DNA from: Tsukamurella ocularis
GTDB lineage: Bacteria > Actinomycetota > Actinomycetes > Mycobacteriales > Mycobacteriaceae
Assembly (NCBI RefSeq): GCF_024807615.1
Contig: NZ_JANUCJ010000002.1
Coordinates: 930,001 to 994,000, forward strand
Direction: 5' to 3'
DNA length: 64,000 nt
This document shows positions 1 through 64,000 of this stretch, piece after piece (the first letter of the stretch is position 1; the number at the start of each line of letters is the position of its first letter). The notes under the pieces were generated by a model, which saw only the letters and a list, made by a program, of their open reading frames with translations, had not been told where the DNA came from and did no database searches. The position numbers and the translations under genes are program-made.

Positions 1-92
1 GGGGCGCACCTTCGACGAACCCCGGACCGGGCGACGTCTTCGCGGACATCGCCCCGGTCCGTCTCGGCGACGAGCGGGGCACGCGCGCCTGA
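1..92 (+). CDS. C-terminal end of an unidentified protein (partial)
   Basis: An open frame enters from the left edge and stops at a TGA at 90-92. The 29 visible residues end in DERGTRA. Third codon positions are mostly G or C, as in real genes here, and the frame ends 28 bases before the convergent P450 stop. The fragment is too short to assign a family. It could be non-coding, so confidence is modest. Confidence 0.4.
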   Translation, partial: GAPSTNPGPGDVFADIAPVRLGDERGTRA

Positions 93-119
93 GTTCGGTC
101 GCGAGGCCGGTCGACGAGG

Positions 120-1616
120 TCAGTCTCGGCGCACCGCAGTCACCAGGCCCCCGTCGGCGGGGATCATCGTGACGTTGCGGTGCCGCGGCTGCTCGGCGGG
201 CGCATCGGTCATCGCGAGATCCACGCGCAGCAGGATCTGCGTGACCACCGACCGCAGCTCCGCCATAGCCAGCCCCGCGCCGAGGCAGCGGCGGGTGCCG
301 CCGCCGAAGGGCATCAGCTTCTGCGGTGACGGTTTGACGCCGAGGAAGCGCTCGGGGTCGAACGCGTAGGGCCGCGTATACAGGTCCTCGCGGTGGTGCA
401 GCAGCAGAATCGAGATCAGGGCGATCACCCCGCGCTCGACGACGTACGGCCCGAACTGCCAGTCCGACAGCAGCTCCCGTGCGACGACCGGGACCACGGG
501 ACGGTTGCGCATCGACTCGTTGATGAGCGCCTCGATGTACGCCTCGTCGCCCTCCCGGGCCGCCTCCACGGACCGGCGGTACACGTCGGGGTTGCGGGTG
601 AGCCGCTCGAAGGTCCACGCCACCGAGTTCGACGTCGTCTCGTGCCCCGCGAGGACCAGCGTGAGCAGCTCGTCGCGGATCTCGCTGTCCGCCAGGGGCG
701 CACCGTCATCGCCGCGGGCCGCCATCAGCACAGTGAGGATGTCCGACCGGCCGGCCCCGTCGGGACCGTCGGCACCCTCGTTCCGGCGCTCGGCGATCAC
801 GGCGTAGATGGCGCGGTCGAGCGGGCGCAGGATCATCTTCAGCACGCCCCGCGGCTCGGGGCTGCGCGCGTTCACCAGCTGCACCGCGGTCGCGAGCGGA
901 TGCGTCGAGAGCTGCAGCAGCCGGACCATCGACGTGCGGACCGCGCTCTCGGCGGCGGTGGCACCCGCCTCGTCCTCGATCCCGAAGACCGCCGACATGA
1001 TCACGTCGAGGGTGATCTGCTGGCCGATGTCCGCCAGGGCCACCGGCTCCCCCGTCCGCCATTCGTCGATCCGATACGCGGTGGCCGCGTCGATCCGCCG
1101 CTGATACTCGGTGACCGCCCGGCCGTGGAACTGCGGCAGCAGCAGGCCACGCTGCTGCTTGTGGCGCGGACCGACGGCGGTGAGCACCGAGTCCGGACCC
1201 ACGACGGGGCGCAGCGGCGAGAAGCGGGTGGCCGAGGGCGCATCGTCCGGCCGTGACATCAGGGAGGCGATGTGCGCAGGATTCGATACGAGCACCACCT
1301 GACCGGGGCCGCCGGCGAACTCGGACCGGAAGACGTCGCCGTAACGCTCCGCGGCCCGGAAGGTCACGTCGCCCTCCCGCAGCGTGTAGCTCAGCGACGC
1401 TCGCAGCGGGCCGAGCGGGAGCGACGGGGCCGCGCGGAGGGCGGCCACGCCCGCGGCGTCGACGGGGCCCGCATCGTCGGAGTTCGCGCCATCGATACCC
1501 GCGCACGCGGGATCGCGCAGGTGCCACGCGGGCTCGGGGATCGACAGGGTGCGGGCGACGGTGCCGCCGAGCCCGGTGCCGAGGCCGGCGCGGAAGGCTC
1601 GTGTGATCGTGGTCAT
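120..1616 (-). CDS. cytochrome P450
   Basis: Heme-thiolate monooxygenase of 498 aa, a normal soluble bacterial P450 size. The I-helix oxygen-binding motif AGHETTS, the K-helix ExxR (ESMRNRP) and the heme loop FGGGTRRCLG are all present; the Cys ligand is near residue 444. The ATG at 1616 is chosen because AGGAGG lies just upstream; a longer in-frame extension exists but has no ribosome site. The first ~60 residues form a tail before the conserved core. A 50-aa membrane protein gene lies 62 bp upstream on the same strand and may be co-transcribed. No ferredoxin or reductase partner is nearby and the substrate cannot be told from sequence. Confidence 0.92.
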   Translation of the reverse strand: MTTITRAFRAGLGTGLGGTVARTLSIPEPAWHLRDPACAGIDGANSDDAGPVDAAGVAALRAAPSLPLGPLRASLSYTLREGDVTFRAAERYGDVFRSEFAGGPGQVVLVSNPAHIASLMSRPDDAPSATRFSPLRPVVGPDSVLTAVGPRHKQQRGLLLPQFHGRAVTEYQRRIDAATAYRIDEWRTGEPVALADIGQQITLDVIMSAVFGIEDEAGATAAESAVRTSMVRLLQLSTHPLATAVQLVNARSPEPRGVLKMILRPLDRAIYAVIAERRNEGADGPDGAGRSDILTVLMAARGDDGAPLADSEIRDELLTLVLAGHETTSNSVAWTFERLTRNPDVYRRSVEAAREGDEAYIEALINESMRNRPVVPVVARELLSDWQFGPYVVERGVIALISILLLHHREDLYTRPYAFDPERFLGVKPSPQKLMPFGGGTRRCLGAGLAMAELRSVVTQILLRVDLAMTDAPAEQPRHRNVTMIPADGGLVTAVRRD

Positions 1617-1678
1617 GGGCGTCCTCCTGGATCGATTGTGCACGCCGAACGGTGAGCGCGGGCGGACCACCGGGATCG

Positions 1679-1831
1679 TCAGGGGACGACGACGCCGCCG
1701 GGACCGTACTGGCGATCCCTCGCGGCCATCGCGCGGTGGATGTCGCGCGCGCCGTAGTCGAGGCCGTCGCGGTCGTGGGTGAGCCACGCGATCGCGAGGA
1801 CGAACGCTGTGATGACGAGAACGGTGATCAT
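1679..1831 (-). CDS. 50-aa single-pass membrane protein
   Basis: Small frame starting MITVLVITAFVLAIAWLTHD, i.e. an N-terminal hydrophobic segment of about 17 residues, followed by a charged tail rich in Arg and Asp (DYGARDIHRAMAARD). A purine-rich GGAGAAGGAGAAGG sits directly before the ATG, a strong ribosome site that supports translation. It lies upstream of and in line with the P450 gene, so the two may form a transcription unit. No family is recognised. Confidence 0.6.
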   Translation of the reverse strand: MITVLVITAFVLAIAWLTHDRDGLDYGARDIHRAMAARDRQYGPGGVVVP

Positions 1832-1994
1832 GGCCTTCTCCTTCTCCGACGTCCGGTGTGTGTGTTCCGAATCACCTTCGACGGTACGAGTCGGATCGGC
1901 GCAGGTCAGCGTGCCCAGGACGGAACTCCAGATCCGCCTGCGGACGGGCGCGCGGATCCGACCCAGGTAGGACGACCCGGTGGTGTCGCACGAC

Positions 1995-2000
1995 TACGAT
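1995..2000 (+). promoter_or_regulatory. -10 box of a leaderless promoter (sensor kinase)
   Basis: TACGAT fits the actinobacterial TANNNT -10 box and ends 7 bases before the ATG at 2008. Transcription would start at or next to the start codon. This spacing favours the ATG at 2008 over the in-frame ATG at 1999. Confidence 0.5.
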
Positions 2001-2007
2001 GCACACC

Positions 2008-3201
2008 ATGCGCTGGCTACGGTGGTTGGAGGCGCGGTACCGGAGAGCACTCGCGCAGCTCGGGTACGAATACCCGCCGTACTACATGATGATCACCGAG
2101 ATCGCGATGTTCGCCCTGGTGATCGCGGCGGCCGTGCCCAGGTTCCTCGCAAGCCCGCACGGCACCCAGTGGATTTGGCTCCTCGGCGCCTGCGCGATCT
2201 CTCTGGGACACACCGCTGCCAGCCTGCTCAGCACCTGGTCGGTGTCGCTCACGGCGCATTCGATCGCCACCTTGACCACGGCCGCCCTGTTCTGGTGCGT
2301 CCCCGCTCCCTTCGACGTCGTACCGCTCATGGTGATCTTGGGCATCACTCAGGTGGCCGCGGTGACACCGGTTCGCATCACCGCCATACACCTGGCGATC
2401 TACGAGGCGGTCGTGATCACGGCCGGGGTACTCGGCGCGATCCATCAGGCATGGCTCATCGCGCTCACAGTGTGCTTCGGGGCGGCCGTCGGTCAGCTGC
2501 TGCAGAACCAACTCCTGCTGCTCCGGGCCGAGCGGCGCGCGCAGGCCTCCCGCACCGCGCTCGACCGCGCCGCCATCGCCGGCGAGGTGCACGACGTGGT
2601 CGCGCACTCCTTGGCCGTGGTGCTGCTCAACGTCACCGCTGCGCGCCGGGCACTCGAGTCCGACGACGACCGGGCCGAGGCCGTCGAGGCGCTCCGCGAT
2701 GCGGAGACCCAGGGGCGGACCGCGATGAAGGACATCCGCACCACCATCGAACTCCTTCGGTCCGACAGCGCCGACGCCGCCCAGCCCGGCCTCCCCGAAG
2801 TCCCCGAGCTCGTAGCGTCATTTGCGCGCGCCGGCCTGGCCGTCGAGCTGGACCAACGCGCCCCGTCGACGGCGCTCTCGGGCACCGCCGGCCTCGCCGC
2901 CTTCCGGCTCGTGCAGGAGTCGCTCGCGAACGCCGTCAAACACGCGCCGGGCGCGCGGGTCTCGGTGGTCATCGCGCCACGTCACACGGGCCGCATCGGG
3001 ATCCGGGTCTCGTGCCCCGTCGCCGACGGTGCCCGGCGCGCCCCCGGCGGCACGGGACTGACGGGGATGCGTGCCCGCGTGGAGAGCGCGGGCGGCGCCC
3101 TGACAGCGGGGCCCACCGACGGCGTGTGGCTGGTCGATGCCGTCTTTCCCGCCGAGACCGGTGCCGGGGCAACCGGTTCGATCGAAGGAGACCTTCCGTG
3201 A
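2008..3201 (+). CDS. two-component sensor histidine kinase, NarL/DesK class
   Basis: 397-aa membrane kinase. Residues ~25-165 carry about five or six hydrophobic segments with almost no extracellular loops, as in kinases that sense membrane or intracellular cues. HisKA_3 dimerisation motif EVHDVVAHSL has the phospho-acceptor His near 195. The HATPase_c domain shows the N-box QESLANAVKHA (Asn near 308) and the glycine motif GGTGLTGMRARV. It overlaps its response regulator by 4 bases (GTGA), so the pair is translationally coupled. The signal sensed is unknown. Confidence 0.9.
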   Translation: MRWLRWLEARYRRALAQLGYEYPPYYMMITEIAMFALVIAAAVPRFLASPHGTQWIWLLGACAISLGHTAASLLSTWSVSLTAHSIATLTTAALFWCVPAPFDVVPLMVILGITQVAAVTPVRITAIHLAIYEAVVITAGVLGAIHQAWLIALTVCFGAAVGQLLQNQLLLLRAERRAQASRTALDRAAIAGEVHDVVAHSLAVVLLNVTAARRALESDDDRAEAVEALRDAETQGRTAMKDIRTTIELLRSDSADAAQPGLPEVPELVASFARAGLAVELDQRAPSTALSGTAGLAAFRLVQESLANAVKHAPGARVSVVIAPRHTGRIGIRVSCPVADGARRAPGGTGLTGMRARVESAGGALTAGPTDGVWLVDAVFPAETGAGATGSIEGDLP

Positions 3202-3866
3202 CCGACCGACCGATCCGCCTCGTTCTGGTTGACGACCAGGACCTGGTCCGAGTGGGCCTGCGCCGGATCCTGCGCCGCCGCGACGGCTTCGAGGTGGTGG
3301 GCGAGTGCGCCGACGGCGACGAGGTCGCCGCCGCCGTCGCGGCGGCGGCTCCCGACGTCGTGCTGATGGACCTACGCATGAAGCGAATCAGCGGGATGGA
3401 GGCCACGCGGCGCCTCACCACGTCCGCGGGTGCGCCACCGGTGCTGGTGCTCACCACCTTCCGCGACGACGACCTGCTTTCCGAGGCGCTGCGCGCGGGC
3501 GCCTCCGGCTTCGTCCTCAAGGACTCGCCCGCGGAGGAGCTCATCCGCGCGGTGCGCCTCGTCGCCGCCGGGGAGGCGGTCCTCGACCCCGCGGTCACCG
3601 GCCGCGTGCTCGAGACCTATCGCACGGCGGCGCCGGCGGTGGCGGCACCGTCGGGCGAGGCCTCGCGACTGACCTCCCGTGAGGCCGACGTGCTCGCACT
3701 CGTCGGCCGCGGACTCTCGAACGACGACATCGCCGCCGAGCTGGTGATCTCAATCGTCACCGTGAAGAGCCACATCGGCTCGATCTTTACCAAGCTGGAC
3801 GTGCGCAACCGCGCGGAGGCGATAGTTTTCGCGTTCGATCACGGCATCGTCCGACCCGGCGGCTGA
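3198..3866 (+). CDS. response regulator, NarL/FixJ family
   Basis: 222 aa. The receiver domain (residues ~6-120) has the acidic pair DDQD and the phospho-acceptor Asp near 58 in VVLMDLRMK, then a conserved LTT and a Lys in FVLKDSPAEE. A LuxR-type helix-turn-helix follows (LTSREADVLALVGRGLSNDDIA, then TVKSHIGSIFTKLDVRNRAEA). The GTG start at 3198 overlaps the kinase stop codon and follows a GAAGGAG ribosome site. It is the cognate regulator of the kinase just upstream; the targets are not shown by the sequence. Confidence 0.93.
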   Translation: MTDRPIRLVLVDDQDLVRVGLRRILRRRDGFEVVGECADGDEVAAAVAAAAPDVVLMDLRMKRISGMEATRRLTTSAGAPPVLVLTTFRDDDLLSEALRAGASGFVLKDSPAEELIRAVRLVAAGEAVLDPAVTGRVLETYRTAAPAVAAPSGEASRLTSREADVLALVGRGLSNDDIAAELVISIVTVKSHIGSIFTKLDVRNRAEAIVFAFDHGIVRPGG

Positions 3867-3870
3867 CGCA

Positions 3871-3929
3871 ATTGAACGCTGTTTCGGCGGCGAAAAACGC
3901 AGGTCGACGCCGCCGAAACAGTGTTCAAT
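3871..3929. repeat. 22-bp near-perfect inverted repeat, probable bidirectional terminator
   Basis: Arms at 3871-3892 and 3908-3929 pair over 22 bp with one mismatch, which is a G-U wobble in RNA; the loop is 15 bases. It lies between the convergent ends of the response regulator and the crotonase gene, the usual place for a bidirectional terminator. There is no long T-run, as is common in actinobacteria. The stem is unusually long. Confidence 0.65.
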
Positions 3930-3943
3930 CGGGAGGAGAGGCG

Positions 3944-4735
3944 CTACTGGCGCTCGATGAAGGCCGGCTTCTGCTTGTTCGCGGCCGCGGTGCGGGCGAT
4001 CACGTGGTTCTTGCCACGGATCAGACCGAGCTGCAGGGCCTGCTCGACGGGGAAGGACAGGCGCGAACCGCTGTACCAGGTGTTCTCGAACAGCGCCTTG
4101 GACGCGGCCACCGCGTCGGGTGAGCGCTCCTTGAGCTTCTCCGCCAACTCCAGTGCGTCCTTCATCGGATCGGCGGAGACACCGGTGACGAGGCCCCAGT
4201 CGAGCGCCTGCTTCGCGGAGAACATCTCGCCGGTCATCGTGAGGCGCTTAGCGACGTCGATGGTGGTCAGCTGGGCGATGGACGCCGAGATCGACATGTC
4301 GGGGATGAGGCCCCACTTGGCCTCGAGGATCGAGAAGTCCGCCTCACTCGAGGCGTAGCGGAAGTCCGCGCCCAGCGCGATCTGCAAGCCGCCGCCGTAG
4401 CAGTGGCCGTGTACCACCGCGATCACCGGCGCGGGCACGCTGCGCCACGCCCAGCCCGCGGCCTGGAAGTTGTTCGCCGCCGAGATGCGCTTGGGCACGA
4501 AGTTCATGAGCAGGCGGCGCTGTTCCTTGCCCGCCGAGGCGAAGTCGAGGCCGGAGCTGAACGAGCTGCCCTCGCCGGAGAGGATCACGGCGCGCAGCGA
4601 GCGATCGTTCTTCGCGCGATCAGCGGCCTTCGCGAGGTCGTCGATCATGTCCAGGGTGAGGCCGTTGTGCTTCTCGGGTCGATTGATCCGCACGTGGGCG
4701 ACCTCGTCGCGCACCTCGTAGTCGATGTTCGACAT
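3944..4735 (-). CDS. crotonase-fold enoyl-CoA hydratase/isomerase family protein
   Basis: 263-aa crotonase-fold protein. The first oxyanion segment is SGEGSSFSSGLDFAS and the second is GHCYGGGLQIALGADFRYAS. The start at 4735 has GAGGAG upstream. By alignment with rat crotonase, the second catalytic Glu is kept (LEAKWGLIP), but the first one (in the GGGCE position) is Gln here. The protein may therefore be an isomerase, hydrolase or another CoA-ester enzyme rather than a classical hydratase. It stands alone, with no beta-oxidation partner next to it. Confidence 0.85.
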   Translation of the reverse strand: MSNIDYEVRDEVAHVRINRPEKHNGLTLDMIDDLAKAADRAKNDRSLRAVILSGEGSSFSSGLDFASAGKEQRRLLMNFVPKRISAANNFQAAGWAWRSVPAPVIAVVHGHCYGGGLQIALGADFRYASSEADFSILEAKWGLIPDMSISASIAQLTTIDVAKRLTMTGEMFSAKQALDWGLVTGVSADPMKDALELAEKLKERSPDAVAASKALFENTWYSGSRLSFPVEQALQLGLIRGKNHVIARTAAANKQKPAFIERQ

Positions 4736-4822
4736 CCGCTTCTCCTCGTTTCGCCTCGCCTTGGCCGTCATCTGCAACCCTAGCCGCCGCGTCGGTCCCC
4801 GTATGGGAAGGCACGGCTGAAG

Positions 4823-4828
4823 TAAAGT
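4823..4828 (+). promoter_or_regulatory. -10 box of a leaderless promoter (HhH-GPD gene)
   Basis: TAAAGT ends 7 bases before the ATG at 4836, the same geometry as at the other leaderless starts in this window. No ribosome-binding site precedes the ATG. Confidence 0.5.
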
Positions 4829-4835
4829 GGCGCTC

Positions 4836-5411
4836 ATGGCGGTCACGTTGCACATCACGGGGGAACCCGAGTCGGACGCGGTGCTCTCGGAGCATCCGTT
4901 CGCGCTGCTCGCGGGCATGCTTCTCGACCAGCAGTTCCCGATGGAACGCGCGTTCGCGGGTCCGTGGAAGGTGCTCGACAGGTTCGGCAGCATCGACCCG
5001 CGCGACATCGCGGTCGCGGACCCGGTCCGGTTCGAGGAACTGTGCACCACGCCGCCCGCGATCCACCGCTACGGCCGTGCCATGGCGGCGCGCCTACAGA
5101 CACTCGCCCAGATCGTCGTCGACGAGTACGACGGGCAGGCTGAGCGGATCTGGACGGAAGCTGCGTCCGGCGCCGATCTGGTGAAGCGGATCGAGGCCCT
5201 CCCCGGCTTCGGCGCCCAGAAAGCGAAGATCTTCGCCGCGCTCGTCGGCAAGCAGCTCGGCGTGAAGCCGCGCGGCTGGGCGACGGCGGTCGGCGACTAC
5301 GGCAAGGCCGGATACCGGTCGGTCGCGGACGTCGTCGACGGCGAGTCCCTCCAGAAGGTGCGGGCCCATAAGAAGGAGATGAAGGCAGCGGCGAAGAAGG
5401 CGGGCGCATGA
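4836..5411 (+). CDS. HhH-GPD family DNA glycosylase-like protein
   Basis: 191 aa, resembling the actinobacterial uncharacterised HhH-GPD family (TIGR03252 type). Residues ~25-35 (LAGMLLDQQFPMERAFAG) match the N-terminal glycosylase helix that carries the QQ signature. The hairpin LPGFGAQKAKIFAAL is near residues 120-135. It lacks the C-terminal 4Fe-4S cysteines of endonuclease III. A role in base-excision repair is inferred from the fold; the substrate is unknown. The stop overlaps the next start (ATGA). Confidence 0.8.
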   Translation: MAVTLHITGEPESDAVLSEHPFALLAGMLLDQQFPMERAFAGPWKVLDRFGSIDPRDIAVADPVRFEELCTTPPAIHRYGRAMAARLQTLAQIVVDEYDGQAERIWTEAASGADLVKRIEALPGFGAQKAKIFAALVGKQLGVKPRGWATAVGDYGKAGYRSVADVVDGESLQKVRAHKKEMKAAAKKAGA

Positions 5412-6088
5412 CCGGCCCCGGTCCGTACGGCGGCGGCGGCGGCCAGAATCCGAACCAGCCGGGTCAGGCCTACTCGCAGGCGATCCCGCTGCCGAACCCG
5501 CCGCGCGGCCCCGCCGCGCCGGGCCCAGTGCCCGGCAGCGCTCCGCCTCCGCCGCCACAGAAGCCCAACTCGGGCCGCAACGTGATCCTGGCCCTCGTCG
5601 CCGTCGCGTCGGTCGTCGCGCTCATCGCTGCCATCGTGGTGGCCGCACTCCTCAGTGACTCCAACGGCGCCGAACCCGGCAAGGACACCGCGTCGGCGAC
5701 GACCGGCGCGGGGGCGGTCTTCCGCATCAACGACTGCCTCTACGACGTTCCCGAGGCCCCGAAGGTAGGCAACTGCGACGACGGCGGTTCGCCGTACAAG
5801 GTCACCCAGGTGATGCCCGCCGGAGAGAAGTGCCGCACCGAGCAGACCTCGATCGCGCGGGGCCTGTGGTACTGTCTCACGCCCAATCTGAACGTGAACT
5901 ACTGCTACACGGCCCCCGTGCCGGGCACCTGGATCAAGGCGGCCGGGCAGTGCGGCGCGCCGGGAACCATCACCGTCGTCTCCGTGGTGGGCGGTCTCAA
6001 GGACTCCGGGCGCTGCTCGGGCGAATGGGACCGCAGCTACTTCTTCGACGACCCGGTGTACACGATCTGCGCGAAGTCCTACACGTAG
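5408..6088 (+). CDS. membrane-anchored Cys-rich extracytoplasmic protein (LppU-like)
   Basis: 226 aa. The first ~60 residues are cytoplasmic and rich in Pro and Gly. One membrane helix (NVILALVAVASVVALIAAIVVAALL, given here only as residues ~60-84) follows. The outer domain has eight or so cysteines (for example INDCLYDV, VGNCDDGG, GEKCRTEQ, GLWYCLTP, VNYCYTAP, GQCGAP, SGRCSGE, YTICAKSYT), which suggests disulfides. The pattern recalls the LppU/SCO3897 group, but I am not sure of that. It is translationally coupled to the HhH-GPD gene. Function unknown. Confidence 0.75.
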   Translation: MTGPGPYGGGGGQNPNQPGQAYSQAIPLPNPPRGPAAPGPVPGSAPPPPPQKPNSGRNVILALVAVASVVALIAAIVVAALLSDSNGAEPGKDTASATTGAGAVFRINDCLYDVPEAPKVGNCDDGGSPYKVTQVMPAGEKCRTEQTSIARGLWYCLTPNLNVNYCYTAPVPGTWIKAAGQCGAPGTITVVSVVGGLKDSGRCSGEWDRSYFFDDPVYTICAKSYT

Positions 6089-6138
6089 TCAGCGTGGGCC
6101 GAGGCCCTGGGCGGAATAGGGCGGCGTCGCCGTTGAAC

Positions 6139-6144
6139 TAGGCT
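6139..6144 (+). promoter_or_regulatory. -10 box of a leaderless promoter (metAA)
   Basis: TAGGCT ends 6 bases before the GTG at 6151, pointing to a leaderless transcript and confirming that GTG as the start. Confidence 0.5.
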
Positions 6145-6150
6145 GGTCGG

Positions 6151-7065
6151 GTGCCCGTCACCATGCCCCACGACCTCCCCGCCCGGGCCGTCCTGGCCGC
6201 GGAGCAGGTGTTCGTCATGTCCGACGACCGCGCGGGACATCAGGACATCCGCCCCATGCGGATCGCCATCCTGAACCTGATGCCGATGAAGGTCACCACC
6301 GAGACCCAGCTGCTGCGCCTGCTCAGTAACAGCCCGCTGCAGATCGAGCTGACCCTCCTGCGCATGGCCAGCCACGTCTCGCGGACCACCGCATCCGAGC
6401 ACCTCGACTCGTTCTACTCCACCTTCGACGACGTGGCCGAGCAGCACTTCGACGGCCTCATCATTACCGGGGCCCCCGTCGAGCGGCTCGACTTCGAGGA
6501 CGTCGACTACTGGCCGGAGATGACCCGGATCCTCGACTGGACGCGGACTAACGTGCAGTCCACCCTGCACGTCTGCTGGGGCGCCCAGGCGGCGCTGTAC
6601 CACCACTACGGCGTCGGGAAACACGAACTGCCCCAGAAGCTCTCGGGCGTCTACCCGCACCGTCTCACCGCGACACGATCGCCGGTGGTCACCGGCTTCG
6701 ACGACGACTTCCTGGCCCCGCACTCGCGGCACACGGACGTCGATGCGGCCGACGTCGAGGCGACCGGCCACGTCGACGTGCTGGCCGTCAGCGACGAGGC
6801 CGGCGTGTACCTCGCGGCGAGCCGCGACGGCCGGCAGGTCTACGTGACGGGCCATCCGGAGTACGACGCGGACACCCTTGCCCGCGAGTACGCGCGGGAC
6901 AGTGAGCAGGGCCTCCCGGTCGCGCCGCCCGCCCACTACTTCCCGGGCGATGACCCCGCGCAGCTTCCACGCAACCGCTGGCGCGGGCACGGGAACCTGC
7001 TCTACGGCAACTGGCTCAACTACTGCGTCTACCAGGAGACGCCGTTCGACCCGGACGGCGCCTAG
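6151..7065 (+). CDS. metAA: homoserine O-acetyltransferase, MetA family
   Basis: 304 aa, full length for MetA. It acylates homoserine in methionine synthesis. The nucleophile Cys142 is in [12 protein letters not shown], and the catalytic His/Glu pair is in TGHPEYD. Residue 111 is Glu ([10 protein letters not shown]); in MetA enzymes Glu111 goes with acetyl-CoA use and Gly111 with succinyl-CoA, so acetyl transfer is predicted. The numbering matches E. coli MetA exactly only if translation starts at the GTG at 6151, which the -10 spacing also supports. Many actinobacteria use the unrelated MetX instead. Confidence 0.92.
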
Positions 7066-7069
7066 CCGG

Positions 7070-7849
7070 TCAGCCCTGAGCGGGCGGATCACCGCCGTCC
7101 GCCGCGGGAGTCTCCGCCGCGGTCGCAGACTCCGGCACGGCGAGCGACTCGGGCGGGACCTCGACGGCGTCCACCTCGACGACCGAGGCGACGACGACCG
7201 CGGGCGGAACCGCGACCGACGGCGCGGCCACGACCCTCGCCGGCCTCGGCCGGCTGGGCTGCGCCGCCTTGGCGACCTCACTCGCGGTACGCAGCGCGAA
7301 CTTCGGCAGGCTCGCGAGCAGATCCGTGACGGGCTCGGCGACGGTGTTCGCCGCGCCGACCACGGTCTCGATGTCGCCCAACCGCTGCCCCATCGCGGCG
7401 ATCGTCGGCGTGAGCTTGTTCATCGCCTCGGTCACCTCCGCGAGCCTCTGCACCACGCCGTCCTCCGCGGTGAAGGCGTCGACGATGCCGCCCTCGCGAG
7501 TGGCGCGGTCGAGCGGCCCGTCGGGCCGGATCACGCGATCGACAGGGCCGCCCTCGTCGAACAGGTCCGCCACCCGGTCGGCCGCCCCTCCGGGGCCCAC
7601 CACACGATGGATGGCGCCGTCGTCGCTGAGCAGTTCGGAAACGCGGTGCACGATGTGTGGCACGCGTTGCGCAGCGGTGATCAGGTTCTCGTGGCGGGTT
7701 CCGCCGCCGGATCCGGGATCGATCTTGTCTGCGGCCATCGACACGACATCGCGCGCGACTCCGACCGAGGTCTCGGCGGCGGCGAGGCCCAGGCTCGCCG
7801 CAGCCAGCCCGACGCGGGCGGGGGCGAGCAGTACTTTCGGAAACTCCAT
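7070..7849 (-). CDS. hypothetical protein with Gly-Asp-Arg repeats and Ala/Val/Pro-rich tail
   Basis: 259 aa, no family recognised. Residues ~1-40 are an Ala/Val/Leu-rich amphipathic or membrane-associated segment. Residues ~70-130 hold repeating units of the type GPGGAADRV, EGGPVDRV, PDGPLDRA, EGGIVDAF. A helical stretch follows (EAMNKLTPTIAAMGQRLGDIE), then a low-complexity Ala/Val/Pro tail. On the minus strand TACGCT at 7856-7861 lies 6 bases before the ATG, suggesting a leaderless transcript. The 3' end converges on metAA with 4 bases between the stops. Confidence 0.75.
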   Translation of the reverse strand: MEFPKVLLAPARVGLAAASLGLAAAETSVGVARDVVSMAADKIDPGSGGGTRHENLITAAQRVPHIVHRVSELLSDDGAIHRVVGPGGAADRVADLFDEGGPVDRVIRPDGPLDRATREGGIVDAFTAEDGVVQRLAEVTEAMNKLTPTIAAMGQRLGDIETVVGAANTVAEPVTDLLASLPKFALRTASEVAKAAQPSRPRPARVVAAPSVAVPPAVVVASVVEVDAVEVPPESLAVPESATAAETPAADGGDPPAQG

Positions 7850-7855
7850 GGACCC

Positions 7856-7861
7856 AGCGTA
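7856..7861 (-). promoter_or_regulatory. -10 box of a leaderless promoter (hypothetical protein)
   Basis: Read on the minus strand this is TACGCT, a TANNNT box ending 6 bases before the ATG at 7849. Confidence 0.45.
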
Positions 7862-7901
7862 ACGCCGATCCGCGATGGCGGAATCAGGAGATTCCCTGAG
7901 G

Positions 7902-8288
7902 TCAGATGCCAGGCGTGGGGCTGACGACGTAGGTCACCTCACCGTCGTTCGACGAGATCCCGACGGTGAAGCCGCGGCCGCGGTACACCGCCCCGATCTG
8001 GCCGGCGTCGAGCGGGACGCCCGGCGCCACGGGGACCAGGCCCGCCGCGAGCAGCGCGCGAGCGGCGGCCACGGTGTCGCGCCCCGCCACGGTGACCCGC
8101 CACATCGCGTGCCCGACCTCGATGGTCTCGGCCTTGCGGATCTCGCCGACCACCGGGACCTGCTGTGCCGGGAAACTTCCGGGCAGCGCGATGGGGCCCG
8201 CCGCGGGGCCACTGCAAGCGGTCACGAGAAGCCCGGAGACGACGAAGGCGGCGCCGATGCCGGCGCCGCCTCGTTTCGTACGATCCAT
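7902..8288 (-). CDS. small lipoprotein
   Basis: 128 aa. A charged start (MDRTKRGG) is followed by a hydrophobic stretch ending in the lipobox GLLVTAC, so Cys25 should be lipidated and the protein held at the outer face of the membrane. The mature part (~100 aa) has no recognised domain. The start lies 5 bases downstream of the DUF3618 gene, so the two are probably one operon. Confidence 0.78.
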   Translation of the reverse strand: MDRTKRGGAGIGAAFVVSGLLVTACSGPAAGPIALPGSFPAQQVPVVGEIRKAETIEVGHAMWRVTVAGRDTVAAARALLAAGLVPVAPGVPLDAGQIGAVYRGRGFTVGISSNDGEVTYVVSPTPGI

Positions 8289-8293
8289 GCGGA

Positions 8294-8569
8294 TCAGAGC
8301 GAGATCTTGCCCTCGGCGATCGCGCGGATGAGCTGCTTTTCGCGACGAGCCCGCTTGAAACGCGAACCGATCACGAGCGCGGCCAACACCGCTAGGCCGG
8401 CCGCGGCGGCGAGCACCGGCGGCTTCGTCACGGTGGCGATCACCGACTGCTGCGCCTGCTCGGCGAGCTTGCGGGGGTCCGCCCGCTCGCCCAGCTGATC
8501 CAGCGTCGCCGCCAGCTGCTCCCGGGCGCGCTCGATGTCGCGCTCGATGCTCTCGGTGTCACGTGCCAC
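8294..8569 (-). CDS. DUF3618 family membrane protein
   Basis: 91 aa. The N-terminal half is a charged helix (DTESIERDIERAREQLAATL) typical of DUF3618, followed by one membrane helix (~residues 50-69) and a basic end (RFKRARREK). The GTG at 8569 has GGAGGA upstream. It lies between the hydrolase and lipoprotein genes on the same strand. Function of the family is unknown. Confidence 0.85.
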   Translation of the reverse strand: MARDTESIERDIERAREQLAATLDQLGERADPRKLAEQAQQSVIATVTKPPVLAAAAGLAVLAALVIGSRFKRARREKQLIRAIAEGKISL

Positions 8570-8586
8570 TTCGCTCTTCCTCCGGG

Positions 8587-9582
8587 TCAGCCCGCCTGCA
8601 GATACTTCCCCGACTCTAGACCAGGCGACGCCGCCGCACCGCTCCGCGGGGCCCCGGCGTCGTGATCCGGCTCCGCCGCCAGGGCGAAGGTCGCCTGCAC
8701 CTGCAGCCATTGCGCCAGGATCTGGCAGCCCGTGAGCTCGTAGTCCTCGTGCCGCAGGCGGGCCAACGGCTCTGTGGCGTACGCGGTGTGCCGGTTGCCG
8801 CGCAGGTTGTAGTCGCGGCCGCGGTACTGCACCCGCGGCAGATAGCCGAGGATCTCCCGGCCGGCCGTGCGCAGCCGGTCCACGTCGCGCCGCCACTGCC
8901 GGGAGCCGAAGGCCGTGCGAGTGGCGTTCTGGAAACGGTGGCCGAGGTACTCGCCCGCCGCCCGGGGCGCCCACGTCGCCAGGTCGCGCAGTGCCAGGTA
9001 GGCGGTGGCGTCGGCGATGTCGCGGACGAAGGAATCGACACTGGCGTTGCAGATCACGTCCTGCGGATGCGAGATCCACTGGAGCGGCAGCCCATCGGGT
9101 ACCGACGGGCCGTCGCCCGCGACGCCGGAGCCGCACAACGCGGGATCACTGCCGTGCGGACGTTCGGGATCGGAGATCAGCCCGGCGGCGAGCACGTGCT
9201 GCGCGAGCACGGGACCGTCGGCCATCGCACCGAGGACCCGGCGGACCACGGTGCAGCCCTGGGAATAGCCGATGAGGACGACGGGACCGTCGGCTTCGGC
9301 GATCGCAGCCAGGAGGCGTTCGACGCCGATCGAGACGGATTCCGCGAACGAGACACCGTCGCGCGCCGGTACCGGGCCGTAGGAGGCGGGGTAGCCCACC
9401 CAGCGGGCGCCGAATCGTTCGTCGAGCTCGGCCACAACGTGGCTGAGCATGCCGGTCACCTCTGTGCGGGGATCGTCGATCCAGGATTCACCCGTGCCCC
9501 CGACGGCGAGCACGGTGATCCGGGCCCGGCCGGCGTCCGCCGGTGGCCGGGCCGCCCTGCTGTGGACGGTCAGCGTGTTCAT
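8587..9582 (-). CDS. alpha/beta-hydrolase, PE-PPE/cutinase-like
   Basis: 331 aa. The nucleophile elbow is GYSQG, preceded by an oxyanion-type strand (TVLAVGGTGES) and followed by LISDPERPHGS and a late HTAY that could give the Asp and His of the triad. This pattern matches the mycobacterial PE-PPE C-terminal hydrolase/cutinase/LysB group, enzymes acting on lipid or mycolyl esters. I see no signal peptide, so it is probably cytoplasmic or leaves by another route. It heads a three-gene run with DUF3618 and a lipoprotein. Confidence 0.75.
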   Translation of the reverse strand: MNTLTVHSRAARPPADAGRARITVLAVGGTGESWIDDPRTEVTGMLSHVVAELDERFGARWVGYPASYGPVPARDGVSFAESVSIGVERLLAAIAEADGPVVLIGYSQGCTVVRRVLGAMADGPVLAQHVLAAGLISDPERPHGSDPALCGSGVAGDGPSVPDGLPLQWISHPQDVICNASVDSFVRDIADATAYLALRDLATWAPRAAGEYLGHRFQNATRTAFGSRQWRRDVDRLRTAGREILGYLPRVQYRGRDYNLRGNRHTAYATEPLARLRHEDYELTGCQILAQWLQVQATFALAAEPDHDAGAPRSGAAASPGLESGKYLQAG

Positions 9583-9624
9583 GCGACAACCCTTGCGCTC
9601 GCGGATGTGAACGAGCTGAAATCC

Positions 9625-9630
9625 ATGTTA
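9625..9630 (-). promoter_or_regulatory. candidate -10 box for the hydrolase operon
   Basis: Read on the minus strand this is TAACAT (TANNNT), with a weak TTACTT about 19-20 bases further upstream. It would give a ~40-base leader before the ATG at 9582, which has AAGGG ahead of it. Confidence 0.35.
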
Positions 9631-9664
9631 AGAAACCGGTGATGTGTCCGAAGTAACAGCGAGG

Positions 9665-10465
9665 TCAGGGCTGACAGGTGGGGCACCAGTACAGGTTCCG
9701 AGCCTCCATGACCTCGGTCCGCACGGGCGTGCCGCACACGCGGCAGGGATCGCCGGTGCGCCGGTAGACGTAGGTCCGGGGCCGGTCCTCGGCGTACGAC
9801 GTTGCGCCGTGGTCGTGTTCCGGCCGGACGACGTGCATGCGGCCGCGCTCCACGCCGATCGGCATCAGGGCGACCAAGTCGGCCCAGAGCCGAAAGAACT
9901 CCTCGTGGGAGACGTCGCGCCCCTCGCGATGCGGGTCGATCCCGGCACGGAAAAGGACCTCCGCGCGGTAGACGTTGCCGACGCCCGCCATCACCTTCTG
10001 GTCCATGAGCAGCGCGCCGATGGGCCGACGCGACCGCTCGATGCGCCGCCAGGCCTCGTCCGGATCGGAATCAGGCCGCAGCGGGTCGGGGCCGAGGCGG
10101 GCGAGGACCCCGTCGACCTGCTCCTCGGTGACGAGCTCGCACGCGGCGGGGCCGCGCAGGTCGGTGCCGCCGCGCGGTCCGACGATGCGGTACCTGACCT
10201 GCCCGACAGGAGGCGGTGCACCGTCGGATAACCCGAAGTCGGTGAAGGCGCCGTACAGGCCCAGATGGACGTGGACGATCAGTCCGCCGTCGTAGCGGTG
10301 CCAGAGGTGCTTGCCCCACGAGTCGGCGCGCTCGAAGACGCGACCGTCGAGGCGCTTCGCCTCCGGAGCGAACCTGCCCTGGGGGCTGGAGACGCGGACG
10401 CCCTCGCCCGCGAACAGTGCGTCGTGGGCGAGGGCGAGCCGGTGGAGTGTGTGCCCTTCGGGCAT
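9665..10465 (-). CDS. nei: endonuclease VIII-type DNA glycosylase (Nei1)
   Basis: 266 aa Fpg/Nei-family base-excision enzyme that removes oxidised bases and nicks the abasic site. It begins MPEGHTLHR: Pro2 is the Schiff-base nucleophile and Glu3 the catalytic acid. The C-terminal zinc finger is CRVC-x16-CPTC. It lies 22 bases after rpiB on the same strand, the same order as Rv2465c-Rv2464c in M. tuberculosis, where the glycosylase is Nei1. Confidence 0.93.
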   Translation of the reverse strand: MPEGHTLHRLALAHDALFAGEGVRVSSPQGRFAPEAKRLDGRVFERADSWGKHLWHRYDGGLIVHVHLGLYGAFTDFGLSDGAPPPVGQVRYRIVGPRGGTDLRGPAACELVTEEQVDGVLARLGPDPLRPDSDPDEAWRRIERSRRPIGALLMDQKVMAGVGNVYRAEVLFRAGIDPHREGRDVSHEEFFRLWADLVALMPIGVERGRMHVVRPEHDHGATSYAEDRPRTYVYRRTGDPCRVCGTPVRTEVMEARNLYWCPTCQP

Positions 10466-10487
10466 CGTCGGTGCCGGTCCGGGCCGA

Positions 10488-10970
10488 TCAGGCCTCGGGC
10501 GCGCCCGGGACGGCGGGTGCGACGCCCGTGCGCTCGTACTCGGAGAGGATGTCGATGCGGCGCTGGTGCCGGGGCTCCTCCGACCACGCCTGGCCCAGGA
10601 AGGCGTCGACGATGGCGAGCGCCTCCTCCTTGCTGTGCATGCGGCCGCCGATGCCGATCAGCTGCGCATTATTGTGCTCGCGCGCCAGCTTCGCGGTCTC
10701 GACGCTCCAGGCGAGGGCGCAGCGAGCCCCGGGCACCTTGTTCGCGGCGATCTGCTCGCCGTTGCCGCTGCCGCCCAGCACGATCCCGAGGCTTCCCGGA
10801 TCGGCCACGACGCGGGTTGCGGCGTCGATGCAGAACGCGGGGTAGTCATCGACCGCGTCGTACGTGTGGGCGCCGCAGTCGACGGCCTCGTGACCGCTCG
10901 CGGTCAGGTGCTCGATGATCTGGGACTTCAGTTCGAATCCGGCGTGGTCGCCGCCGAGGTAAACGCGCAT
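10488..10970 (-). CDS. rpiB: ribose-5-phosphate isomerase B
   Basis: 160 aa; interconverts ribose 5-phosphate and ribulose 5-phosphate in the pentose-phosphate pathway. Begins MRVYLGGDHAGFELK, with the family Asp-His pair, and has the phosphate loop GIVLGGSGNGEQ. The active-site position that is Cys in some RpiB enzymes is replaced (GSGNG), as in the mycobacterial type. ARCALAWS and REHNNAQLIGIGGR are also conserved. The ATG at 10970 is chosen over an upstream start because family members begin there. A CAGACT sequence 7 bases upstream hints at a leaderless start. Confidence 0.93.
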   Translation of the reverse strand: MRVYLGGDHAGFELKSQIIEHLTASGHEAVDCGAHTYDAVDDYPAFCIDAATRVVADPGSLGIVLGGSGNGEQIAANKVPGARCALAWSVETAKLAREHNNAQLIGIGGRMHSKEEALAIVDAFLGQAWSEEPRHQRRIDILSEYERTGVAPAVPGAPEA

Positions 10971-11019
10971 GAGAACAAGTCTGACACGCGCCGCGCGCGC
11001 ATCGATGAGCGGCACAGCC

Positions 11020-11025
11020 TACATT
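11020..11025 (+). promoter_or_regulatory. -10 box of a leaderless promoter (M48 protease)
   Basis: TACATT ends 7 bases before the ATG at 11033. The 62-bp gap to the divergent rpiB gene must hold both promoters. Confidence 0.5.
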
Positions 11026-11032
11026 CGATGGC

Positions 11033-12559
11033 ATGGATGACAGCACCGAGCAGACACCGGGCCAGGAGCCGCAGGGCGACTCCTCCCCCACCGCGTCCGC
11101 CCGCAGCGGGGCCTTCAGCACCGAACCCGACGAATCGACGATGCCGAGTACGGGCTTTTTCCCCGTGGTGCAGCCGGAGGAGCCGGCTGCGACCGAGGCC
11201 CCGTCGCCGTCAGACGCGACGACCTCCGCCATCCCCGCCGCGGACTTCCCCACCGAGCAGCACCAGTCCGGCGGGCACCACGCGCTGCCCGAGCTCGGCG
11301 CGCACGATCCGTCGGTGACTGCGGGCTTGGGTGCCCCCGTCCAGCAGCCCGGCGGATCGCCGTTCGCCTCAGGCCACTTCCCGGGCGCTCACTTCCCCGG
11401 CGGGAACTTCCCGGGCGGACCCGGCGGCCCCGTTCCGCCGGTACCTCAGGCCCCGTCGTATGCCGGCGCCCCGCGTCGTCACCCGTGGGAGATCCCGCTG
11501 CTGGTGATCGTGATCCTGGTGACCGTCGTGATCTACGGCGGTGCACTGCTCCTGGCCATGTTCGGCGTGGTGAACGAGTACCTACTGCTGGCACTTGTCG
11601 TGCCGGTCCTGCTGTGGCTCGGTCGAGGCCTGACCTGGGCATCGCCCCGCGTCCAGGGCGTGCAGATGACGCCCACGCAGTTCCCCGAGGGCTACCGCAT
11701 GGTGCGCGAGGCCGCAGCGAGGTACGGCATGCGCGAGGTCCCCGACGCCTTCGTGGTGATCGGCAACGGCCAGATCAACGCCTTCGCGTCGGGCCACGGC
11801 TTCCGCCGCTTCGTGGTGGTTTACAGCGATCTGTTCGAGATCGGCGGCGAGGCCCGCGACCCCGACGCACTCGCGTACATCATTGGCCACGAGGTCGGCC
11901 ATATCGCGGCGGGTCACGTCTCCTACTGGCGACAGGTCGGCTCCTTCGCGATGAGCTACCTGCCGGTGATCGGCGCAGCCCTGTCCCGCTCGCAGGAGTA
12001 CACCGCCGACAACTACGGCTACTTCAACCAGCCCGCGGGTACGCCCGGCGGCATGGGCGTCCTCGGCGCCGGCAAGTACCTCGGCAAGGAGGTCGACTTC
12101 GACCAGCTCGCCGACCGTGCGTCGACCGACAAGGGCTTCTTCACTTGGCTGGTGAATCTCACGGCATCGCACCCCGTGCTCACCTGGCGCGCGGCCGCCC
12201 TGCGCAACCGCACCAAGGCCGGCTCACTGTGGTTCGCCCCCAGCGGCCCGACGCGCGGTGTCGGCGGCGGCGCGGTCGTTCCCGCCGGCCCCGTGCCCAC
12301 GTACACCCAGCAGGAGGTGCTGGCCCCCGCGCCGGGGCAGGTGCCACCGGCGCCCTTCGGGCCGGGCCCCGTGCACCAGGTCCCGACGGGACCGTACGGC
12401 CCCACTCACGTCCCCGCGGACCAGCCTGCACCCGCGCAGCAGCCGTACCCGGAGGGCGGCTACTTCGCACAGCGGCACGCTCCGCAGGGCGACTCCAGCA
12501 CGCAGGCGGGGAAGCCCGAACAGCCTGGGCAGAACGAGAACCCGCCGGCAGGCTCCTAA
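11033..12559 (+). CDS. M48-family membrane zinc metalloprotease
   Basis: 508 aa. The first ~145 residues are acidic to Pro/Gly-rich and disordered. Two adjacent membrane helices lie near 155-205. The peptidase core has the zinc site HEVGH in YIIGHEVGHIAAGH, and downstream EYTADNYGY supplies the third ligand. A Pro-rich tail of ~110 residues follows. HtpX-like enzymes degrade damaged membrane proteins; that role is inferred. It sits between rpiB and the nitroreductase gene, a spot with no protease in M. tuberculosis as far as I recall. Confidence 0.88.
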   Translation: MDDSTEQTPGQEPQGDSSPTASARSGAFSTEPDESTMPSTGFFPVVQPEEPAATEAPSPSDATTSAIPAADFPTEQHQSGGHHALPELGAHDPSVTAGLGAPVQQPGGSPFASGHFPGAHFPGGNFPGGPGGPVPPVPQAPSYAGAPRRHPWEIPLLVIVILVTVVIYGGALLLAMFGVVNEYLLLALVVPVLLWLGRGLTWASPRVQGVQMTPTQFPEGYRMVREAAARYGMREVPDAFVVIGNGQINAFASGHGFRRFVVVYSDLFEIGGEARDPDALAYIIGHEVGHIAAGHVSYWRQVGSFAMSYLPVIGAALSRSQEYTADNYGYFNQPAGTPGGMGVLGAGKYLGKEVDFDQLADRASTDKGFFTWLVNLTASHPVLTWRAAALRNRTKAGSLWFAPSGPTRGVGGGAVVPAGPVPTYTQQEVLAPAPGQVPPAPFGPGPVHQVPTGPYGPTHVPADQPAPAQQPYPEGGYFAQRHAPQGDSSTQAGKPEQPGQNENPPAGS

Positions 12560-12568
12560 TCCTCGCAC

Positions 12569-12612
12569 CGACGAACCCCGCCGCACCGGCCATGGTGCGG
12601 CGGGGTTCGTCG
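12569..12612. terminator. bidirectional stem-loop terminator
   Basis: Perfect 19-bp stem (12569-12587 with 12594-12612) and a 6-base loop, between two convergent genes. There is no T-run; the stem is GC-rich, as is usual for intrinsic terminators in these bacteria. Confidence 0.8.
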
Positions 12613-12621
12613 TTCGCGGTG

Positions 12622-13251
12622 TCAGTCGAACGCGGGCTCCTCGTGGCGGCTGCGCTTGAGCTCGAAGAAGTGCGGGTAGCTCGCGAGGAGCACTGCGCCG
12701 TCCCACACGCGGCCCGCGTCGTCGCCGCGCGGGATGCGGGAGAGCACGGGCCCGAAGAAGGCGGTGCCGTTGACGTGGATGGTCGGGGTGCCGACGTCGT
12801 CGCCGACCTTGTCCATGCCGGCGTGGTGGCTCGCCCGTAGTGACTCGTCGTACTCAGTACTGTTCGCGGCGGCGGCCAGGTCCGACTCAAGGCCGGTCTC
12901 AGCGAGCGACTCGGCGATCACGACGTCCAGATCCTTGTTCTGCTCGTTGTGGATCCGGGTGCCCATGGCGGTGTACAGCTTCGGCAGCACCTCGTCGCCG
13001 TGGCGCTGGGCGGCGGCGATGAGCACACGCACCGGGCCCCACGCCGTCTTCATCAGCTCCCGGTAGATCTCGGGCAGATCGTCGCGCCCCTCGTTGAGGA
13101 CGGCCAGGCTCATCACGTGGAACTGCACGTCGATGTCGCGCACCTTCTCGACCTCGAGGATCCAGCGCGAGGTGATCCAGCACCACGGGCACAGCGGGTC
13201 GAACCAGAATTCGACGCGATCCTTGACGGTGGACGGGGGGGTATCGGTCAC
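12622..13251 (-). CDS. mycothiol-dependent nitroreductase, DsbA fold (Rv2466c-like)
   Basis: 209 aa thioredoxin-fold/DsbA-like protein. The active-site motif CPWC is in [14 protein letters not shown] near residues 20-23, and the cis-Pro loop is [10 protein letters not shown]. Its position next to pepN and near rpiB and nei matches Rv2466c, which uses mycothiol to reduce disulfides and nitro-prodrugs and is induced by oxidative stress; that function is carried over from the family. The GTG at 13251 has AGGAG upstream. It diverges from pepN. Confidence 0.88.
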
Positions 13252-13428
13252 TTCGGCTCCTGCTCGTGGGACGGTCACATCTCGATGAGATCCTGCTCCC
13301 TCCTGCAACACCGCGCACGCCGATCTGCTTCCCGCGCGGGCACGCGGGGGCGGCGGGTGGCATTGTGGGACGGGTCGAGCCGGTGCGTCCGGTTCCGTCG
13401 TCCACCGAGCCCCGAAGGAGCGTCCCTC

Positions 13429-15996
<2,568 letters not shown>

Positions 15997-16006
15997 CGGA
16001 CCGACG

Positions 16007-16044
16007 ACAGCGGCCCCGGGATCCTTCGATACCGGGGCCGCTGT
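16007..16044. terminator. stem-loop terminator after pepN
   Basis: Perfect 13-bp stem (16007-16019 with 16032-16044) around a 12-base loop, between the convergent ends of pepN and the secreted NTF2-like gene. Confidence 0.75.
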
Positions 16045-16054
16045 GTGGAGTGAA

Positions 16055-16516
16055 TCAGCTGATGAACGGGTGGCCGCTCACGGTCTTGCCCGGGTCGTTC
16101 TGGATGACGTCCCAGTGCTCGACGATCTTGCCGTTCGCGACGCGGAAGATATCGGCGACCGCCTGGGCCTTGCCGTCGTAGACCGACTTCGCGTAGACCA
16201 CGACGATGTCGCCGTCCGCGACGACGCGCACGATCGAGGTGCTGTACTTCGGGTCCTTCACGACGGGCCCGAGGACCTTCACGAAGGCGTCCCGCCCGTC
16301 GGCGACCTCGGGGTTGTGCTGGATGTAGTGGTCGCCGATGTAGCGCTGCGCCGCGCCGGCGATGTCGCGCTGCACGAAGCCCTCGGTGTAGAAGGCCGTC
16401 ACGACCTCTCGCGGGGTCGACGGTGCCGCGCTCGCCTGCGCGGCGACGCCGAGCACCAGGGCTCCGACGGTGAGCACCGCGGCGACGGCGTTGCGGATCG
16501 TCCGGTTGAGGTTCAT
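16055..16516 (-). CDS. secreted SnoaL/NTF2-like protein
   Basis: 153 aa. A Sec-type signal peptide is clear: basic start (MNLNRTIRNA), hydrophobic core, and AQASA before a likely cut. The mature part (~125 aa) reads like an NTF2/SnoaL fold (VVTAFYTEGFVQRDIAGAAQ, YIQHNPEVADGRDAF, GKIVEHWDVIQ). Members of this fold are often isomerases or cyclases, or simply bind ligands; no catalytic set can be assigned. An in-frame start 15 bases upstream is possible, but it would put extra residues before the signal sequence. Confidence 0.82.
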   Translation of the reverse strand: MNLNRTIRNAVAAVLTVGALVLGVAAQASAAPSTPREVVTAFYTEGFVQRDIAGAAQRYIGDHYIQHNPEVADGRDAFVKVLGPVVKDPKYSTSIVRVVADGDIVVVYAKSVYDGKAQAVADIFRVANGKIVEHWDVIQNDPGKTVSGHPFIS

Positions 16517-16600
16517 ACCGTGTCCAATCATTGAAACTTCAATACTTTGATTCGATCAGAACACGATCGGGCGCCGAGCACAACGTGATGACCGTCGCCG

Positions 16601-16606
16601 TATGGT
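16601..16606 (+). promoter_or_regulatory. -10 box of a leaderless promoter (YchJ-like gene)
   Basis: TATGGT ends 6 bases before the ATG at 16613; there is no ribosome site upstream. Confidence 0.45.
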
Positions 16607-16612
16607 GCACGG

Positions 16613-16936
16613 ATGGACGCACACCACACTCCGGAGACCGCGGAGGCGCTGATGCGATCCCGGTTCGCCGCGTTCCGCGATGGCGACGCCGCCTGGCTGC
16701 TCGCGTCCTGGCATCCGAGCACCCGTCCCGCCGAGCTCCAGCTGGACGGGGACATGCGATGGCGCGGCCTGCAGATCGTGGACACCGTCGCCGGCGCCGC
16801 GACCGATGACACGGGCGTCGTCGAGTTCCGGGCGACGTACGTCGAGGACGGCGCGCACGGAGTCCTTCACGAGCGCTCCCGCTTCGTCCGCGAGGACGGG
16901 CAGTGGTTCTACGTCGACGGCGACTTCCCCGCGTAG
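16613..16936 (+). CDS. YchJ-like (UPF0225) small protein
   Basis: 107 aa. It matches the central NTF2-like domain of YchJ: ALMRSRFAAFRDGDAAWLLASWHPSTRP, quoted here in pieces as ALMRSRFAAF and WLLASWHPSTRP, then RFVREDGQWFYVDGD. The Cys-rich SEC-C zinc motifs at the two ends of E. coli YchJ are absent, so this is the short actinobacterial form. Function is not known. Confidence 0.82.
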   Translation: MDAHHTPETAEALMRSRFAAFRDGDAAWLLASWHPSTRPAELQLDGDMRWRGLQIVDTVAGAATDDTGVVEFRATYVEDGAHGVLHERSRFVREDGQWFYVDGDFPA

Positions 16937-16958
16937 GCCCCGGCGCCACCACGAGAAA

Positions 16959-16999
16959 CGCGACGAGCCCACCGGAACACATCCGGCGGGCTCGTCGCG
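16959..16999. terminator. stem-loop terminator
   Basis: 12-bp outer stem (16959-16970 with 16988-16999) plus a shorter inner pairing CCGGA/TCCGG, between the convergent YchJ-like and DUF5130 genes. Confidence 0.75.
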
Positions 17000-17011
17000 T
17001 CGAGTCGCGGG

Positions 17012-17494
17012 TTACGCCGTGGGCGGCTTCACGGCCGAGGCCATGACGCGCAGGGCGGCGATGACGCCGTCGATGAGATCGCCGGCCTGGAAGGGCGGGA
17101 TCGCAGCGGTGACGCCGAGCTGGGCGACCTTGTCGCCCAGCCGGTGGGCGACGCCGCTGCCGGTGAGCACGACGATGTCGCGCGTGTTCGGCGAGACGGC
17201 GATGAGCGCGGCGTACTCGGGCTCGGGGGCCTGGCGGAGCACGGCCTCGGCGCCTGCGTGCGGGTCGTCGCCGAGGTCGCCGATGTACACCGAGAACCGG
17301 GCGTTCGCGTCGCGGGTCGCGCGGATCAGCGCCTCATCGAGGCCGATGAGCTCCTCGCGCGAGAAGGGCGGGTTGGCTGGGTTGTCGCTCGCCTGGCGCG
17401 CCGCCGAGATGCGGCCGCTCGATGTGATGGCCGTACCGATGGGCAGCTCGCCCTGCGGAACGGCGACGGTCTGCGTCTGGTCACCACTTGCCAC
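17012..17494 (-). CDS. DUF5130 family protein (Rv2468c-like)
   Basis: 160 aa. The sequence fits a TPM/DUF5130 fold: ISAARQASDNPANPPFS, RFSVYIGDLGDD, EYAALIAVSPNTRDIVVLTG and a last amphipathic helix. The GTG at 17494 is chosen because the GGGGG upstream is better spaced than for the alternative GTG at 17503. The gene overlaps the end of the small membrane protein gene, so the two are coupled. Its place after pepN matches Rv2468c. Function unknown. Confidence 0.82.
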   Translation of the reverse strand: MASGDQTQTVAVPQGELPIGTAITSSGRISAARQASDNPANPPFSREELIGLDEALIRATRDANARFSVYIGDLGDDPHAGAEAVLRQAPEPEYAALIAVSPNTRDIVVLTGSGVAHRLGDKVAQLGVTAAIPPFQAGDLIDGVIAALRVMASAVKPPTA

Positions 17495-17738
17495 GAGCGG
17501 CACCCCCGATCAGGTTCTCGTTGTCATGGTCACCGTGGTGCGCGCCATGCGGGCCCACGGGCGCCTCGTCGACCGCACTGAACAGCATGGGCTCGCGGGT
17601 CCACGGCTCACCGAGCTTGTACTCGCCCGGCTGCTGGTACTTCTCGTTGCGGCCGGTGGCCATCGAGATGACACACAGGACGACGATCACGATCGTCGCG
17701 ACGACGGTGATCCCGCCGACGATGTTGAGCAAGCTCAC
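17481..17738 (-). CDS. small membrane protein
   Basis: 85 aa from a GTG preceded by AAAGGGG. Residues ~5-28 form one membrane helix, followed by a hydrophilic tail with a His/Asp-rich stretch (GPHGAHHGDHDNEN) that could bind metal. The 3' end overlaps the DUF5130 gene by 14 bases. No family recognised. Confidence 0.75.
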   Translation of the reverse strand: MSLLNIVGGITVVATIVIVVLCVISMATGRNEKYQQPGEYKLGEPWTREPMLFSAVDEAPVGPHGAHHGDHDNENLIGGAARGKW

Positions 17739-17804
17739 TGTGGGCCCCTTTCCTATCTCTGTCGGACGCCCGACGACGCTGGTCGGTCTGTGGAACAACT
17801 TAGC

Positions 17805-18395
17805 CTATGCCGCATCGAGGTCGAGATACCGACTCCACATCGGGTCGACCTCCTTGAGCGTCGACAGGAGACGCCAGTGCCGCCCCTGCGGCGCCCGCAG
17901 CTCGGTGCGCAGCTTCCAGCCGATTTCGGACAGCAGCCGGTCGGCCTTGCGGTGGTTGCAGGACGCGCAGCAGGCGACGCAGTTCTCCCACCCGTGACCG
18001 CCGCCGCGCGAGCGCGGCAGCACGTGGTCGATGGTGTCGGCCTTGCCTCCGCAGTAGCCGCAGCGGAACCGGTCGCGGTGCATCAGCGCAGCCCGCGTCA
18101 TGGGCACCTGGGCCCGGTACGGCACGCGGACGTACGTCCGCAACCGGATGACCGACGGCACAGACAGCGAACGGTCCGCTGAATGAACCAGCGGACCGTT
18201 CGGATCGTCGTGGACCACGTCGGCCCTATCCCTGAGCATGAGGACTATCGCCCTCCGCATCGAGATCGCGGTCAGTGGCTCGTAGGTGGCGTTGAGCAGC
18301 AACACCCTGCGCTTGCCCCACACGGCACCAGCGGAACGGGAGTCGTCGGCGAGCGCCGTGGTCGCGGGGCCACCCGCGGCGTGCGTTCGCTTCAT
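17805..18395 (-). CDS. HNH endonuclease family protein (Rv2469c-like)
   Basis: 196 aa. The zinc-bearing HNH core is clear: CGYCG, then DHVLPRSRGGGHGWENCV, then CASCNHRK. The N-terminal half (RRVLLLNATYEPLTAISMRRAI) is the conserved family leader seen in many actinobacterial HNH proteins. ATG 18395 is preferred to the GTG at 18401 because GAGGAG is better spaced for it. It matches the place of Rv2469c before glbO. It is not part of a visible restriction or mobile system, and its DNA target is unknown. Confidence 0.88.
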   Translation of the reverse strand: MKRTHAAGGPATTALADDSRSAGAVWGKRRVLLLNATYEPLTAISMRRAIVLMLRDRADVVHDDPNGPLVHSADRSLSVPSVIRLRTYVRVPYRAQVPMTRAALMHRDRFRCGYCGGKADTIDHVLPRSRGGGHGWENCVACCASCNHRKADRLLSEIGWKLRTELRAPQGRHWRLLSTLKEVDPMWSRYLDLDAA

Positions 18396-18542
18396 CGACA
18401 CTCCTCACCGTCGCGCGGGCCCCGCCGGGTCGGCCGACGCCCTTCGCCTCTAGTAGTGCACCACGGCCGACGGCGATCCGCACGGTGATTTCCGCGCATT
18501 TCCCGAGGCGAGTCGGCGGATACCGGGTGAACGTGAGGTGAC

Positions 18543-20363
18543 CTACCCGGCGACGACCCGGTTCCGGCCGTCCGCCTTCGCCCGGTACAGCCGACGGTCC
18601 GCCTCGTGCAGCAGCAGGCCCGGGGCCGTGGTCGCCGCGTTCGCGGAGACCGCACCGATGCTGACCGAGACCGGCAGCCCATTGGGCGCCAGACCCAGCG
18701 CGAGGATGTCGCGCCGGACCGACTCGAGCACCTCCCGCAGATCGACCGCACCCACCAGCAACAGCGCCAACTCGTCGCCCCCGTAGCGCGCCGCGACCTC
18801 GCCGCGGCGCGATGGAATTCGTGCGATCACCGCCGCCAGCTCCCGCAGCACGTGATCCCCGACCACGTGCCCGTGCGTGTCGTTGTAGCTCTTGAACCCG
18901 TCGACGTCGATGAGGGCGAGGTGCACGAGGTCCCCACTCTCCGCCGCGTCGCGCAGCGCGGCGTCGAGCGCGCGGCCGAAGCCGCGCCGGTTCGCGATCC
19001 CGGTGAGCTCGTCGATCTCGGCGAGCCGACTGAGCTCCTGAGCCGCGTCCTGGAGCGCGCGCCGCTCAGCGATCTCGGCCGTGACGTCGCTCAGACTGCC
19101 GATGATCCGCACGATGGCACCGGTCTCGGACCGCTCGATGACGCGTCCCCGTCCGCGCACCCACAGGTACTCACCGCACTTGGTCATGATCCTGTGCTCA
19201 CAGTGGTACTCGGCCGTCTCGCCGCGCATGTGCCGGTTCATGGCACGCAGGGCGGTCTCCAGGTCGTCGGGATGCACCCGCCGCTCCCACTCGTTCGTGG
19301 TGTCGCCGATCTCGTCGTCCGCGTAGCCGAGCATGCGCTTCCACCGGGGCGAGTAGTACACCTCCCGCGCAGCGAGGTCCCAGTCCCAGATGCCCTCGCC
19401 CGCTGTATCGACCGCGAACTGCCAACGCGCCTCGGCGCGCAGGAGGCGGGCCTCCATCTGCCGGGTCGCCGTCACGTCGCGCGAGATCCCGACGAGCCCG
19501 ATCACCCGGCCGGACTCGTCGCGGTACGGCGCCTTGAGCGAACGGACGGTGCGCCACCGGCCGTCGATCAGGGCCGATTCGTCGACCTCCTGCGCAACGC
19601 CGGTCTCCATCACCTCCTGGTCGGTGCCCATGATCCGCGCAGCGACCCGGGCGTCGAGGAAGTCGTCGTCCGTGCCACCGAGCACCTCGCCGATGGGCAA
19701 CTCAGTAGCCTGCAGCACGCGCACCGCGGCACGGTTGAGGAACATGAACCGCCCCTGGCGATCCTTGACGTAGACGGAGTCGGGAGCTGCGTCCGCGATG
19801 GCTTGGAAGGTGCGGAAGGTGGCGAAGTCGGCACCCGAGGCGGGGTCGGGGGTGGCCGCCGCCGTTGCAGCAGCCTGCAGCGCGCGGAGCCGGGCGACCT
19901 CCTCCGCAGTGCTGCGGGTGTCGGTGATGTCGCGGGAGACGCCGATCAACCCGACGATCTCGCCGTCCGCGTCGCGGTAGGGGGTTTTCATCGACAGAAA
20001 GGTGCGCGACAGTCCGTCGACGGTCGTCGACTCCTCGAGCTCTTGCCCGACCCCGGTGTGCATGATCTCCCGGTCCGTCTCCCGCAGCTGCGCCGCCGCG
20101 GCCGGGTCGAACATCTGCCTGTCGTCGTTACCGACGAAGTCGGTGACCCGGACCCCGTAGAGCCGGGCGACGGCGTCGTTGACGAACAGGTACCGGCCGG
20201 CGTGGTCCTTGACGTAGATGAGGTCCGTCGCCGCCTCGGCGATCGCCCGGAACATCGGCAGAGACCGGCGGGCTTCCTCTAACTCGGCGGTCAGCACCGC
20301 GATGCGATCACGCAGGCGTCGAACCTCGGCACCGTCGTCGGCCTGGCTCGATTCCCCGCTCAC
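18543..20363 (-). CDS. diguanylate cyclase with three PAS domains
   Basis: 606 aa, soluble. A short coiled coil ([20 protein letters not shown]) leads into two very similar PAS domains (~35-150 and ~165-290), each ending in a GVSRDIT or GISRDVT type PAC motif. A third, different PAS ([20 protein letters not shown]) precedes the GGDEF domain (~440-600). The active site reads RYGGDEL; only the last Phe differs from consensus and it is not catalytic. The product-inhibition site RxxD is RRGE, so feedback may be lost. There is no EAL domain. It diverges from glbO across 79 bp. Confidence 0.9.
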
Positions 20364-20442
20364 CGCCCCGACAGTAATCCGAGTCCGGCGCGACGACGAA
20401 CCTCGAACGGCCGTCGTCACGGCCCGTGCGAGACTGGAGGGC

Positions 20443-20847
20443 GTGAGCACGCCGGACCAGCAGAGCTTCTACGACGCCGTCGGCGGCGCGGACACCTTCG
20501 CGGAATTGATCCACCGCTTCTACCAGGAGGTGGCGCGCGACGAGTTGCTCCGCCCCCTGTATCCGGAAGAGGATCTCGGCCCAGCGGAGGTCCGGTTGCG
20601 GATGTTCTTCGAGCAGTACTGGGGCGGGCCGCGCACCTACTCCGAGCAGCGCGGGCACCCTCGACTTCGCATGCGGCACGTGCCCTTCCGTATCACCGAG
20701 ATCGAGCGCGACGCCTGGCTACGGTGCATGGACGTGGCGATCGCCTCGATCGACGACGCGCGGATGATCCCGGATCGCAAGCAGCAGCTCAGGAACTACT
20801 GTGAAATGGCCGCACAGATGCTCGTGAACACCCCCATGGGCGCTTGA
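20443..20847 (+). CDS. glbO: truncated hemoglobin, group II (trHbO)
   Basis: 134 aa. Proximal His is in LRMRHVPF, the distal Tyr in FFEQYWGGP, and the G8 Trp in ERDAWLRCM, all hallmarks of trHbO. Such proteins bind O2 tightly and help with NO or peroxide chemistry. GTG 20443 follows GGAGGGC. It is followed after 11 bases by the alpha-glucosidase gene, the same pair as Rv2470-Rv2471. The next gene's ribosome site overlaps its stop region, so co-transcription is likely. Confidence 0.93.
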
Positions 20848-20858
20848 ACAGGAGTGAG

Positions 20859-22457
20859 ATGACGCCACCCGTCCGCACACCCCACTACATCGAGGCCCCG
20901 TGGTGGAAGGACGCGATCTTCTACCAGGTGTACCCCCGGTCCTTCTCGGACGGGAACGGCGACGGCGTCGGTGATCTGCGCGGCGTGATCGACCGGCTGG
21001 GCTACCTGGAGCTGCTCGGCGTCGACGCGCTGTGGCTCTCGCCCGTGATGCGGTCCCCGATGGCCGATCACGGCTATGACGTCTCGGACCCCCGCGACAT
21101 CGACCCGCTGTTCGGCACCCTGCAGGACATGGACGAGCTGATCGCGGCGGCGCACGCCCACCGGATCCGCGTGACCATGGACCTGGTGCCGAACCACACG
21201 TCCGACCAGCATCCGTGGTTCCAGGCGGCGTTGGCCGCGGGGCTCGGCAGCCCGGAGCGCGACCGGTACGTCTTCCGAGAGGGGCGCGGGCCGAACGGTG
21301 ACGAGCCCCCCAACAACTGGCCCAGTATCTTCGGCGGCCCTGCGTGGCATCGCGTCACGGAGGCGGACGGCACGCCAGGCCAGTGGTACCTGCACATCTT
21401 TGCGCCCGAGCAGCCCGACCTGAACTGGCAGAACGAGGAGGTCTTCCAGGACCTGGCGCAGACCCTGCGGTTCTGGCTGAACCGCGGAGTCGACGGCTTC
21501 CGGATCGACGTGGCGCACGGCATGTCGAAGCCGGCGGGCCTGCCGGACATGGATCTGGTCAACAACCAGATCATGGACAACGACGAGAACGACCTGCGGT
21601 TCAACGATCCCGGCGTGCACGCGATCCATCGGCGCATCCGCCGGGTGATGGACGAGTTCCCCGGCCGAGTGACCGTCGGCGAGATCTGGGTCAAGGACAA
21701 CGACCGGTTCGCCGAGTACATCCGGCCCGACGAGTTGCATCTGGGATTCAACTTCCGGCTCGCGGAGGCGGAGTGGGACGCGCGCGAGATCCGCGAGGCG
21801 ATCGACAACTCGCTGATCGCGGTCGAGTCGGTGAACGGCATCCCGACGTGGACGCTCTCGAACCACGATGTGCCGCGCGAGGTGACGCGGTTCGGCGGCG
21901 GCGAGCTGGGCACGGCTCGCGCGCGGGCGATGATCTTGGTGGAGCTGGCGCTCCCGGGAACGGCGTTCCTCTACAACGGCTCCGAGCTGGGCTTACCGAA
22001 CGTCGATCTGCCCGACGAGGCGCTCCAGGACCCGACCTGGGAGCGGTCTGGTCACACCGAGCGCGGCCGCGACGGCTGCCGGGTGCCGCTGCCCTGGCAG
22101 GGGACGCTGCCGCCGTATGGCTTCTCGACGAGCCCCGACACCTGGCTCCCGATGCCGGCCGATTGGAAGGACCTCACGGCCGAGGCCGAGCTTGAGGACC
22201 TCGATTCGACGCTGACTCTCTACCGAACCGCCATCGAGCTGCGCCGGATGCGGCCGGAGTTCCGCGGCGACGCGATCGAGTGGTTCGGCGCGCCGCGCCC
22301 CGGCGCGCTGGCCTTCCGGCGCATCGACGGCCGTCTGACCTGTGTGCTCAACGCGTCGGACGGCCTCGTCGAGCTTCCGGGTGGCGAGGTCATCCTCTCC
22401 AGCGCGCCGCTGGTCGACGGTCTGCTGCCGCCGAACGCGGCCTGCTGGCTGGCGTGA
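20859..22457 (+). CDS. aglA: alpha-glucosidase (GH13)
   Basis: 532 aa, cytoplasmic GH13 enzyme that cleaves alpha-glucosidic bonds of short sugars. All four GH13 regions are seen: DLVPNHTS, GFRIDVAHG (nucleophile Asp), VGEIWV (acid Glu) and LSNHDV (stabilising Asp). QPDLNWQNEEV places it with oligo-1,6/alpha-glucosidases. The ATG at 20859 has CAGGAG upstream. It follows glbO as in M. tuberculosis (Rv2471). Confidence 0.93.
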   Translation: MTPPVRTPHYIEAPWWKDAIFYQVYPRSFSDGNGDGVGDLRGVIDRLGYLELLGVDALWLSPVMRSPMADHGYDVSDPRDIDPLFGTLQDMDELIAAAHAHRIRVTMDLVPNHTSDQHPWFQAALAAGLGSPERDRYVFREGRGPNGDEPPNNWPSIFGGPAWHRVTEADGTPGQWYLHIFAPEQPDLNWQNEEVFQDLAQTLRFWLNRGVDGFRIDVAHGMSKPAGLPDMDLVNNQIMDNDENDLRFNDPGVHAIHRRIRRVMDEFPGRVTVGEIWVKDNDRFAEYIRPDELHLGFNFRLAEAEWDAREIREAIDNSLIAVESVNGIPTWTLSNHDVPREVTRFGGGELGTARARAMILVELALPGTAFLYNGSELGLPNVDLPDEALQDPTWERSGHTERGRDGCRVPLPWQGTLPPYGFSTSPDTWLPMPADWKDLTAEAELEDLDSTLTLYRTAIELRRMRPEFRGDAIEWFGAPRPGALAFRRIDGRLTCVLNASDGLVELPGGEVILSSAPLVDGLLPPNAACWLA

Positions 22458-22463
22458 CCGCGC

Positions 22464-22480
22464 CGGCGCCTCAGGCGCCG
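22464..22480. terminator. short stem-loop between convergent genes
   Basis: Perfect 7-bp GC stem (22464-22470 with 22474-22480) with a 3-base loop, which is also the stop codon of the DUF4188 gene. It can serve both aglA and the opposing gene. Confidence 0.5.
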
Positions 22481-22956
22481 ATGCGCTCCCGCGAGGTCCG
22501 GCCCCGTCGGGCCAGTGGCTGCGCGCCGACGGCCGCGGCGAGCCCGACGGGGGCCGACAGGTCCGCGTAGATCGACTCGTGGGCGCCGGCCGGGACCCGG
22601 TAGGTCTCGTGCCAGATGCCGACCGTCGAACGGCCCTCGGCGTGGGCCATCGTGTAGAACTGCAGCCACGCCGGCCGGTGCGCGAAGTCGGTGGAGTGCG
22701 AGTACGTCTCGAGTTCCTCGAAGCTGCGCCAGTACTGCACGAGGAGCGGGCCGCCCGGCGCGATCGCTTTGAATCCGCCCAGGTAGCCCAGCGCGCCGCC
22801 GCGCTTGCGGTCGCGCTCGATCTCGGCCTGCATCTTGCGCAGGGAGCGCCCGACGAAGGCCGCCTGTCCCAGGCGCCAGGTGCGCCGTGGGCGCATTCCG
22901 AGCAGGAACACCACCAGGTCACCGTCGTGGGTATCGGTCTGCAGATCGTGGTTCAT
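22471..22956 (-). CDS. DUF4188 (monooxygenase-like) protein
   Basis: 161 aa. Family hallmarks are VVFLLGMRPRRTWR, GYLGGF, LVQYWRSFEELETYSHS, PAWLQFY and VGIWHETYRVPAG. The ferredoxin-like fold resembles antibiotic-type monooxygenases and chlorite-dismutase relatives, but no activity is proven for this family. ATG 22956 has GGGAGAG upstream. It is divergent from a MerR-type regulator, and a MerR-style operator lies in its own promoter, so it is the likely target gene. Confidence 0.83.
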   Translation of the reverse strand: MNHDLQTDTHDGDLVVFLLGMRPRRTWRLGQAAFVGRSLRKMQAEIERDRKRGGALGYLGGFKAIAPGGPLLVQYWRSFEELETYSHSTDFAHRPAWLQFYTMAHAEGRSTVGIWHETYRVPAGAHESIYADLSAPVGLAAAVGAQPLARRGRTSRERIGA

Positions 22957-22982
22957 CAGTCTCTCCCTGCCGGAGCGAGATT

Positions 22983-23029
22983 GGATAGTGCCACTACCCA
23001 TATTGGAGAGTGAAGCTATCCCGTGTCAA
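22983..23029 (-). promoter_or_regulatory. MerR-type promoter/operator of the DUF4188 gene
   Basis: On the minus strand TTGACA (23029-23024) is followed by a 19-base spacer and AATATG (23004-22999). The long 19-base spacing is typical of MerR-controlled promoters. The spacer holds the dyad GGAGAG-5-CTATCC (23005-23021, plus strand). A second dyad, GGATAGTG-C-CACTACCC (22983-22999), overlaps the -10 region and the bases just downstream of it. The regulator gene starts 10 bases away on the other strand. Confidence 0.6.
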
Positions 23030-23038
23030 GATCAAGGG

Positions 23039-23680
23039 ATGAAATTGTCGGAACTCTCGACGGAGACCGGCGTGAGCACCGCCTCGCTCAAGTACTACCT
23101 CCGGGAGTCGTTGCTCGCGCCCGGCGAGCCGGTGACCAAGACGCAGTCCGAGTACGGCCCGGCACACGTCGAGCGGGTGCGGCTGATCCGCGCGCTGGTC
23201 GACTCGGGCGGTCTCTCCCTTGCCCAGGTCCGGCGCGTGATCGACGCGCTGGACAGCCCGACGGTGCCGCGGCACGAGTTGCTCGGGGTCGCGCAGGAGG
23301 CGCTCATGGATGCCGCGCAGTTCGACGAGGACGCCGAGTGGACCGCCCTGGCGACCGAGTTCGTGGAGCAGCGCGGCTGGCGGATCCAGGACGGCGACGT
23401 GCTGCTGCCCCAGCTCGGCGCGCAGCTCAAGGCGCTCGCCGAGACGTGCGAGGTGGGCGGCAGAGAGACCCTGGAACGCTGGGCCGACGCCGCGGAGACG
23501 GTGGCCGCGTCCGACCTCGACACCCTCACCGGGGACGACGCCCAGGCGCTGCGGACCGCCATCGTCGGCACCGTGCTCTCCGACAAAGTCCTGCAGACGC
23601 TGCGCCGGCTCGCGCAGCAGAACCGGACCGCGCAGCTCTACGAAGCCTCCACGCGCGCGGACGGTGGCTCAGACCAGTAG
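23039..23680 (+). CDS. MerR-family transcriptional regulator
   Basis: 213 aa. The N-terminal winged helix MKLSELSTETGVSTASLKYY is followed by LRESLLAPGEPV and SEYGPAHVERVRLIRAL, as in MerR proteins. The effector part is ~140 residues with helices and one Cys (ETCEVGG), and it has no metal-binding Cys cluster. It is divergent from the DUF4188 gene and should bind the dyads between them. Its end overlaps the convergent Rv2474c-like gene by 12 bases. The ligand is unknown. Confidence 0.85.
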   Translation: MKLSELSTETGVSTASLKYYLRESLLAPGEPVTKTQSEYGPAHVERVRLIRALVDSGGLSLAQVRRVIDALDSPTVPRHELLGVAQEALMDAAQFDEDAEWTALATEFVEQRGWRIQDGDVLLPQLGAQLKALAETCEVGGRETLERWADAAETVAASDLDTLTGDDAQALRTAIVGTVLSDKVLQTLRRLAQQNRTAQLYEASTRADGGSDQ

Positions 23681-24313
23681 GCCCGGCCCCGCCTCGCGCC
23701 GCTGGTACAGCGAGCCGAACCGGGCGTCCACCCGGACCCAGGTCGCCGACGCCGAGATACGGACCGGCTCGTCGGCACCGTCGGCGGCGAATCCCATAGC
23801 CTCCAAGGCGAACGCGGTGCGCAGGCTGATGGGCACGGTGGTCCCGTCGGTGCTCACGCTGACCACTTCGGAGTCGAGCAGGGACGCGGGCGGCCCCGCC
23901 GGACCACCGGTCTCGCGGCCCACCTCGACGCCGCGCGCAGCGACCGCGCGCAACGCCTGCGCCGGAACATCGTCGACCGGCCGGAAACCCGTTGGGGGCG
24001 GGAGGGCCCCGCGCCACGCGGAGTCCAGGGCGAAGCCCACGTCCACGTAGCCGCCCTCGTCCGACGGTGCCGCGCGGAGCGAGTCGAGTACGGTCGCAGC
24101 GCTGCACACCAGCGACTCCGGCGCGACGGTCCCCGTCAGCACCCGCACCGCGAGAACCCCGAATCCCGTCCTCCCCCAGACCTCCACGTGCTGCTCGTCG
24201 CGGCGCCGCACGCGGATCACAGCCGAGTCGTCGGTGCGCAGCAGGCGGGTGACGAAGGCCGCGAGGTTCGAGCGCGGACCTGCGCCCGACACGGTCAGGC
24301 GTCGATCGCTCAC
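23669..24313 (-). CDS. conserved hypothetical protein (Rv2474c-like)
   Basis: 214 aa, soluble. No catalytic motif is recognised; there are alternating strands (HVEVWGRTGFGVLAVRVLTG, VDVGFALDS, EVVSVSTDGTTVPIS) and an Ala-rich helix (PAQALRAVAARGVEVG). The overall layout recalls ESX-associated EspG-like folds, but that is a guess. GTG 24313 overlaps the thioesterase stop (GTGA). Position after the thioesterase and gdh matches Rv2474c. Confidence 0.72.
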   Translation of the reverse strand: MSDRRLTVSGAGPRSNLAAFVTRLLRTDDSAVIRVRRRDEQHVEVWGRTGFGVLAVRVLTGTVAPESLVCSAATVLDSLRAAPSDEGGYVDVGFALDSAWRGALPPPTGFRPVDDVPAQALRAVAARGVEVGRETGGPAGPPASLLDSEVVSVSTDGTTVPISLRTAFALEAMGFAADGADEPVRISASATWVRVDARFGSLYQRREAGPGLLV

Positions 24314-24786
24314 CGGGAGAACGACTTCAGGTAGTCGCGCTGCTCCCCCGACAGCCGCCGTACGCGCTGCTCCGCCACGTCGAAGGCGGCGAGCCGTACC
24401 TGCGCGACCACTGCCGGCGCGGTGTCGAGCGCGCCGCCGGCGGGCCGGACTTCGTGGTGTACCACGAAGTCCGCCGCCCGCACTGCAGAGGTCCACAGCA
24501 TGATCTGCAGCGGCGAGTCCTGATGCCGCAGCTGCCCGCGGTACTCGACCTCGAGCTTCGCCAGCAGCAGCCCGTCGAGCAGGTCGCGCGTGGGCGCGTC
24601 CGGCGCGAAGAGGAGCGGGATCCGCGCCTCCTCCAGCAGCGTCACCATGCGCGCGTTGTTGATGTGCTGGTAGACGTCCATATCGGACCAGCGCACGTCC
24701 ACGGGCACCGTCAAGCTCGCGGCCCCGTCGTCGGCGACGGTGCGCACCCCGGTGACGCCCGCCGCGGTGAAGCTGTAGTCGGTCAC
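24310..24786 (-). CDS. acyl-CoA thioesterase, hot-dog fold (Rv2475c-like)
   Basis: 158 aa. The 4HBT-type active segment VRWSDMDVYQHINNARM carries the Asp used by FcoT/YbgC-like thioesterases to cleave acyl-CoA. Strands typical of the fold follow (KLEVEYRGQL, ADFVVHHEV). Its neighbours match Rv2475c. It starts 28 bases after the gdh stop on the same strand and overlaps the next gene by 4 bases, so gdh, thioesterase and the Rv2474c-like gene probably form one operon. Confidence 0.87.
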   Translation of the reverse strand: MTDYSFTAAGVTGVRTVADDGAASLTVPVDVRWSDMDVYQHINNARMVTLLEEARIPLLFAPDAPTRDLLDGLLLAKLEVEYRGQLRHQDSPLQIMLWTSAVRAADFVVHHEVRPAGGALDTAPAVVAQVRLAAFDVAEQRVRRLSGEQRDYLKSFSR

Positions 24787-24814
24787 GACTCCACGCTAGC
24801 GGACCGCCATGGGG

Positions 24815-27800
24815 CTACCCCACGTGCCGCAGCAGAGACCGCAGCGCCCGGGTCGCCACCGAGAGCCGCGACTCGTCGTTGGCGATGGGGCTGTTCCCGT
24901 CGGCGGGATCGAGGATCTCGCCGAGCAGCGCGCCGACACGCTCGAGCCGTCGCGCGTTGTGCGACGCCCAGTCGCCGATCTTCTGGATCGCCGGCTCGGT
25001 GGGATCCGTGAAGTTGAGTACCTCGATCGTCAGCCCCCGCAGCGCGCCGTACAGGTCGTCGCGCAGCGCGAGCCGCGCCATCTCGCTCCACCGGTCGCCG
25101 CGGGGCAACTCGGCGACGGCGGCCAGCATCTCGTCCACCCGCAGGCGCTGCATGAGGGCGAAGTACAGCTGTCCCACCTCGTCGTCCTCGCGCTCGGCGA
25201 TGTCCGCGATGTCCACCACGTCCAGCAGGCTGAACCGGTACAGCGCACGGCCCACGGTGTACGCCAGCTCCTCCGGCACACCCGCGGCGATCGCGCGGTC
25301 CGACGAGGCGCACGCGTGCCGGTCGTAGCGGAGCTCCCAGGAGCCCATGGCGGCCGACAGCGCGGCGATCCGGTCGGCGTAGCGGTTGACCTCGGCGCCG
25401 ATAGCGATCGGCTGCGGCCGGTTGGTGAGCATCCACCGGGCCCCGCGGTCGAGCACGCGGCGGCTCTCCGCGAGCAGCGCCGCGGTCTCGCTCGCCGAGA
25501 CCGGCACCTCCTTGAGCTCAGCCCACGTGCGCTGCAGGCCGAAGACGCGGCTCACCGCGACGAAGGCACGCACCGCGTCGGGGGCGCCGGCGCCGGTCTC
25601 CTCCGCGAGGCGGTAGACGAAGCTGACGCCCGCGTTGTCGACCATCTCGTTGACCGTCTGGGTCGCTACGATCTCGCGGCGCAGCGGATGGGCGAAGACC
25701 GCCTCGCCCGCGCGCTCGCGGAGCCGGTCCGGGAAGTACTCGGGCAGCTTCGCGACGAGCACGTCGTTGTCGGGCAGGTCCCCGGACAGCACATCGTCCT
25801 TCACCGCGAGCTTGACGTGGGCCATGAGGTTGGACAGCTCCGGCGAACTCAGTCCCAGGCCCGCGGCCTGCAGCTTGTCGGTCTCCTTGCGGGTCGGCAA
25901 CGCCTCCAGCCGCAGGTCGACGCCGCGGTTGCGGGACAGGTCCGCGAGGATCCGAGCGTGCACGTCGACCATCTTGGGAGCGAGGGAGCGCTCGACCGAC
26001 AGCGCCGTGTTCTGCGAGACGTTGTCGGCGAGCACCAGGCGCGAGACGTCGTCCGTCATCGAGACCAGCAGATCGTGCCGCTCGCCCGCGGGGATCGCGC
26101 CCGCGGCGATCTGCCGGTCGAGCAGGATCTTAATGTTGACCTCGTGGTCGGAGCAGTCCACGCCCGCGGAGTTATCCATGGCGTCCGTGTTGATCCGGCC
26201 GCCGGCGCGGTCGAACTCGATGCGGCCGAGCGGGGTCACGCCCAGATTGCCGCCCTCGCCGACCACCGTGGCGCGCACCTCCTGCCCGTCGACGCGGATC
26301 GCGTCGTTGGCGCGGTCGCCCACGTCGAGGTTGGTCTCGGTGGACGCCTTGATGTAGGTGCCGATACCGCCGTTCCACAGCAGGTCGACCGGGGCCAGCA
26401 GCACCGCGCGCATGAGTTCCGGCGGGGTCATCTCGGTGACGTCGTCGGCGAGGCCGAGCGCCGCCCGCACCTGCGGGCTGATCGGCACCGACTTCTGGTC
26501 ACGGCTGAAGACGCCGCCGCCCTCGCTGATCTTCGTGGTGTCGTAGTCCTTCCACGACGACCGCGGCAGCGCGAACAGGCGCTCCCGCTCGGCGAAACCG
26601 ACGGCGGCGTCGGGGTTCGGGTCGAGGAAGATGTCGCGATGGTCGAACGCCGCGACCAGCCGGATGTGCTCGGAGAGGAGCATGCCGTTGCCGAAGACGT
26701 CGCCGCTCATGTCGCCCACGCCGACCGTCGTGAAGTCCTCGGACTGCGTGTCGACGCCCCTCTCGCGGAAGTGCATCTTGACCGACTCCCAGGCACCCCG
26801 GGCGGTGATGCCCATGCCCTTGTGGTCGTAGCCCTCGGAGCCGCCGGAGGCGAAGGCGTCGCCGAGCCAGAAGCCGTAGCCGGCCGCGACGTCGTTGGCG
26901 ATGTCGGAGAAGGAGGCGGTGCCCTTGTCCGCGGCGACCACCAGGTAGGTGTCGTCCGGATCCCGGCGCACCACACGCTCGGGCGGGAGCACGTCCCCGT
27001 CCGGGCCGAGGTTGTCGGTCACGTCAAGCAGGCCGGAGATGAACATGCGGTAGCAGGCGACGCCCTCGGCGCGCTGCGCGTCCCGGTCGACGGCGGCATC
27101 CCCCGTGACCTCCGGCGGCTGCTTCACGACGAAGCCGCCCTTGGCGCCCACGGGCACGATGACCGCGTTCTTGACCGCCTGGGCCTTCACCAGGCCGAGG
27201 ATCTCGGTGCGGAAGTCCTCCCGGCGGTCGGACCAGCGCAGCCCGCCGCGGGCGACCATCCCGAACCGCAGGTGCACGCCCTCGACGCGGGGCGAGTAGA
27301 CGAAGATCTCGAACCGCGGGCGCGGCTTGGGCGCCTCGGGGATGAGGCCGGGCTCCAGCTTGATGGAGATCACGGGCTTATCGGCGTAGAAGTTGGTGCG
27401 CACGGCCGCCTGCACGACGTGCAGGTAGGCGCGGAGGATCCGGTCGGCGTCGAGGCTGGTCACGGCCGCGAAGGCGGCCTTGAGGTCGGCCTCGGCGGCC
27501 TCCGCCGCGTCGGTGTCCGCCGCGATCGGGTCGAAGGTCGCGGTCCACAGCCGGCCCAATGCGAGGACCGCGTCGCGATGCTCGAGCAGCACCTGCGCCA
27601 TGTGGCCCGGGCTGTACGGGAAGCCGCACTGTCGCAGGTACTGGCCGACGGCGCGGAGCAGAGCGACGCTGCGCCAGTCCAGTCCGAACGCGAAGATCAG
27701 CTCGTTGAACTTGTCGACCTCGGCCTCGCCGCGCCAGACGGCGGCGGCGCCCTCGCTCGCCAGCCCGCGCAGGCGCGCCAGGTGCGCCGGGAGGTCCGCC

Positions 27801-29035
27801 TCGGCGACGCCCTCGGCCGCGGTCGCGCGTAGCACGGGCGATACCCGCAGCCCGAAGTCGTAGACCGAGCACAGCGCACCGTCGGGCCGGCGGACCGTGT
27901 AGGGCCGCTCGTCGAGCACGTCGACGCCCAGGGACTGCAGGACCGGCAGCACCTGCGAGAGCGTGACCTGCCCGCCGGTCATGTACATGGTGAAGCCGAG
28001 GTTGGCGCCCCGGCCCTCCGGCGGGTCGTAGAAGACGAGGTCGCTGCCCTGCGCGGGGAGCGCCGCGATGCGGTTGATGTCGAGCAGCGCGACCTCGGGG
28101 GTCTGGTCCTCCTTGTAGTTGGGCGAGATGCCCGGGAGGTACGCGGAGACGGTGGCGGCGTCCGCGCCGGCGGCTGCGGCGGCCGAGAGCACGTCTTCGT
28201 CCCACGTCCGGCTCACGTCGCCGAGCCGGGCGCGGATCCGCGCCTCGTCGGCGGCCTGGAAGACGGGGACGGTGTCCTCGCCGCGCGGCAGCAGCACGAA
28301 CTGGATGCGCGCGATCGCCGACTCGGTGACGCGGGCGGTGAACCGGTCGACGTGCATGCCGGTCTCGTCCTCGAGGACGTCGATCAGGACGCCGCGCGCA
28401 CGCGAGGTGTAGCGGTCACGGGGCAGGTAGACGAGGGCGCGCGCGAAGCGGGCCAGCTTGTCGGTGCGCAGGAAGAGCGCCAGGTCGTCGTCGCCGAGGT
28501 CGCGCAGGGCGCCGAAGACGCGGGCCAGCTCGTCCTCGTCGGCGACGACGAGTCGCAGGCGGGGGTAGGTCTGGATGTACTCCATGAGGCGCTGGTTGGC
28601 CGGGTCCGTCCGGTCTACGCCGATGCGGGCCAGCACGCGCTCGATCTTCGCGCCGACCATGGGGATGCCGAAGACGTTGTGGTGCAAGCCGAGCACCGTG
28701 AGCGCCATCGCGAAGAGCTCCACCGGGCCGCCGTCGGACGGCGCCGCGGCGAGCAGGAAGGGCGAGCCCGCCGCGTCGCCGAGCGGCTGCGCCAGCTCCA
28801 CCACGGCGATAGAGCCGGGCTCGGGCGCAGGCATCGAGTCGATCACGGCTTGGAGCTTCGCATCTGGGTCGACGAGGACGCCGGTGCCGACACCCTCGGC
28901 CCGGGATCCGAGGATCCGGGCGTTGTCCTCAGAGAGCCAGGCCAGGAAGTCCGACGGTGACCTTCCGGGCGGCTGCGCGGCCACGACGGACGCGACGCGA
29001 GTGAAGACGGACGGATCGATCGCGGACTGCGCCAC
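24815..29035 (-). CDS. gdh: NAD-specific glutamate dehydrogenase (large type), short N-terminus
   Basis: 1406 aa. Converts glutamate to 2-oxoglutarate and ammonia with NAD. Conserved markers are LVYLPRDRY, ARGGLRWSDRREDF, VPVGAKGGFVVK (Lys near 632), DKGTASFSD and VGVGDMSGDVFGNG. The large actinobacterial enzymes are usually about 1600 aa, and the LVYLPRDRY motif here lies ~190 residues from the start instead of ~400. The N-terminal ACT-type regulatory part is thus ~200 residues shorter. The GTG at 29035 has AGGAGGAG upstream and the frame cannot be extended far, so the shortness is not a start-choice error. It follows ettA, as in Rv2477c-Rv2476c. Confidence 0.93.
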   Translation of the reverse strand: MAQSAIDPSVFTRVASVVAAQPPGRSPSDFLAWLSEDNARILGSRAEGVGTGVLVDPDAKLQAVIDSMPAPEPGSIAVVELAQPLGDAAGSPFLLAAAPSDGGPVELFAMALTVLGLHHNVFGIPMVGAKIERVLARIGVDRTDPANQRLMEYIQTYPRLRLVVADEDELARVFGALRDLGDDDLALFLRTDKLARFARALVYLPRDRYTSRARGVLIDVLEDETGMHVDRFTARVTESAIARIQFVLLPRGEDTVPVFQAADEARIRARLGDVSRTWDEDVLSAAAAAGADAATVSAYLPGISPNYKEDQTPEVALLDINRIAALPAQGSDLVFYDPPEGRGANLGFTMYMTGGQVTLSQVLPVLQSLGVDVLDERPYTVRRPDGALCSVYDFGLRVSPVLRATAAEGVAEADLPAHLARLRGLASEGAAAVWRGEAEVDKFNELIFAFGLDWRSVALLRAVGQYLRQCGFPYSPGHMAQVLLEHRDAVLALGRLWTATFDPIAADTDAAEAAEADLKAAFAAVTSLDADRILRAYLHVVQAAVRTNFYADKPVISIKLEPGLIPEAPKPRPRFEIFVYSPRVEGVHLRFGMVARGGLRWSDRREDFRTEILGLVKAQAVKNAVIVPVGAKGGFVVKQPPEVTGDAAVDRDAQRAEGVACYRMFISGLLDVTDNLGPDGDVLPPERVVRRDPDDTYLVVAADKGTASFSDIANDVAAGYGFWLGDAFASGGSEGYDHKGMGITARGAWESVKMHFRERGVDTQSEDFTTVGVGDMSGDVFGNGMLLSEHIRLVAAFDHRDIFLDPNPDAAVGFAERERLFALPRSSWKDYDTTKISEGGGVFSRDQKSVPISPQVRAALGLADDVTEMTPPELMRAVLLAPVDLLWNGGIGTYIKASTETNLDVGDRANDAIRVDGQEVRATVVGEGGNLGVTPLGRIEFDRAGGRINTDAMDNSAGVDCSDHEVNIKILLDRQIAAGAIPAGERHDLLVSMTDDVSRLVLADNVSQNTALSVERSLAPKMVDVHARILADLSRNRGVDLRLEALPTRKETDKLQAAGLGLSSPELSNLMAHVKLAVKDDVLSGDLPDNDVLVAKLPEYFPDRLRERAGEAVFAHPLRREIVATQTVNEMVDNAGVSFVYRLAEETGAGAPDAVRAFVAVSRVFGLQRTWAELKEVPVSASETAALLAESRRVLDRGARWMLTNRPQPIAIGAEVNRYADRIAALSAAMGSWELRYDRHACASSDRAIAAGVPEELAYTVGRALYRFSLLDVVDIADIAEREDDEVGQLYFALMQRLRVDEMLAAVAELPRGDRWSEMARLALRDDLYGALRGLTIEVLNFTDPTEPAIQKIGDWASHNARRLERVGALLGEILDPADGNSPIANDESRLSVATRALRSLLRHVG

Positions 29036-29177
29036 GGGCGTGCTCCTCCTGCGGGGTTCGCGACAGCGGCACGCCAAATGCGGGGTCAGCACGCGGCGCC
29101 GTTGCCATGGTGTGACGGAGCCTGTCGGCTCCGCGCACCACACTACGACCGGGAGGGGGGCTACGCGCCAGTAATGA

Positions 29178-29216
29178 CGACGAAGCCCGCGACCAGTGCG
29201 GTCGCGGGCTTCGTCG
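29178..29216. terminator. stem-loop terminator after ettA
   Basis: Perfect 17-bp stem (29178-29194 with 29200-29216) with a 5-base loop, 13 bases past the ettA stop on the minus strand. It separates ettA from gdh. Confidence 0.8.
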
Positions 29217-29228
29217 CTGCGCTCGATC

Positions 29229-30902
29229 TCAGTCGCGCGTGAGCTTGCGGTGCGTCACCGCGTGCGGGCGCGCCGCCTCCGCGCCGAGGCGCTCAATCTT
29301 GTTCGCCTCGTACGCCTCGAAGTTGCCCTCGAACCAGAACCACTGCCCTTCGGAGACGTTGCCCTCCCAGGCCAGGATGTGCGTGCAGGTGCGGTCCAGG
29401 AACCAGCGGTCGTGGGAGATCACCACGGCGCAGCCGGGGAACTGTTCCAGCGCGTTCTCCAGGCTGGAGAGGGTCTCGACGTCCAGGTCGTTGGTCGGCT
29501 CGTCGAGGAGGATGAGGTTGCCGCCCTCCTTGAGGGTGAGCGCCAGGTTCAGGCGGTTGCGCTCACCGCCCGAGAGCACCTCCGAGGGCTTCTGCTGGTC
29601 CGGTCCCTTGAAGCCGAACGCGCTCACGTAGGCGCGAGCGGGCATCTCGTTCTGGCCGACGGTGATGTAGTCGAGCCCGTCCGAGACCACCTGGAAGACG
29701 GACTTCTTCGGGTCGATGTTGGCGCGGTTCTGGTCGACGTAGCTGAGCTTGACCGTCTCTCCCACCTTCACGTCGCCCGAGTCCGGGCTCTCCAGGCCGA
29801 CGATGGTCTTGAACAGGGTCGTCTTGCCGACGCCGTTGGGGCCGATGACGCCGACGATGCCGTTGCGCGGCAGGGTGAACGACAGGTCCTTGATCAGGAC
29901 GCGGCCGTCGAACCCCTTGTCGAGGTTCGAGACCTCCACGACCACGTTGCCCAGGCGCGGCGGCGTGGGGATCTGGATCTCCTCGAAGTCGAGCTTGCGG
30001 TGCTTCTCGGCTTCGGCCGCCATCTCGTCGTAGCGCTCGAGGCGCGCCTTGTTCTTGGTCTGGCGGGCCTTGGCGCCGGAGCGCACCCAGGCGAGTTCCT
30101 CTTTGAGCCGCTTCTGCAGCTTCTGGTCCTTCTTGCCCTGCACCTCGAGGCGCTCGGCCTTCTTCTCCAGGTAGGTGGAGTAGTTGCCCTCGTACGGGTG
30201 CAGCTTGCCGCGGTCGACCTCGCAGATCCACTGCGCGACGTGGTCCAGGAAGTACCGGTCGTGGGTCACGGCCAGGACGGCGCCCGGGTAACTCGCGAGG
30301 TGCTGCTCCAGCCAGAGCACCGACTCGGCGTCCAGGTGGTTGGTGGGCTCGTCGAGGAGCAGCAGGTCGGGCTTGCTGAGCAGCAGCTTGCACAGCGCGA
30401 CGCGGCGCTTCTCGCCACCGGAGAGGTTCTCGACCGACGAGTCGGCCGGCGGACAGCGCAGGGCGTCCATGGCCTGCTCGATCTGCGAGTCCACCTCCCA
30501 AGCGTCGACGGCGTCCAACTGCTCCTGCAGCTGACCCATCTCCTCCATCAGCTCGTCGGTGTAGTCGGTGGCCATCAGCTCGGCCACCTCGTTGTAGCGG
30601 CGCAGGTTGACCATCGTCTGGCCGAGGCCGTCCTCGACGTTCTCCTTGACCGTCTTGGTCTCGTCGAGCTTCGGCTCCTGCATCAGGATGCCGACGGTGG
30701 CGTCCGGGTCCAGGAAGGCCTCGCCGTTCGACGGCTGGTCGAGGCCGGCCATGATCTTGAGGATCGACGACTTGCCCGCGCCGTTCGGTCCGACCACGCC
30801 GATCTTCGCGCCCGGGTAGAACGACATCGTCACGTCATCGAGAATGACCTTGTCGCCGTGCGCCTTACGCACCTTCTTCATGGTGTAGATGAACTCAGCC
30901 AC
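29229..30902 (-). CDS. ettA: energy-dependent translational throttle protein EttA (ABC-F)
   Basis: 557 aa with two ABC cassettes and no membrane segments. Walker A motifs are GPNGAGKSS and GPNGVGKTT; signatures are LSGGEKRR and LSGGERNR; Walker B ends in LLDEPTNHLD and LLDEPTNDLD. A charged linker (the P-site tRNA-interaction motif region) lies between them. EttA binds the ribosomal E site and gates translation when ATP is low. The tuberculosis homologue (Rv2477c) sits in the same context. A -10-like TAGGCT (minus strand, near 30965-30970) may be its promoter. Confidence 0.94.
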   Translation of the reverse strand: MAEFIYTMKKVRKAHGDKVILDDVTMSFYPGAKIGVVGPNGAGKSSILKIMAGLDQPSNGEAFLDPDATVGILMQEPKLDETKTVKENVEDGLGQTMVNLRRYNEVAELMATDYTDELMEEMGQLQEQLDAVDAWEVDSQIEQAMDALRCPPADSSVENLSGGEKRRVALCKLLLSKPDLLLLDEPTNHLDAESVLWLEQHLASYPGAVLAVTHDRYFLDHVAQWICEVDRGKLHPYEGNYSTYLEKKAERLEVQGKKDQKLQKRLKEELAWVRSGAKARQTKNKARLERYDEMAAEAEKHRKLDFEEIQIPTPPRLGNVVVEVSNLDKGFDGRVLIKDLSFTLPRNGIVGVIGPNGVGKTTLFKTIVGLESPDSGDVKVGETVKLSYVDQNRANIDPKKSVFQVVSDGLDYITVGQNEMPARAYVSAFGFKGPDQQKPSEVLSGGERNRLNLALTLKEGGNLILLDEPTNDLDVETLSSLENALEQFPGCAVVISHDRWFLDRTCTHILAWEGNVSEGQWFWFEGNFEAYEANKIERLGAEAARPHAVTHRKLTRD

Positions 30903-31296
30903 AGTCCCTGCCTGCTCTCACGCGAAAACGACCCACCGGTGTGCCGGGGGCAAACGACTCCAGCCTACCGACCGGCACCCGCGGACGGGTACCAGACCGG
31001 GGCGAGCGCACGCGACCACGCAGTGCACGCGCGGTGGACCGGGTAGCGCACCGCCCGGGAATCGAGTACTCGGCCACTCGCGCGACGCGCTCCCCACCGG
31101 GATTGACTCATGCGGCGACGCGTCGAGCGCCACGGCGACTGGCCCCCGCCACCGGACGGCCTGCGCTCGCCGGCGGCCCCCCGCGTCGACTGGCCCGTAA
31201 CAAGCGGGCCTTAAGGACCGAACGACACAGTAGGAGCACGGTCGCTGGGGAGCGCCCGTCGGACCGCAATCGTCCACAGGGGATAGGGGATTCGTC
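30903..31296. other. 394-bp divergent intergenic region, ettA / PKS operon
   Basis: No credible gene is seen here. It must hold the ettA promoter (minus) and the promoter of the biosynthetic operon (plus). On the plus strand a TTGACT at 31103-31108 could be a -35, but no good -10 is 17 bases away. A GGCCCG-7-CGGGCC hairpin (31192-31210) followed by TTAAGG may be an attenuator or terminator in the PKS leader. The right half marks the left border of the ~27-kb block missing from the conserved gene order. Confidence 0.6.
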
Positions 31297-34200
31297 GTGA
31301 GGAATGAGGTAAGTGAAACCCGGGTGTGCGGAGAACCGGCACACCGCGAGCCGATCGCCGTCGTCGGCATCGGATGCCGCCTGCCGGGCGGTGTGCGCTC
31401 CGCAGAGGACTTCTGGAAGCTGCTCGACGAGGAGCGCGATGCGATCGTCGACATCCCCGCCGGTCGGTGGAGCACGGACCGGTATTACGAGTCCGAGCGC
31501 ACGCCGGGCAAGAGCCGGGTGCGCCGCGGCGGCTTCCTCACCGACCCGGTCGACGAGTTCGACCCGGCCTTCTTCGGGATCTCCCCGATCGAGGCGAGTT
31601 CGATGGACCCGCAGCAACGGCTCCTCCTTGAGGTCGCGTGGGAATCCATCGAGGACGCCGGGCTGCGCGCCGAGGAGCTCGAGCGCTCGCAGACCGCGGT
31701 CTTCACCGGGGGCTTCACCCTCGACTACAGCCAGATGCAGTTCTCCACGTCCGCCGCGGAGCCACCGACGGTCGCCGCGCACACTGCGACCGGTGTCGTG
31801 ATGACGATGCTGTCCAACCGCATCTCGCACGCCTTCGACCTGCTCGGGCCCAGCATGTCCGTCGACACGGCGTGCTCGTCGTCGCTGGTCGCGATCCACC
31901 TGGCCTGCCAGTCGATCTGGAACGGCGAGAGCGACCTCGCCCTCGCTGGCGGCGTCAACCTGATGCTCAGTCCGAACTTCACCGTCGCCGCTTCCACGGG
32001 CGGCTTCCTCTCCCCCACCAGCACTTCGCGTGCGTTCGACGCGGCGGCTAACGGTTACGTCCGCGGCGAGGGCGCCGCGCTCGTCGTGCTCAAGCCCCTC
32101 GCGCAGGCACGTGCCGACGGCGACCGGGTCTACGCGACGGTGCTCGGCACCGCGGTCAGCCAGGACGGGCGCACGAACGGCATCACGGTGCCCAACGGCG
32201 ACAGCCAGAAGCGCGCCATCGAGGCTGCGCTCGCCCGCGCCGGTATCGCCGCGGACTCCGTCGACTACGTGGAGGCGCACGGCACCGGCACCCCCGTCGG
32301 CGATCCGATCGAGGCCACCGCGATCGGCGAGATCTACGGCGCGGGCCGCCCGGCGGACCGCCCGCTGGTGATCGGCTCGGTGAAGACGAATTTGGGGCAT
32401 CTCGAGGCCGCGGCGGGCGTCGTCGGATTCATCAAGTCCGCCCTCGCGCTCGCCCACCGGCGTGTGCCGCGGCACCTGCACCTCGACACACTCAATCCCG
32501 CCATCGACCTCGATAAGCTGCGGATCCGGGTCGCCACCGAGTCCACGCCGCTCCGGCCCGACGGCCCGCTGCGCGCCGGGGTCAACTCGTTCGGTTTCGG
32601 CGGCACCAATGCGCACGCGATCCTCGAGTCCGTCCCCGTCGAGACGCGCGCCCCGGTGGTGCCCGCGGACGGCGTGCGCGACGGGGTGGCGGTCGTGCTC
32701 CCGCTCGCGGCACGCAGCGAGAACGCCCTCGCACACCTCGCCGCCGCCTACGTCGGGGTCGCGGCGGCCGAGGGCTCGGCCCCGCTGGCCGGGGCGCTCG
32801 CGCACCGGCGCAGTGCCCACCGCGCCGCGCGGCTCGCGGTGATCGCCGCCGACGCGACCGAAGCCGAGGATGCGCTGCGCACCGCCGCCGCCGGTGTCCC
32901 GCACCAGGCCGTCCGCATGGGTTCCGCACTCGCCGGCGCCCGCCCCCTCGCCTTCGTCTACACCGGCATGGGCCCGCAGTGGTGGGGTATGGCCCGCGGC
33001 CTGCTGCAGAACAATTCCGTCTTCCGCGCCGCGATCGAGCGCTGTGACGCCGCGATCACGCCGCTCGCCGGCTGGTCGCTCACGGCCGAGCTGCTGGCCC
33101 CGGAATCGGCGTCCCGCATGCAGGAGTCCGTGGTCGCGCAGATCGCGAACTTCGGTGTGCAGTGTGCGCTGACTCGGCTGTGGGAGTCGTTCGGAGTCCG
33201 GCCCGATCTCATCGTGGGGCACAGCGCGGGCGAGGTCGCCGCCGCGCTGGAGGCCGGGGCTATGACCTTCGACGACGCGATCACCGTTATTGTGCACCGC
33301 GCCCGCCTCCAGCACACGGCGAGCGGGGGCGGCCGGCTGCTGGCCGTCGCGCTCGGCGAGGCCGCGGCGCGGGATCTGCCCGAGGTCGCGCGCGGCGAGG
33401 TCGAGTTCGCTGCGATCAACAGCCCCGAGTCGGTCGCCCTGGTCGGCGCGCTCCCTGTCCTGGAGTCGCTCGCGGAACGGCTCGGCGCGGACGGCGTCTT
33501 CGCGCGCCTCGTTCCCGGCGACGTCCCGTACCACAGCCGCGCCATGGACCCGCTCGAGGCGGAACTCCGCACCGTCCTCGCCGGACTCGCCCCCGGTGCA
33601 CCGTCGATCCCGCTCTACTCGACGGTGACCGGCGCCCGCGTCCCGATGGACGGATCGGCTCCGCACGACGCCGAGTACTGGTGGCGCAACATCCGCCGTC
33701 CGGTGCTGTTCGGTGCCGCCGCCGGCGCGATGATCGACGGTGGCGCCGGGAGCGGAGCGAGCGGGCCGAATCACCCCGGTGCCGTGACCTTCCTGGAGAT
33801 CGGCCCCACGGCGGTGGTGGGCCGCGCGATCGCGGAGGTCGCCGCCGCCCGCGGGCAGTCGGCGACGACGGTCGCGTCGCTGCGCCGCGACGGCGAGGAC
33901 GCCGAATCCTTCGCCGCTGCACTGGCGGAATTGTGGGTCCGGGGCGTCGACGTGGACTTCTCCCCGCTCGTGCCGCGCGCACCGATGCGGTCGCTCCCCG
34001 CCTACCCGTGGCAGACGGGCCGGTACTGGTCCGAGGGCGATGCCGGGCGACGGGAGCGGCTGGCGGACACCGTCGAGCCCTATCTGGGCAACCGATCCGA
34101 CGGTGCCCTGCCCGGCTGGCGGCGCCTGCTGGACGGCACGGCGCCGCGGTCCCTCGCCGACCATGTGGTGCACGGCGCGACGCTGTTCCCCGGCGCCGGG

Positions 34201-36810
34201 TTCCTTGAGATCGCGGCGGAGGTCGCGCGTGACGAGTACGGCGCCACGGCGTGCACCTTGCAGGGCGTCGCATTCGAGACCGCGCTGATGCACGGCGGCG
34301 GGACCTACCTGGTCGATACCAGCCTCGACGCCGATTCCGGGCGGATCGCGATTCACGGCAAGGTGCCCGGCGCCGGCCGCTGGGCGCGGCACGCGACCGC
34401 GACGCTGCGGCCCGCGCCGTCGATCGCACCCCACGCCGAGGTCGCCCCCGTCGCGGGGACGCGCATCGACGAGGACGCGCTGTACGAGCGCTTCCGCGAC
34501 GCCGGCTTCGCCTACGGGCCCGCGTACCGCCTGCTGTACGACGTGACCGTCGGCGACGGCGCGGCGTCCGCGCGGATCCGCGCCGTCGCCGCCGAGCCGG
34601 TGGCGGATCGCGCGCCGATCCTCGAGCCGAGCGTCCTCGACGCGGCCTTCCAGCTGCTGCTACCGCTGGCCTTCCAACGCGCGGAGGGCGCCAAGCTCAT
34701 GCCCGTCGGCGTCGACCGCGTGGTGATCCACGCCCGGCCAGAGGGCCCCGTCGTCGCCCGGGCCACCGCCCGGACCTCGCCCGACCCCGCCACGATCAGC
34801 GGCGACGTGATCCTCGCCGGCGACGACGGCCGGGTCCTCGCCGAGGTGGAGGGCTTCACCGTCCGGATCCTCGGCGACGCCGCCGCGGCGCCGCAGCGCG
34901 TGGGCACCGAATGGGTGTACGAAGAGGCGTGGGAGCCGCAGCCCGCGGACGACGCCGAGCGCACATCCGCCGAGGGCACGTGGCTGCTCCTCGCGGACCG
35001 CACCGATGTCGCCGACCGCCTCGCCGACCGCCTGACCGCGGCGGGCGGCACCCCGGTGCTGCTCCACGCGGGTGCCGCCGACGGTGCCGTTCCGCCCGCT
35101 GACCGCGCGGCCCTGGCCGCCGCCCTGGACCGCGCCGTCCCCGACGCGGGCCTGCGGGGCATCGTCCACCTGTGGTCGCTCGACGCCTCCCCCGACGCGG
35201 CCGACCCGCTGCGCTGGACCGCACACGAGGCGGTCCTCTCCGTGATGCACCTCGCGGCCGAGCTCGAGCAGCGCGGCGTGGCGGCACCGACCTTCCTCGT
35301 CACCGACGGCGCGCAGCCCGTCGCGGGCGGCGTGTCCGCGGCGGGGCTGCTGCAGTCCACGATGCTCGGCGTCGGCCGGGTCCTGCACCACGAGCTGAGC
35401 GGGCTGCAGGCCCGACTCGTGGACCTCGATCCGGGCGACCGAGAGGGCAGCGCCGCGATGCTGTTCGACGAGCTCACCGTCACCGGCAGCGACGAGGACC
35501 AGGTCGCCTTCCGCGACGGCACGAGGCTGGTCGCGCGCCTGTACCCGTCGGCCCGGTCCGGCGGTCGGATCCCGGCCCGGATGCGCCCCGACGGCGCCTA
35601 CCTCGTGACGGGCGGCCTCGGCGCGCTCGGCAGACTGGTGCTCGTCGCGCTCGCGGAGCGCGGCGCGGGCCACCTGATCGTGACCAGCCGTTCAGGCCTC
35701 CCGGCGCGGGCGACCTGGGACGACCTCACCGATCCCGCACAGCGCGACGCCGTCGTCGCGGTCCGCACCGCGGAGGCGGCGGGCGCGACCGTGCACGTCG
35801 TGGCGGTGGACGTCACGGACGCCGCAGCCCTCGCCGCGTGCCTCGAACGGCTGCGGTCGGGCGGCGTGCCCGCACTGCGGGGCGTGATCCACTCCGCCGG
35901 CGCGGTGGACGACCAGATCCTCGTGCGGATGACGCAGGAACAGGTCGAGCGAGTGGTGCGGCCCAAGGTGCTGGGGGCCTGGGCGCTGCACGAGGCGACG
36001 GCCGGCGAGCCGCTCGACTTCTTCGCCCTCTTCTCGTCGATCTCCGCGGTCATTCCTTCACCGGGTCAGGGCAACTACGCCGCCGGCAACGCCTTCCTGG
36101 ACGCGCTGGCCCACTACCGCCGGGCGCAGGGGCTGCCGGCGCTGTCGATCAACTGGGGCCCGTGGGACGCCGGGATGATCGCCAGCCTCGGCCTCCGCGA
36201 GCTGTACGGGCAGCGCGGTATCGACCTCATCGACCCCGTGACGGGCATGGACCTCCTCGCGGAGCTACTCGGCTCCGGCGAGGTGCAGCAGGGAGTGGTG
36301 TCGGCGCACTGGCCCACCGTGATCGAGAGCTACGCGCTCACCCCGACCCTCGTCGCCCACCTGGGCCGGGCGGAGGGCGACGAGGAGGGCGACGCCGAGT
36401 CGATCCTCGAGCGGCTCGGCTCCGCCGCGGCGGACGACCGCGCGCCGATCGCCGCGGACGGGGTGCGGCTCACCGTGTCCCGCGTGTTGCGGATGGCGGA
36501 GGAACACATCCCCGACGACGAGCCGCTCGGCCGTCTGGGCGTGGACTCGATGCTCGCCACCGAGCTGCGGATCCGCGTGGAGCAGCAGTTCCGCGCCGCC
36601 CCGTCGATCGCCTTCCTCCTCGACGGCGCGACGGTGGCGACGATCGCCGCCGAGCTGCTCGCCACCCTCGACTTCTCCTCGGGCGACATCGAACCCGACG
36701 CCGAGGTCGACGACCTCGCGTCCCTGCTCGCGGACCTCGACGACGAGGCCGTCGCTGCCCTGCTCGCCCAGTCCGAGACCACCGAACCCAACGCCGGAGG
36801 CCCCCGATGA
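31297..36810 (+). CDS. modular type I polyketide synthase (KS-AT-DH-KR-ACP)
   Basis: 1837 aa, one reducing module. KS (~15-440): DTACSSS with Cys193, HGTGTP with His328, and NLGHLE with His368. AT (~545-860): GHSAG with Ser643; the specificity motif position reads VPYH (743-746), neither HAFH (malonyl) nor YASH (methylmalonyl). DH (~930-1190): HVVHGATLFP with His956 and LDAAFQ with Asp1115. KR (~1425-1610): TGGLGALG, Ser1581 and Tyr1594; VDD fits B-type alcohols. ACP: GVDSML with Ser1751. There is no ER, thioesterase or loading domain, so it should condense a supplied acyl starter once and yield a 2,3-unsaturated chain. The acidic tail may be a docking segment. GTG start. First gene of a coupled four-gene operon. 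Confidence 0.92.
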   Translation: MRNEVSETRVCGEPAHREPIAVVGIGCRLPGGVRSAEDFWKLLDEERDAIVDIPAGRWSTDRYYESERTPGKSRVRRGGFLTDPVDEFDPAFFGISPIEASSMDPQQRLLLEVAWESIEDAGLRAEELERSQTAVFTGGFTLDYSQMQFSTSAAEPPTVAAHTATGVVMTMLSNRISHAFDLLGPSMSVDTACSSSLVAIHLACQSIWNGESDLALAGGVNLMLSPNFTVAASTGGFLSPTSTSRAFDAAANGYVRGEGAALVVLKPLAQARADGDRVYATVLGTAVSQDGRTNGITVPNGDSQKRAIEAALARAGIAADSVDYVEAHGTGTPVGDPIEATAIGEIYGAGRPADRPLVIGSVKTNLGHLEAAAGVVGFIKSALALAHRRVPRHLHLDTLNPAIDLDKLRIRVATESTPLRPDGPLRAGVNSFGFGGTNAHAILESVPVETRAPVVPADGVRDGVAVVLPLAARSENALAHLAAAYVGVAAAEGSAPLAGALAHRRSAHRAARLAVIAADATEAEDALRTAAAGVPHQAVRMGSALAGARPLAFVYTGMGPQWWGMARGLLQNNSVFRAAIERCDAAITPLAGWSLTAELLAPESASRMQESVVAQIANFGVQCALTRLWESFGVRPDLIVGHSAGEVAAALEAGAMTFDDAITVIVHRARLQHTASGGGRLLAVALGEAAARDLPEVARGEVEFAAINSPESVALVGALPVLESLAERLGADGVFARLVPGDVPYHSRAMDPLEAELRTVLAGLAPGAPSIPLYSTVTGARVPMDGSAPHDAEYWWRNIRRPVLFGAAAGAMIDGGAGSGASGPNHPGAVTFLEIGPTAVVGRAIAEVAAARGQSATTVASLRRDGEDAESFAAALAELWVRGVDVDFSPLVPRAPMRSLPAYPWQTGRYWSEGDAGRRERLADTVEPYLGNRSDGALPGWRRLLDGTAPRSLADHVVHGATLFPGAGFLEIAAEVARDEYGATACTLQGVAFETALMHGGGTYLVDTSLDADSGRIAIHGKVPGAGRWARHATATLRPAPSIAPHAEVAPVAGTRIDEDALYERFRDAGFAYGPAYRLLYDVTVGDGAASARIRAVAAEPVADRAPILEPSVLDAAFQLLLPLAFQRAEGAKLMPVGVDRVVIHARPEGPVVARATARTSPDPATISGDVILAGDDGRVLAEVEGFTVRILGDAAAAPQRVGTEWVYEEAWEPQPADDAERTSAEGTWLLLADRTDVADRLADRLTAAGGTPVLLHAGAADGAVPPADRAALAAALDRAVPDAGLRGIVHLWSLDASPDAADPLRWTAHEAVLSVMHLAAELEQRGVAAPTFLVTDGAQPVAGGVSAAGLLQSTMLGVGRVLHHELSGLQARLVDLDPGDREGSAAMLFDELTVTGSDEDQVAFRDGTRLVARLYPSARSGGRIPARMRPDGAYLVTGGLGALGRLVLVALAERGAGHLIVTSRSGLPARATWDDLTDPAQRDAVVAVRTAEAAGATVHVVAVDVTDAAALAACLERLRSGGVPALRGVIHSAGAVDDQILVRMTQEQVERVVRPKVLGAWALHEATAGEPLDFFALFSSISAVIPSPGQGNYAAGNAFLDALAHYRRAQGLPALSINWGPWDAGMIASLGLRELYGQRGIDLIDPVTGMDLLAELLGSGEVQQGVVSAHWPTVIESYALTPTLVAHLGRAEGDEEGDAESILERLGSAAADDRAPIAADGVRLTVSRVLRMAEEHIPDDEPLGRLGVDSMLATELRIRVEQQFRAAPSIAFLLDGATVATIAAELLATLDFSSGDIEPDAEVDDLASLLADLDDEAVAALLAQSETTEPNAGGPR

Positions 36811-39800
36811 CCGAGATCGAAGACCGCCTGGCGGCGCTCAGTCCCGCCCAGCGCCGCGCCCTCCTGGCCCGGCTCGGGAAGGCTCCGTCGGCCGTGCCCG
36901 CCGCGGCGCCGATCACGCGCCGCGTGCGCGAGGGCGACGCGGTGCGGCTCTCGGCCACACAGGAGAACATGTGGTTCCTGGAGCAGTTCCACCCCGGCAC
37001 GACCATGCACGTCATGTCCGGCGTCGCTCGGCTGCCGATCGACGTCCCCCTCGACGTCTTCACCGACTGCCTGGCCGAGGTGATCGCGCGGCACCCGGTG
37101 CTGCGCACGCGGTTCGGCATGGAGGACGGCGAGCCGGTCGCCCTGATCGCACCCGCCGAGCGGCCCGAGGTCGCGTTCCTCGACGGTGTCGACGACGAGC
37201 GGATGTGGGACCGGTTCCGCGAGGACGCACGGACTCCTTTCGACATCGCCCGCGAGCCGCTGCTGCGGGCGACCCTAGCGCGCAGCGCCTCCGGCGGCAC
37301 GTGGGTGCAGATCACGCTGCACCACATGGTGGCCGACGGCTACTCCACCGGCATCCTCTTCGCCGAGCTGGGTCGACTCGCCACGGGCCGGCTCGTCGGC
37401 CGGCTGCAGCAACTCCCCGAGGTCCCGTTCCAGTACGCCGACGTGGCGCTCTGGGAGCGGGAGCGCGCGGAGGCGGACGCCGACGCCGCGGATATCGCCT
37501 ACTGGACCGAGCGGCTCGACGGTGCGCCGACCGCGCTGACCCTCCCGACGGACCACCCCCGCCCGGCCCGTCAGGCCTACCGCGGCCGCCGGACCGAGTT
37601 CGCGCTCACGGCCGAGCAGACCGCGGCGATCCGCACGTTCAGCGCCGAGCACGGCGTCACCCCCTTCGTGACGGTGCTCGGCGCGTACGCGGTGGTCCTG
37701 GGCCGCTGGTCCGCGCAGGACAGCGTCGTCGTCGGCGTTCCCGTTGCGCAGCGCTCCCAGCCGGGGTCTGAACAGGTGATCGGCCCGTTCCTCAACACGC
37801 TCGCGCTGCCCGTCGCGCTCGAGCCGGGCGAGACGGTCAAGGGCCTGCTCACTCAGGTAAATACCACTGTGCGCGAATGCTTCACGCATCAGGACGCGCG
37901 CTTCGACCGCGTGCTCTCGGCGCTCGATCTCGGCCGCGACCCCGCGCGCCCGCCGCTGTTCCAGGCGATCCTCAACATGCAGGAGGACCGCAGCGCGCCC
38001 GAGATGCATCTGCGCGACCTGTACAACGGCTGCGCCAAGTTCGACGTGCTGCTGAACGTCACCACCACGCCCACCACGATGACCGGCACTCTCGACGTCG
38101 CGGCGGACCTGTTCGACCAGGAGACCGCCGACGCGCTGATCGACTCGTTCGTCGCGGCGCTCGAGGCGGTGACCGCGACCGGGTCCCCTACGGGAACCGA
38201 GATCTCGACGTTGCCGCTCTCGACCTTCCCGGTCCCGGCCGACCTGCCCGCCCCGCAGCCCGCCACCCCCGCGCTCGACGAGTACGTGCTCGCCGCGGCA
38301 GGCGGTTCCGCCGACCGCACCGCGATCGTCGCCGGTGCGGAGCGGATCACGTACGCCGAGTTGGACGCCCGGGTCGAGCGGCTCGCCGCCCGGATCGCCG
38401 ATCGCCTCGATGCGCCGCCGCAGACGCCGGTGGGCCTGCTCCTCCCGCGGTCGGCGGAAGTCGTCGTCGCCATGCTCGCGACGCTCCGGGCCGGCTATTC
38501 CTTCGTGCCGCTCGACCCCGCCTATCCGGCCGAGCGCCTCGAATTCATCTGCGCCGACGCGGGCATCCCGGCGCTGATCACCACGGCCGGGAACGTGGCC
38601 GAGGTGCCGGGCCTGAACCTGCCGTGGATCGACGCGACCCACGTCGCCAACGCGCCCGCCGGGTCGGCCCCGGCCCCGTCGACGGAGGACCCCGCGACTC
38701 GCACCGCGTACATGCTGTACACCTCCGGCTCCACGGGACGCCCTAAGGGCGTGCGGGTCTCGCACCGCAACGTCGTCACCTTCCTCGAGGCGATGCGCGC
38801 CGAGCCGGGCATGGCACCGTCGGACACGCTGCTGGCCGTGACGAGCCCGTCCTTCGACATCGCGATCCTCGAACTGCTGCTCCCGCTCGCCACCGGAGCA
38901 CGGGTCGTCATCGCCGACGGCAACGACGCCCGCGACGGCGACCGGCTCGCGGCGCTCCTCGACGAACACGCCGTCACCGTCATGCAAGCCACGCCCACCA
39001 CGTGGCACCTGCTGCTCGACACCGGCTGGTCCGGCACGCGCGGGCTGCGGGCACTGTGCGGCGGCGAGGCGATGCCCGCCGTGCTCGCGGGGCGGCTCCT
39101 GTCCAGCGCCGACGAGCTGTGGAACATGTACGGCCCCACCGAGACCACCATCTGGTCGACGGTGCACCGAGTCACCGAGGCCGACGTCGCCGCGGGTGCG
39201 ATCCCCATCGGCCACCCGATCCGCGGCACCGGAATCGTGGTCGCGGACGCCACCGCCGCCCCCGTGCCCGACGGGGTGTTCGGCGAGCTGTGCATCATCG
39301 GCGACGGCGTCGCCCTCGGCTACCACGCGCGCCCCGAGCTCACCAACGACCGGTTCGTGACGCTGGCCGGGCCGGAGCCCGTCCGCGCCTACCGGACGGG
39401 CGATCTGGTGCGTCGATTCCGCGACGGACGGATCGAGTTCGGCGGCCGGATCGACACCCAGGTGAAGGTGCGCGGCTTCCGCGTCGAACTGGGCGAGATC
39501 GAGAGCGCGCTCGAGACCGCGCTGCCCGGCGTCCGCGCGATCGCCGCCGTGGACTCGGCCGGTGCCGCGATCACCGCCTACCTCGAATGCGAGGCGGAAC
39601 GCCTGGGCGACACCGGTGCCCTGCTCGCGAGCCTCCGGGAGACGCTGCCGCCGTACATGGTGCCGAGCGCGTTCGCCGTCGTCGACGCCTTCCCGCTGAC
39701 GCCGAACCGCAAGATCGACCGCAAGGCCCTCGCCGCCACCGGCGGTGCACCCGTGGCCCTGGCCGCCGCAAGCGGCACCGAGTACGTCGCCGCCCGGACC

Positions 39801-41252
39801 GATCTGGAGCGCGACCTCACCGCGATCTGGACCGACCTGCTGTCGTTGCAGGCAGCGCCCGGGGTCCGCGACGACTTCTTCCTCCTCGGCGGCCACTCGC
39901 TGCTCGCGACGAAGCTGGTCTTCCGGGTGCGGGAGAAGCTCGGCCGAGTGGTGCCGCTGCCCGCCCTCTTCGCGGGCGAGCTCACCATCGAACGACTGGC
40001 GGCGATCCTTGAGCAGGGCGGCGCGGGTTTCGAGAGCCCGTTGGTCCTCGCCGACGAGGTCGTTCTGCCCGAGCACATCCGGCCCGCACCGGGCGCGCCG
40101 GTGCGCAGCGTCACGGACCCGCGGAACCTGTTCGTCACTGGCGCGACAGGCTTCGTCGGCGCGTTCCTGCTCGCGGAGCTGCTGGACACCTCGTCGGCGA
40201 CCATGCACTGCCTGGTCCGCGCCGGCTCGCCCGAGGAGGGTTTCGACAGGATCCGGACGACGATGCGCGACTACGGGATCTGGCGCGACGCCTACGCCGC
40301 CCGGATCGTCGCGGTGCCGGGCGATCTGATGCGACCCCGGCTCGGCCTCGACAACACCGCCTGGGCGGAGCTGGCCGCCACCGCGGACGGCATCATGCAC
40401 TGCGGGGCCGACGTGAACTTCCTGCGGCCGTATCCGACGCTGAAGTCCGCGAACGTCGACGGCACGGTGCAGGTGCTCGCGCTCGCCTGCGACGGCCCCG
40501 TCAAGCCCGTGCACTTCGTTTCGACGACGTACGTCTTCTCACGGTTCTCCTATCCGCAGGACACCGTCTTCGCAGAGGACGACCGCAGCCCGGTCCAGGA
40601 CCCGCGCTTCACCTTCGGCTACACCCAGTCCAAGTGGGTGGGCGAGCAGCTCGTCTTCGAGGCCCGATCGCGCGGTGTGCCGACGTACGTCTACCGCACC
40701 GGCCGCGTCGCCGGCCACAGCCGCTCCGGGGCGTGCCAGCTCTCCGACTTCCTGTGGCAGACGATCCGGCTCGGCATCGCCCTGGGCGCGGCGCCGACGA
40801 TGGACATGTCGACCGACATCACCCCCGTCGACTACGTGGTCGGCGCGATCGCGCACCTGGCGCGGCAGCAGCGACTCGCGGGGCGCACGTTCCACGTCGT
40901 CTCGTCCGAGACCGTGGCCGTGCCGGACCTGGTGCGCTGGATGTCCGACTTCGGCTACGCAGGCGAGGAACTGCCGTTCGGCCAGTGGTGCGAGCGCGCC
41001 GCGGACCTCGCCGAACGCGACGGCGACGAGACGGCCGCCGCCCTGGCGCCGTTCCTCTCGGCGACACCGCTGGACAACATGCCCGATGCAACGTTCGACG
41101 ACGCGAACGTGCGGGACGGCCTCGCGGACACCGGCATCGTCTGCCCGCCGATCGACGGCGCGCTGCTGCGACGCTACTTCGATTGGTTCATCGACTGCGG
41201 CTACCTCCCCGCGCCGTCGTCCCTCGACCTCCCCGAGAGCGCGGCCTCATGA
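36807..41252 (+). CDS. nonribosomal peptide synthetase (C-A-PCP-reductase), glycine predicted
   Basis: 1481 aa. A short N-terminal helix (EIEDRLAALSPAQRRALLAR) looks like a docking piece. C domain: HHMVADG with His173. A domain: YTSGSTGRPKG and the final PNRKIDRK with Lys969; the ten pocket residues (684, 685, 688, 727, 750, 752, 774, 782, 783, 969) read DILQLGMIWK, one away from the Gly code DILQLGLIWK. PCP: GGHSLL with Ser1031. The C-terminal thioester reductase (~1105-1480) has TGATGFVG and the Tyr1272/Lys1276 YxxxK pair, so the product leaves as an aldehyde or alcohol by NADPH reduction. Its start overlaps the PKS stop (ATGA). Confidence 0.93.
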   Translation: MTEIEDRLAALSPAQRRALLARLGKAPSAVPAAAPITRRVREGDAVRLSATQENMWFLEQFHPGTTMHVMSGVARLPIDVPLDVFTDCLAEVIARHPVLRTRFGMEDGEPVALIAPAERPEVAFLDGVDDERMWDRFREDARTPFDIAREPLLRATLARSASGGTWVQITLHHMVADGYSTGILFAELGRLATGRLVGRLQQLPEVPFQYADVALWERERAEADADAADIAYWTERLDGAPTALTLPTDHPRPARQAYRGRRTEFALTAEQTAAIRTFSAEHGVTPFVTVLGAYAVVLGRWSAQDSVVVGVPVAQRSQPGSEQVIGPFLNTLALPVALEPGETVKGLLTQVNTTVRECFTHQDARFDRVLSALDLGRDPARPPLFQAILNMQEDRSAPEMHLRDLYNGCAKFDVLLNVTTTPTTMTGTLDVAADLFDQETADALIDSFVAALEAVTATGSPTGTEISTLPLSTFPVPADLPAPQPATPALDEYVLAAAGGSADRTAIVAGAERITYAELDARVERLAARIADRLDAPPQTPVGLLLPRSAEVVVAMLATLRAGYSFVPLDPAYPAERLEFICADAGIPALITTAGNVAEVPGLNLPWIDATHVANAPAGSAPAPSTEDPATRTAYMLYTSGSTGRPKGVRVSHRNVVTFLEAMRAEPGMAPSDTLLAVTSPSFDIAILELLLPLATGARVVIADGNDARDGDRLAALLDEHAVTVMQATPTTWHLLLDTGWSGTRGLRALCGGEAMPAVLAGRLLSSADELWNMYGPTETTIWSTVHRVTEADVAAGAIPIGHPIRGTGIVVADATAAPVPDGVFGELCIIGDGVALGYHARPELTNDRFVTLAGPEPVRAYRTGDLVRRFRDGRIEFGGRIDTQVKVRGFRVELGEIESALETALPGVRAIAAVDSAGAAITAYLECEAERLGDTGALLASLRETLPPYMVPSAFAVVDAFPLTPNRKIDRKALAATGGAPVALAAASGTEYVAARTDLERDLTAIWTDLLSLQAAPGVRDDFFLLGGHSLLATKLVFRVREKLGRVVPLPALFAGELTIERLAAILEQGGAGFESPLVLADEVVLPEHIRPAPGAPVRSVTDPRNLFVTGATGFVGAFLLAELLDTSSATMHCLVRAGSPEEGFDRIRTTMRDYGIWRDAYAARIVAVPGDLMRPRLGLDNTAWAELAATADGIMHCGADVNFLRPYPTLKSANVDGTVQVLALACDGPVKPVHFVSTTYVFSRFSYPQDTVFAEDDRSPVQDPRFTFGYTQSKWVGEQLVFEARSRGVPTYVYRTGRVAGHSRSGACQLSDFLWQTIRLGIALGAAPTMDMSTDITPVDYVVGAIAHLARQQRLAGRTFHVVSSETVAVPDLVRWMSDFGYAGEELPFGQWCERAADLAERDGDETAAALAPFLSATPLDNMPDATFDDANVRDGLADTGIVCPPIDGALLRRYFDWFIDCGYLPAPSSLDLPESAAS

Positions 41253-42637
41253 ACGGTTCGACGCCGCGCGACCCCGTGGAGCGAACCACGACGACGCTCC
41301 GCGAGCGGCGCCGCCGGACACCCGCGCCGACCGCCAACCCGCCGATGCTGACCACCGGTCGGATGAGAGCGTCCCGCCCGGCGCTGTCTGCTTCCCGGCC
41401 CATACCGACCGTGGCGCGACCGCTCCCCTCGGGTCCCGCTCGCCCCGCGCCGCCCGGTGCGTCCCGTGTGTCCCCGCCGCCGTCGCGGCCCGCCGCAGCC
41501 GCAGCGCCGGGCGCAACCGCACCTCCGGTCCCGTCCGCCCGTCCGCTCGGGCCCCAGGCGCCGCAGGGGCCGCACGGGCCGCAGGGGCCGTTGAACCCGA
41601 CGAGCAGACGAGCGCCACAGGCACCCGATCGGCCGCCCGCGTTGCCGCCGGCTCCCGCCGCACCAGCACCCCGGCCCGCGGGGCCGCCGCGGCCCACCCC
41701 CGGTGGCCTCCCCCGTGCCGCCACGGGACCCGGCGCTCCGCCGGTCATCAGCGTCCGGAACCTGGTCAAGAGCTACGGCGACGTACGCGCGGTGGACGGA
41801 GTCTCCTTCGACGTGGCGGGCGGCAGCACATTCGCCTTCCTGGGCACCAATGGCGCGGGCAAATCGACGACGATCAGTTGCATCACCACACTCAAGTCGA
41901 TCACGTCGGGCGAGATCCTCGTCGCCGGAATGCAGGTGGGAAAGCAGGACCTCGAGATCCGGCGCGCCATCGGCGTGGTCTTCCAGGAGTCCCTTCTGGA
42001 TCCGGTGTTGTCCGTCCGGGAGAACCTGGCGCTGCGGGCGACCTTCTACGGCATCGATGCGAAGACAACGAAGGAGCGGATCGCTGGGCTGTCGTCGCTG
42101 CTCGGGCTAGAGGAGTTCCTCACGCGCAGGTACAAGGCGCTGTCGGGCGGGCAGAAGCGGCGCGCCGACATCGCGCGGGCCCTGATCCACCAGCCCGGCA
42201 TCCTGTTCCTCGACGAGCCGACGACCGGTCTGGACCCGGACTCGCGCGACCGCGTGTGGTCGACGATTCTCGACCTGCAGAAGCGGCTGCGGCTCACCGT
42301 CTTCCTTACCACGCACTACATGGAGGAGGCTGAGCGCGCCGACCGCGTCGCGATCATCGACCACGGCCGGATCGTCACGGCGGGAACGCCGACGGAGCTG
42401 CGGAGCGCTCACGCGAAGGACGAGTTGCGGGTCACGCTGCGGGACCCGCGGCGCTTCGACCAGCGCTACGGCCCCCGAGCGCGGCGCAACGGCACCGAGC
42501 GGAGGATCACCGTCGAGTCCAGCGGCGAGGCCAGGGCGCTCCTTCGCGACTTCGACTCCGACATCGACGATTTCGAGTTCCGACACGGCACGATGGACGA
42601 CGTCTTCCTCGCCATCACTCGGGGAGGTGCGCGATGA
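41249..42637 (+). CDS. ABC transporter ATP-binding protein with Pro-rich N-terminal extension
   Basis: 462 aa. Residues ~1-165 are disordered, rich in Pro, Ala, Arg and Gln (for example LGPQAPQGPHGPQGPL). Then comes a DrrA-like cassette: Walker A GTNGAGKST, signature LSGGQKRR, Walker B ILFLDEPTTG and the switch His in LTTHYMEEAERAD. The C-terminal ~80 residues match the extra domain of drug/lipid exporters. The long leader is unusual; the ATG at 41249 overlaps the NRPS stop (ATGA), which supports it. It powers the permease encoded next and presumably exports the PKS-NRPS product. Confidence 0.9.
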   Translation: MNGSTPRDPVERTTTTLRERRRRTPAPTANPPMLTTGRMRASRPALSASRPIPTVARPLPSGPARPAPPGASRVSPPPSRPAAAAAPGATAPPVPSARPLGPQAPQGPHGPQGPLNPTSRRAPQAPDRPPALPPAPAAPAPRPAGPPRPTPGGLPRAATGPGAPPVISVRNLVKSYGDVRAVDGVSFDVAGGSTFAFLGTNGAGKSTTISCITTLKSITSGEILVAGMQVGKQDLEIRRAIGVVFQESLLDPVLSVRENLALRATFYGIDAKTTKERIAGLSSLLGLEEFLTRRYKALSGGQKRRADIARALIHQPGILFLDEPTTGLDPDSRDRVWSTILDLQKRLRLTVFLTTHYMEEAERADRVAIIDHGRIVTAGTPTELRSAHAKDELRVTLRDPRRFDQRYGPRARRNGTERRITVESSGEARALLRDFDSDIDDFEFRHGTMDDVFLAITRGGAR

Positions 42638-43509
42638 CGCTCGCGAACCTGACCCGGCGCAACGTCGTCGTCTTCTTCCGGGACCCGGCGGCGGTGTTCT
42701 TCTCCCTGCTCTCGCCCATCATCCTGTTCGTGCTGTTCTCCGCCTTCCTCGGCGGCGTGCAGACTGACGCACTGCAGAAGTCCCTGCCCACCGCCAACGC
42801 CGACGACGTCGACACGTTCGTCTACTCCTGGGTGATCGCCAACCTGGTGATGATCACCACCGCCACGACCAGTCTGTCTGCGCTGGTGGTGTTCGTGAAC
42901 GACCGGGTGGGCAATGTCTTCCGCGATTTCCTGGTCTCGCCGATCAGCCGGTTTCAGCTGATCCTGAGCTATCTGCTCGGCGCCTTCGTCGTGTCGACTG
43001 CCCTGAGCACCACGGTGTTCGTGCTCGCGGACCTCTACCTCGGCATCGTCCACTCGGCAGCGCTGTCGGTGGGCGCGTTCACGCAGGCCCTGGCGCAGCT
43101 GGTCGGCTTCTGCCTGCTGTTCTCCGCGATCTGGAGCTTCGTGGTCACGTTCATCGGTTCTGCCGGCGTGTTCACCTCGGTCGCGACGATCGTGGGCACG
43201 GCGGGCGGTTTCCTGGCGGGCGCCTACATCACCGTCGGCGCCCTGCCGAGCGGCGTGGTGACCTTCATGAACGTCCTCCCGCTGAACCAGTCTGCGACCC
43301 TGATGCGCGGGCCGTTCACCCGCGGTCCGCTCGACGCGCTCGTCGGATCCTCCGAGCCTGCTCGTGCGACGGCCGAAGCGGAGTACGGGCTCCTGCCGTA
43401 CATCGCGTCCGCGCACGTCCCGGCCTGGGCTATCTGGGCGCTGTTCGCCGGCCTGTTCACCGTCTTCGTCCTCCTCGGCGCCTGGCGCATCGGCCGCAGG
43501 ATCGGATGA
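42634..43509 (+). CDS. ABC-2 type transporter permease
   Basis: 291 aa with six predicted membrane helices (first at ~20-40, last at ~265-285) and the DrrB-type motif FRDPAAVFFSLLSPIILF at the N-terminus. The loop after TM1 holds a polar extracytoplasmic segment (TDALQKSLPTANADDVDTF). It overlaps the ATPase gene by 4 bases, so the two are made in equal amounts and form a two-subunit exporter. It is the last gene of the biosynthetic operon. Confidence 0.9.
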   Translation: MTLANLTRRNVVVFFRDPAAVFFSLLSPIILFVLFSAFLGGVQTDALQKSLPTANADDVDTFVYSWVIANLVMITTATTSLSALVVFVNDRVGNVFRDFLVSPISRFQLILSYLLGAFVVSTALSTTVFVLADLYLGIVHSAALSVGAFTQALAQLVGFCLLFSAIWSFVVTFIGSAGVFTSVATIVGTAGGFLAGAYITVGALPSGVVTFMNVLPLNQSATLMRGPFTRGPLDALVGSSEPARATAEAEYGLLPYIASAHVPAWAIWALFAGLFTVFVLLGAWRIGRRIG

Positions 43510-43735
43510 GCGGACCGCGCGCAGCTGGAATGGCCACAGCCGAGGCCTGTCCCCGTGCTCGGCTGCCGGGCCCGCATCATCAGAGACCGGTCGTACAGTT
43601 CCGGCGTGTCATCCCAGTGCGCGCCGTCCCTCCGATCCGTCTCACTTCAGTCGGCGCGGCGCGGCGCGCAGCAGGTCACGTCGCCGTAACAATGCGGCCC
43701 GAACCCGGAAACACCGCGCGGGCACCGTGGGCGCC

Positions 43736-46700
43736 ATGGATGTGGAGACGGTGTGCGGGTACTGCGGGGTGGGCTGTGGCCTCACCCTGCAAGTGCGCGA
43801 CGGTGCCGTCACCGGCTCGGTCGGAACCAAGCACCACCCCGCGAATCGCGGGCGGCTGTGCACCAAGGGCACCACCACCGTCGACCTGCTTACCGCCGGC
43901 GGCAGGCAGGCCCGAGCCGAACTCCGCGAGCACCGGGACGGGCCGCGCGGCACCGTCGAGCTCGCAGACGCGATCGCGGCGACCGGACGGCGCCTGCGGG
44001 AGATCCGGGACGAGCACGGACCCGATGCGATCGCCCTGTACGTGAGTGGGCAGATGACGCTGGAGGCGCAGTACCTCGCGACCAAGCTGGCGAAGGGCTT
44101 CCTGCGCACCAAGTGGATCGAGTCCAACTCCCGACTGTGCATGGCGAGCGCGGGAACGGGCTACAAGCAGTCCCTCGGTTCCGACGGACCGCCCGGCAGT
44201 TACGACGATCTGGATCACGCCGACGTCTTCCTCGTCACCGGCGCCAACATGGCCGACTGCCACCCGATCCTGTTCCTGCGCATGATGGACCGGGTCAAGG
44301 CGGGAGCGAAGCTGATCGTGGTCGATCCGCGGCGCACCGCGACCGCGGCGAAGGCCGACCTGCACCTACCGATCCGCCCCGGCACCGACCTCGCGCTGCT
44401 CAACGGCCTGCTCGCGCAGCTCGTCGCCCGCGGCGCCGTCGACCGGGAGTTCGTCGACGCGCACACCGAGGGCTGGGACGCCATGCCCGCCTTCCTCGAG
44501 GACTACCCGGTGGACCGCGTCGCCGAGATCACCGGACTCGACTCGGCCGACATCGAACGCGCGGCCGAGCTCATCGCCGGCGCCGCGAACTGGACCAGTC
44601 TGTGGACCATGGGCCTGAACCAGTCCACCCACGGCACCTGGAACACCATCGCGCTGTGCAACCTGCACCTCGCCACCGGCGCGATCTGCCGCACCGGCTC
44701 GGGCCCGTTCAGCCTCACCGGCCAGCCGAACGCGATGGGCGGCCGCGAGATGGGCTATATGGGTCCGGGCCTGCCCGGCCAGCGCTCCGTGCTCGACGAC
44801 GGCGACCGCGCCCGCACGGAGGCCCTGTGGGGCCTGCCCGACGGGACGATCCGCGCCGAGGCCGGCCAGGGCACCGTCGAGATGTACCGGGAACTGGCGG
44901 CCGGGAACATCAAGGCCGCGTGGATCATCTGCAGCAATCCGGCGGCGTCGATGGCCAACCGGTCCACCGTGATCGACGCCCTGCGGTCGGCGGAGCTGGT
45001 GGTCGTGCAGGACGCGTACACCGGCACCGAGACCGCGGAGTACGCGGACGTCGTGCTGCCCGCCGCGCTCTGGGCCGAGGCCGACGGGGTGATGGTCAAC
45101 TCGGAACGCTCCCTTACCCGCACCGCCGCCGCGACGCCGCCGCCCGGCGACGCACTGCCCGACTGGAAGCTGATCTGCCTGATCGCCGCCGAGCTCGGTC
45201 ACGGCGCCGACTTCGACTACCCCGACGCCGCGGCCGTCTTCGAGGAGCTCAAGGCCTTCCACAATCCACGGACCGGCTGGGACGTGCGCGGGGTCGACCA
45301 CGCGCGGCTTGCCGGCGGCCCCGTGCAGTGGCCCGCGGCGCCGGGCGGGCCCGACCGGAATCCGATCCGCTACCTGGACCCCGAGAACCCCGACCGGGGC
45401 CCCGTCTTCGCCACGCCGTCGGGGCGGGCGCGCTTCCTCCCGCGGCCGTACCTGCCGCCCGCGGAGCTGCCCGACGACGAGTACCCCCTGATCCTCACCA
45501 CCGGCCGCCTCGCACATCAGTGGCACACCATGACGAAGACGGGGAGGGTCGCGAAACTCAACCGACTCAACCCTGAGCCCTTCCTCCAGCTCCACCCGGA
45601 GGACGCGAACCGGTGGGGCCTCACCGACGGAGCGCAGGTACGGGTCTCCAGCCGGCGCGGCGGCGCGACGCTGCCGGTGGCCGTGGACGACGCCGTCCGG
45701 CCGGGAGTCTGCTTCGCCCCCATGCACTTCGCCGACGCCTTCCGAGAGGACGTGGCCGTGAACGCCGTGACCAACGACGCCGTCGACCCCGAATCCCTGC
45801 AGCCCGAGTTCAAGGTGAGCGCCGTGGCGCTCACCCCGGTCCCGGCAGACCCGCCTGCCCCGATCGACGTGCCGTCGTCCCCGCTCGCGGCGGCGCTCGC
45901 TCCGTACGTCTCGGGTCCTGGCGAACTGACCGCCGAGGCGTCCGGCTACCTCGGCGGCCTGCTCACGGGCCTGAGCGTCGCACCACCGTCCGGGGTGCCG
46001 ACGGTGCCCGACGACGCCCCGCTCGCGCCGATCGCGCGGGCCTGGCTGGAAGGTGTCCTGGCGGGCGTGTTCGGCACGACCGCCGCCGGGGTCTCGACCC
46101 CCAGCACGACGGTGACGCTCGTCTGGGCGTCGCAAACGGGCACGGCCGAGGGCTACGCTGCGGACTGCGCCGCGGCACTGCGCGGCGCAGGTATGACGGC
46201 GACGGTTCTCGGTGCCGAACAGATCTCGCCCGCACAGCTGACGGGCGCCGTGCTGTTTCTGGTCGCCACGACCGGCGACGGCGAGGCCCCCGACAACGGC
46301 GTTGCGCTGTGGGACGCGCTCGCCGGGGCCGAGCCCGGGGACCTGGGCGGTCTGCGGTTCTCCGTCCTCGGCTTCGGCGACCCCTCGTACGCCGACTTCT
46401 GCGGCTTCGCCCGCAAGCTCGACGCCCGGCTCGAGCACCTCGGCGGCGCCCGCCTCGCGCCCCGCGCCTCCTGCGAGCCCGACTACGCCGAGACTGCCGC
46501 CGCCTGGCTCCGCGCGGTGGTGTCCGCGCTGGATCCGGAGGCCGCGCCGCCGCCGCCGGCGACGCCCGAACCGACCGGTCACTCCCGGTCCAACCCGCTG
46601 CGCACCCGCCTGCTGGAATCCGAGCGGCTCTCCGGCGACGGTTCGGCGAAGGACGTGCGCCGCTTCACCTTCGAGCTCCCCGCCACCGCGCTCTCCTACC

Positions 46701-47650
46701 GCGCGGGTGACGCACTGGGGATCTGGCCGGTGAACCCGGGGGCCGTCGTCGAGGAGTTCTGCGCCCGGACCGGCGTCCAGCGCGACGGCGCGGACCTCGA
46801 CCGCAAGGATCTGACCCGGATCACCCCCGAGCTGCTGCGGTTCGTCGCGGACCGCTGCCAGGTGAGCGAGGAGCTGCGGGGGATCCTCGACGAGCCCACC
46901 AAATTCGCCGATTGGACCTGGGGCCGGCAGTTGCTCGACCTGCTCGCCGCGCACCCGGTCGAGGCCGATCCGGCGGAGTGGGAGGCGCTCCTGCGACCGC
47001 TCACTCCGCGGCTGTACTCGATCTCGTCGAGCCCGCGCGAGGACGCCGACCGGGTGTCGATCACGGTCTCCGTGGTCGGCTTCGACCATGACGGCAGGCG
47101 CCGGGGCGGTGCCTGCTCGACGCACCTCGCCGGCCTGGATGCCGGCGGCGAGGTGGACGTCTTCGTGCAGCCGACTCGCGCCTTCCTGCCGCCGGAGGAC
47201 GCAACCGCGCCGGCGATCATGATCGGCCCGGGCACCGGCATCGCGCCGTTCCGCGGCTTCCTGCACGACCGGGCTCGCAGCGGCGCGACGGGGCCGAACT
47301 GGCTGTTCTTCGGCGAGCAGCACGAGGCCAGCGACTTCTACTACCGCGGGGAGCTCGACGCGCTGACCGCCGACGGCGTGCTCACGCGGCTTGATACCGC
47401 GTTCTCCCGGGACTCCGATCGGAAGGTGTACGTGCAGGACAGGATGCGTGAGCACGCCGCCGAACTATGGGAGTGGATCCGCGCCGGCGCGCACCTCTAC
47501 GTGTGCGGCGATGCGGCGCGCATGGCCCGCGATGTGGACGAGGCTCTGCGGGGTATCGTCGCCGAACACGGCCACATGGCCCCGCGCAGCGCGGACGCCT
47601 ACCTGGCGGCGCTGTCGGCCGAACGGAGATACGTGCGTGACGTCTACTGA
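43736..47650 (+). CDS. nasN: monomeric diflavin assimilatory nitrate reductase (NasN type)
   Basis: 1304 aa fusion. The N-terminal molybdopterin oxidoreductase part (~1-700) has a 4Fe-4S site (Cys7, Cys10, Cys14, Cys42) and SRLCMAS with Cys135 as the likely Mo ligand. A flavodoxin domain (from ~798, ASQTGTAEG) and a CPR-like FAD/NADPH domain (YSISSSPRED; end motif RRYVRDVY) follow. Electrons can run NADPH-FAD-FMN-4Fe4S-Mo in one chain, as described for NasN of M. smegmatis. It reduces nitrate to nitrite in the cytoplasm. The next gene starts within its last 14 bases. Confidence 0.92.
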   Translation: MDVETVCGYCGVGCGLTLQVRDGAVTGSVGTKHHPANRGRLCTKGTTTVDLLTAGGRQARAELREHRDGPRGTVELADAIAATGRRLREIRDEHGPDAIALYVSGQMTLEAQYLATKLAKGFLRTKWIESNSRLCMASAGTGYKQSLGSDGPPGSYDDLDHADVFLVTGANMADCHPILFLRMMDRVKAGAKLIVVDPRRTATAAKADLHLPIRPGTDLALLNGLLAQLVARGAVDREFVDAHTEGWDAMPAFLEDYPVDRVAEITGLDSADIERAAELIAGAANWTSLWTMGLNQSTHGTWNTIALCNLHLATGAICRTGSGPFSLTGQPNAMGGREMGYMGPGLPGQRSVLDDGDRARTEALWGLPDGTIRAEAGQGTVEMYRELAAGNIKAAWIICSNPAASMANRSTVIDALRSAELVVVQDAYTGTETAEYADVVLPAALWAEADGVMVNSERSLTRTAAATPPPGDALPDWKLICLIAAELGHGADFDYPDAAAVFEELKAFHNPRTGWDVRGVDHARLAGGPVQWPAAPGGPDRNPIRYLDPENPDRGPVFATPSGRARFLPRPYLPPAELPDDEYPLILTTGRLAHQWHTMTKTGRVAKLNRLNPEPFLQLHPEDANRWGLTDGAQVRVSSRRGGATLPVAVDDAVRPGVCFAPMHFADAFREDVAVNAVTNDAVDPESLQPEFKVSAVALTPVPADPPAPIDVPSSPLAAALAPYVSGPGELTAEASGYLGGLLTGLSVAPPSGVPTVPDDAPLAPIARAWLEGVLAGVFGTTAAGVSTPSTTVTLVWASQTGTAEGYAADCAAALRGAGMTATVLGAEQISPAQLTGAVLFLVATTGDGEAPDNGVALWDALAGAEPGDLGGLRFSVLGFGDPSYADFCGFARKLDARLEHLGGARLAPRASCEPDYAETAAAWLRAVVSALDPEAAPPPPATPEPTGHSRSNPLRTRLLESERLSGDGSAKDVRRFTFELPATALSYRAGDALGIWPVNPGAVVEEFCARTGVQRDGADLDRKDLTRITPELLRFVADRCQVSEELRGILDEPTKFADWTWGRQLLDLLAAHPVEADPAEWEALLRPLTPRLYSISSSPREDADRVSITVSVVGFDHDGRRRGGACSTHLAGLDAGGEVDVFVQPTRAFLPPEDATAPAIMIGPGTGIAPFRGFLHDRARSGATGPNWLFFGEQHEASDFYYRGELDALTADGVLTRLDTAFSRDSDRKVYVQDRMREHAAELWEWIRAGAHLYVCGDAARMARDVDEALRGIVAEHGHMAPRSADAYLAALSAERRYVRDVY

Positions 47651-49319
47651 CCACGACCCGGCCGCGTCCTGTGACGCGGCCGTCGTCGTGGCCGGTGGCG
47701 ATGCCCGTCGCCTCGGGCGCGACAAGCCCGAACTCGTGGTCGGCGGCCGTCGGTTGCTCGACGCCGCGATCGACGCGGCCGGCGGGGCGCCGACGGTCGT
47801 GGTGGGCCCGCCCCGCGCCGTGCCGGAACACGTCGTCGTGGTCCGCGAGGACCCGCCGGGGGGCGGCCCCCTCGCCGCGGTCGCCGCGGGGCTCGCGGCG
47901 ATCCCGGCGGCAGCGCGCACGGTCGCGGTTCTCGCCGCGGACCTGCCCGAGGTGGAGCCGTCGACTCTGGCCCGCCTCGCCATGCTCCGGGCCGAGACCG
48001 GAGCACCGGTGGCACTCGCCGAGGATCCGCACGGCCGCCCCCAGTACCTGCTGGCCGTGTGGGAGACCGCCGCCCTCCGCTCCGCGCTCGCCGGGATCGG
48101 CAGCGCCGCGAACACGCCCGTCCGCGCGATCCTTCCCCCCGATGCGCCCCGACTGCGCCTTCCGCTCGACGACATCGATACCCCCGAGGACCTGGCGCGC
48201 GCCGAGAGATCTCCGCTTGCGGTCCGCCGACTGCTCCGCTCCGTCCTCCCCGTGCTCCCTGCGGCCGGCGGGCCACCGGTGCCCGGCGCCGTGCTCGCGG
48301 AGCCGCTCGTCGCGGCCGCGCCGTTCCCACCCTTCGACCAGTCCGCGATGGACGGCTGGGCCGTGGCGGGCCCGGCACCGTGGCGCCCCGTCGACGGCGC
48401 CGCGCTGGCGGGGCACGCCGCCCCGCCGCTCGCGGCCGGGACAGCGGTGCGGATCGCGACCGGCGCGCGCCTGCCCGCGGGTGCCGACCGGGTAGTCCGA
48501 GACGAGGAGATCGAACTGGACGGCGCCTTCCTGACCTGTACCGATCGGCTCCGCAACGACGTCCGGTCGACCGGCTCCGCGTGGCCGGCCGGCGCGACGC
48601 TCGCCCCGGCCGGCGCCGCGATCGACCCATCACTGGTCTCGCTGGCCCGCGCCGCCGGCGTCGCCGCGATCTCCGCCCGCGGGCCCGTGCGGATCCGCCT
48701 GCATACCTCCGGCGACGAGGTCGGGGCCGCTGGCCGCGCGGGCCTCCCCGAGACCGCCCGGGGCCCCGTCACCGCGCTCTTCGAGGCGTCCGGCGCGCGC
48801 GTGCTTCGCGGCCACCACCTGCCGGACGCGCCCGCCTCCTTCCGCGTGGCCCTCCTGCCCGACGGCGCCGACGTCGTCGCCGTCATCGGCGCCACCGGGC
48901 GCGGCGCTGCGGACCGGCTGCGAGGCGCGCTCGCCGAGGCCGGCGCGACGCTGCTCATCGACGGGGTGGACGTGCGCCCTGGCGGCTCTCTGCTCGTCGC
49001 GACGGTGCCTGACGGCCCGGTCGTGCTCGGCCTGGGCGGCAACCCGATGGCGGCGATGCTCGGGGCCGCGCTCCTCGCGTGGCCGCTGCGCGCGGCTCTG
49101 CTTCACGAGACCCCGCGGGCCGCCGAGCTGCTCGCCCTCGCCGATCCCAACCCCGACGACCGGTGGCGCATGCTGCCCGTCGAGCCCGACGGCGCGGGCC
49201 GGTGGCGCCTGCCCGCGACAGTGGCGACGCCGCACCTGCGCGACGCGGTCGGGCGCCGAGCAATCGCACTCGTGCCCCCGCGCGCTCGGCGCGGGGACCT
49301 CGTCGAACGGCTCGCCTGA
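47637..49319 (+). CDS. MobA-MoeA fusion for molybdenum cofactor synthesis
   Basis: 560 aa. Residues ~10-195 are a MobA-like nucleotidyltransferase (VVVAGGDARRLGRDKPEL, then LAADLPEVE), which attaches GMP to molybdopterin. Residues ~200-560 are MoeA, which inserts molybdenum (PFPPFDQSAMDGWAV, RIATGARLPAGAD, TSGDEVGA, LGGNPMAAM). The two steps are normally separate proteins. GTG 47637 overlaps the nitrate reductase by 14 bases, so the cofactor enzyme is coupled to the enzyme that needs it (Mo-bis-PGD). Confidence 0.9.
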   Translation: MTSTDHDPAASCDAAVVVAGGDARRLGRDKPELVVGGRRLLDAAIDAAGGAPTVVVGPPRAVPEHVVVVREDPPGGGPLAAVAAGLAAIPAAARTVAVLAADLPEVEPSTLARLAMLRAETGAPVALAEDPHGRPQYLLAVWETAALRSALAGIGSAANTPVRAILPPDAPRLRLPLDDIDTPEDLARAERSPLAVRRLLRSVLPVLPAAGGPPVPGAVLAEPLVAAAPFPPFDQSAMDGWAVAGPAPWRPVDGAALAGHAAPPLAAGTAVRIATGARLPAGADRVVRDEEIELDGAFLTCTDRLRNDVRSTGSAWPAGATLAPAGAAIDPSLVSLARAAGVAAISARGPVRIRLHTSGDEVGAAGRAGLPETARGPVTALFEASGARVLRGHHLPDAPASFRVALLPDGADVVAVIGATGRGAADRLRGALAEAGATLLIDGVDVRPGGSLLVATVPDGPVVLGLGGNPMAAMLGAALLAWPLRAALLHETPRAAELLALADPNPDDRWRMLPVEPDGAGRWRLPATVATPHLRDAVGRRAIALVPPRARRGDLVERLA

Positions 49320-49443
49320 CTCCTCACGTCCTGCTCCCGCGCCCCGTGAGGAAGGCGTGATCGACGGGCAACACGGCGGCACAACCCCGCAACACCCCCT
49401 CCCTACATTCGGTGCCAACGGTTTCCGACGAGAGGAGAGGTCC

Positions 49444-51975
49444 ATGGTCACCCAGCGCACCGTCGTCGTGGTGGGTCACGGCATGGTCGGGCACAGGTTC
49501 GTGGAGGCGCTGCGCGCCCGCGACGAAGCGGGGGCCTGGCGGATCGTCGTCCTGGGCGAGGAGGCCGACGGCGCCTACGACCGGGTGGGGCTCTCGTCTT
49601 ACGTCGGCACGTGGGACCGCTCCGAGCTGGCACTCGCGGGCAACGACTACGCCGGCGATCCGCTGGTCGAGCTACGGCTCGGGGCGCGGGTGACCGGCAT
49701 CGACCGGGCCGCGCAAACGGTGACGACGGCGGAGGGCCCCGTCGCCTACGACGCACTGGTGCTCGCGACCGGCTCGTACGCCTTCGTCCCGCCGGTCCCC
49801 GGCCACGACCTACCGGGGTGCCACGTCTACCGCACCCTCGACGACCTGGACGCCCTGCGCGCCGACGCCGACGCGGCGCTCGCACGCTCGGCGGAGCCCG
49901 TCGGCATGGTGGTCGGCGGCGGTCTCCTCGGCCTGGAGGCCGCCAACGCCCTCCGCACGCTGGGCCTACGGCCGCACGTAGTGGAAGTCAATCCCCGTCT
50001 GATGCCGCAGCAGGTCGACACCGGCGGCGGCGAGCACCTGGCCCGCATGATCGGCGACCTCGGCATCGACATCACCCTCTCGTCCGGCACCACCGACATC
50101 GCCGCCGCCGAGCACGGGCTGGCGGTGACGCTCAAGGACGAGAGCGTCGTGGACGCGGCGGTCGTGGTCTTCGCCGCCGGCGTACGACCGCGCGACGAGC
50201 TGGCCCGCGAGGCCGGCTTGGACCTCGCCGAACGCGGCGGCGTCCTCACCGACCTCTCCTGCGCCACCTCGGATCCCGCGGTGTACGCGATCGGCGAGGT
50301 CGCTGCGATCGAGGGCCGCTGCTACGGCCTCGTCGGTCCCGGGTACGCGACGGCCGAGGTGGTCGCCGATCGCCTGCTCGGCGGCGACGCCCAGTTCCCC
50401 GGCGCGGATCTATCCACCAAGCTCAAGCTCCTCGGCGTCGACGTGGCCTCGTTCGGCGACGCCCACGGCGCCACCCCCGGCGCGCTCGACGTGGTGGTCA
50501 GCGACCCGATCGGCGGCACCTACGCCAAGCTGGTGCTCTCCGACGACGCGACGACCCTGCTCGGCGGCGTGCTGGTCGGCGACGCCTCGCAGTACGGCGT
50601 CCTGCGGCCGCTGGTCGGGTCGTCGCTGCCGGGCGACCCCGTCTCGCTCATCGCGCCGTCCGGCGGCGACTCCCCCGGCATCGGCATCGGCGCGCTCCCC
50701 GATGCGGCGCAGGTCTGCTCGTGCAACGACGTCTCCAAGGGCACGCTGTGTTCGGCGATCGCCGACGGGGCGTGCACCGTCGCCGAACTCAAGGGTTGCA
50801 CGAACGCGGGCACGTCCTGCGGCTCGTGCGTGCCGCTGCTCTCGCAGCTGCTGGAGGCCGAGGGTGTCACGGTGTCGAAGTCGCTGTGCGAGCACTTCAC
50901 CCAGTCCCGCGCGGAACTCTTCGAGCTGGTGCAGGCGAGCGGCATCCGTACCTTCTCGGGCCTGATCGAGCGGTTCGGGTCCGGCACGGGCTGCGACCTC
51001 TGCAAGCCGACGGTGGCGTCGATCCTCGCGTCCACCAGCTCGGACCACATCCACTCCGGCGAGCAGGCGTCGCTGCAGGACAGCAATGACCATTTCCTCG
51101 CTAACATCCAGCGCAACGGCACCTACTCGGTGGTGCCGCGCATGCCGGGCGGCGACGTCACCGCCGAGCAGCTCATCGTGATCGGCGAGATCGCCCGCGA
51201 CTTCGGGTTGTACACCAAGATCACCGGCGGTCAGCGGATCGACCTGTTCGGCGCCACCGTCGACCAGCTGCCGCTGATCTGGCGGCGCCTCGTGGACGCC
51301 GGCATGGAGTCCGGTCAGGCCTACGGCAAGTCGCTGCGCACCGTGAAGAGCTGCGTCGGCAGCGATTGGTGCCGATACGGCCAGCAGGACTCGGTGCAGA
51401 TGGCCATCGATCTCGAGCTCCGTTACCGCGGCCTGCGGTCGCCGCACAAGATCAAGATGGGCGTCTCCGGCTGCGCCCGAGAGTGCGCGGAGGCCCGCGG
51501 CAAGGACGTCGGCGTGATCGCCACGGAGTCCGGGTGGAACCTCTACGTGGGCGGGAACGGCGGCATGACGCCGAAGCACGCACAGCTCCTCGCGGGCGAC
51601 CTCGACCGGGAGACGCTCATCCGATACGTCGACCGGTTCCTCATGTACTACATCCGCACCGCCGACCGGCTGCAACGGACGGCGCCGTGGGTCGAGGACC
51701 TCGGCATGGACCGCCTCCGCGAGGTCGTCATCGACGACGCTCTCGGCCTGAACACCGATTTCGAGGCCACTGTCGAGCGTCATGTCGACGGCTACGGGTG
51801 CGAGTGGAAGGGCGTCCTCGACGACCCCGACAAGCTCGCCCGGTTCGTCTCCTTCGTCAACGCCCCCGGCGCCCCCGATCCGACCGTCGACTTCGGCGAG
51901 AAGAACGGCCGCAAGGTGCCGATCCTGCTGGGCACCCCCACCCCGTCCATGCCCCCGAGGAAGGACCGCGCATGA
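49444..51975 (+). CDS. nirB: nitrite reductase (NADH), large subunit
   Basis: 843 aa. Reduces nitrite to ammonia in the cytoplasm. N-terminal FAD/NAD domains (VVVVGHGMVGHRFVEAL and the second Rossmann GGGLLGLEAANAL), two BFD-like 2Fe-2S regions (CSCNDVSKGTL...CTNAGTSCGSC in part, and CDLCKP), and a siroheme/4Fe-4S domain (SCVGSDWCRYG and SGCARECAEA). ATG 49444 has GAGAGGAGAGG upstream. The start of nirD overlaps its stop. Confidence 0.94.
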   Translation: MVTQRTVVVVGHGMVGHRFVEALRARDEAGAWRIVVLGEEADGAYDRVGLSSYVGTWDRSELALAGNDYAGDPLVELRLGARVTGIDRAAQTVTTAEGPVAYDALVLATGSYAFVPPVPGHDLPGCHVYRTLDDLDALRADADAALARSAEPVGMVVGGGLLGLEAANALRTLGLRPHVVEVNPRLMPQQVDTGGGEHLARMIGDLGIDITLSSGTTDIAAAEHGLAVTLKDESVVDAAVVVFAAGVRPRDELAREAGLDLAERGGVLTDLSCATSDPAVYAIGEVAAIEGRCYGLVGPGYATAEVVADRLLGGDAQFPGADLSTKLKLLGVDVASFGDAHGATPGALDVVVSDPIGGTYAKLVLSDDATTLLGGVLVGDASQYGVLRPLVGSSLPGDPVSLIAPSGGDSPGIGIGALPDAAQVCSCNDVSKGTLCSAIADGACTVAELKGCTNAGTSCGSCVPLLSQLLEAEGVTVSKSLCEHFTQSRAELFELVQASGIRTFSGLIERFGSGTGCDLCKPTVASILASTSSDHIHSGEQASLQDSNDHFLANIQRNGTYSVVPRMPGGDVTAEQLIVIGEIARDFGLYTKITGGQRIDLFGATVDQLPLIWRRLVDAGMESGQAYGKSLRTVKSCVGSDWCRYGQQDSVQMAIDLELRYRGLRSPHKIKMGVSGCARECAEARGKDVGVIATESGWNLYVGGNGGMTPKHAQLLAGDLDRETLIRYVDRFLMYYIRTADRLQRTAPWVEDLGMDRLREVVIDDALGLNTDFEATVERHVDGYGCEWKGVLDDPDKLARFVSFVNAPGAPDPTVDFGEKNGRKVPILLGTPTPSMPPRKDRA

Positions 51976-52379
51976 CCGCCGCCCCCTTCGACCTGCACCG
52001 CTGGACCCGCGACTGGACCGCCGCCTGCCCGGCGACCCGGCTCGAGCCGCTGCGCGGCGTCGCCGTCCTGCTCCCCGACGGGGCCCAGGTGGCCCTGTTC
52101 CGGCTGGCCGACGACAGCATCCGCGCGATCGGCAACATCGACCCCATCGGCCGGGCCGCCGTGATGTCTCGTGGGATCGTCGGCGACCGGGGCGGCTTCC
52201 CCGTGGTCCAGTCGCCGCTGAAGAAGCAGGCCTTCAGCCTGCTCGACGGGCGCTGCCTCGACGCCCCCGGCGTCTCGATCCCGGTGTATGACACGAGAAT
52301 CTCGCTCGACGGGACGGTCTTCGTCGCGAACTCGCCGGAGGTCCGCTTCGGTTTCCGTCCCCGCCCCGAACTTCTGTGA
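51972..52379 (+). CDS. nirD: nitrite reductase (NADH), small subunit
   Basis: 135 aa, Rieske fold without the Cys/His ligands, as in all NirD. Conserved segments are VALFRLADDSIRAIGNIDP, RGIVGDRGGFPVVQSPLKKQAF and CLDAPGVSIPVYDTR. It supports NirB assembly and activity. Overlaps nirB by 4 bases. Confidence 0.94.
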   Translation: MTAAPFDLHRWTRDWTAACPATRLEPLRGVAVLLPDGAQVALFRLADDSIRAIGNIDPIGRAAVMSRGIVGDRGGFPVVQSPLKKQAFSLLDGRCLDAPGVSIPVYDTRISLDGTVFVANSPEVRFGFRPRPELL

Positions 52380-52423
52380 TCGCACCACCGCTACTCTGCT
52401 CCTGACAGCTGAAGGAGAAGGCG

Positions 52424-53101
52424 ATGGCCGGTCAGGGCGACTCTTCCGTGGAACTGCAGGATCGGGGGCCGCTCGCGGCGGAGGACGTGCGCTTCCTGAT
52501 GGCCGCGATCGCGCCTGTCATCGACGCCCGGGTCGACGCCGGGGCACCGCACGGGCGGATCAGCCCCGCGGCGCTGCAGGTCCAGGCAGACGATGCGCGG
52601 CTGACCGACGCGAGCGACGACGAGGATGCGCAGACCTACGCCGCACCCGAGGTCCGGGCCGGAGCTGCGCCGACCGCGCGGTCCGAGGTCTTCTCCCTCG
52701 CCAGCACCACGTACACACTGCTCACCGGGCATCCGCCCAACCCGTACGGCTTCGCAACGGTGCGCCGGGACCGTCCCGATCTCGGCCCCGCGGTCGACGG
52801 TGTCTTGCTGCAGGCGACGGCCCGGACGCCCGAACTCCGGTACCCCACCGCCGCGGATTTCGCCGCCGCCCTGACCGAAGCGCTGGACCGGCCCGTTCAA
52901 CCGGCCTCGACCCCGGTCCGCGCTCCCGCCCCCGACGCGGCGATGCAGCTCGCCACGCCGCCGACACCCTCCCCGGCGACGACGCCGAAGCCCACCCGCA
53001 ATCGCTTCGAGATCCCCGAAGCGGCCCTGCCGATCGTCTTCCTCCTGCTGGTCGTCTTCGCCGCCGCCGGCTTCATGGCGCTGTTCCTCAGTGGCTCCTG
53101 A
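52424..53101 (+). CDS. tail-anchored half-pseudokinase A (degenerate Ser/Thr kinase C-lobe)
   Basis: 225 aa. There is no N-lobe (no Gly-rich loop or VAIK Lys). Residues ~15-160 resemble the C-lobe of a bacterial Ser/Thr kinase: HGRISPAAL at the HRDxKPxN place, LTD at the DFG place, YAAPEV for APE, and SEVFSLASTTYTLLTGHPP for the DVWSL helix. Every catalytic residue is replaced. A Pro/Thr linker and one membrane helix (~199-220) end the protein, leaving only three outer residues. ATG 52424 has GAAGGAG upstream. It lies 44 bases past nirD and is followed by a paralogue. Likely a scaffold or signal reader; function unknown. Confidence 0.78.
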   Translation: MAGQGDSSVELQDRGPLAAEDVRFLMAAIAPVIDARVDAGAPHGRISPAALQVQADDARLTDASDDEDAQTYAAPEVRAGAAPTARSEVFSLASTTYTLLTGHPPNPYGFATVRRDRPDLGPAVDGVLLQATARTPELRYPTAADFAAALTEALDRPVQPASTPVRAPAPDAAMQLATPPTPSPATTPKPTRNRFEIPEAALPIVFLLLVVFAAAGFMALFLSGS

Positions 53102-53114
53102 CCGCAAGAGCCCG

Positions 53115-53759
53115 ATGCCCGACGGCGACGATCTCGCGGCCCGCGTGCGTGCCACCGGCCCGCTCGCCGCGGACGAGGTCGCACGCTTCGTCTCGGCGGT
53201 GGCAGACGAGGTCGACCTGCGCGTGGCAGACGGCCACCCCCACGGCCGGCTCAGTCCCGCCGCAATCCGTCACCTGCCGGACGGTCGCGTCGTCCTCGTC
53301 GATCCGGCCGCACTGAGCCACGTCCCGGACACGGGCGCGCATGCAGCCCCGGAGATCTTCGCAGGGTCGCCACCCGATGTGCGGTCAGACGTGTTCTCGC
53401 TGGCCAGCGCGGCCTACACGCTCCTCACCGGGTCCGCGCCGAACTCCTTCGGCATCGCCAACGCCCGCCGGGCACGGCCCGATCTGGGCCCGGGGCTCGA
53501 GGCGGCGCTCACGCGGGCGACCTCGCGCGACCCCGCGTTCCGATTTCAGTCCGCGGGCGAATTCGCCCAGGCGCTCGCGGAAGCCCTCGCCCCCGCAGCT
53601 GGTGCCGCCCCGCAGGACTCCGCCGCGGAGGCGTCCCGCGCTGCCGGACGGCCGCGGAAGGTATCCGCATCGACCCTGCTCGCCCTGGTCGCCGTCGCGC
53701 TCGCGGTGCTCAGCGCGCTGTTGTGGGGCGCGATCTTCGTCGTGCAGAACCTGTCCTGA
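53115..53759 (+). CDS. tail-anchored half-pseudokinase B (paralogue of the preceding gene)
   Basis: 214 aa. Aligned with its neighbour it has the same parts: GPLAADEVARFV at residues 15-26, HGRLSPAAI for HRD, VLVDPAAL for DFG, HAAPEI for APE, and SDVFSLASAAYTLLTGSAP. A linker rich in Ala and Arg and a C-terminal membrane helix (~190-211) follow. The start at 53115 is chosen because it puts GPLAA at the same residue as in the paralogue; a GTG at 53091 is the alternative and would overlap the first gene by 11 bases. Duplication in place is evident. Confidence 0.76.
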   Translation: MPDGDDLAARVRATGPLAADEVARFVSAVADEVDLRVADGHPHGRLSPAAIRHLPDGRVVLVDPAALSHVPDTGAHAAPEIFAGSPPDVRSDVFSLASAAYTLLTGSAPNSFGIANARRARPDLGPGLEAALTRATSRDPAFRFQSAGEFAQALAEALAPAAGAAPQDSAAEASRAAGRPRKVSASTLLALVAVALAVLSALLWGAIFVVQNLS

Positions 53760-53789
53760 CCCGCGCCGGGCCGGGCCCGTCGGGGGAGG

Positions 53790-54512
53790 TCAGCGCCCGA
53801 CGACGGCGTCCGGGACCGCAGGCGCGGCCAGCCCGGCGTGGCTGCGGCGCAGGCAGGCGAGCCGCACCACCGAGGGGTGCAGGCCCAGCGGCGCGGCCAC
53901 CACGTCCGCGCCGGAGTCGCGCAGGCGCTGCTGGAACAGCCCCTCCGCCAGGAGGTACGAGGCGACCGCGACGGACGGGGCACCGGCGGACCGGACGCGG
54001 GCGACGACCTCGGGGACCGAGGGGTAGCCCTCGCTCTGCTGGCTGGGTGCGGCGAAGGCGATGGACACCCGGCTCCCCACCAGCGCCGACAGCGCGGCGG
54101 CCGTCCGCCGCAGCTCGCCCTGGGCGTGCGCGTCGCGGGTTCCGGCCGCGGCCATGACGACGGCGTCGCCGCGCTGCCAACCCGCCTCCTGCAGCCGCCC
54201 GAGCATCGCGCGGGCGAGCTCCGGGGACGGCCCGAGTGCGGGCGTCACCGTCGCGGTGCGGTGGCCGGATTCGGCGACCTCGCGGGGTAGGTCGTGGCGC
54301 ACGTGGAAGCCGCTGGACAGGAAGGCGGGCACGACCACGGTGGGCTCGTGATCGAGCTCGGAGAGGACCTCCGAGGGTGTCGGGCCGAGAACGTCGACGA
54401 AGGCGACGCGGACCGTCTCGGTCAGGCGCGCGGACATAGCGGCAGCGAGGTCGCCGACCATCGCCACGCCGTGCTCGCTGCGAGTGCCGTGGGCCACCAG
54501 GAGGGTTCCCAT
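53790..54512 (-). CDS. CbiX-like sirohydrochlorin chelatase (Rv0259c-like)
   Basis: 240 aa. Two CbiX half-repeats are seen: LLVAHGTRSEHG (metal-binding His) with PAFLSSGFHVRHDLP, and VMAAAGTRDAHA with ASYLLAEGLFQQRL. In siroheme synthesis CbiX/SirB proteins insert iron into sirohydrochlorin; the Fe role is inferred from the siroheme-using NirB nearby. AGGAG precedes the ATG, which lies one base after the HemD-fusion stop. The order chelatase, HemD-regulator, narK matches Rv0259c-Rv0261c. Confidence 0.85.
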   Translation of the reverse strand: MGTLLVAHGTRSEHGVAMVGDLAAAMSARLTETVRVAFVDVLGPTPSEVLSELDHEPTVVVPAFLSSGFHVRHDLPREVAESGHRTATVTPALGPSPELARAMLGRLQEAGWQRGDAVVMAAAGTRDAHAQGELRRTAAALSALVGSRVSIAFAAPSQQSEGYPSVPEVVARVRSAGAPSVAVASYLLAEGLFQQRLRDSGADVVAAPLGLHPSVVRLACLRRSHAGLAAPAVPDAVVGR

Positions 54513-54513
54513 G

Positions 54514-55641
54514 TCAGTGCTCCTCATCGATGGCGAGACGGTAGCCCCGCTTGACCACGGTGGCGACGATCTCCTTGTGGCCCAGGCCCGAGCGGAGTCG
54601 CGCGACCGCCGCTTCGACGGCGTGCGGATCGTCGCCGCCCAACGCGGCCAGCAGGTCGTCCCGGGAGACGACGGACCCCGGCTCGCGGGAGAGCAGGCGC
54701 AGCAGCACGATCGAGGTGGGCGTCAGCTCGCGCTCCTCACCGTCGACGACCGCGCCCCGGGCCCGCAGGCCGAGCCTGTGGCCCGCGACCGGGAGGTCGG
54801 GGCGGCGCGCGGGCAGGTCCTGCTCGACGAGCCGGGCCAGGGCTCCGAGGCGCATGCGTTCGGGGGTGACGGAGGCGATGCCGAGCCGGTCGAGCGGCGT
54901 CGCGGTCACCGGCCCGACGCAGTACGGCACGACCGGGCCGCTCAGGGCGCCGCGGATGGCCCCGTCGAGCCCGAGCTCGGCGGCGCGCTCGAGGACCGAG
55001 GCGGCGGCGGGCGCCGAGGTGAAGGTGACGGCGTCGACGGCGGACGTGGCGATCGCTTCGACGATCCGGTCGAGCCCGGTCAGATCGGCGGGCCGCTCCC
55101 AGCGGTACACGGGGACCTCGACGATCTCCGCGCCGAGCGCGCGCAGCCCGTCGAGCAGCCCGGGGTTCGGATCCCACTTCTCCGTGGCGCCGTGCAGCTG
55201 GACCGCGACCCGAAGGCCGGTGAGGTCGGCGCCCGAGAGGTGGCTGAGCACCTCCGCGGAGGACTCCGACTCGGGCGACCACTCCTCGCGCAGCCCCGCG
55301 GCCCGCAGCGCGCCCGTGGCCTTCGGCCCGCGGGAGATGACCCGGCCGGCGCCGAGCGCCGCGAGCAGGCGCTCCGCGACCCCCCAGCCCTCGGCGGCCT
55401 CGAGCCAGCCGCGGAAGCCGATGCCGGTGGTCGCGACCAGCAGGTCGGGCGGGGTCTCGAGCAGCTCCTCGGTCGCGGCGCGCAGCCGGTCGTCGTCCGA
55501 GAGCGGGACCATCGCGATCGCGGGCGCCGCGAGCACGGCGGCGCCGCGCCGCTCGAGCAGGGTGGCCAGCTCGTCGGCGCGGCGCGCGGCCGTGATGGCC
55601 ACGGTGAATCCGAGAAGGGGGCGGGCCGGCGCCTCGGTCAT
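54514..55641 (-). CDS. HemD-like uroporphyrinogen-III synthase fused to a winged-helix DNA-binding domain
   Basis: 375 aa. Residues ~10-265 fit HemD: TVAITAARRADELATLLERR, LLVATTGIGFRGW, AVTFTSAPAAASVLE and VVPYCVGPVTATPL. Residues ~275-372 form an OmpR-type winged helix (ERELTPTSIVLLRLLSREPG, SRDDLLAALGG, VEAAVARLRSGLG, VVKRGYRLA). There is no receiver domain. Rv0260c is a similar fusion. It may make the siroheme precursor, sense a tetrapyrrole to control the nitrite genes, or both. ATG 55641 has GAAGGAG; an ATG at 55671 overlapping the narK stop would add ten residues. Confidence 0.87.
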   Translation of the reverse strand: MTEAPARPLLGFTVAITAARRADELATLLERRGAAVLAAPAIAMVPLSDDDRLRAATEELLETPPDLLVATTGIGFRGWLEAAEGWGVAERLLAALGAGRVISRGPKATGALRAAGLREEWSPESESSAEVLSHLSGADLTGLRVAVQLHGATEKWDPNPGLLDGLRALGAEIVEVPVYRWERPADLTGLDRIVEAIATSAVDAVTFTSAPAAASVLERAAELGLDGAIRGALSGPVVPYCVGPVTATPLDRLGIASVTPERMRLGALARLVEQDLPARRPDLPVAGHRLGLRARGAVVDGEERELTPTSIVLLRLLSREPGSVVSRDDLLAALGGDDPHAVEAAVARLRSGLGHKEIVATVVKRGYRLAIDEEH

Positions 55642-55667
55642 CGGATCGGGCTCCTTCAGTGGGACGG

Positions 55668-57080
55668 TCATCGGGTGTCGGCGACGGTGAGGGCATCGTC
55701 GCGCGACGTGTGCTCCAGCGTCCCATGCCCGCGCGGCGCGGGCGTACGCACGTACACCTTCCAGGTGACCACGGCGGCGAGGACGTAGAAGGCGCCGAAC
55801 ACCCAGAACGCGATGGTCGCGGTGCCCGAGGACTGGTACGAAGCGCGCAGGACCAGGTTGATTCCGACGCCGCCGAGGCCGCCGATCGCGCCGGCGATGC
55901 CGATCACGGCGCCGGACATCGCGCGGGAGTAGTGCGTCCGCGTCGCCTCGTCGGCGTCGAGCGAGCGGGCCTTGGCCTCGAAGATGGACGGGATCATCTT
56001 GTACACGGACCCGTTGCCCAGGCCGCTGAGCAGGAACAGGGCGATGAAGCCGACGACGTAGGCGCCGAGCACCGCGCCCGACGGGGCTCCGGAGCCCGCG
56101 GTCGTGGCCGCCGCGATGAGCACGCCGCCGGCGGCGATCATCCCGGCGAAGACGTACAGGGTCACCCGGCCACCGCCGAGGCGGTCCGCGAGCTTGCCGC
56201 CGTACACCCGGGAGATCGAGCCCAGCAGCGGGCCGAGGAAGGCGATCTGCGCGGCGTGCAGCGAAGCCTGCGCGGCCGTCTCGCCGCCAGCCCGGAACGT
56301 CGCCTGCAGCACCTGTCCGAAGGCGAAGGAGAAGCCGATGAAGGAACCGAACGTGCCGATGTACAGCAGCGCGACGATCCAGGTGTCGCGGTCCTTGGTC
56401 GCGGCCCGCATCGCCGCGGTGTCGACAGTCGGGACCTGCAGGTTGTCCATGAACAGCGCAGCGCCGATGCCGGCCACCGCCAGCAGGACCAGGTAGACGG
56501 CACACACCCAGTAGGGCTCGCGGTTGCCGAAAGTCGCGATGACGAGGAGCCCCACGAGCTGCACCGCTGGGACGCCGATGTTGCCGCCGCCCGCGTTGAG
56601 CCCGAGCGCCCATCCCTTCAGCCGCTGCGGGAAGAAGGCGTTGATGTTGGTCATCGACGAAGCGAAGTTGCCGCCGCCGAAGCCGGTGAGCGCGGCGCAC
56701 GCCAGGTAAACCCACAGGGGCTGTCCCGGGTTGGCGAGGATCACCATCGTGGCGATCACTGGGACCGCGAGGACGAAGGCACTGAAGATCGTCCAGTTTC
56801 TCCCGCCGAAACGGGCCGTGGCCAGCGTGTACGGGATCCGCAGGCAGGAACCGACCAGGGTGGCGGTCGCGCCGATGAGGAACTTGTCGGCCGTGCTCAG
56901 GCCGTAGACGTCCTGCGGCATGAACAGGACCATGACGGACCACAGTGACCAGACGGAGAAGCCCACGTGCTCCGCGATGACGGACCACAGGAGGTTCCGC
57001 TTCGCGACCTTCTCGCCGCCCGACTCCCACTGCTGACGGTTCTCCGGATCCCAGTCCGTGATCGTGTGTGATCGGCTCAT
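55668..57080 (-). CDS. narK: nitrate/nitrite transporter, NarK family (MFS)
   Basis: 470 aa, 12 membrane helices. The nitrate signatures are GFGGGNFASSMTNINAFFP and ALGLNAGGGNIGVP; the second is GLGNGSVYKMIPSIF. It takes up nitrate and may release nitrite. Transcribed away from the antiporter gene, with GGGAGG before the ATG. The stop overlaps a possible start of the HemD fusion, so narK, hemD-like and cbiX-like form one operon (Rv0261c-Rv0259c order). Confidence 0.92.
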   Translation of the reverse strand: MSRSHTITDWDPENRQQWESGGEKVAKRNLLWSVIAEHVGFSVWSLWSVMVLFMPQDVYGLSTADKFLIGATATLVGSCLRIPYTLATARFGGRNWTIFSAFVLAVPVIATMVILANPGQPLWVYLACAALTGFGGGNFASSMTNINAFFPQRLKGWALGLNAGGGNIGVPAVQLVGLLVIATFGNREPYWVCAVYLVLLAVAGIGAALFMDNLQVPTVDTAAMRAATKDRDTWIVALLYIGTFGSFIGFSFAFGQVLQATFRAGGETAAQASLHAAQIAFLGPLLGSISRVYGGKLADRLGGGRVTLYVFAGMIAAGGVLIAAATTAGSGAPSGAVLGAYVVGFIALFLLSGLGNGSVYKMIPSIFEAKARSLDADEATRTHYSRAMSGAVIGIAGAIGGLGGVGINLVLRASYQSSGTATIAFWVFGAFYVLAAVVTWKVYVRTPAPRGHGTLEHTSRDDALTVADTR

Positions 57081-57225
57081 GTCCAGACCTCCCGGTGCGT
57101 CGACGATCTCTCGCGTCGAAGGTAAGCAGGCGATGTTGCAGCGCCGGTTCCCGCGGTGTCCGCCCCGTGAACTCGACCTCACGCCACCGCACCGCCAGGT
57201 GTGAGGTCCGGCGCCCGGAGTGCGG

Positions 57226-57231
57226 GATAAT
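57226..57231 (+). promoter_or_regulatory. -10 box of a leaderless promoter (antiporter)
   Basis: GATAAT ends 6 bases before the GTG at 57238, the same spacing as the other leaderless starts. It suggests the damaged antiporter gene is still transcribed. Confidence 0.4.
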
Positions 57232-57237
57232 CGCAGC

Positions 57238-58442
57238 GTGATTCCGGCGACCCTGATAGCAGCCGCGACCTTCCTTCTCTGGTGCCTGTTGTCCGGGCGC
57301 ATGGACCGGTGGGGCGTCTCCGCGCCGCTGGTGATGGTGTTCGCGGGTGGCGTTGTCGGCGTCGGGGCGCATGGCGCGATCGCCGAAGCGTTGAACACCG
57401 GCGCGGCGCAGCGCGCCGCCGAGATCATCCTCGCGGTGCTGTTGTTCGTGGACGCCACGCACGTGCGCGGCTCGCTCCTGGGGCGGCACCCGCGGCTCGT
57501 CGTGCGATCGCTGCTCATCGGCCTTCCCGTGAGCCTGGCACTGACCGTTCTCATCGGCTGGCTGCTGCTCCCGCACCTCGGCTGGTCGGTGCTGGTCCTG
57601 ATCGCCTGCGTCATCGCCCCGATCGACTTCGCCTCGGCACCGTCGCTCTTGCGGGATCGGCATGTGCCCGCCGGGTCCGCGACGTGCTGACCGTCGAGTC
57701 GGGCTACACCGACGGCCTCGTGACACCCCTGTTCCTGTTCGCGCTGTACTGGGCCGGCCCGGGTCACGGCGACGACGATCCCGCGCCCGCGCTCCTAGCC
57801 GCCGCACCGCAGGCGGCCATCGCGCTCGCGGTCGGCGCGGCGTTGGGTGCGATGATCTCGGTCGGCGTGCAGTACGCCGAGCGTGCAGGGCTCACCTCCG
57901 ACAGCGGCCGCCGGCTCGCGATCGCCGCCACACCGCTCCTGACCTATGCGGCGGCGGTGGGCCTCGGCGGTAACGGCTTCGTCGCCGCATTCGTCTGCGG
58001 CATCGTCTACCGCCTGCGGCGCGGGACCTCGACGGTCGACGACGTCGGCCTCACCGACGACCTCGGTTTCCTCCTCACCGCTGCGATGTGGTTCGTCTTC
58101 GGGTCGGTCGCCGTCGTTGGATTGTTCGACGGGATCGCCTGGCAGACCGTCCTCTTCGTCGTGGCAACGCTGACGCTGTGCCGTGTCCTCCCGATCGGAG
58201 TCGCCATGGCGGGCGGCGGTCTGCCGCGGCGGGAGGTCCTCCAGCTGGGGTGGCTCCGGCCCCGCGGCACGTCGACGATCGTCTTCGCACTGATCGCGTT
58301 CAACACCCTGCCGGACGGCCGGGTCGCGGACCTGACCCTCGGCGTTGCCGTCCTCGTCGTGCTCGGCAGCATCGTCCTGCACACGGTCGGTGTCCCGGTG
58401 GCAGTCGCCGGCCATGACCGGCGCGCCCGCGGCCGGGCGTAA
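57238..58442 (+). pseudogene. Na+/H+ antiporter (CPA1/NhaP type), frameshifted
   Basis: The first frame runs from GTG 57238 (VIPATLIAAATFLLWCLLSG) to a TGA near 57690. The second frame carries the rest from about 57672 (VRDVLTVESGYTDGLVTPLF) to 58442. Joined, they give a ~400-aa transporter with about 12 helices and the family motif APIDFASAPSLL. One missing base near 57669 (in a CCGCCGGG run) explains the break: adding a C restores PARVRDVLTVESGY. It may be a real pseudogene or a sequencing error in a GC run. Confidence 0.8.
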
Positions 58443-58471
58443 ACCGCACCGGCTGACGCCGGGTACGCCCC

Positions 58472-58490
58472 TGGCCGTCGCGCGGCCGGA
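58472..58490. terminator. weak stem-loop between antiporter and ssbB
   Basis: A 7-bp stem (58472-58478 with 58484-58490, one G-T pair) and 5-base loop between two convergent genes. Confidence 0.35.
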
Positions 58491-58503
58491 TGCGACACCG
58501 CCG

Positions 58504-59061
58504 CTAGAAGTCCGGTGCGCCCACCGCCGCCGGTTCGCGGTGGGCCTCCTCGCCCTCCCCGAAGCCCTGGACGACGACGAGCCCGTCACCGCCCGGACCG
58601 ACCGCCGCACCGCCGGGATCGCCGTCCGCGGCCGTCGCGGCGGCCGGGGCTGCGGTGACCGTCTCGAGCGGCGGCGAGGCGACCTCGCGGTACCGCTCCC
58701 CCGTGCCCACGTACTGGCTCGCGCACATCCGCAGGTTGAGACCGATCGCGTCGGCCTTGAGGTCCAGGGAGCTGTGCCGCTGCCCGTCCGCGCCGTCGAA
58801 GGTCTCGTGCTTGAGCTCACCGTGCACCATGACCGGCCGCCCCTTCGCGATCACGGCGCGCGCGTTGCGGGCCAGCGCGCCGAAGGCCTTGACGTTGAGC
58901 CAGACCGTGCTGGTCTGCTTCCACTCGCCGTTCTCGTCCAGGTAGCCGTTGTTGGCTGCCATCGTGAAGCTCAGGAAGTCGTGCCGCTGGTCTCGGGCCG
59001 ACTCCCGGTAGGTCAGATCGTTCGTGACGTTCCCCGCTGCGAAAACAAGCACCCCGGGCAT
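58504..59061 (-). CDS. ssbB: single-stranded DNA-binding protein, SsbB type
   Basis: 185 aa. The OB-fold occupies ~1-110 (LVFAAGNVTNDLTYRES, VWLNVKAFGALARNA, GRPVMVHGELKHETFDG, LRMCASQYVGT). The tail is Ala/Gly-rich and ends VGAPDF, without the acidic DDDIPF tip of the main SSB. This fits the mycobacterial paralogue SSBb (Rv2478c), which adjoins ettA in M. tuberculosis. Its leader can fold over the ribosome-binding site. Confidence 0.88.
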   Translation of the reverse strand: MPGVLVFAAGNVTNDLTYRESARDQRHDFLSFTMAANNGYLDENGEWKQTSTVWLNVKAFGALARNARAVIAKGRPVMVHGELKHETFDGADGQRHSSLDLKADAIGLNLRMCASQYVGTGERYREVASPPLETVTAAPAAATAADGDPGGAAVGPGGDGLVVVQGFGEGEEAHREPAAVGAPDF

Positions 59062-59063
59062 AG

Positions 59064-59115
59064 TCCCCTCCTCGTCGATTCGCGCGGCCGGCGGATCCCG
59101 GCCGTCGTCGACGAG
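59064..59115 (-). promoter_or_regulatory. stem-loop in the ssbB leader next to the ribosome-binding site
   Basis: On the minus strand an 8-bp outer stem pairs 59108-59115 with 59071-59078, and an inner GGCCGG/CCGGCC stem lies inside it. The outer stem ends in the first bases of the strong ribosome site GAGGAGGGGA (59073-59064). Pairing could hide that site and allow control of translation, for example by the SSB itself. Confidence 0.35.
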
Positions 59116-59239
59116 TCTCGCGCGCGGGGCCCGCTCGGAACGGCGTCCCGGGCGGGCCCTGTGGAGGAAAAACGTTACGTACGCTTAGTTGTGGATGAAG
59201 GGCGCGTCCGCGGCATCCACGTCCGACCGCCGTGGCAGG

Positions 59240-62200
59240 TCACCGGGCTAGCCAACCCGCCGCGACGAAGCCGTCGAGGTACCGCTCGATCAGCGCACGA
59301 TCGAGGTGCGGAAGGTCACCGTGACCGACGTTCTCGGAACGCACGGCCTCCCGGAACCGGTCCGCGGTGAGCGACGCTCCCGCGCCCACGGCGGCGGGCC
59401 GAGCGAAGGAGTGCAACAACGGGAGCACCGACCGGTGGCGGTCCTCCGCGGGCAGGGCGCGTAGCGCCGCCTCGAACCGCGCGAGCCACTCGGCGTAGTC
59501 CGCGATCCGCTCGACTGGGCGGTCCACGGCGATCCAGTCGACGAAGTCGTCGAGCCCCGCGCCGTCCTCGGCGACGTTGAGCACGTGGAACGTACGGAAT
59601 CCGGTGCGGCCCGCGGCGCCGAGGCGGGTGATCGCCTCCGCGGTGAAGTCGACCGGCAGGCCGTCGTAGTGCGCGCGCGGCCCGCTCGGGTCGGCGGAGA
59701 ACGACGCGGGGGCGAGGCCTGTCTCGGCGATGCTCAGCAGCAGCCGGGTGAACTGGTCCACGGGGTTGTACTGCCCGCGGAATCGGCTGTGCGCCAGGAT
59801 CATGTTCGAGCGGAAGACCCGCACCGGCAGGTCCGCGAGGTCCGCGGCCTCGCGGAGCAGCACCTCGCCAGCCCACTTGCTCACCGCGTACCCGTTCGCG
59901 TAGGCCTCGGCACCGATCCGCCGCTCCGCACCCGCGACACGGACGTCGTCGTCCTCCACGAGCAGGCGGCCGTCGTCCTGCGGGACCACCGCCACCGTCG
60001 AGACGTAGTCGATCGATTTGCGGCGCACGGTGAGCGCGAGCCGGGCGATCTCCGCGGTTCCGACGACGTTCGGGCCGAACAGCTGGTCGTAAGGCAGCAC
60101 GTGGTTGACCATCGCGCCGCAGTGCACCACGTGGTCCACGCGGTCGCTGAGGGCGTCCCAGGTCGCGGCCTCGAGCCCCAGCGACGGAGCGCCGAAGTCG
60201 CCGACGACCACGTCCAAGTGACGCTCGGCGAGCGCCTCGAACTCCGCAGTCAGCGCGGGATCGGAGGTCCCGATCGCTTCGGCGAGGCGCCGGCGCGCGT
60301 CATCGACGTCAGCGGCGCGGACCAGCGCGACGACGGTCCCGTCGTGCGGGGCGACCCGGCGCAACCAGTCGAGCAGCAGGAATCGACCGAGGTATCCGGT
60401 CGCGCCGGTGAGCAGCACCGTCGCGGGCTCGCCGTGCGGCGCGGGGAGCGACGGGGCCGCCGCCAGCAGCGCGGGGTCGATGAAGCGATCGAGTCGCAGG
60501 TCGGAGGCGTGAGCGACCTCGGCGTCGGAACCGTGGATCGACGCGGCGGTGGGGGCCTGAACGCCGCCCGCCCGGACTTCCTCGATATGGGCGATCACGC
60601 CGCGCAGCGTCGCGGTGGGACCGACGATCGCCTGCACCGGGACGGGCAGGTCGTAGACCCCTTCGAGCGTCGTCGCGAGCGAGAGCGCGGACAGGGAGTC
60701 GCCGCCCAGGTCGAGGAAACGGGTGTCCTCGTCGAGCTCCTCGGGCAGCACGCCGAGGGTCAGGGCCGCCGCCCGCACGACGGTCTCCGCTACGGAGCCG
60801 TCGGCGTCCAGGTCGCGCAGGCCCTCGCGTCGGCGTTCCTCGGCGGCGTCGTACAGCGCGGTCAACTCCGCGCCGTACCGGGCGATCAGAGCGGGACGGA
60901 CGAGTTTGCCGATGCCCGATCGCAGTCCGTTCTCCTGGGAGAAGGGCTCGCGCTCGACGATCACGTCGCGGGGCAGCTCGTACGCGGCCAGGTCCTTCTC
61001 GCGGGCGATCGCCCCGAGGCCGTCGAGCACGCGACTGCGGGCGTCGGCGTCGGTCTCGCCGTCCGGGCCGGGCGCGGGGACCACGACGGCGAGGAGGTAA
61101 GAGCGCTCACTGGTGCCGTACAGGAAGATCTGGTGCACGTCGGGGCCGGCGGCGTACGTGGCCTCGAGCTGCGCGATCGGCACGAATTCGCCCTGCGCCA
61201 GCTTGATGACGTTGCTGCGGCGGTCGACGTACTCGAGGTGGTCGGGCGCGAGCTCCGCCATGACGTCGCCGGTGCGGTAGAAGCCCTCGTCATCGCGGAT
61301 CCGCTTGTCGGAGTTGTAGTACCCCGGAATCAGTTGGGTCGACTTCACCAGGAGCTCGCCGCGCGGGTGCGGGGAGTCGGTGACGAAGTAGCCGAGCTCC
61401 GGCACGTCGATGAGCTTGTACTCGGTGACCGGCGGGCGGACGACCACGCCATCACGGATGACGCCGCCGGCTTCGGTGGAGCCGTAGCCGATCTGGATGT
61501 CGATACCCAGCAGCCATTCCATGAAGGCCTGCAGTTCGGCGGACAGCGCGGCGCTGCCGCACATGGCGGCCTGCAGGCGTCCGCCGAGGACCCGGTCCCG
61601 CAGCTCGACGCGCGCGGTTTCGGTGTCGGTCTCGGCCTCGACGGCGAGGAACCTCTGGTGGATCAGCTCGCACACCCGCGGGACGAGGCCGATCGCGGTG
61701 GGGCGCGCGGCGGCGAGGTCGTCGAACAGGGTCGACATGTCCGACGCGCCGGCGAAGTAGCCGGTGCCGCCGGAGGCGAGACCGGCGATCAGCCAGTTCC
61801 GGCCATACATGTGACTCATGGGCAGGAAGTGCAGCAGCGATTCGGACGGCAGGTCGATGTCGACGATGCTGTCCACCTTGAGCCAGGCATCGGAGACCAG
61901 TTGCTCGGTGTACATCGCGCCCTTCGGGGTGCCCGTGCTGCCCGAGGTGTAGATCAGCGTGACGAGGGGGTCGGTGCCCGGCTCGGGCGCGAAGAACTCG
62001 GGCGCGGGCAGGGCCTCGCCCGCGAGGACGTCGGCCTCGATGCCCTCGTAAGCGGCGTGCTCGCCGTCGAAGACGACGACGCGGGGCGTGGCGGAGGACT
62101 CGGCGAGGGCCTGCTCCGCGAGGCCCACCTGGTCGGCGCTGACCGCGAAGATCGTCGGCTGGGTCTCGTCGAGGATGGCGGCGATCCGGGCGGCCGGGGC

Positions 62201-62548
62201 GCCGGCCTGCAGCGGCACGTTCGGTGCGCCGAGCAGTGTCGTCGCCAGGTCGACGGTCACGAAGTCCGCGCTCGTGAAGCCGAGGATCGCCACGAAGTCC
62301 CCCGCTACCAGTTCGCCCTGCCAGGCGGCGGCCAGCGCCGTGACCCGGCGCCAGATCTCGCCGTAGGTCACGCTCGCGTAGGGGGCGCGGGGGCCGCCCG
62401 CGCGGGTCGCGAAGGCCGGACGGTCCGTGTACCGGGCGAAGATCCGGGCGATCACCTGGGGAAGTCGCTCGGCCTGCGCACCGGCCGGGCCGGCCGCCGC
62501 TGCGCCACCAGTACCGGGGTCGCCGCCCTGCATCGTCTCGATCGACAT
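59240..62548 (-). CDS. car: carboxylic acid reductase (CAR)
   Basis: 1102 aa; reduces carboxylic acids to aldehydes with ATP and NADPH. Adenylation domain (~30-560): YTSGSTGTPKGAMYTEQ and GYGSTEAGG, then the hinge YVDRRSNVIKLAQGEFV. The carrier domain has LGGDSLSALS with Ser618, which must be phosphopantetheinylated. The reductase domain (~700-1102) has LLTGATGYLGRFLLLDWL and a VSKWAGEVLL segment with the YxxxK-type Tyr/Lys. Nocardia and mycobacterial CARs are ~1170 aa. ATG 62548 has GAGGTG upstream. No phosphopantetheinyl transferase is nearby. Confidence 0.93.
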   Translation of the reverse strand: MSIETMQGGDPGTGGAAAAGPAGAQAERLPQVIARIFARYTDRPAFATRAGGPRAPYASVTYGEIWRRVTALAAAWQGELVAGDFVAILGFTSADFVTVDLATTLLGAPNVPLQAGAPAARIAAILDETQPTIFAVSADQVGLAEQALAESSATPRVVVFDGEHAAYEGIEADVLAGEALPAPEFFAPEPGTDPLVTLIYTSGSTGTPKGAMYTEQLVSDAWLKVDSIVDIDLPSESLLHFLPMSHMYGRNWLIAGLASGGTGYFAGASDMSTLFDDLAAARPTAIGLVPRVCELIHQRFLAVEAETDTETARVELRDRVLGGRLQAAMCGSAALSAELQAFMEWLLGIDIQIGYGSTEAGGVIRDGVVVRPPVTEYKLIDVPELGYFVTDSPHPRGELLVKSTQLIPGYYNSDKRIRDDEGFYRTGDVMAELAPDHLEYVDRRSNVIKLAQGEFVPIAQLEATYAAGPDVHQIFLYGTSERSYLLAVVVPAPGPDGETDADARSRVLDGLGAIAREKDLAAYELPRDVIVEREPFSQENGLRSGIGKLVRPALIARYGAELTALYDAAEERRREGLRDLDADGSVAETVVRAAALTLGVLPEELDEDTRFLDLGGDSLSALSLATTLEGVYDLPVPVQAIVGPTATLRGVIAHIEEVRAGGVQAPTAASIHGSDAEVAHASDLRLDRFIDPALLAAAPSLPAPHGEPATVLLTGATGYLGRFLLLDWLRRVAPHDGTVVALVRAADVDDARRRLAEAIGTSDPALTAEFEALAERHLDVVVGDFGAPSLGLEAATWDALSDRVDHVVHCGAMVNHVLPYDQLFGPNVVGTAEIARLALTVRRKSIDYVSTVAVVPQDDGRLLVEDDDVRVAGAERRIGAEAYANGYAVSKWAGEVLLREAADLADLPVRVFRSNMILAHSRFRGQYNPVDQFTRLLLSIAETGLAPASFSADPSGPRAHYDGLPVDFTAEAITRLGAAGRTGFRTFHVLNVAEDGAGLDDFVDWIAVDRPVERIADYAEWLARFEAALRALPAEDRHRSVLPLLHSFARPAAVGAGASLTADRFREAVRSENVGHGDLPHLDRALIERYLDGFVAAGWLAR

Positions 62549-62600
62549 CCAACACACCTCATTTCACTACGGAACTCTAACTAACTCTTTCCCAGCTTAG

Positions 62601-62614
62601 CTACTGATCGGTAG
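62601..62614. promoter_or_regulatory. 14-bp imperfect palindrome, TetR-like operator candidate
   Basis: CTACTGATCGGTAG is symmetrical around GATC in 12 of 14 positions and resembles ACCGATCGGT-type sites bound by TetR/AcrR proteins. It lies 53 bp upstream of the car start, in the divergent gap with the sulfonate monooxygenase gene. TA-rich repeats (TTAGTTAGAGT on the minus strand) next to it may hold the car -10. No regulator gene is in the window. Confidence 0.4.
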
Positions 62615-62714
62615 GTGTGCACGTTCGACGCATCGCGAGTCGAAACCTGGCCGCCGCGACCGCGTGGTGATGAACTGGCGCTTCGTATCCCCGCTCCCCC
62701 AACGGAAGGCCGAC

Positions 62715-63899
62715 GTGAGCTCGCGCACACCTCTCCACCTGCACTGGTTCCTGCCCACGTACGGCGACTCGCGGAACCTCATGGCGGGCGGTCACGGCAG
62801 CGGCATGAGCGGTGATCGCCCCGCGAACCTGCACTACCTCAAGCAACTCGCCCTCGCCGCCGAGGCGAACGAGTTCGAGGCCGTGCTCATCCCCACCGGC
62901 CTGTGGTGCGAGGACTCCTGGCTCACCGCCGCGCTTCTGACCGAGTCCACGGACAAGCTCAAGTTCCTGGTGGCACTGCGCCCGGGCCTGGTCAGCCCCC
63001 TCCTCTCGGCGCAGATGGCGAGCACTCTGCAGTGGCAGTCCGGCGGCCGGGTCCTGCTCAATGTGGTGACCGGCGGCGAGTCGTCCGAGCAGCGCGCCTT
63101 CGGCGACACGCTCAGCAAGGACGAGCGCTACGCCCGGTGCGGCGAGTTCCTCGACATCACCAAGCAGCTGTGGACCTCGTCCGAGCCGGTGAACGTCGCC
63201 GGGAAGTACGTCTCCGCCGAGAACGCGCTCCTCGCCCGCCGTCCCGATCCGGCCCCGCCGATCTTCTTCGGCGGCAGCTCGCCCGCCGCGGGCGACGTCG
63301 CCGCGAAACACGCCGACACCTACCTCACCTGGGGCGAGCCGCCCGCGCAGGTGAAGAAGAAGCTGGACTGGATCCGCGGACTCGCCGCCGAACAGGGCCG
63401 CGAGCTGACCTACGGCATCCGCCTGCACGTGATCTCCCGCGACACCAGCGAAGAGGCGTGGGCCGAGGCCAACCGGCTGCTGGGCAACCTCGACCCCGCG
63501 GCGGTGCGCGCCGCACAGGCCAACCTGGCCAGGAGCGAGTCCGAGGGACAGCGCCTCATGCGCGAGCTGCACGGCGGCGGTGCGGCCTTCGACGAGGCCG
63601 CAGACGCCCGCTCGCTCCAGGTGTACCCGGGCCTGTGGACCGGCGTCGGCCTGGTGCGCGGCGGCGCGGGCACGGCGCTCGTCGGCTCCCACGACGAGGT
63701 CGCAGATCTCATCGCCGAGTACGCGGCGCTGGGCCTCGACCACTTCATCCTCTCCGGGTACCCGCACCTGGAGGAGGCCTACCACTTCGGCGAGGGCGTG
63801 CGCCCCCGCCTCGCGGCGCGCGGATTGCTCGACGCCTCCGGCGCACCGTCGGAGCCCGTGCGCGGCGCTTTCCTGCCCGACCTCTCCCCCACCTCCTAG
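62715..63899 (+). CDS. ssuD: FMN-dependent alkanesulfonate monooxygenase (LLM class, SsuD-like)
   Basis: 394 aa. Luciferase-like TIM barrel that cleaves sulfonates to sulfite and aldehyde with reduced FMN. Conserved pieces include LHLHWFLPTYGDSRNL, AVLIPTGLWCEDSWL, FLVALRPGLVSP, LNVVTGGES and FFGGSSPAA. GTG 62715 has GGAAGG upstream; an upstream start at 62664 adds residues without homology. It is followed after 18 bases by another LLM gene. The FMN reductase partner is not in the window. Confidence 0.9.
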   Translation: MSSRTPLHLHWFLPTYGDSRNLMAGGHGSGMSGDRPANLHYLKQLALAAEANEFEAVLIPTGLWCEDSWLTAALLTESTDKLKFLVALRPGLVSPLLSAQMASTLQWQSGGRVLLNVVTGGESSEQRAFGDTLSKDERYARCGEFLDITKQLWTSSEPVNVAGKYVSAENALLARRPDPAPPIFFGGSSPAAGDVAAKHADTYLTWGEPPAQVKKKLDWIRGLAAEQGRELTYGIRLHVISRDTSEEAWAEANRLLGNLDPAAVRAAQANLARSESEGQRLMRELHGGGAAFDEAADARSLQVYPGLWTGVGLVRGGAGTALVGSHDEVADLIAEYAALGLDHFILSGYPHLEEAYHFGEGVRPRLAARGLLDASGAPSEPVRGAFLPDLSPTS

Positions 63900-63917
63900 C
63901 CGCGAAGGACCGCACGG

Positions 63918-64000
63918 ATGACGACCGAGAAGATCGCTGACGAGATCAAGTTCGCCTATTGGGTGCCGAACGTCTCGGGAGGCCTGGTGACCAGCGACAT
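63918..64000 (+). CDS. sfnG: LLM-class monooxygenase, SfnG-like (partial, 5' end only)
   Basis: Only 27 residues are visible, running off the right edge: FAYWVPNVSGGLVTSD matches the start of dimethylsulfone monooxygenase SfnG. The gene sits 18 bases after ssuD with a GAAGGA ribosome site, so an operon for organosulfur use is likely. The rest cannot be assessed. Confidence 0.75.
   Translation, partial: MTTEKIADEIKFAYWVPNVSGGLVTSD

Follow-up and report, generated by a model that had tools for sequence, protein, structure and literature searches.

Tsukamurella ocularis carries a real, conserved and orphan gene cluster built of parts of known kinds, namely a stand-alone polyketide synthase (PKS), a nonribosomal peptide synthetase (NRPS) ending in a thioester reductase, and an ABC exporter. 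Our best explanation, to which we give an even chance of being right, is a genus-level natural-product operon in which an iterative PKS and a glycine NRPS would yield an exported alcohol of the N-(poly)enoyl-ethanolamine type. The window is the whole stretch of DNA that we analyzed, 64,000 nucleotides of the T. ocularis contig NZ_JANUCJ010000002.1, and the features relevant here are listed below in window coordinates.

31297..36810, + strand, PKS, KS-AT-DH-KR-ACP, 1837 aa, without loading domain and without ER, start codon uncertain
31348..32625, + strand, KS domain (C193, H328, H368)
32953..33951, + strand, AT domain (GHSAGE and PYHS motifs)
34117..34887, + strand, DH domain (HxxxGxxxxP at 956, DxxxQ at 1115)
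35593..36168, + strand, KR domain (catalytic S/Y/N, VDD motif)
36463..36654, + strand, ACP (S1751); a conserved acidic C-terminal tail comes after it
36807..41252, + strand, NRPS, C-A-PCP-R, 1481 aa (Pfam/NCBIfam)
36939..38213, + strand, condensation domain (Pfam)
38298..39731, + strand, adenylation domain (code DILQLGMIWK, glycine)
39813..40007, + strand, PCP (S1031)
40128..41216, + strand, terminal thioester reductase (R) domain, MxaA-like (Y1272xxxK1276)
41249..42637, + strand, DrrA-like ABC ATPase with a proline-rich (29%) N-terminal extension of ~165 aa
42634..43509, + strand, ABC-2 permease (Pfam), present in 11 of 16 genomes
43510..43566, + strand, relic (~57 bp) left from an LLM-class oxidoreductase gene (3' end), which close relatives retain intact

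A preliminary description of this DNA had placed four genes in line, each stop overlapping the next start by 4 bases, and had proposed their domain order; open reading frames and Pfam bear out the first point, and Pfam and NCBIfam profiles the second. The PKS, NRPS, DrrA-like ATPase, and ABC-2 permease genes share the forward strand and are joined by successive 4-base overlaps that read ATGA. Profile matches assign KS, AT, DH, KR, and ACP domains to gene 1, C, A, PCP, and a NAD_binding_4 thioester reductase to gene 2, an ABC ATPase to gene 3, and an ABC-2 permease to gene 4. The catalytic residues of KS, AT, DH, KR, ACP, PCP, and R are all present and conserved. The PKS may start at the GTG at 31297 or later, with homology from about codon 17.

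Upstream, the operon is flanked by an ABC-F ATPase gene and NAD-glutamate dehydrogenase, and downstream by genes for nitrate/nitrite assimilation; no further biosynthetic gene was seen among the neighbors scanned, and a sigma-70 scan returned no promoter. Genes for an MbtH-like protein and a phosphopantetheinyl transferase are present in the genome, outside the operon. An open reading frame at 43506–44045, which overlaps the permease gene by 4 bases, was rejected as a fifth operon gene: it reads out of frame into the nitrate reductase gene and is in part the relic of the lost LLM gene, hence spurious. Elsewhere in the window lie a carboxylic acid reductase gene (59240–62557, − strand) that scores above its NCBIfam cut-off and, within the nitrate-assimilation gene region, a 90-base tRNA-Pro(cgg) called by ARAGORN (47682–47771), which may be false.

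Full-length NRPS orthologues, at 79–100% identity, occur in 10 of 16 Tsukamurella genomes (T. ocularis included), and the nearest named match is that of T. tyrosinosolvens (90%). In an eleventh genome (G014, locus L041) the NRPS is in pieces and the PKS alignment is broken, both being read in several frames; this fragmented copy may reflect decay or an error of sequencing or assembly. These 11 genomes, and none of the other five, also have the permease gene. Pairwise omega for each of the four genes against four orthologues lies between 0.11 and 0.27, and all four are under purifying selection. Because of these orthologues and omega values, we do not regard the operon as a chance arrangement. 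Among genomes without it, the gap between the ABC-F and nitrate reductase genes is ~295 bp in G012 and ~1.6 kb, with no operon genes inside, in G008 and G009. Integrase genes of two related types lie directly upstream of the operon at four loci (L001, 7853–8914; L033, 17013–18071; L036, 3013–4065; L039, 10917–11969), accompanied in L001 by phage-like genes, and the site next to the ABC-F gene may be a hot spot of integration. When the R domain was used to look for wider spread in samples taken from the order, class, and phylum, no match outside Tsukamurella exceeded 46%.

The preliminary description spoke of a four-gene operon. Four genes are indeed present here, but this form is probably not ancestral in the lineage, having probably been reduced from five, the number that the closest relative has. 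In L001, L032, and L033 an intact LLM-class gene follows the permease gene and precedes nitrate reductase, and its protein scores just under the cut-off of an F420-dependent LLM family. Since the ~57-bp relic remains in the window, we conclude that T. ocularis has lost the gene; elsewhere in its genome, a search for it found paralogues of 26–38% only.

For the PKS, a single round of extension on a starter acyl chain had been proposed. This found no support: the enzyme lacks a loading module, and it groups with KS-AT-DH-KR-ACP PKSs that are iterative or stand alone. In a KS tree, the nearest sequence to the window KS is that of the Actinobacteria MAG clean1703 (L079), and the Tsukamurella and MAG sequences, mycobacterial stand-alone PKSs, and tetramate-type PKSs form one group, whose support (bootstrap 96, SH-aLRT 80) is moderate among references picked by similarity. 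Outside Tsukamurella, the three full-length plasmid PKSs that match best sit in clusters with sterol-desaturase and FAD-oxidoreductase genes, the label "tetramate-type" for matched clusters denoting gene content alone and not products. A PYHS/T motif is present in the AT of the window PKS and of its KS-tree relatives alike and, because PYHS is common to tetramate-type PKSs, the AT is probably malonyl-specific. The KS-AT-DH-KR-ACP set of the tetramate class has been proposed to use malonyl-CoA iteratively to make polyene chains (PMC8632820). Taken together, the missing loading domain, the KS grouping with tetramate-type and stand-alone PKSs, and the AT motif lead us to favor iterative synthesis of a short polyene over a single extension. 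The acidic tail that follows the ACP is likely to serve in docking.

The predicted specificity of the NRPS for glycine holds: with code positions mapped by eye on standard motifs, the ten-residue code is an exact published glycine code, reported for four Gly-activating domains in a survey (PMC12283262). The code is invariant across ten aligned Tsukamurella sequences. Reductive release, also proposed earlier, agrees with the C-A-PCP-R order and SDR-type YxxxK that we found. Reductases of PKS and NRPS systems give an aldehyde via 2 electrons or an alcohol via 2+2 (PMC13303079). When compared with solved relatives, the R domain matches MxaA best (266 bits, with mycobacterial Nrp at 104 and AusA at 56). 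MxaA of the myxalamid pathway reportedly releases an N-enoyl amino alcohol (Barajas et al. 2015, cited in PMC13303079). Because this best solved relative makes alcohols, we favor an N-acyl-ethanolamine-type alcohol over an aldehyde, R-domain sequence being no strict predictor of 2 versus 4 electrons. Of the equal rank that the preliminary description gave to aldehyde and ethanolamide, only the alcohol option is retained as favored.

An exporter was correctly recognized as linked, the ABC ATPase and ABC-2 permease genes both belonging to the operon. NCBIfam cut-offs are not reached (258 of 312 bits for DrrA, 26 of 223 bits for DrrB), and the permease shows a weak likeness to DrrB. The ATPase extension (window 41249–41743) evolves fast and is kept in the orthologues measured, at 117–168 aa and 24–29% proline, whereas the mycobacterial-type ATPases compared are without it. 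Export of the product by this DrrAB-type transporter is what the gene content would suggest; immediate export, and a role as protease inhibitor or signal, are speculation.

Beyond the genus, MAG L079 carries the same PKS-NRPS pair, at 51% identity each and with a 4-base overlap, and its A-domain code differs at one position from the glycine code of the window (I782V). There, however, an MFS exporter, a zinc alcohol dehydrogenase (ADH)-like protein, and a lone A domain stand in place of the ABC genes. At eight loci from one genus of the same family (L177–L182, L185, and L186), which we infer to be Mycobacterium on a basis that includes NCBIfam matches, a PKS adjoins a DrrA-like ATPase without an NRPS. 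These stand-alone PKSs have the architecture of the window PKS at 40–42% identity. For L177, L179, and L186 the gene order was read and includes a permease, with 4-base overlaps as well in L177 and L179; a comparison of mycobacterial and window permeases gave no significant match, and no relation was detected. A halogenase-like flavoprotein gene lies upstream in two of the loci, L177 and L181. On a plasmid of Deinococcus sp. QL22 (L160), genes for a PKS, an adenylation protein, a thioester-reductase protein, and a class III aminotransferase stand in a row, constituting another PKS-NRPS cluster with reductive release.

Three other readings of the operon were weighed. The PKS could take a fatty acyl starter in trans from primary metabolism and extend and reduce it once to a 2-enoyl chain, to which glycine would be added before release as glycinal or ethanolamide. 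The operon has one PKS module only, a separate KS may also accept a FAS or acyl-CoA starter once, and since there is no loading domain, the chain must begin from a starter or by decarboxylative priming whether or not the enzyme iterates. Yet acyl-AMP ligase is absent from the genes scanned beside the operon, and the KS falls with those of iterative tetramate-type PKSs and not with the assembly-line KSs sampled, so we judge single extension unlikely.

Two-electron release, by which an N-acyl-glycinal would be exported or tailored while other enzymes (the LLM oxidoreductase of some species, or the zinc alcohol dehydrogenase-like protein of the MAG) oxidize, reduce, or condense it, seems to us somewhat unlikely. 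Oxidoreductase genes do adjoin homologous PKS-NRPS pairs, and 2-electron R domains exist (PMC13303079), but the best solved relative of this R domain forms an alcohol, and in T. ocularis the LLM gene has been lost while the other four remain intact. It is improbable, in our estimation, that the product is instead a pigment-like or surface-active polyene lipid of the cell envelope, following the logic of granadaene, and not a diffusible molecule; in keeping with it, an iterative-type PKS adjoins an ABC exporter both here and in the mycobacterial loci, and this reading is compatible with the best explanation.

Under that best explanation, exported N-(poly)enoyl-ethanolamine synthesis, the stand-alone PKS would iterate on malonyl-CoA, using its KR and DH in the absence of an ER, and leave on the ACP a short polyenoyl chain (at least 2-enoyl). 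The NRPS would activate glycine and join it to this chain, and the MxaA-like R domain with NADPH would free the N-acyl-glycyl thioester, a glycinal intermediate going on to the ethanolamine-type alcohol that the DrrAB-type transporter would export. The LLM-class oxidoreductase may tailor the product in some species. A broader proposal is that most of the Tsukamurella genomes sampled, together with one or more other actinobacteria, use a split iterative polyene PKS and a reductive-release glycine NRPS to make and export N-polyenoyl-ethanolamines (or glycinals), a class without a described product; we hold it at slightly less than an even chance. The literature searched contained no description of an equivalent system or product for this gene set, in agreement with the earlier statement that no described actinobacterial system of this exact form was known, and nothing relevant on N-acyl-ethanolamine PKS-NRPS systems. 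If true, the proposal would define a compact system turning malonyl-CoA, glycine, and NADPH into one exported lipid amide, and would offer a route by which bacteria make N-acyl-ethanolamine-like molecules as well as a small model of hand-over from an iterative PKS to a reductive-release NRPS. It would also tie this conserved, unexplained trait of Tsukamurella to mycobacterial PKS-exporter loci.

Each part of the operon has counterparts in known systems. Polycyclic tetramate macrolactam PKS-NRPSs (ikarugamycin, HSAF, and frontalamide type) share the KS-AT-DH-KR-ACP set at about 40–42% identity, a single C-A-PCP after the PKS, the KS grouping, and PYHS in the AT. Those systems, however, use a fused protein, ornithine, TE-type release, and desaturase/oxidoreductases, whereas the window has a separate NRPS, a glycine code, an R domain, an ABC exporter, and other neighbors in place of a C-A(Orn)-PCP-TE fusion beside desaturase/FAD-oxidoreductase genes. 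DrrAB exporters accompany lipid PKS loci such as that of PDIM, and here too a PKS operon runs into DrrA/DrrB-type ABC genes, although these score under the curated DrrA and DrrB cut-offs and the ATPase bears a proline-rich tail. The C-A-PCP-R organization is that of MxaA, at the end of the myxalamid PKS-NRPS line of Stigmatella aurantiaca; there alanine is added after a long modular PKS line, while in Tsukamurella it is glycine, following one stand-alone PKS and with a linked exporter.
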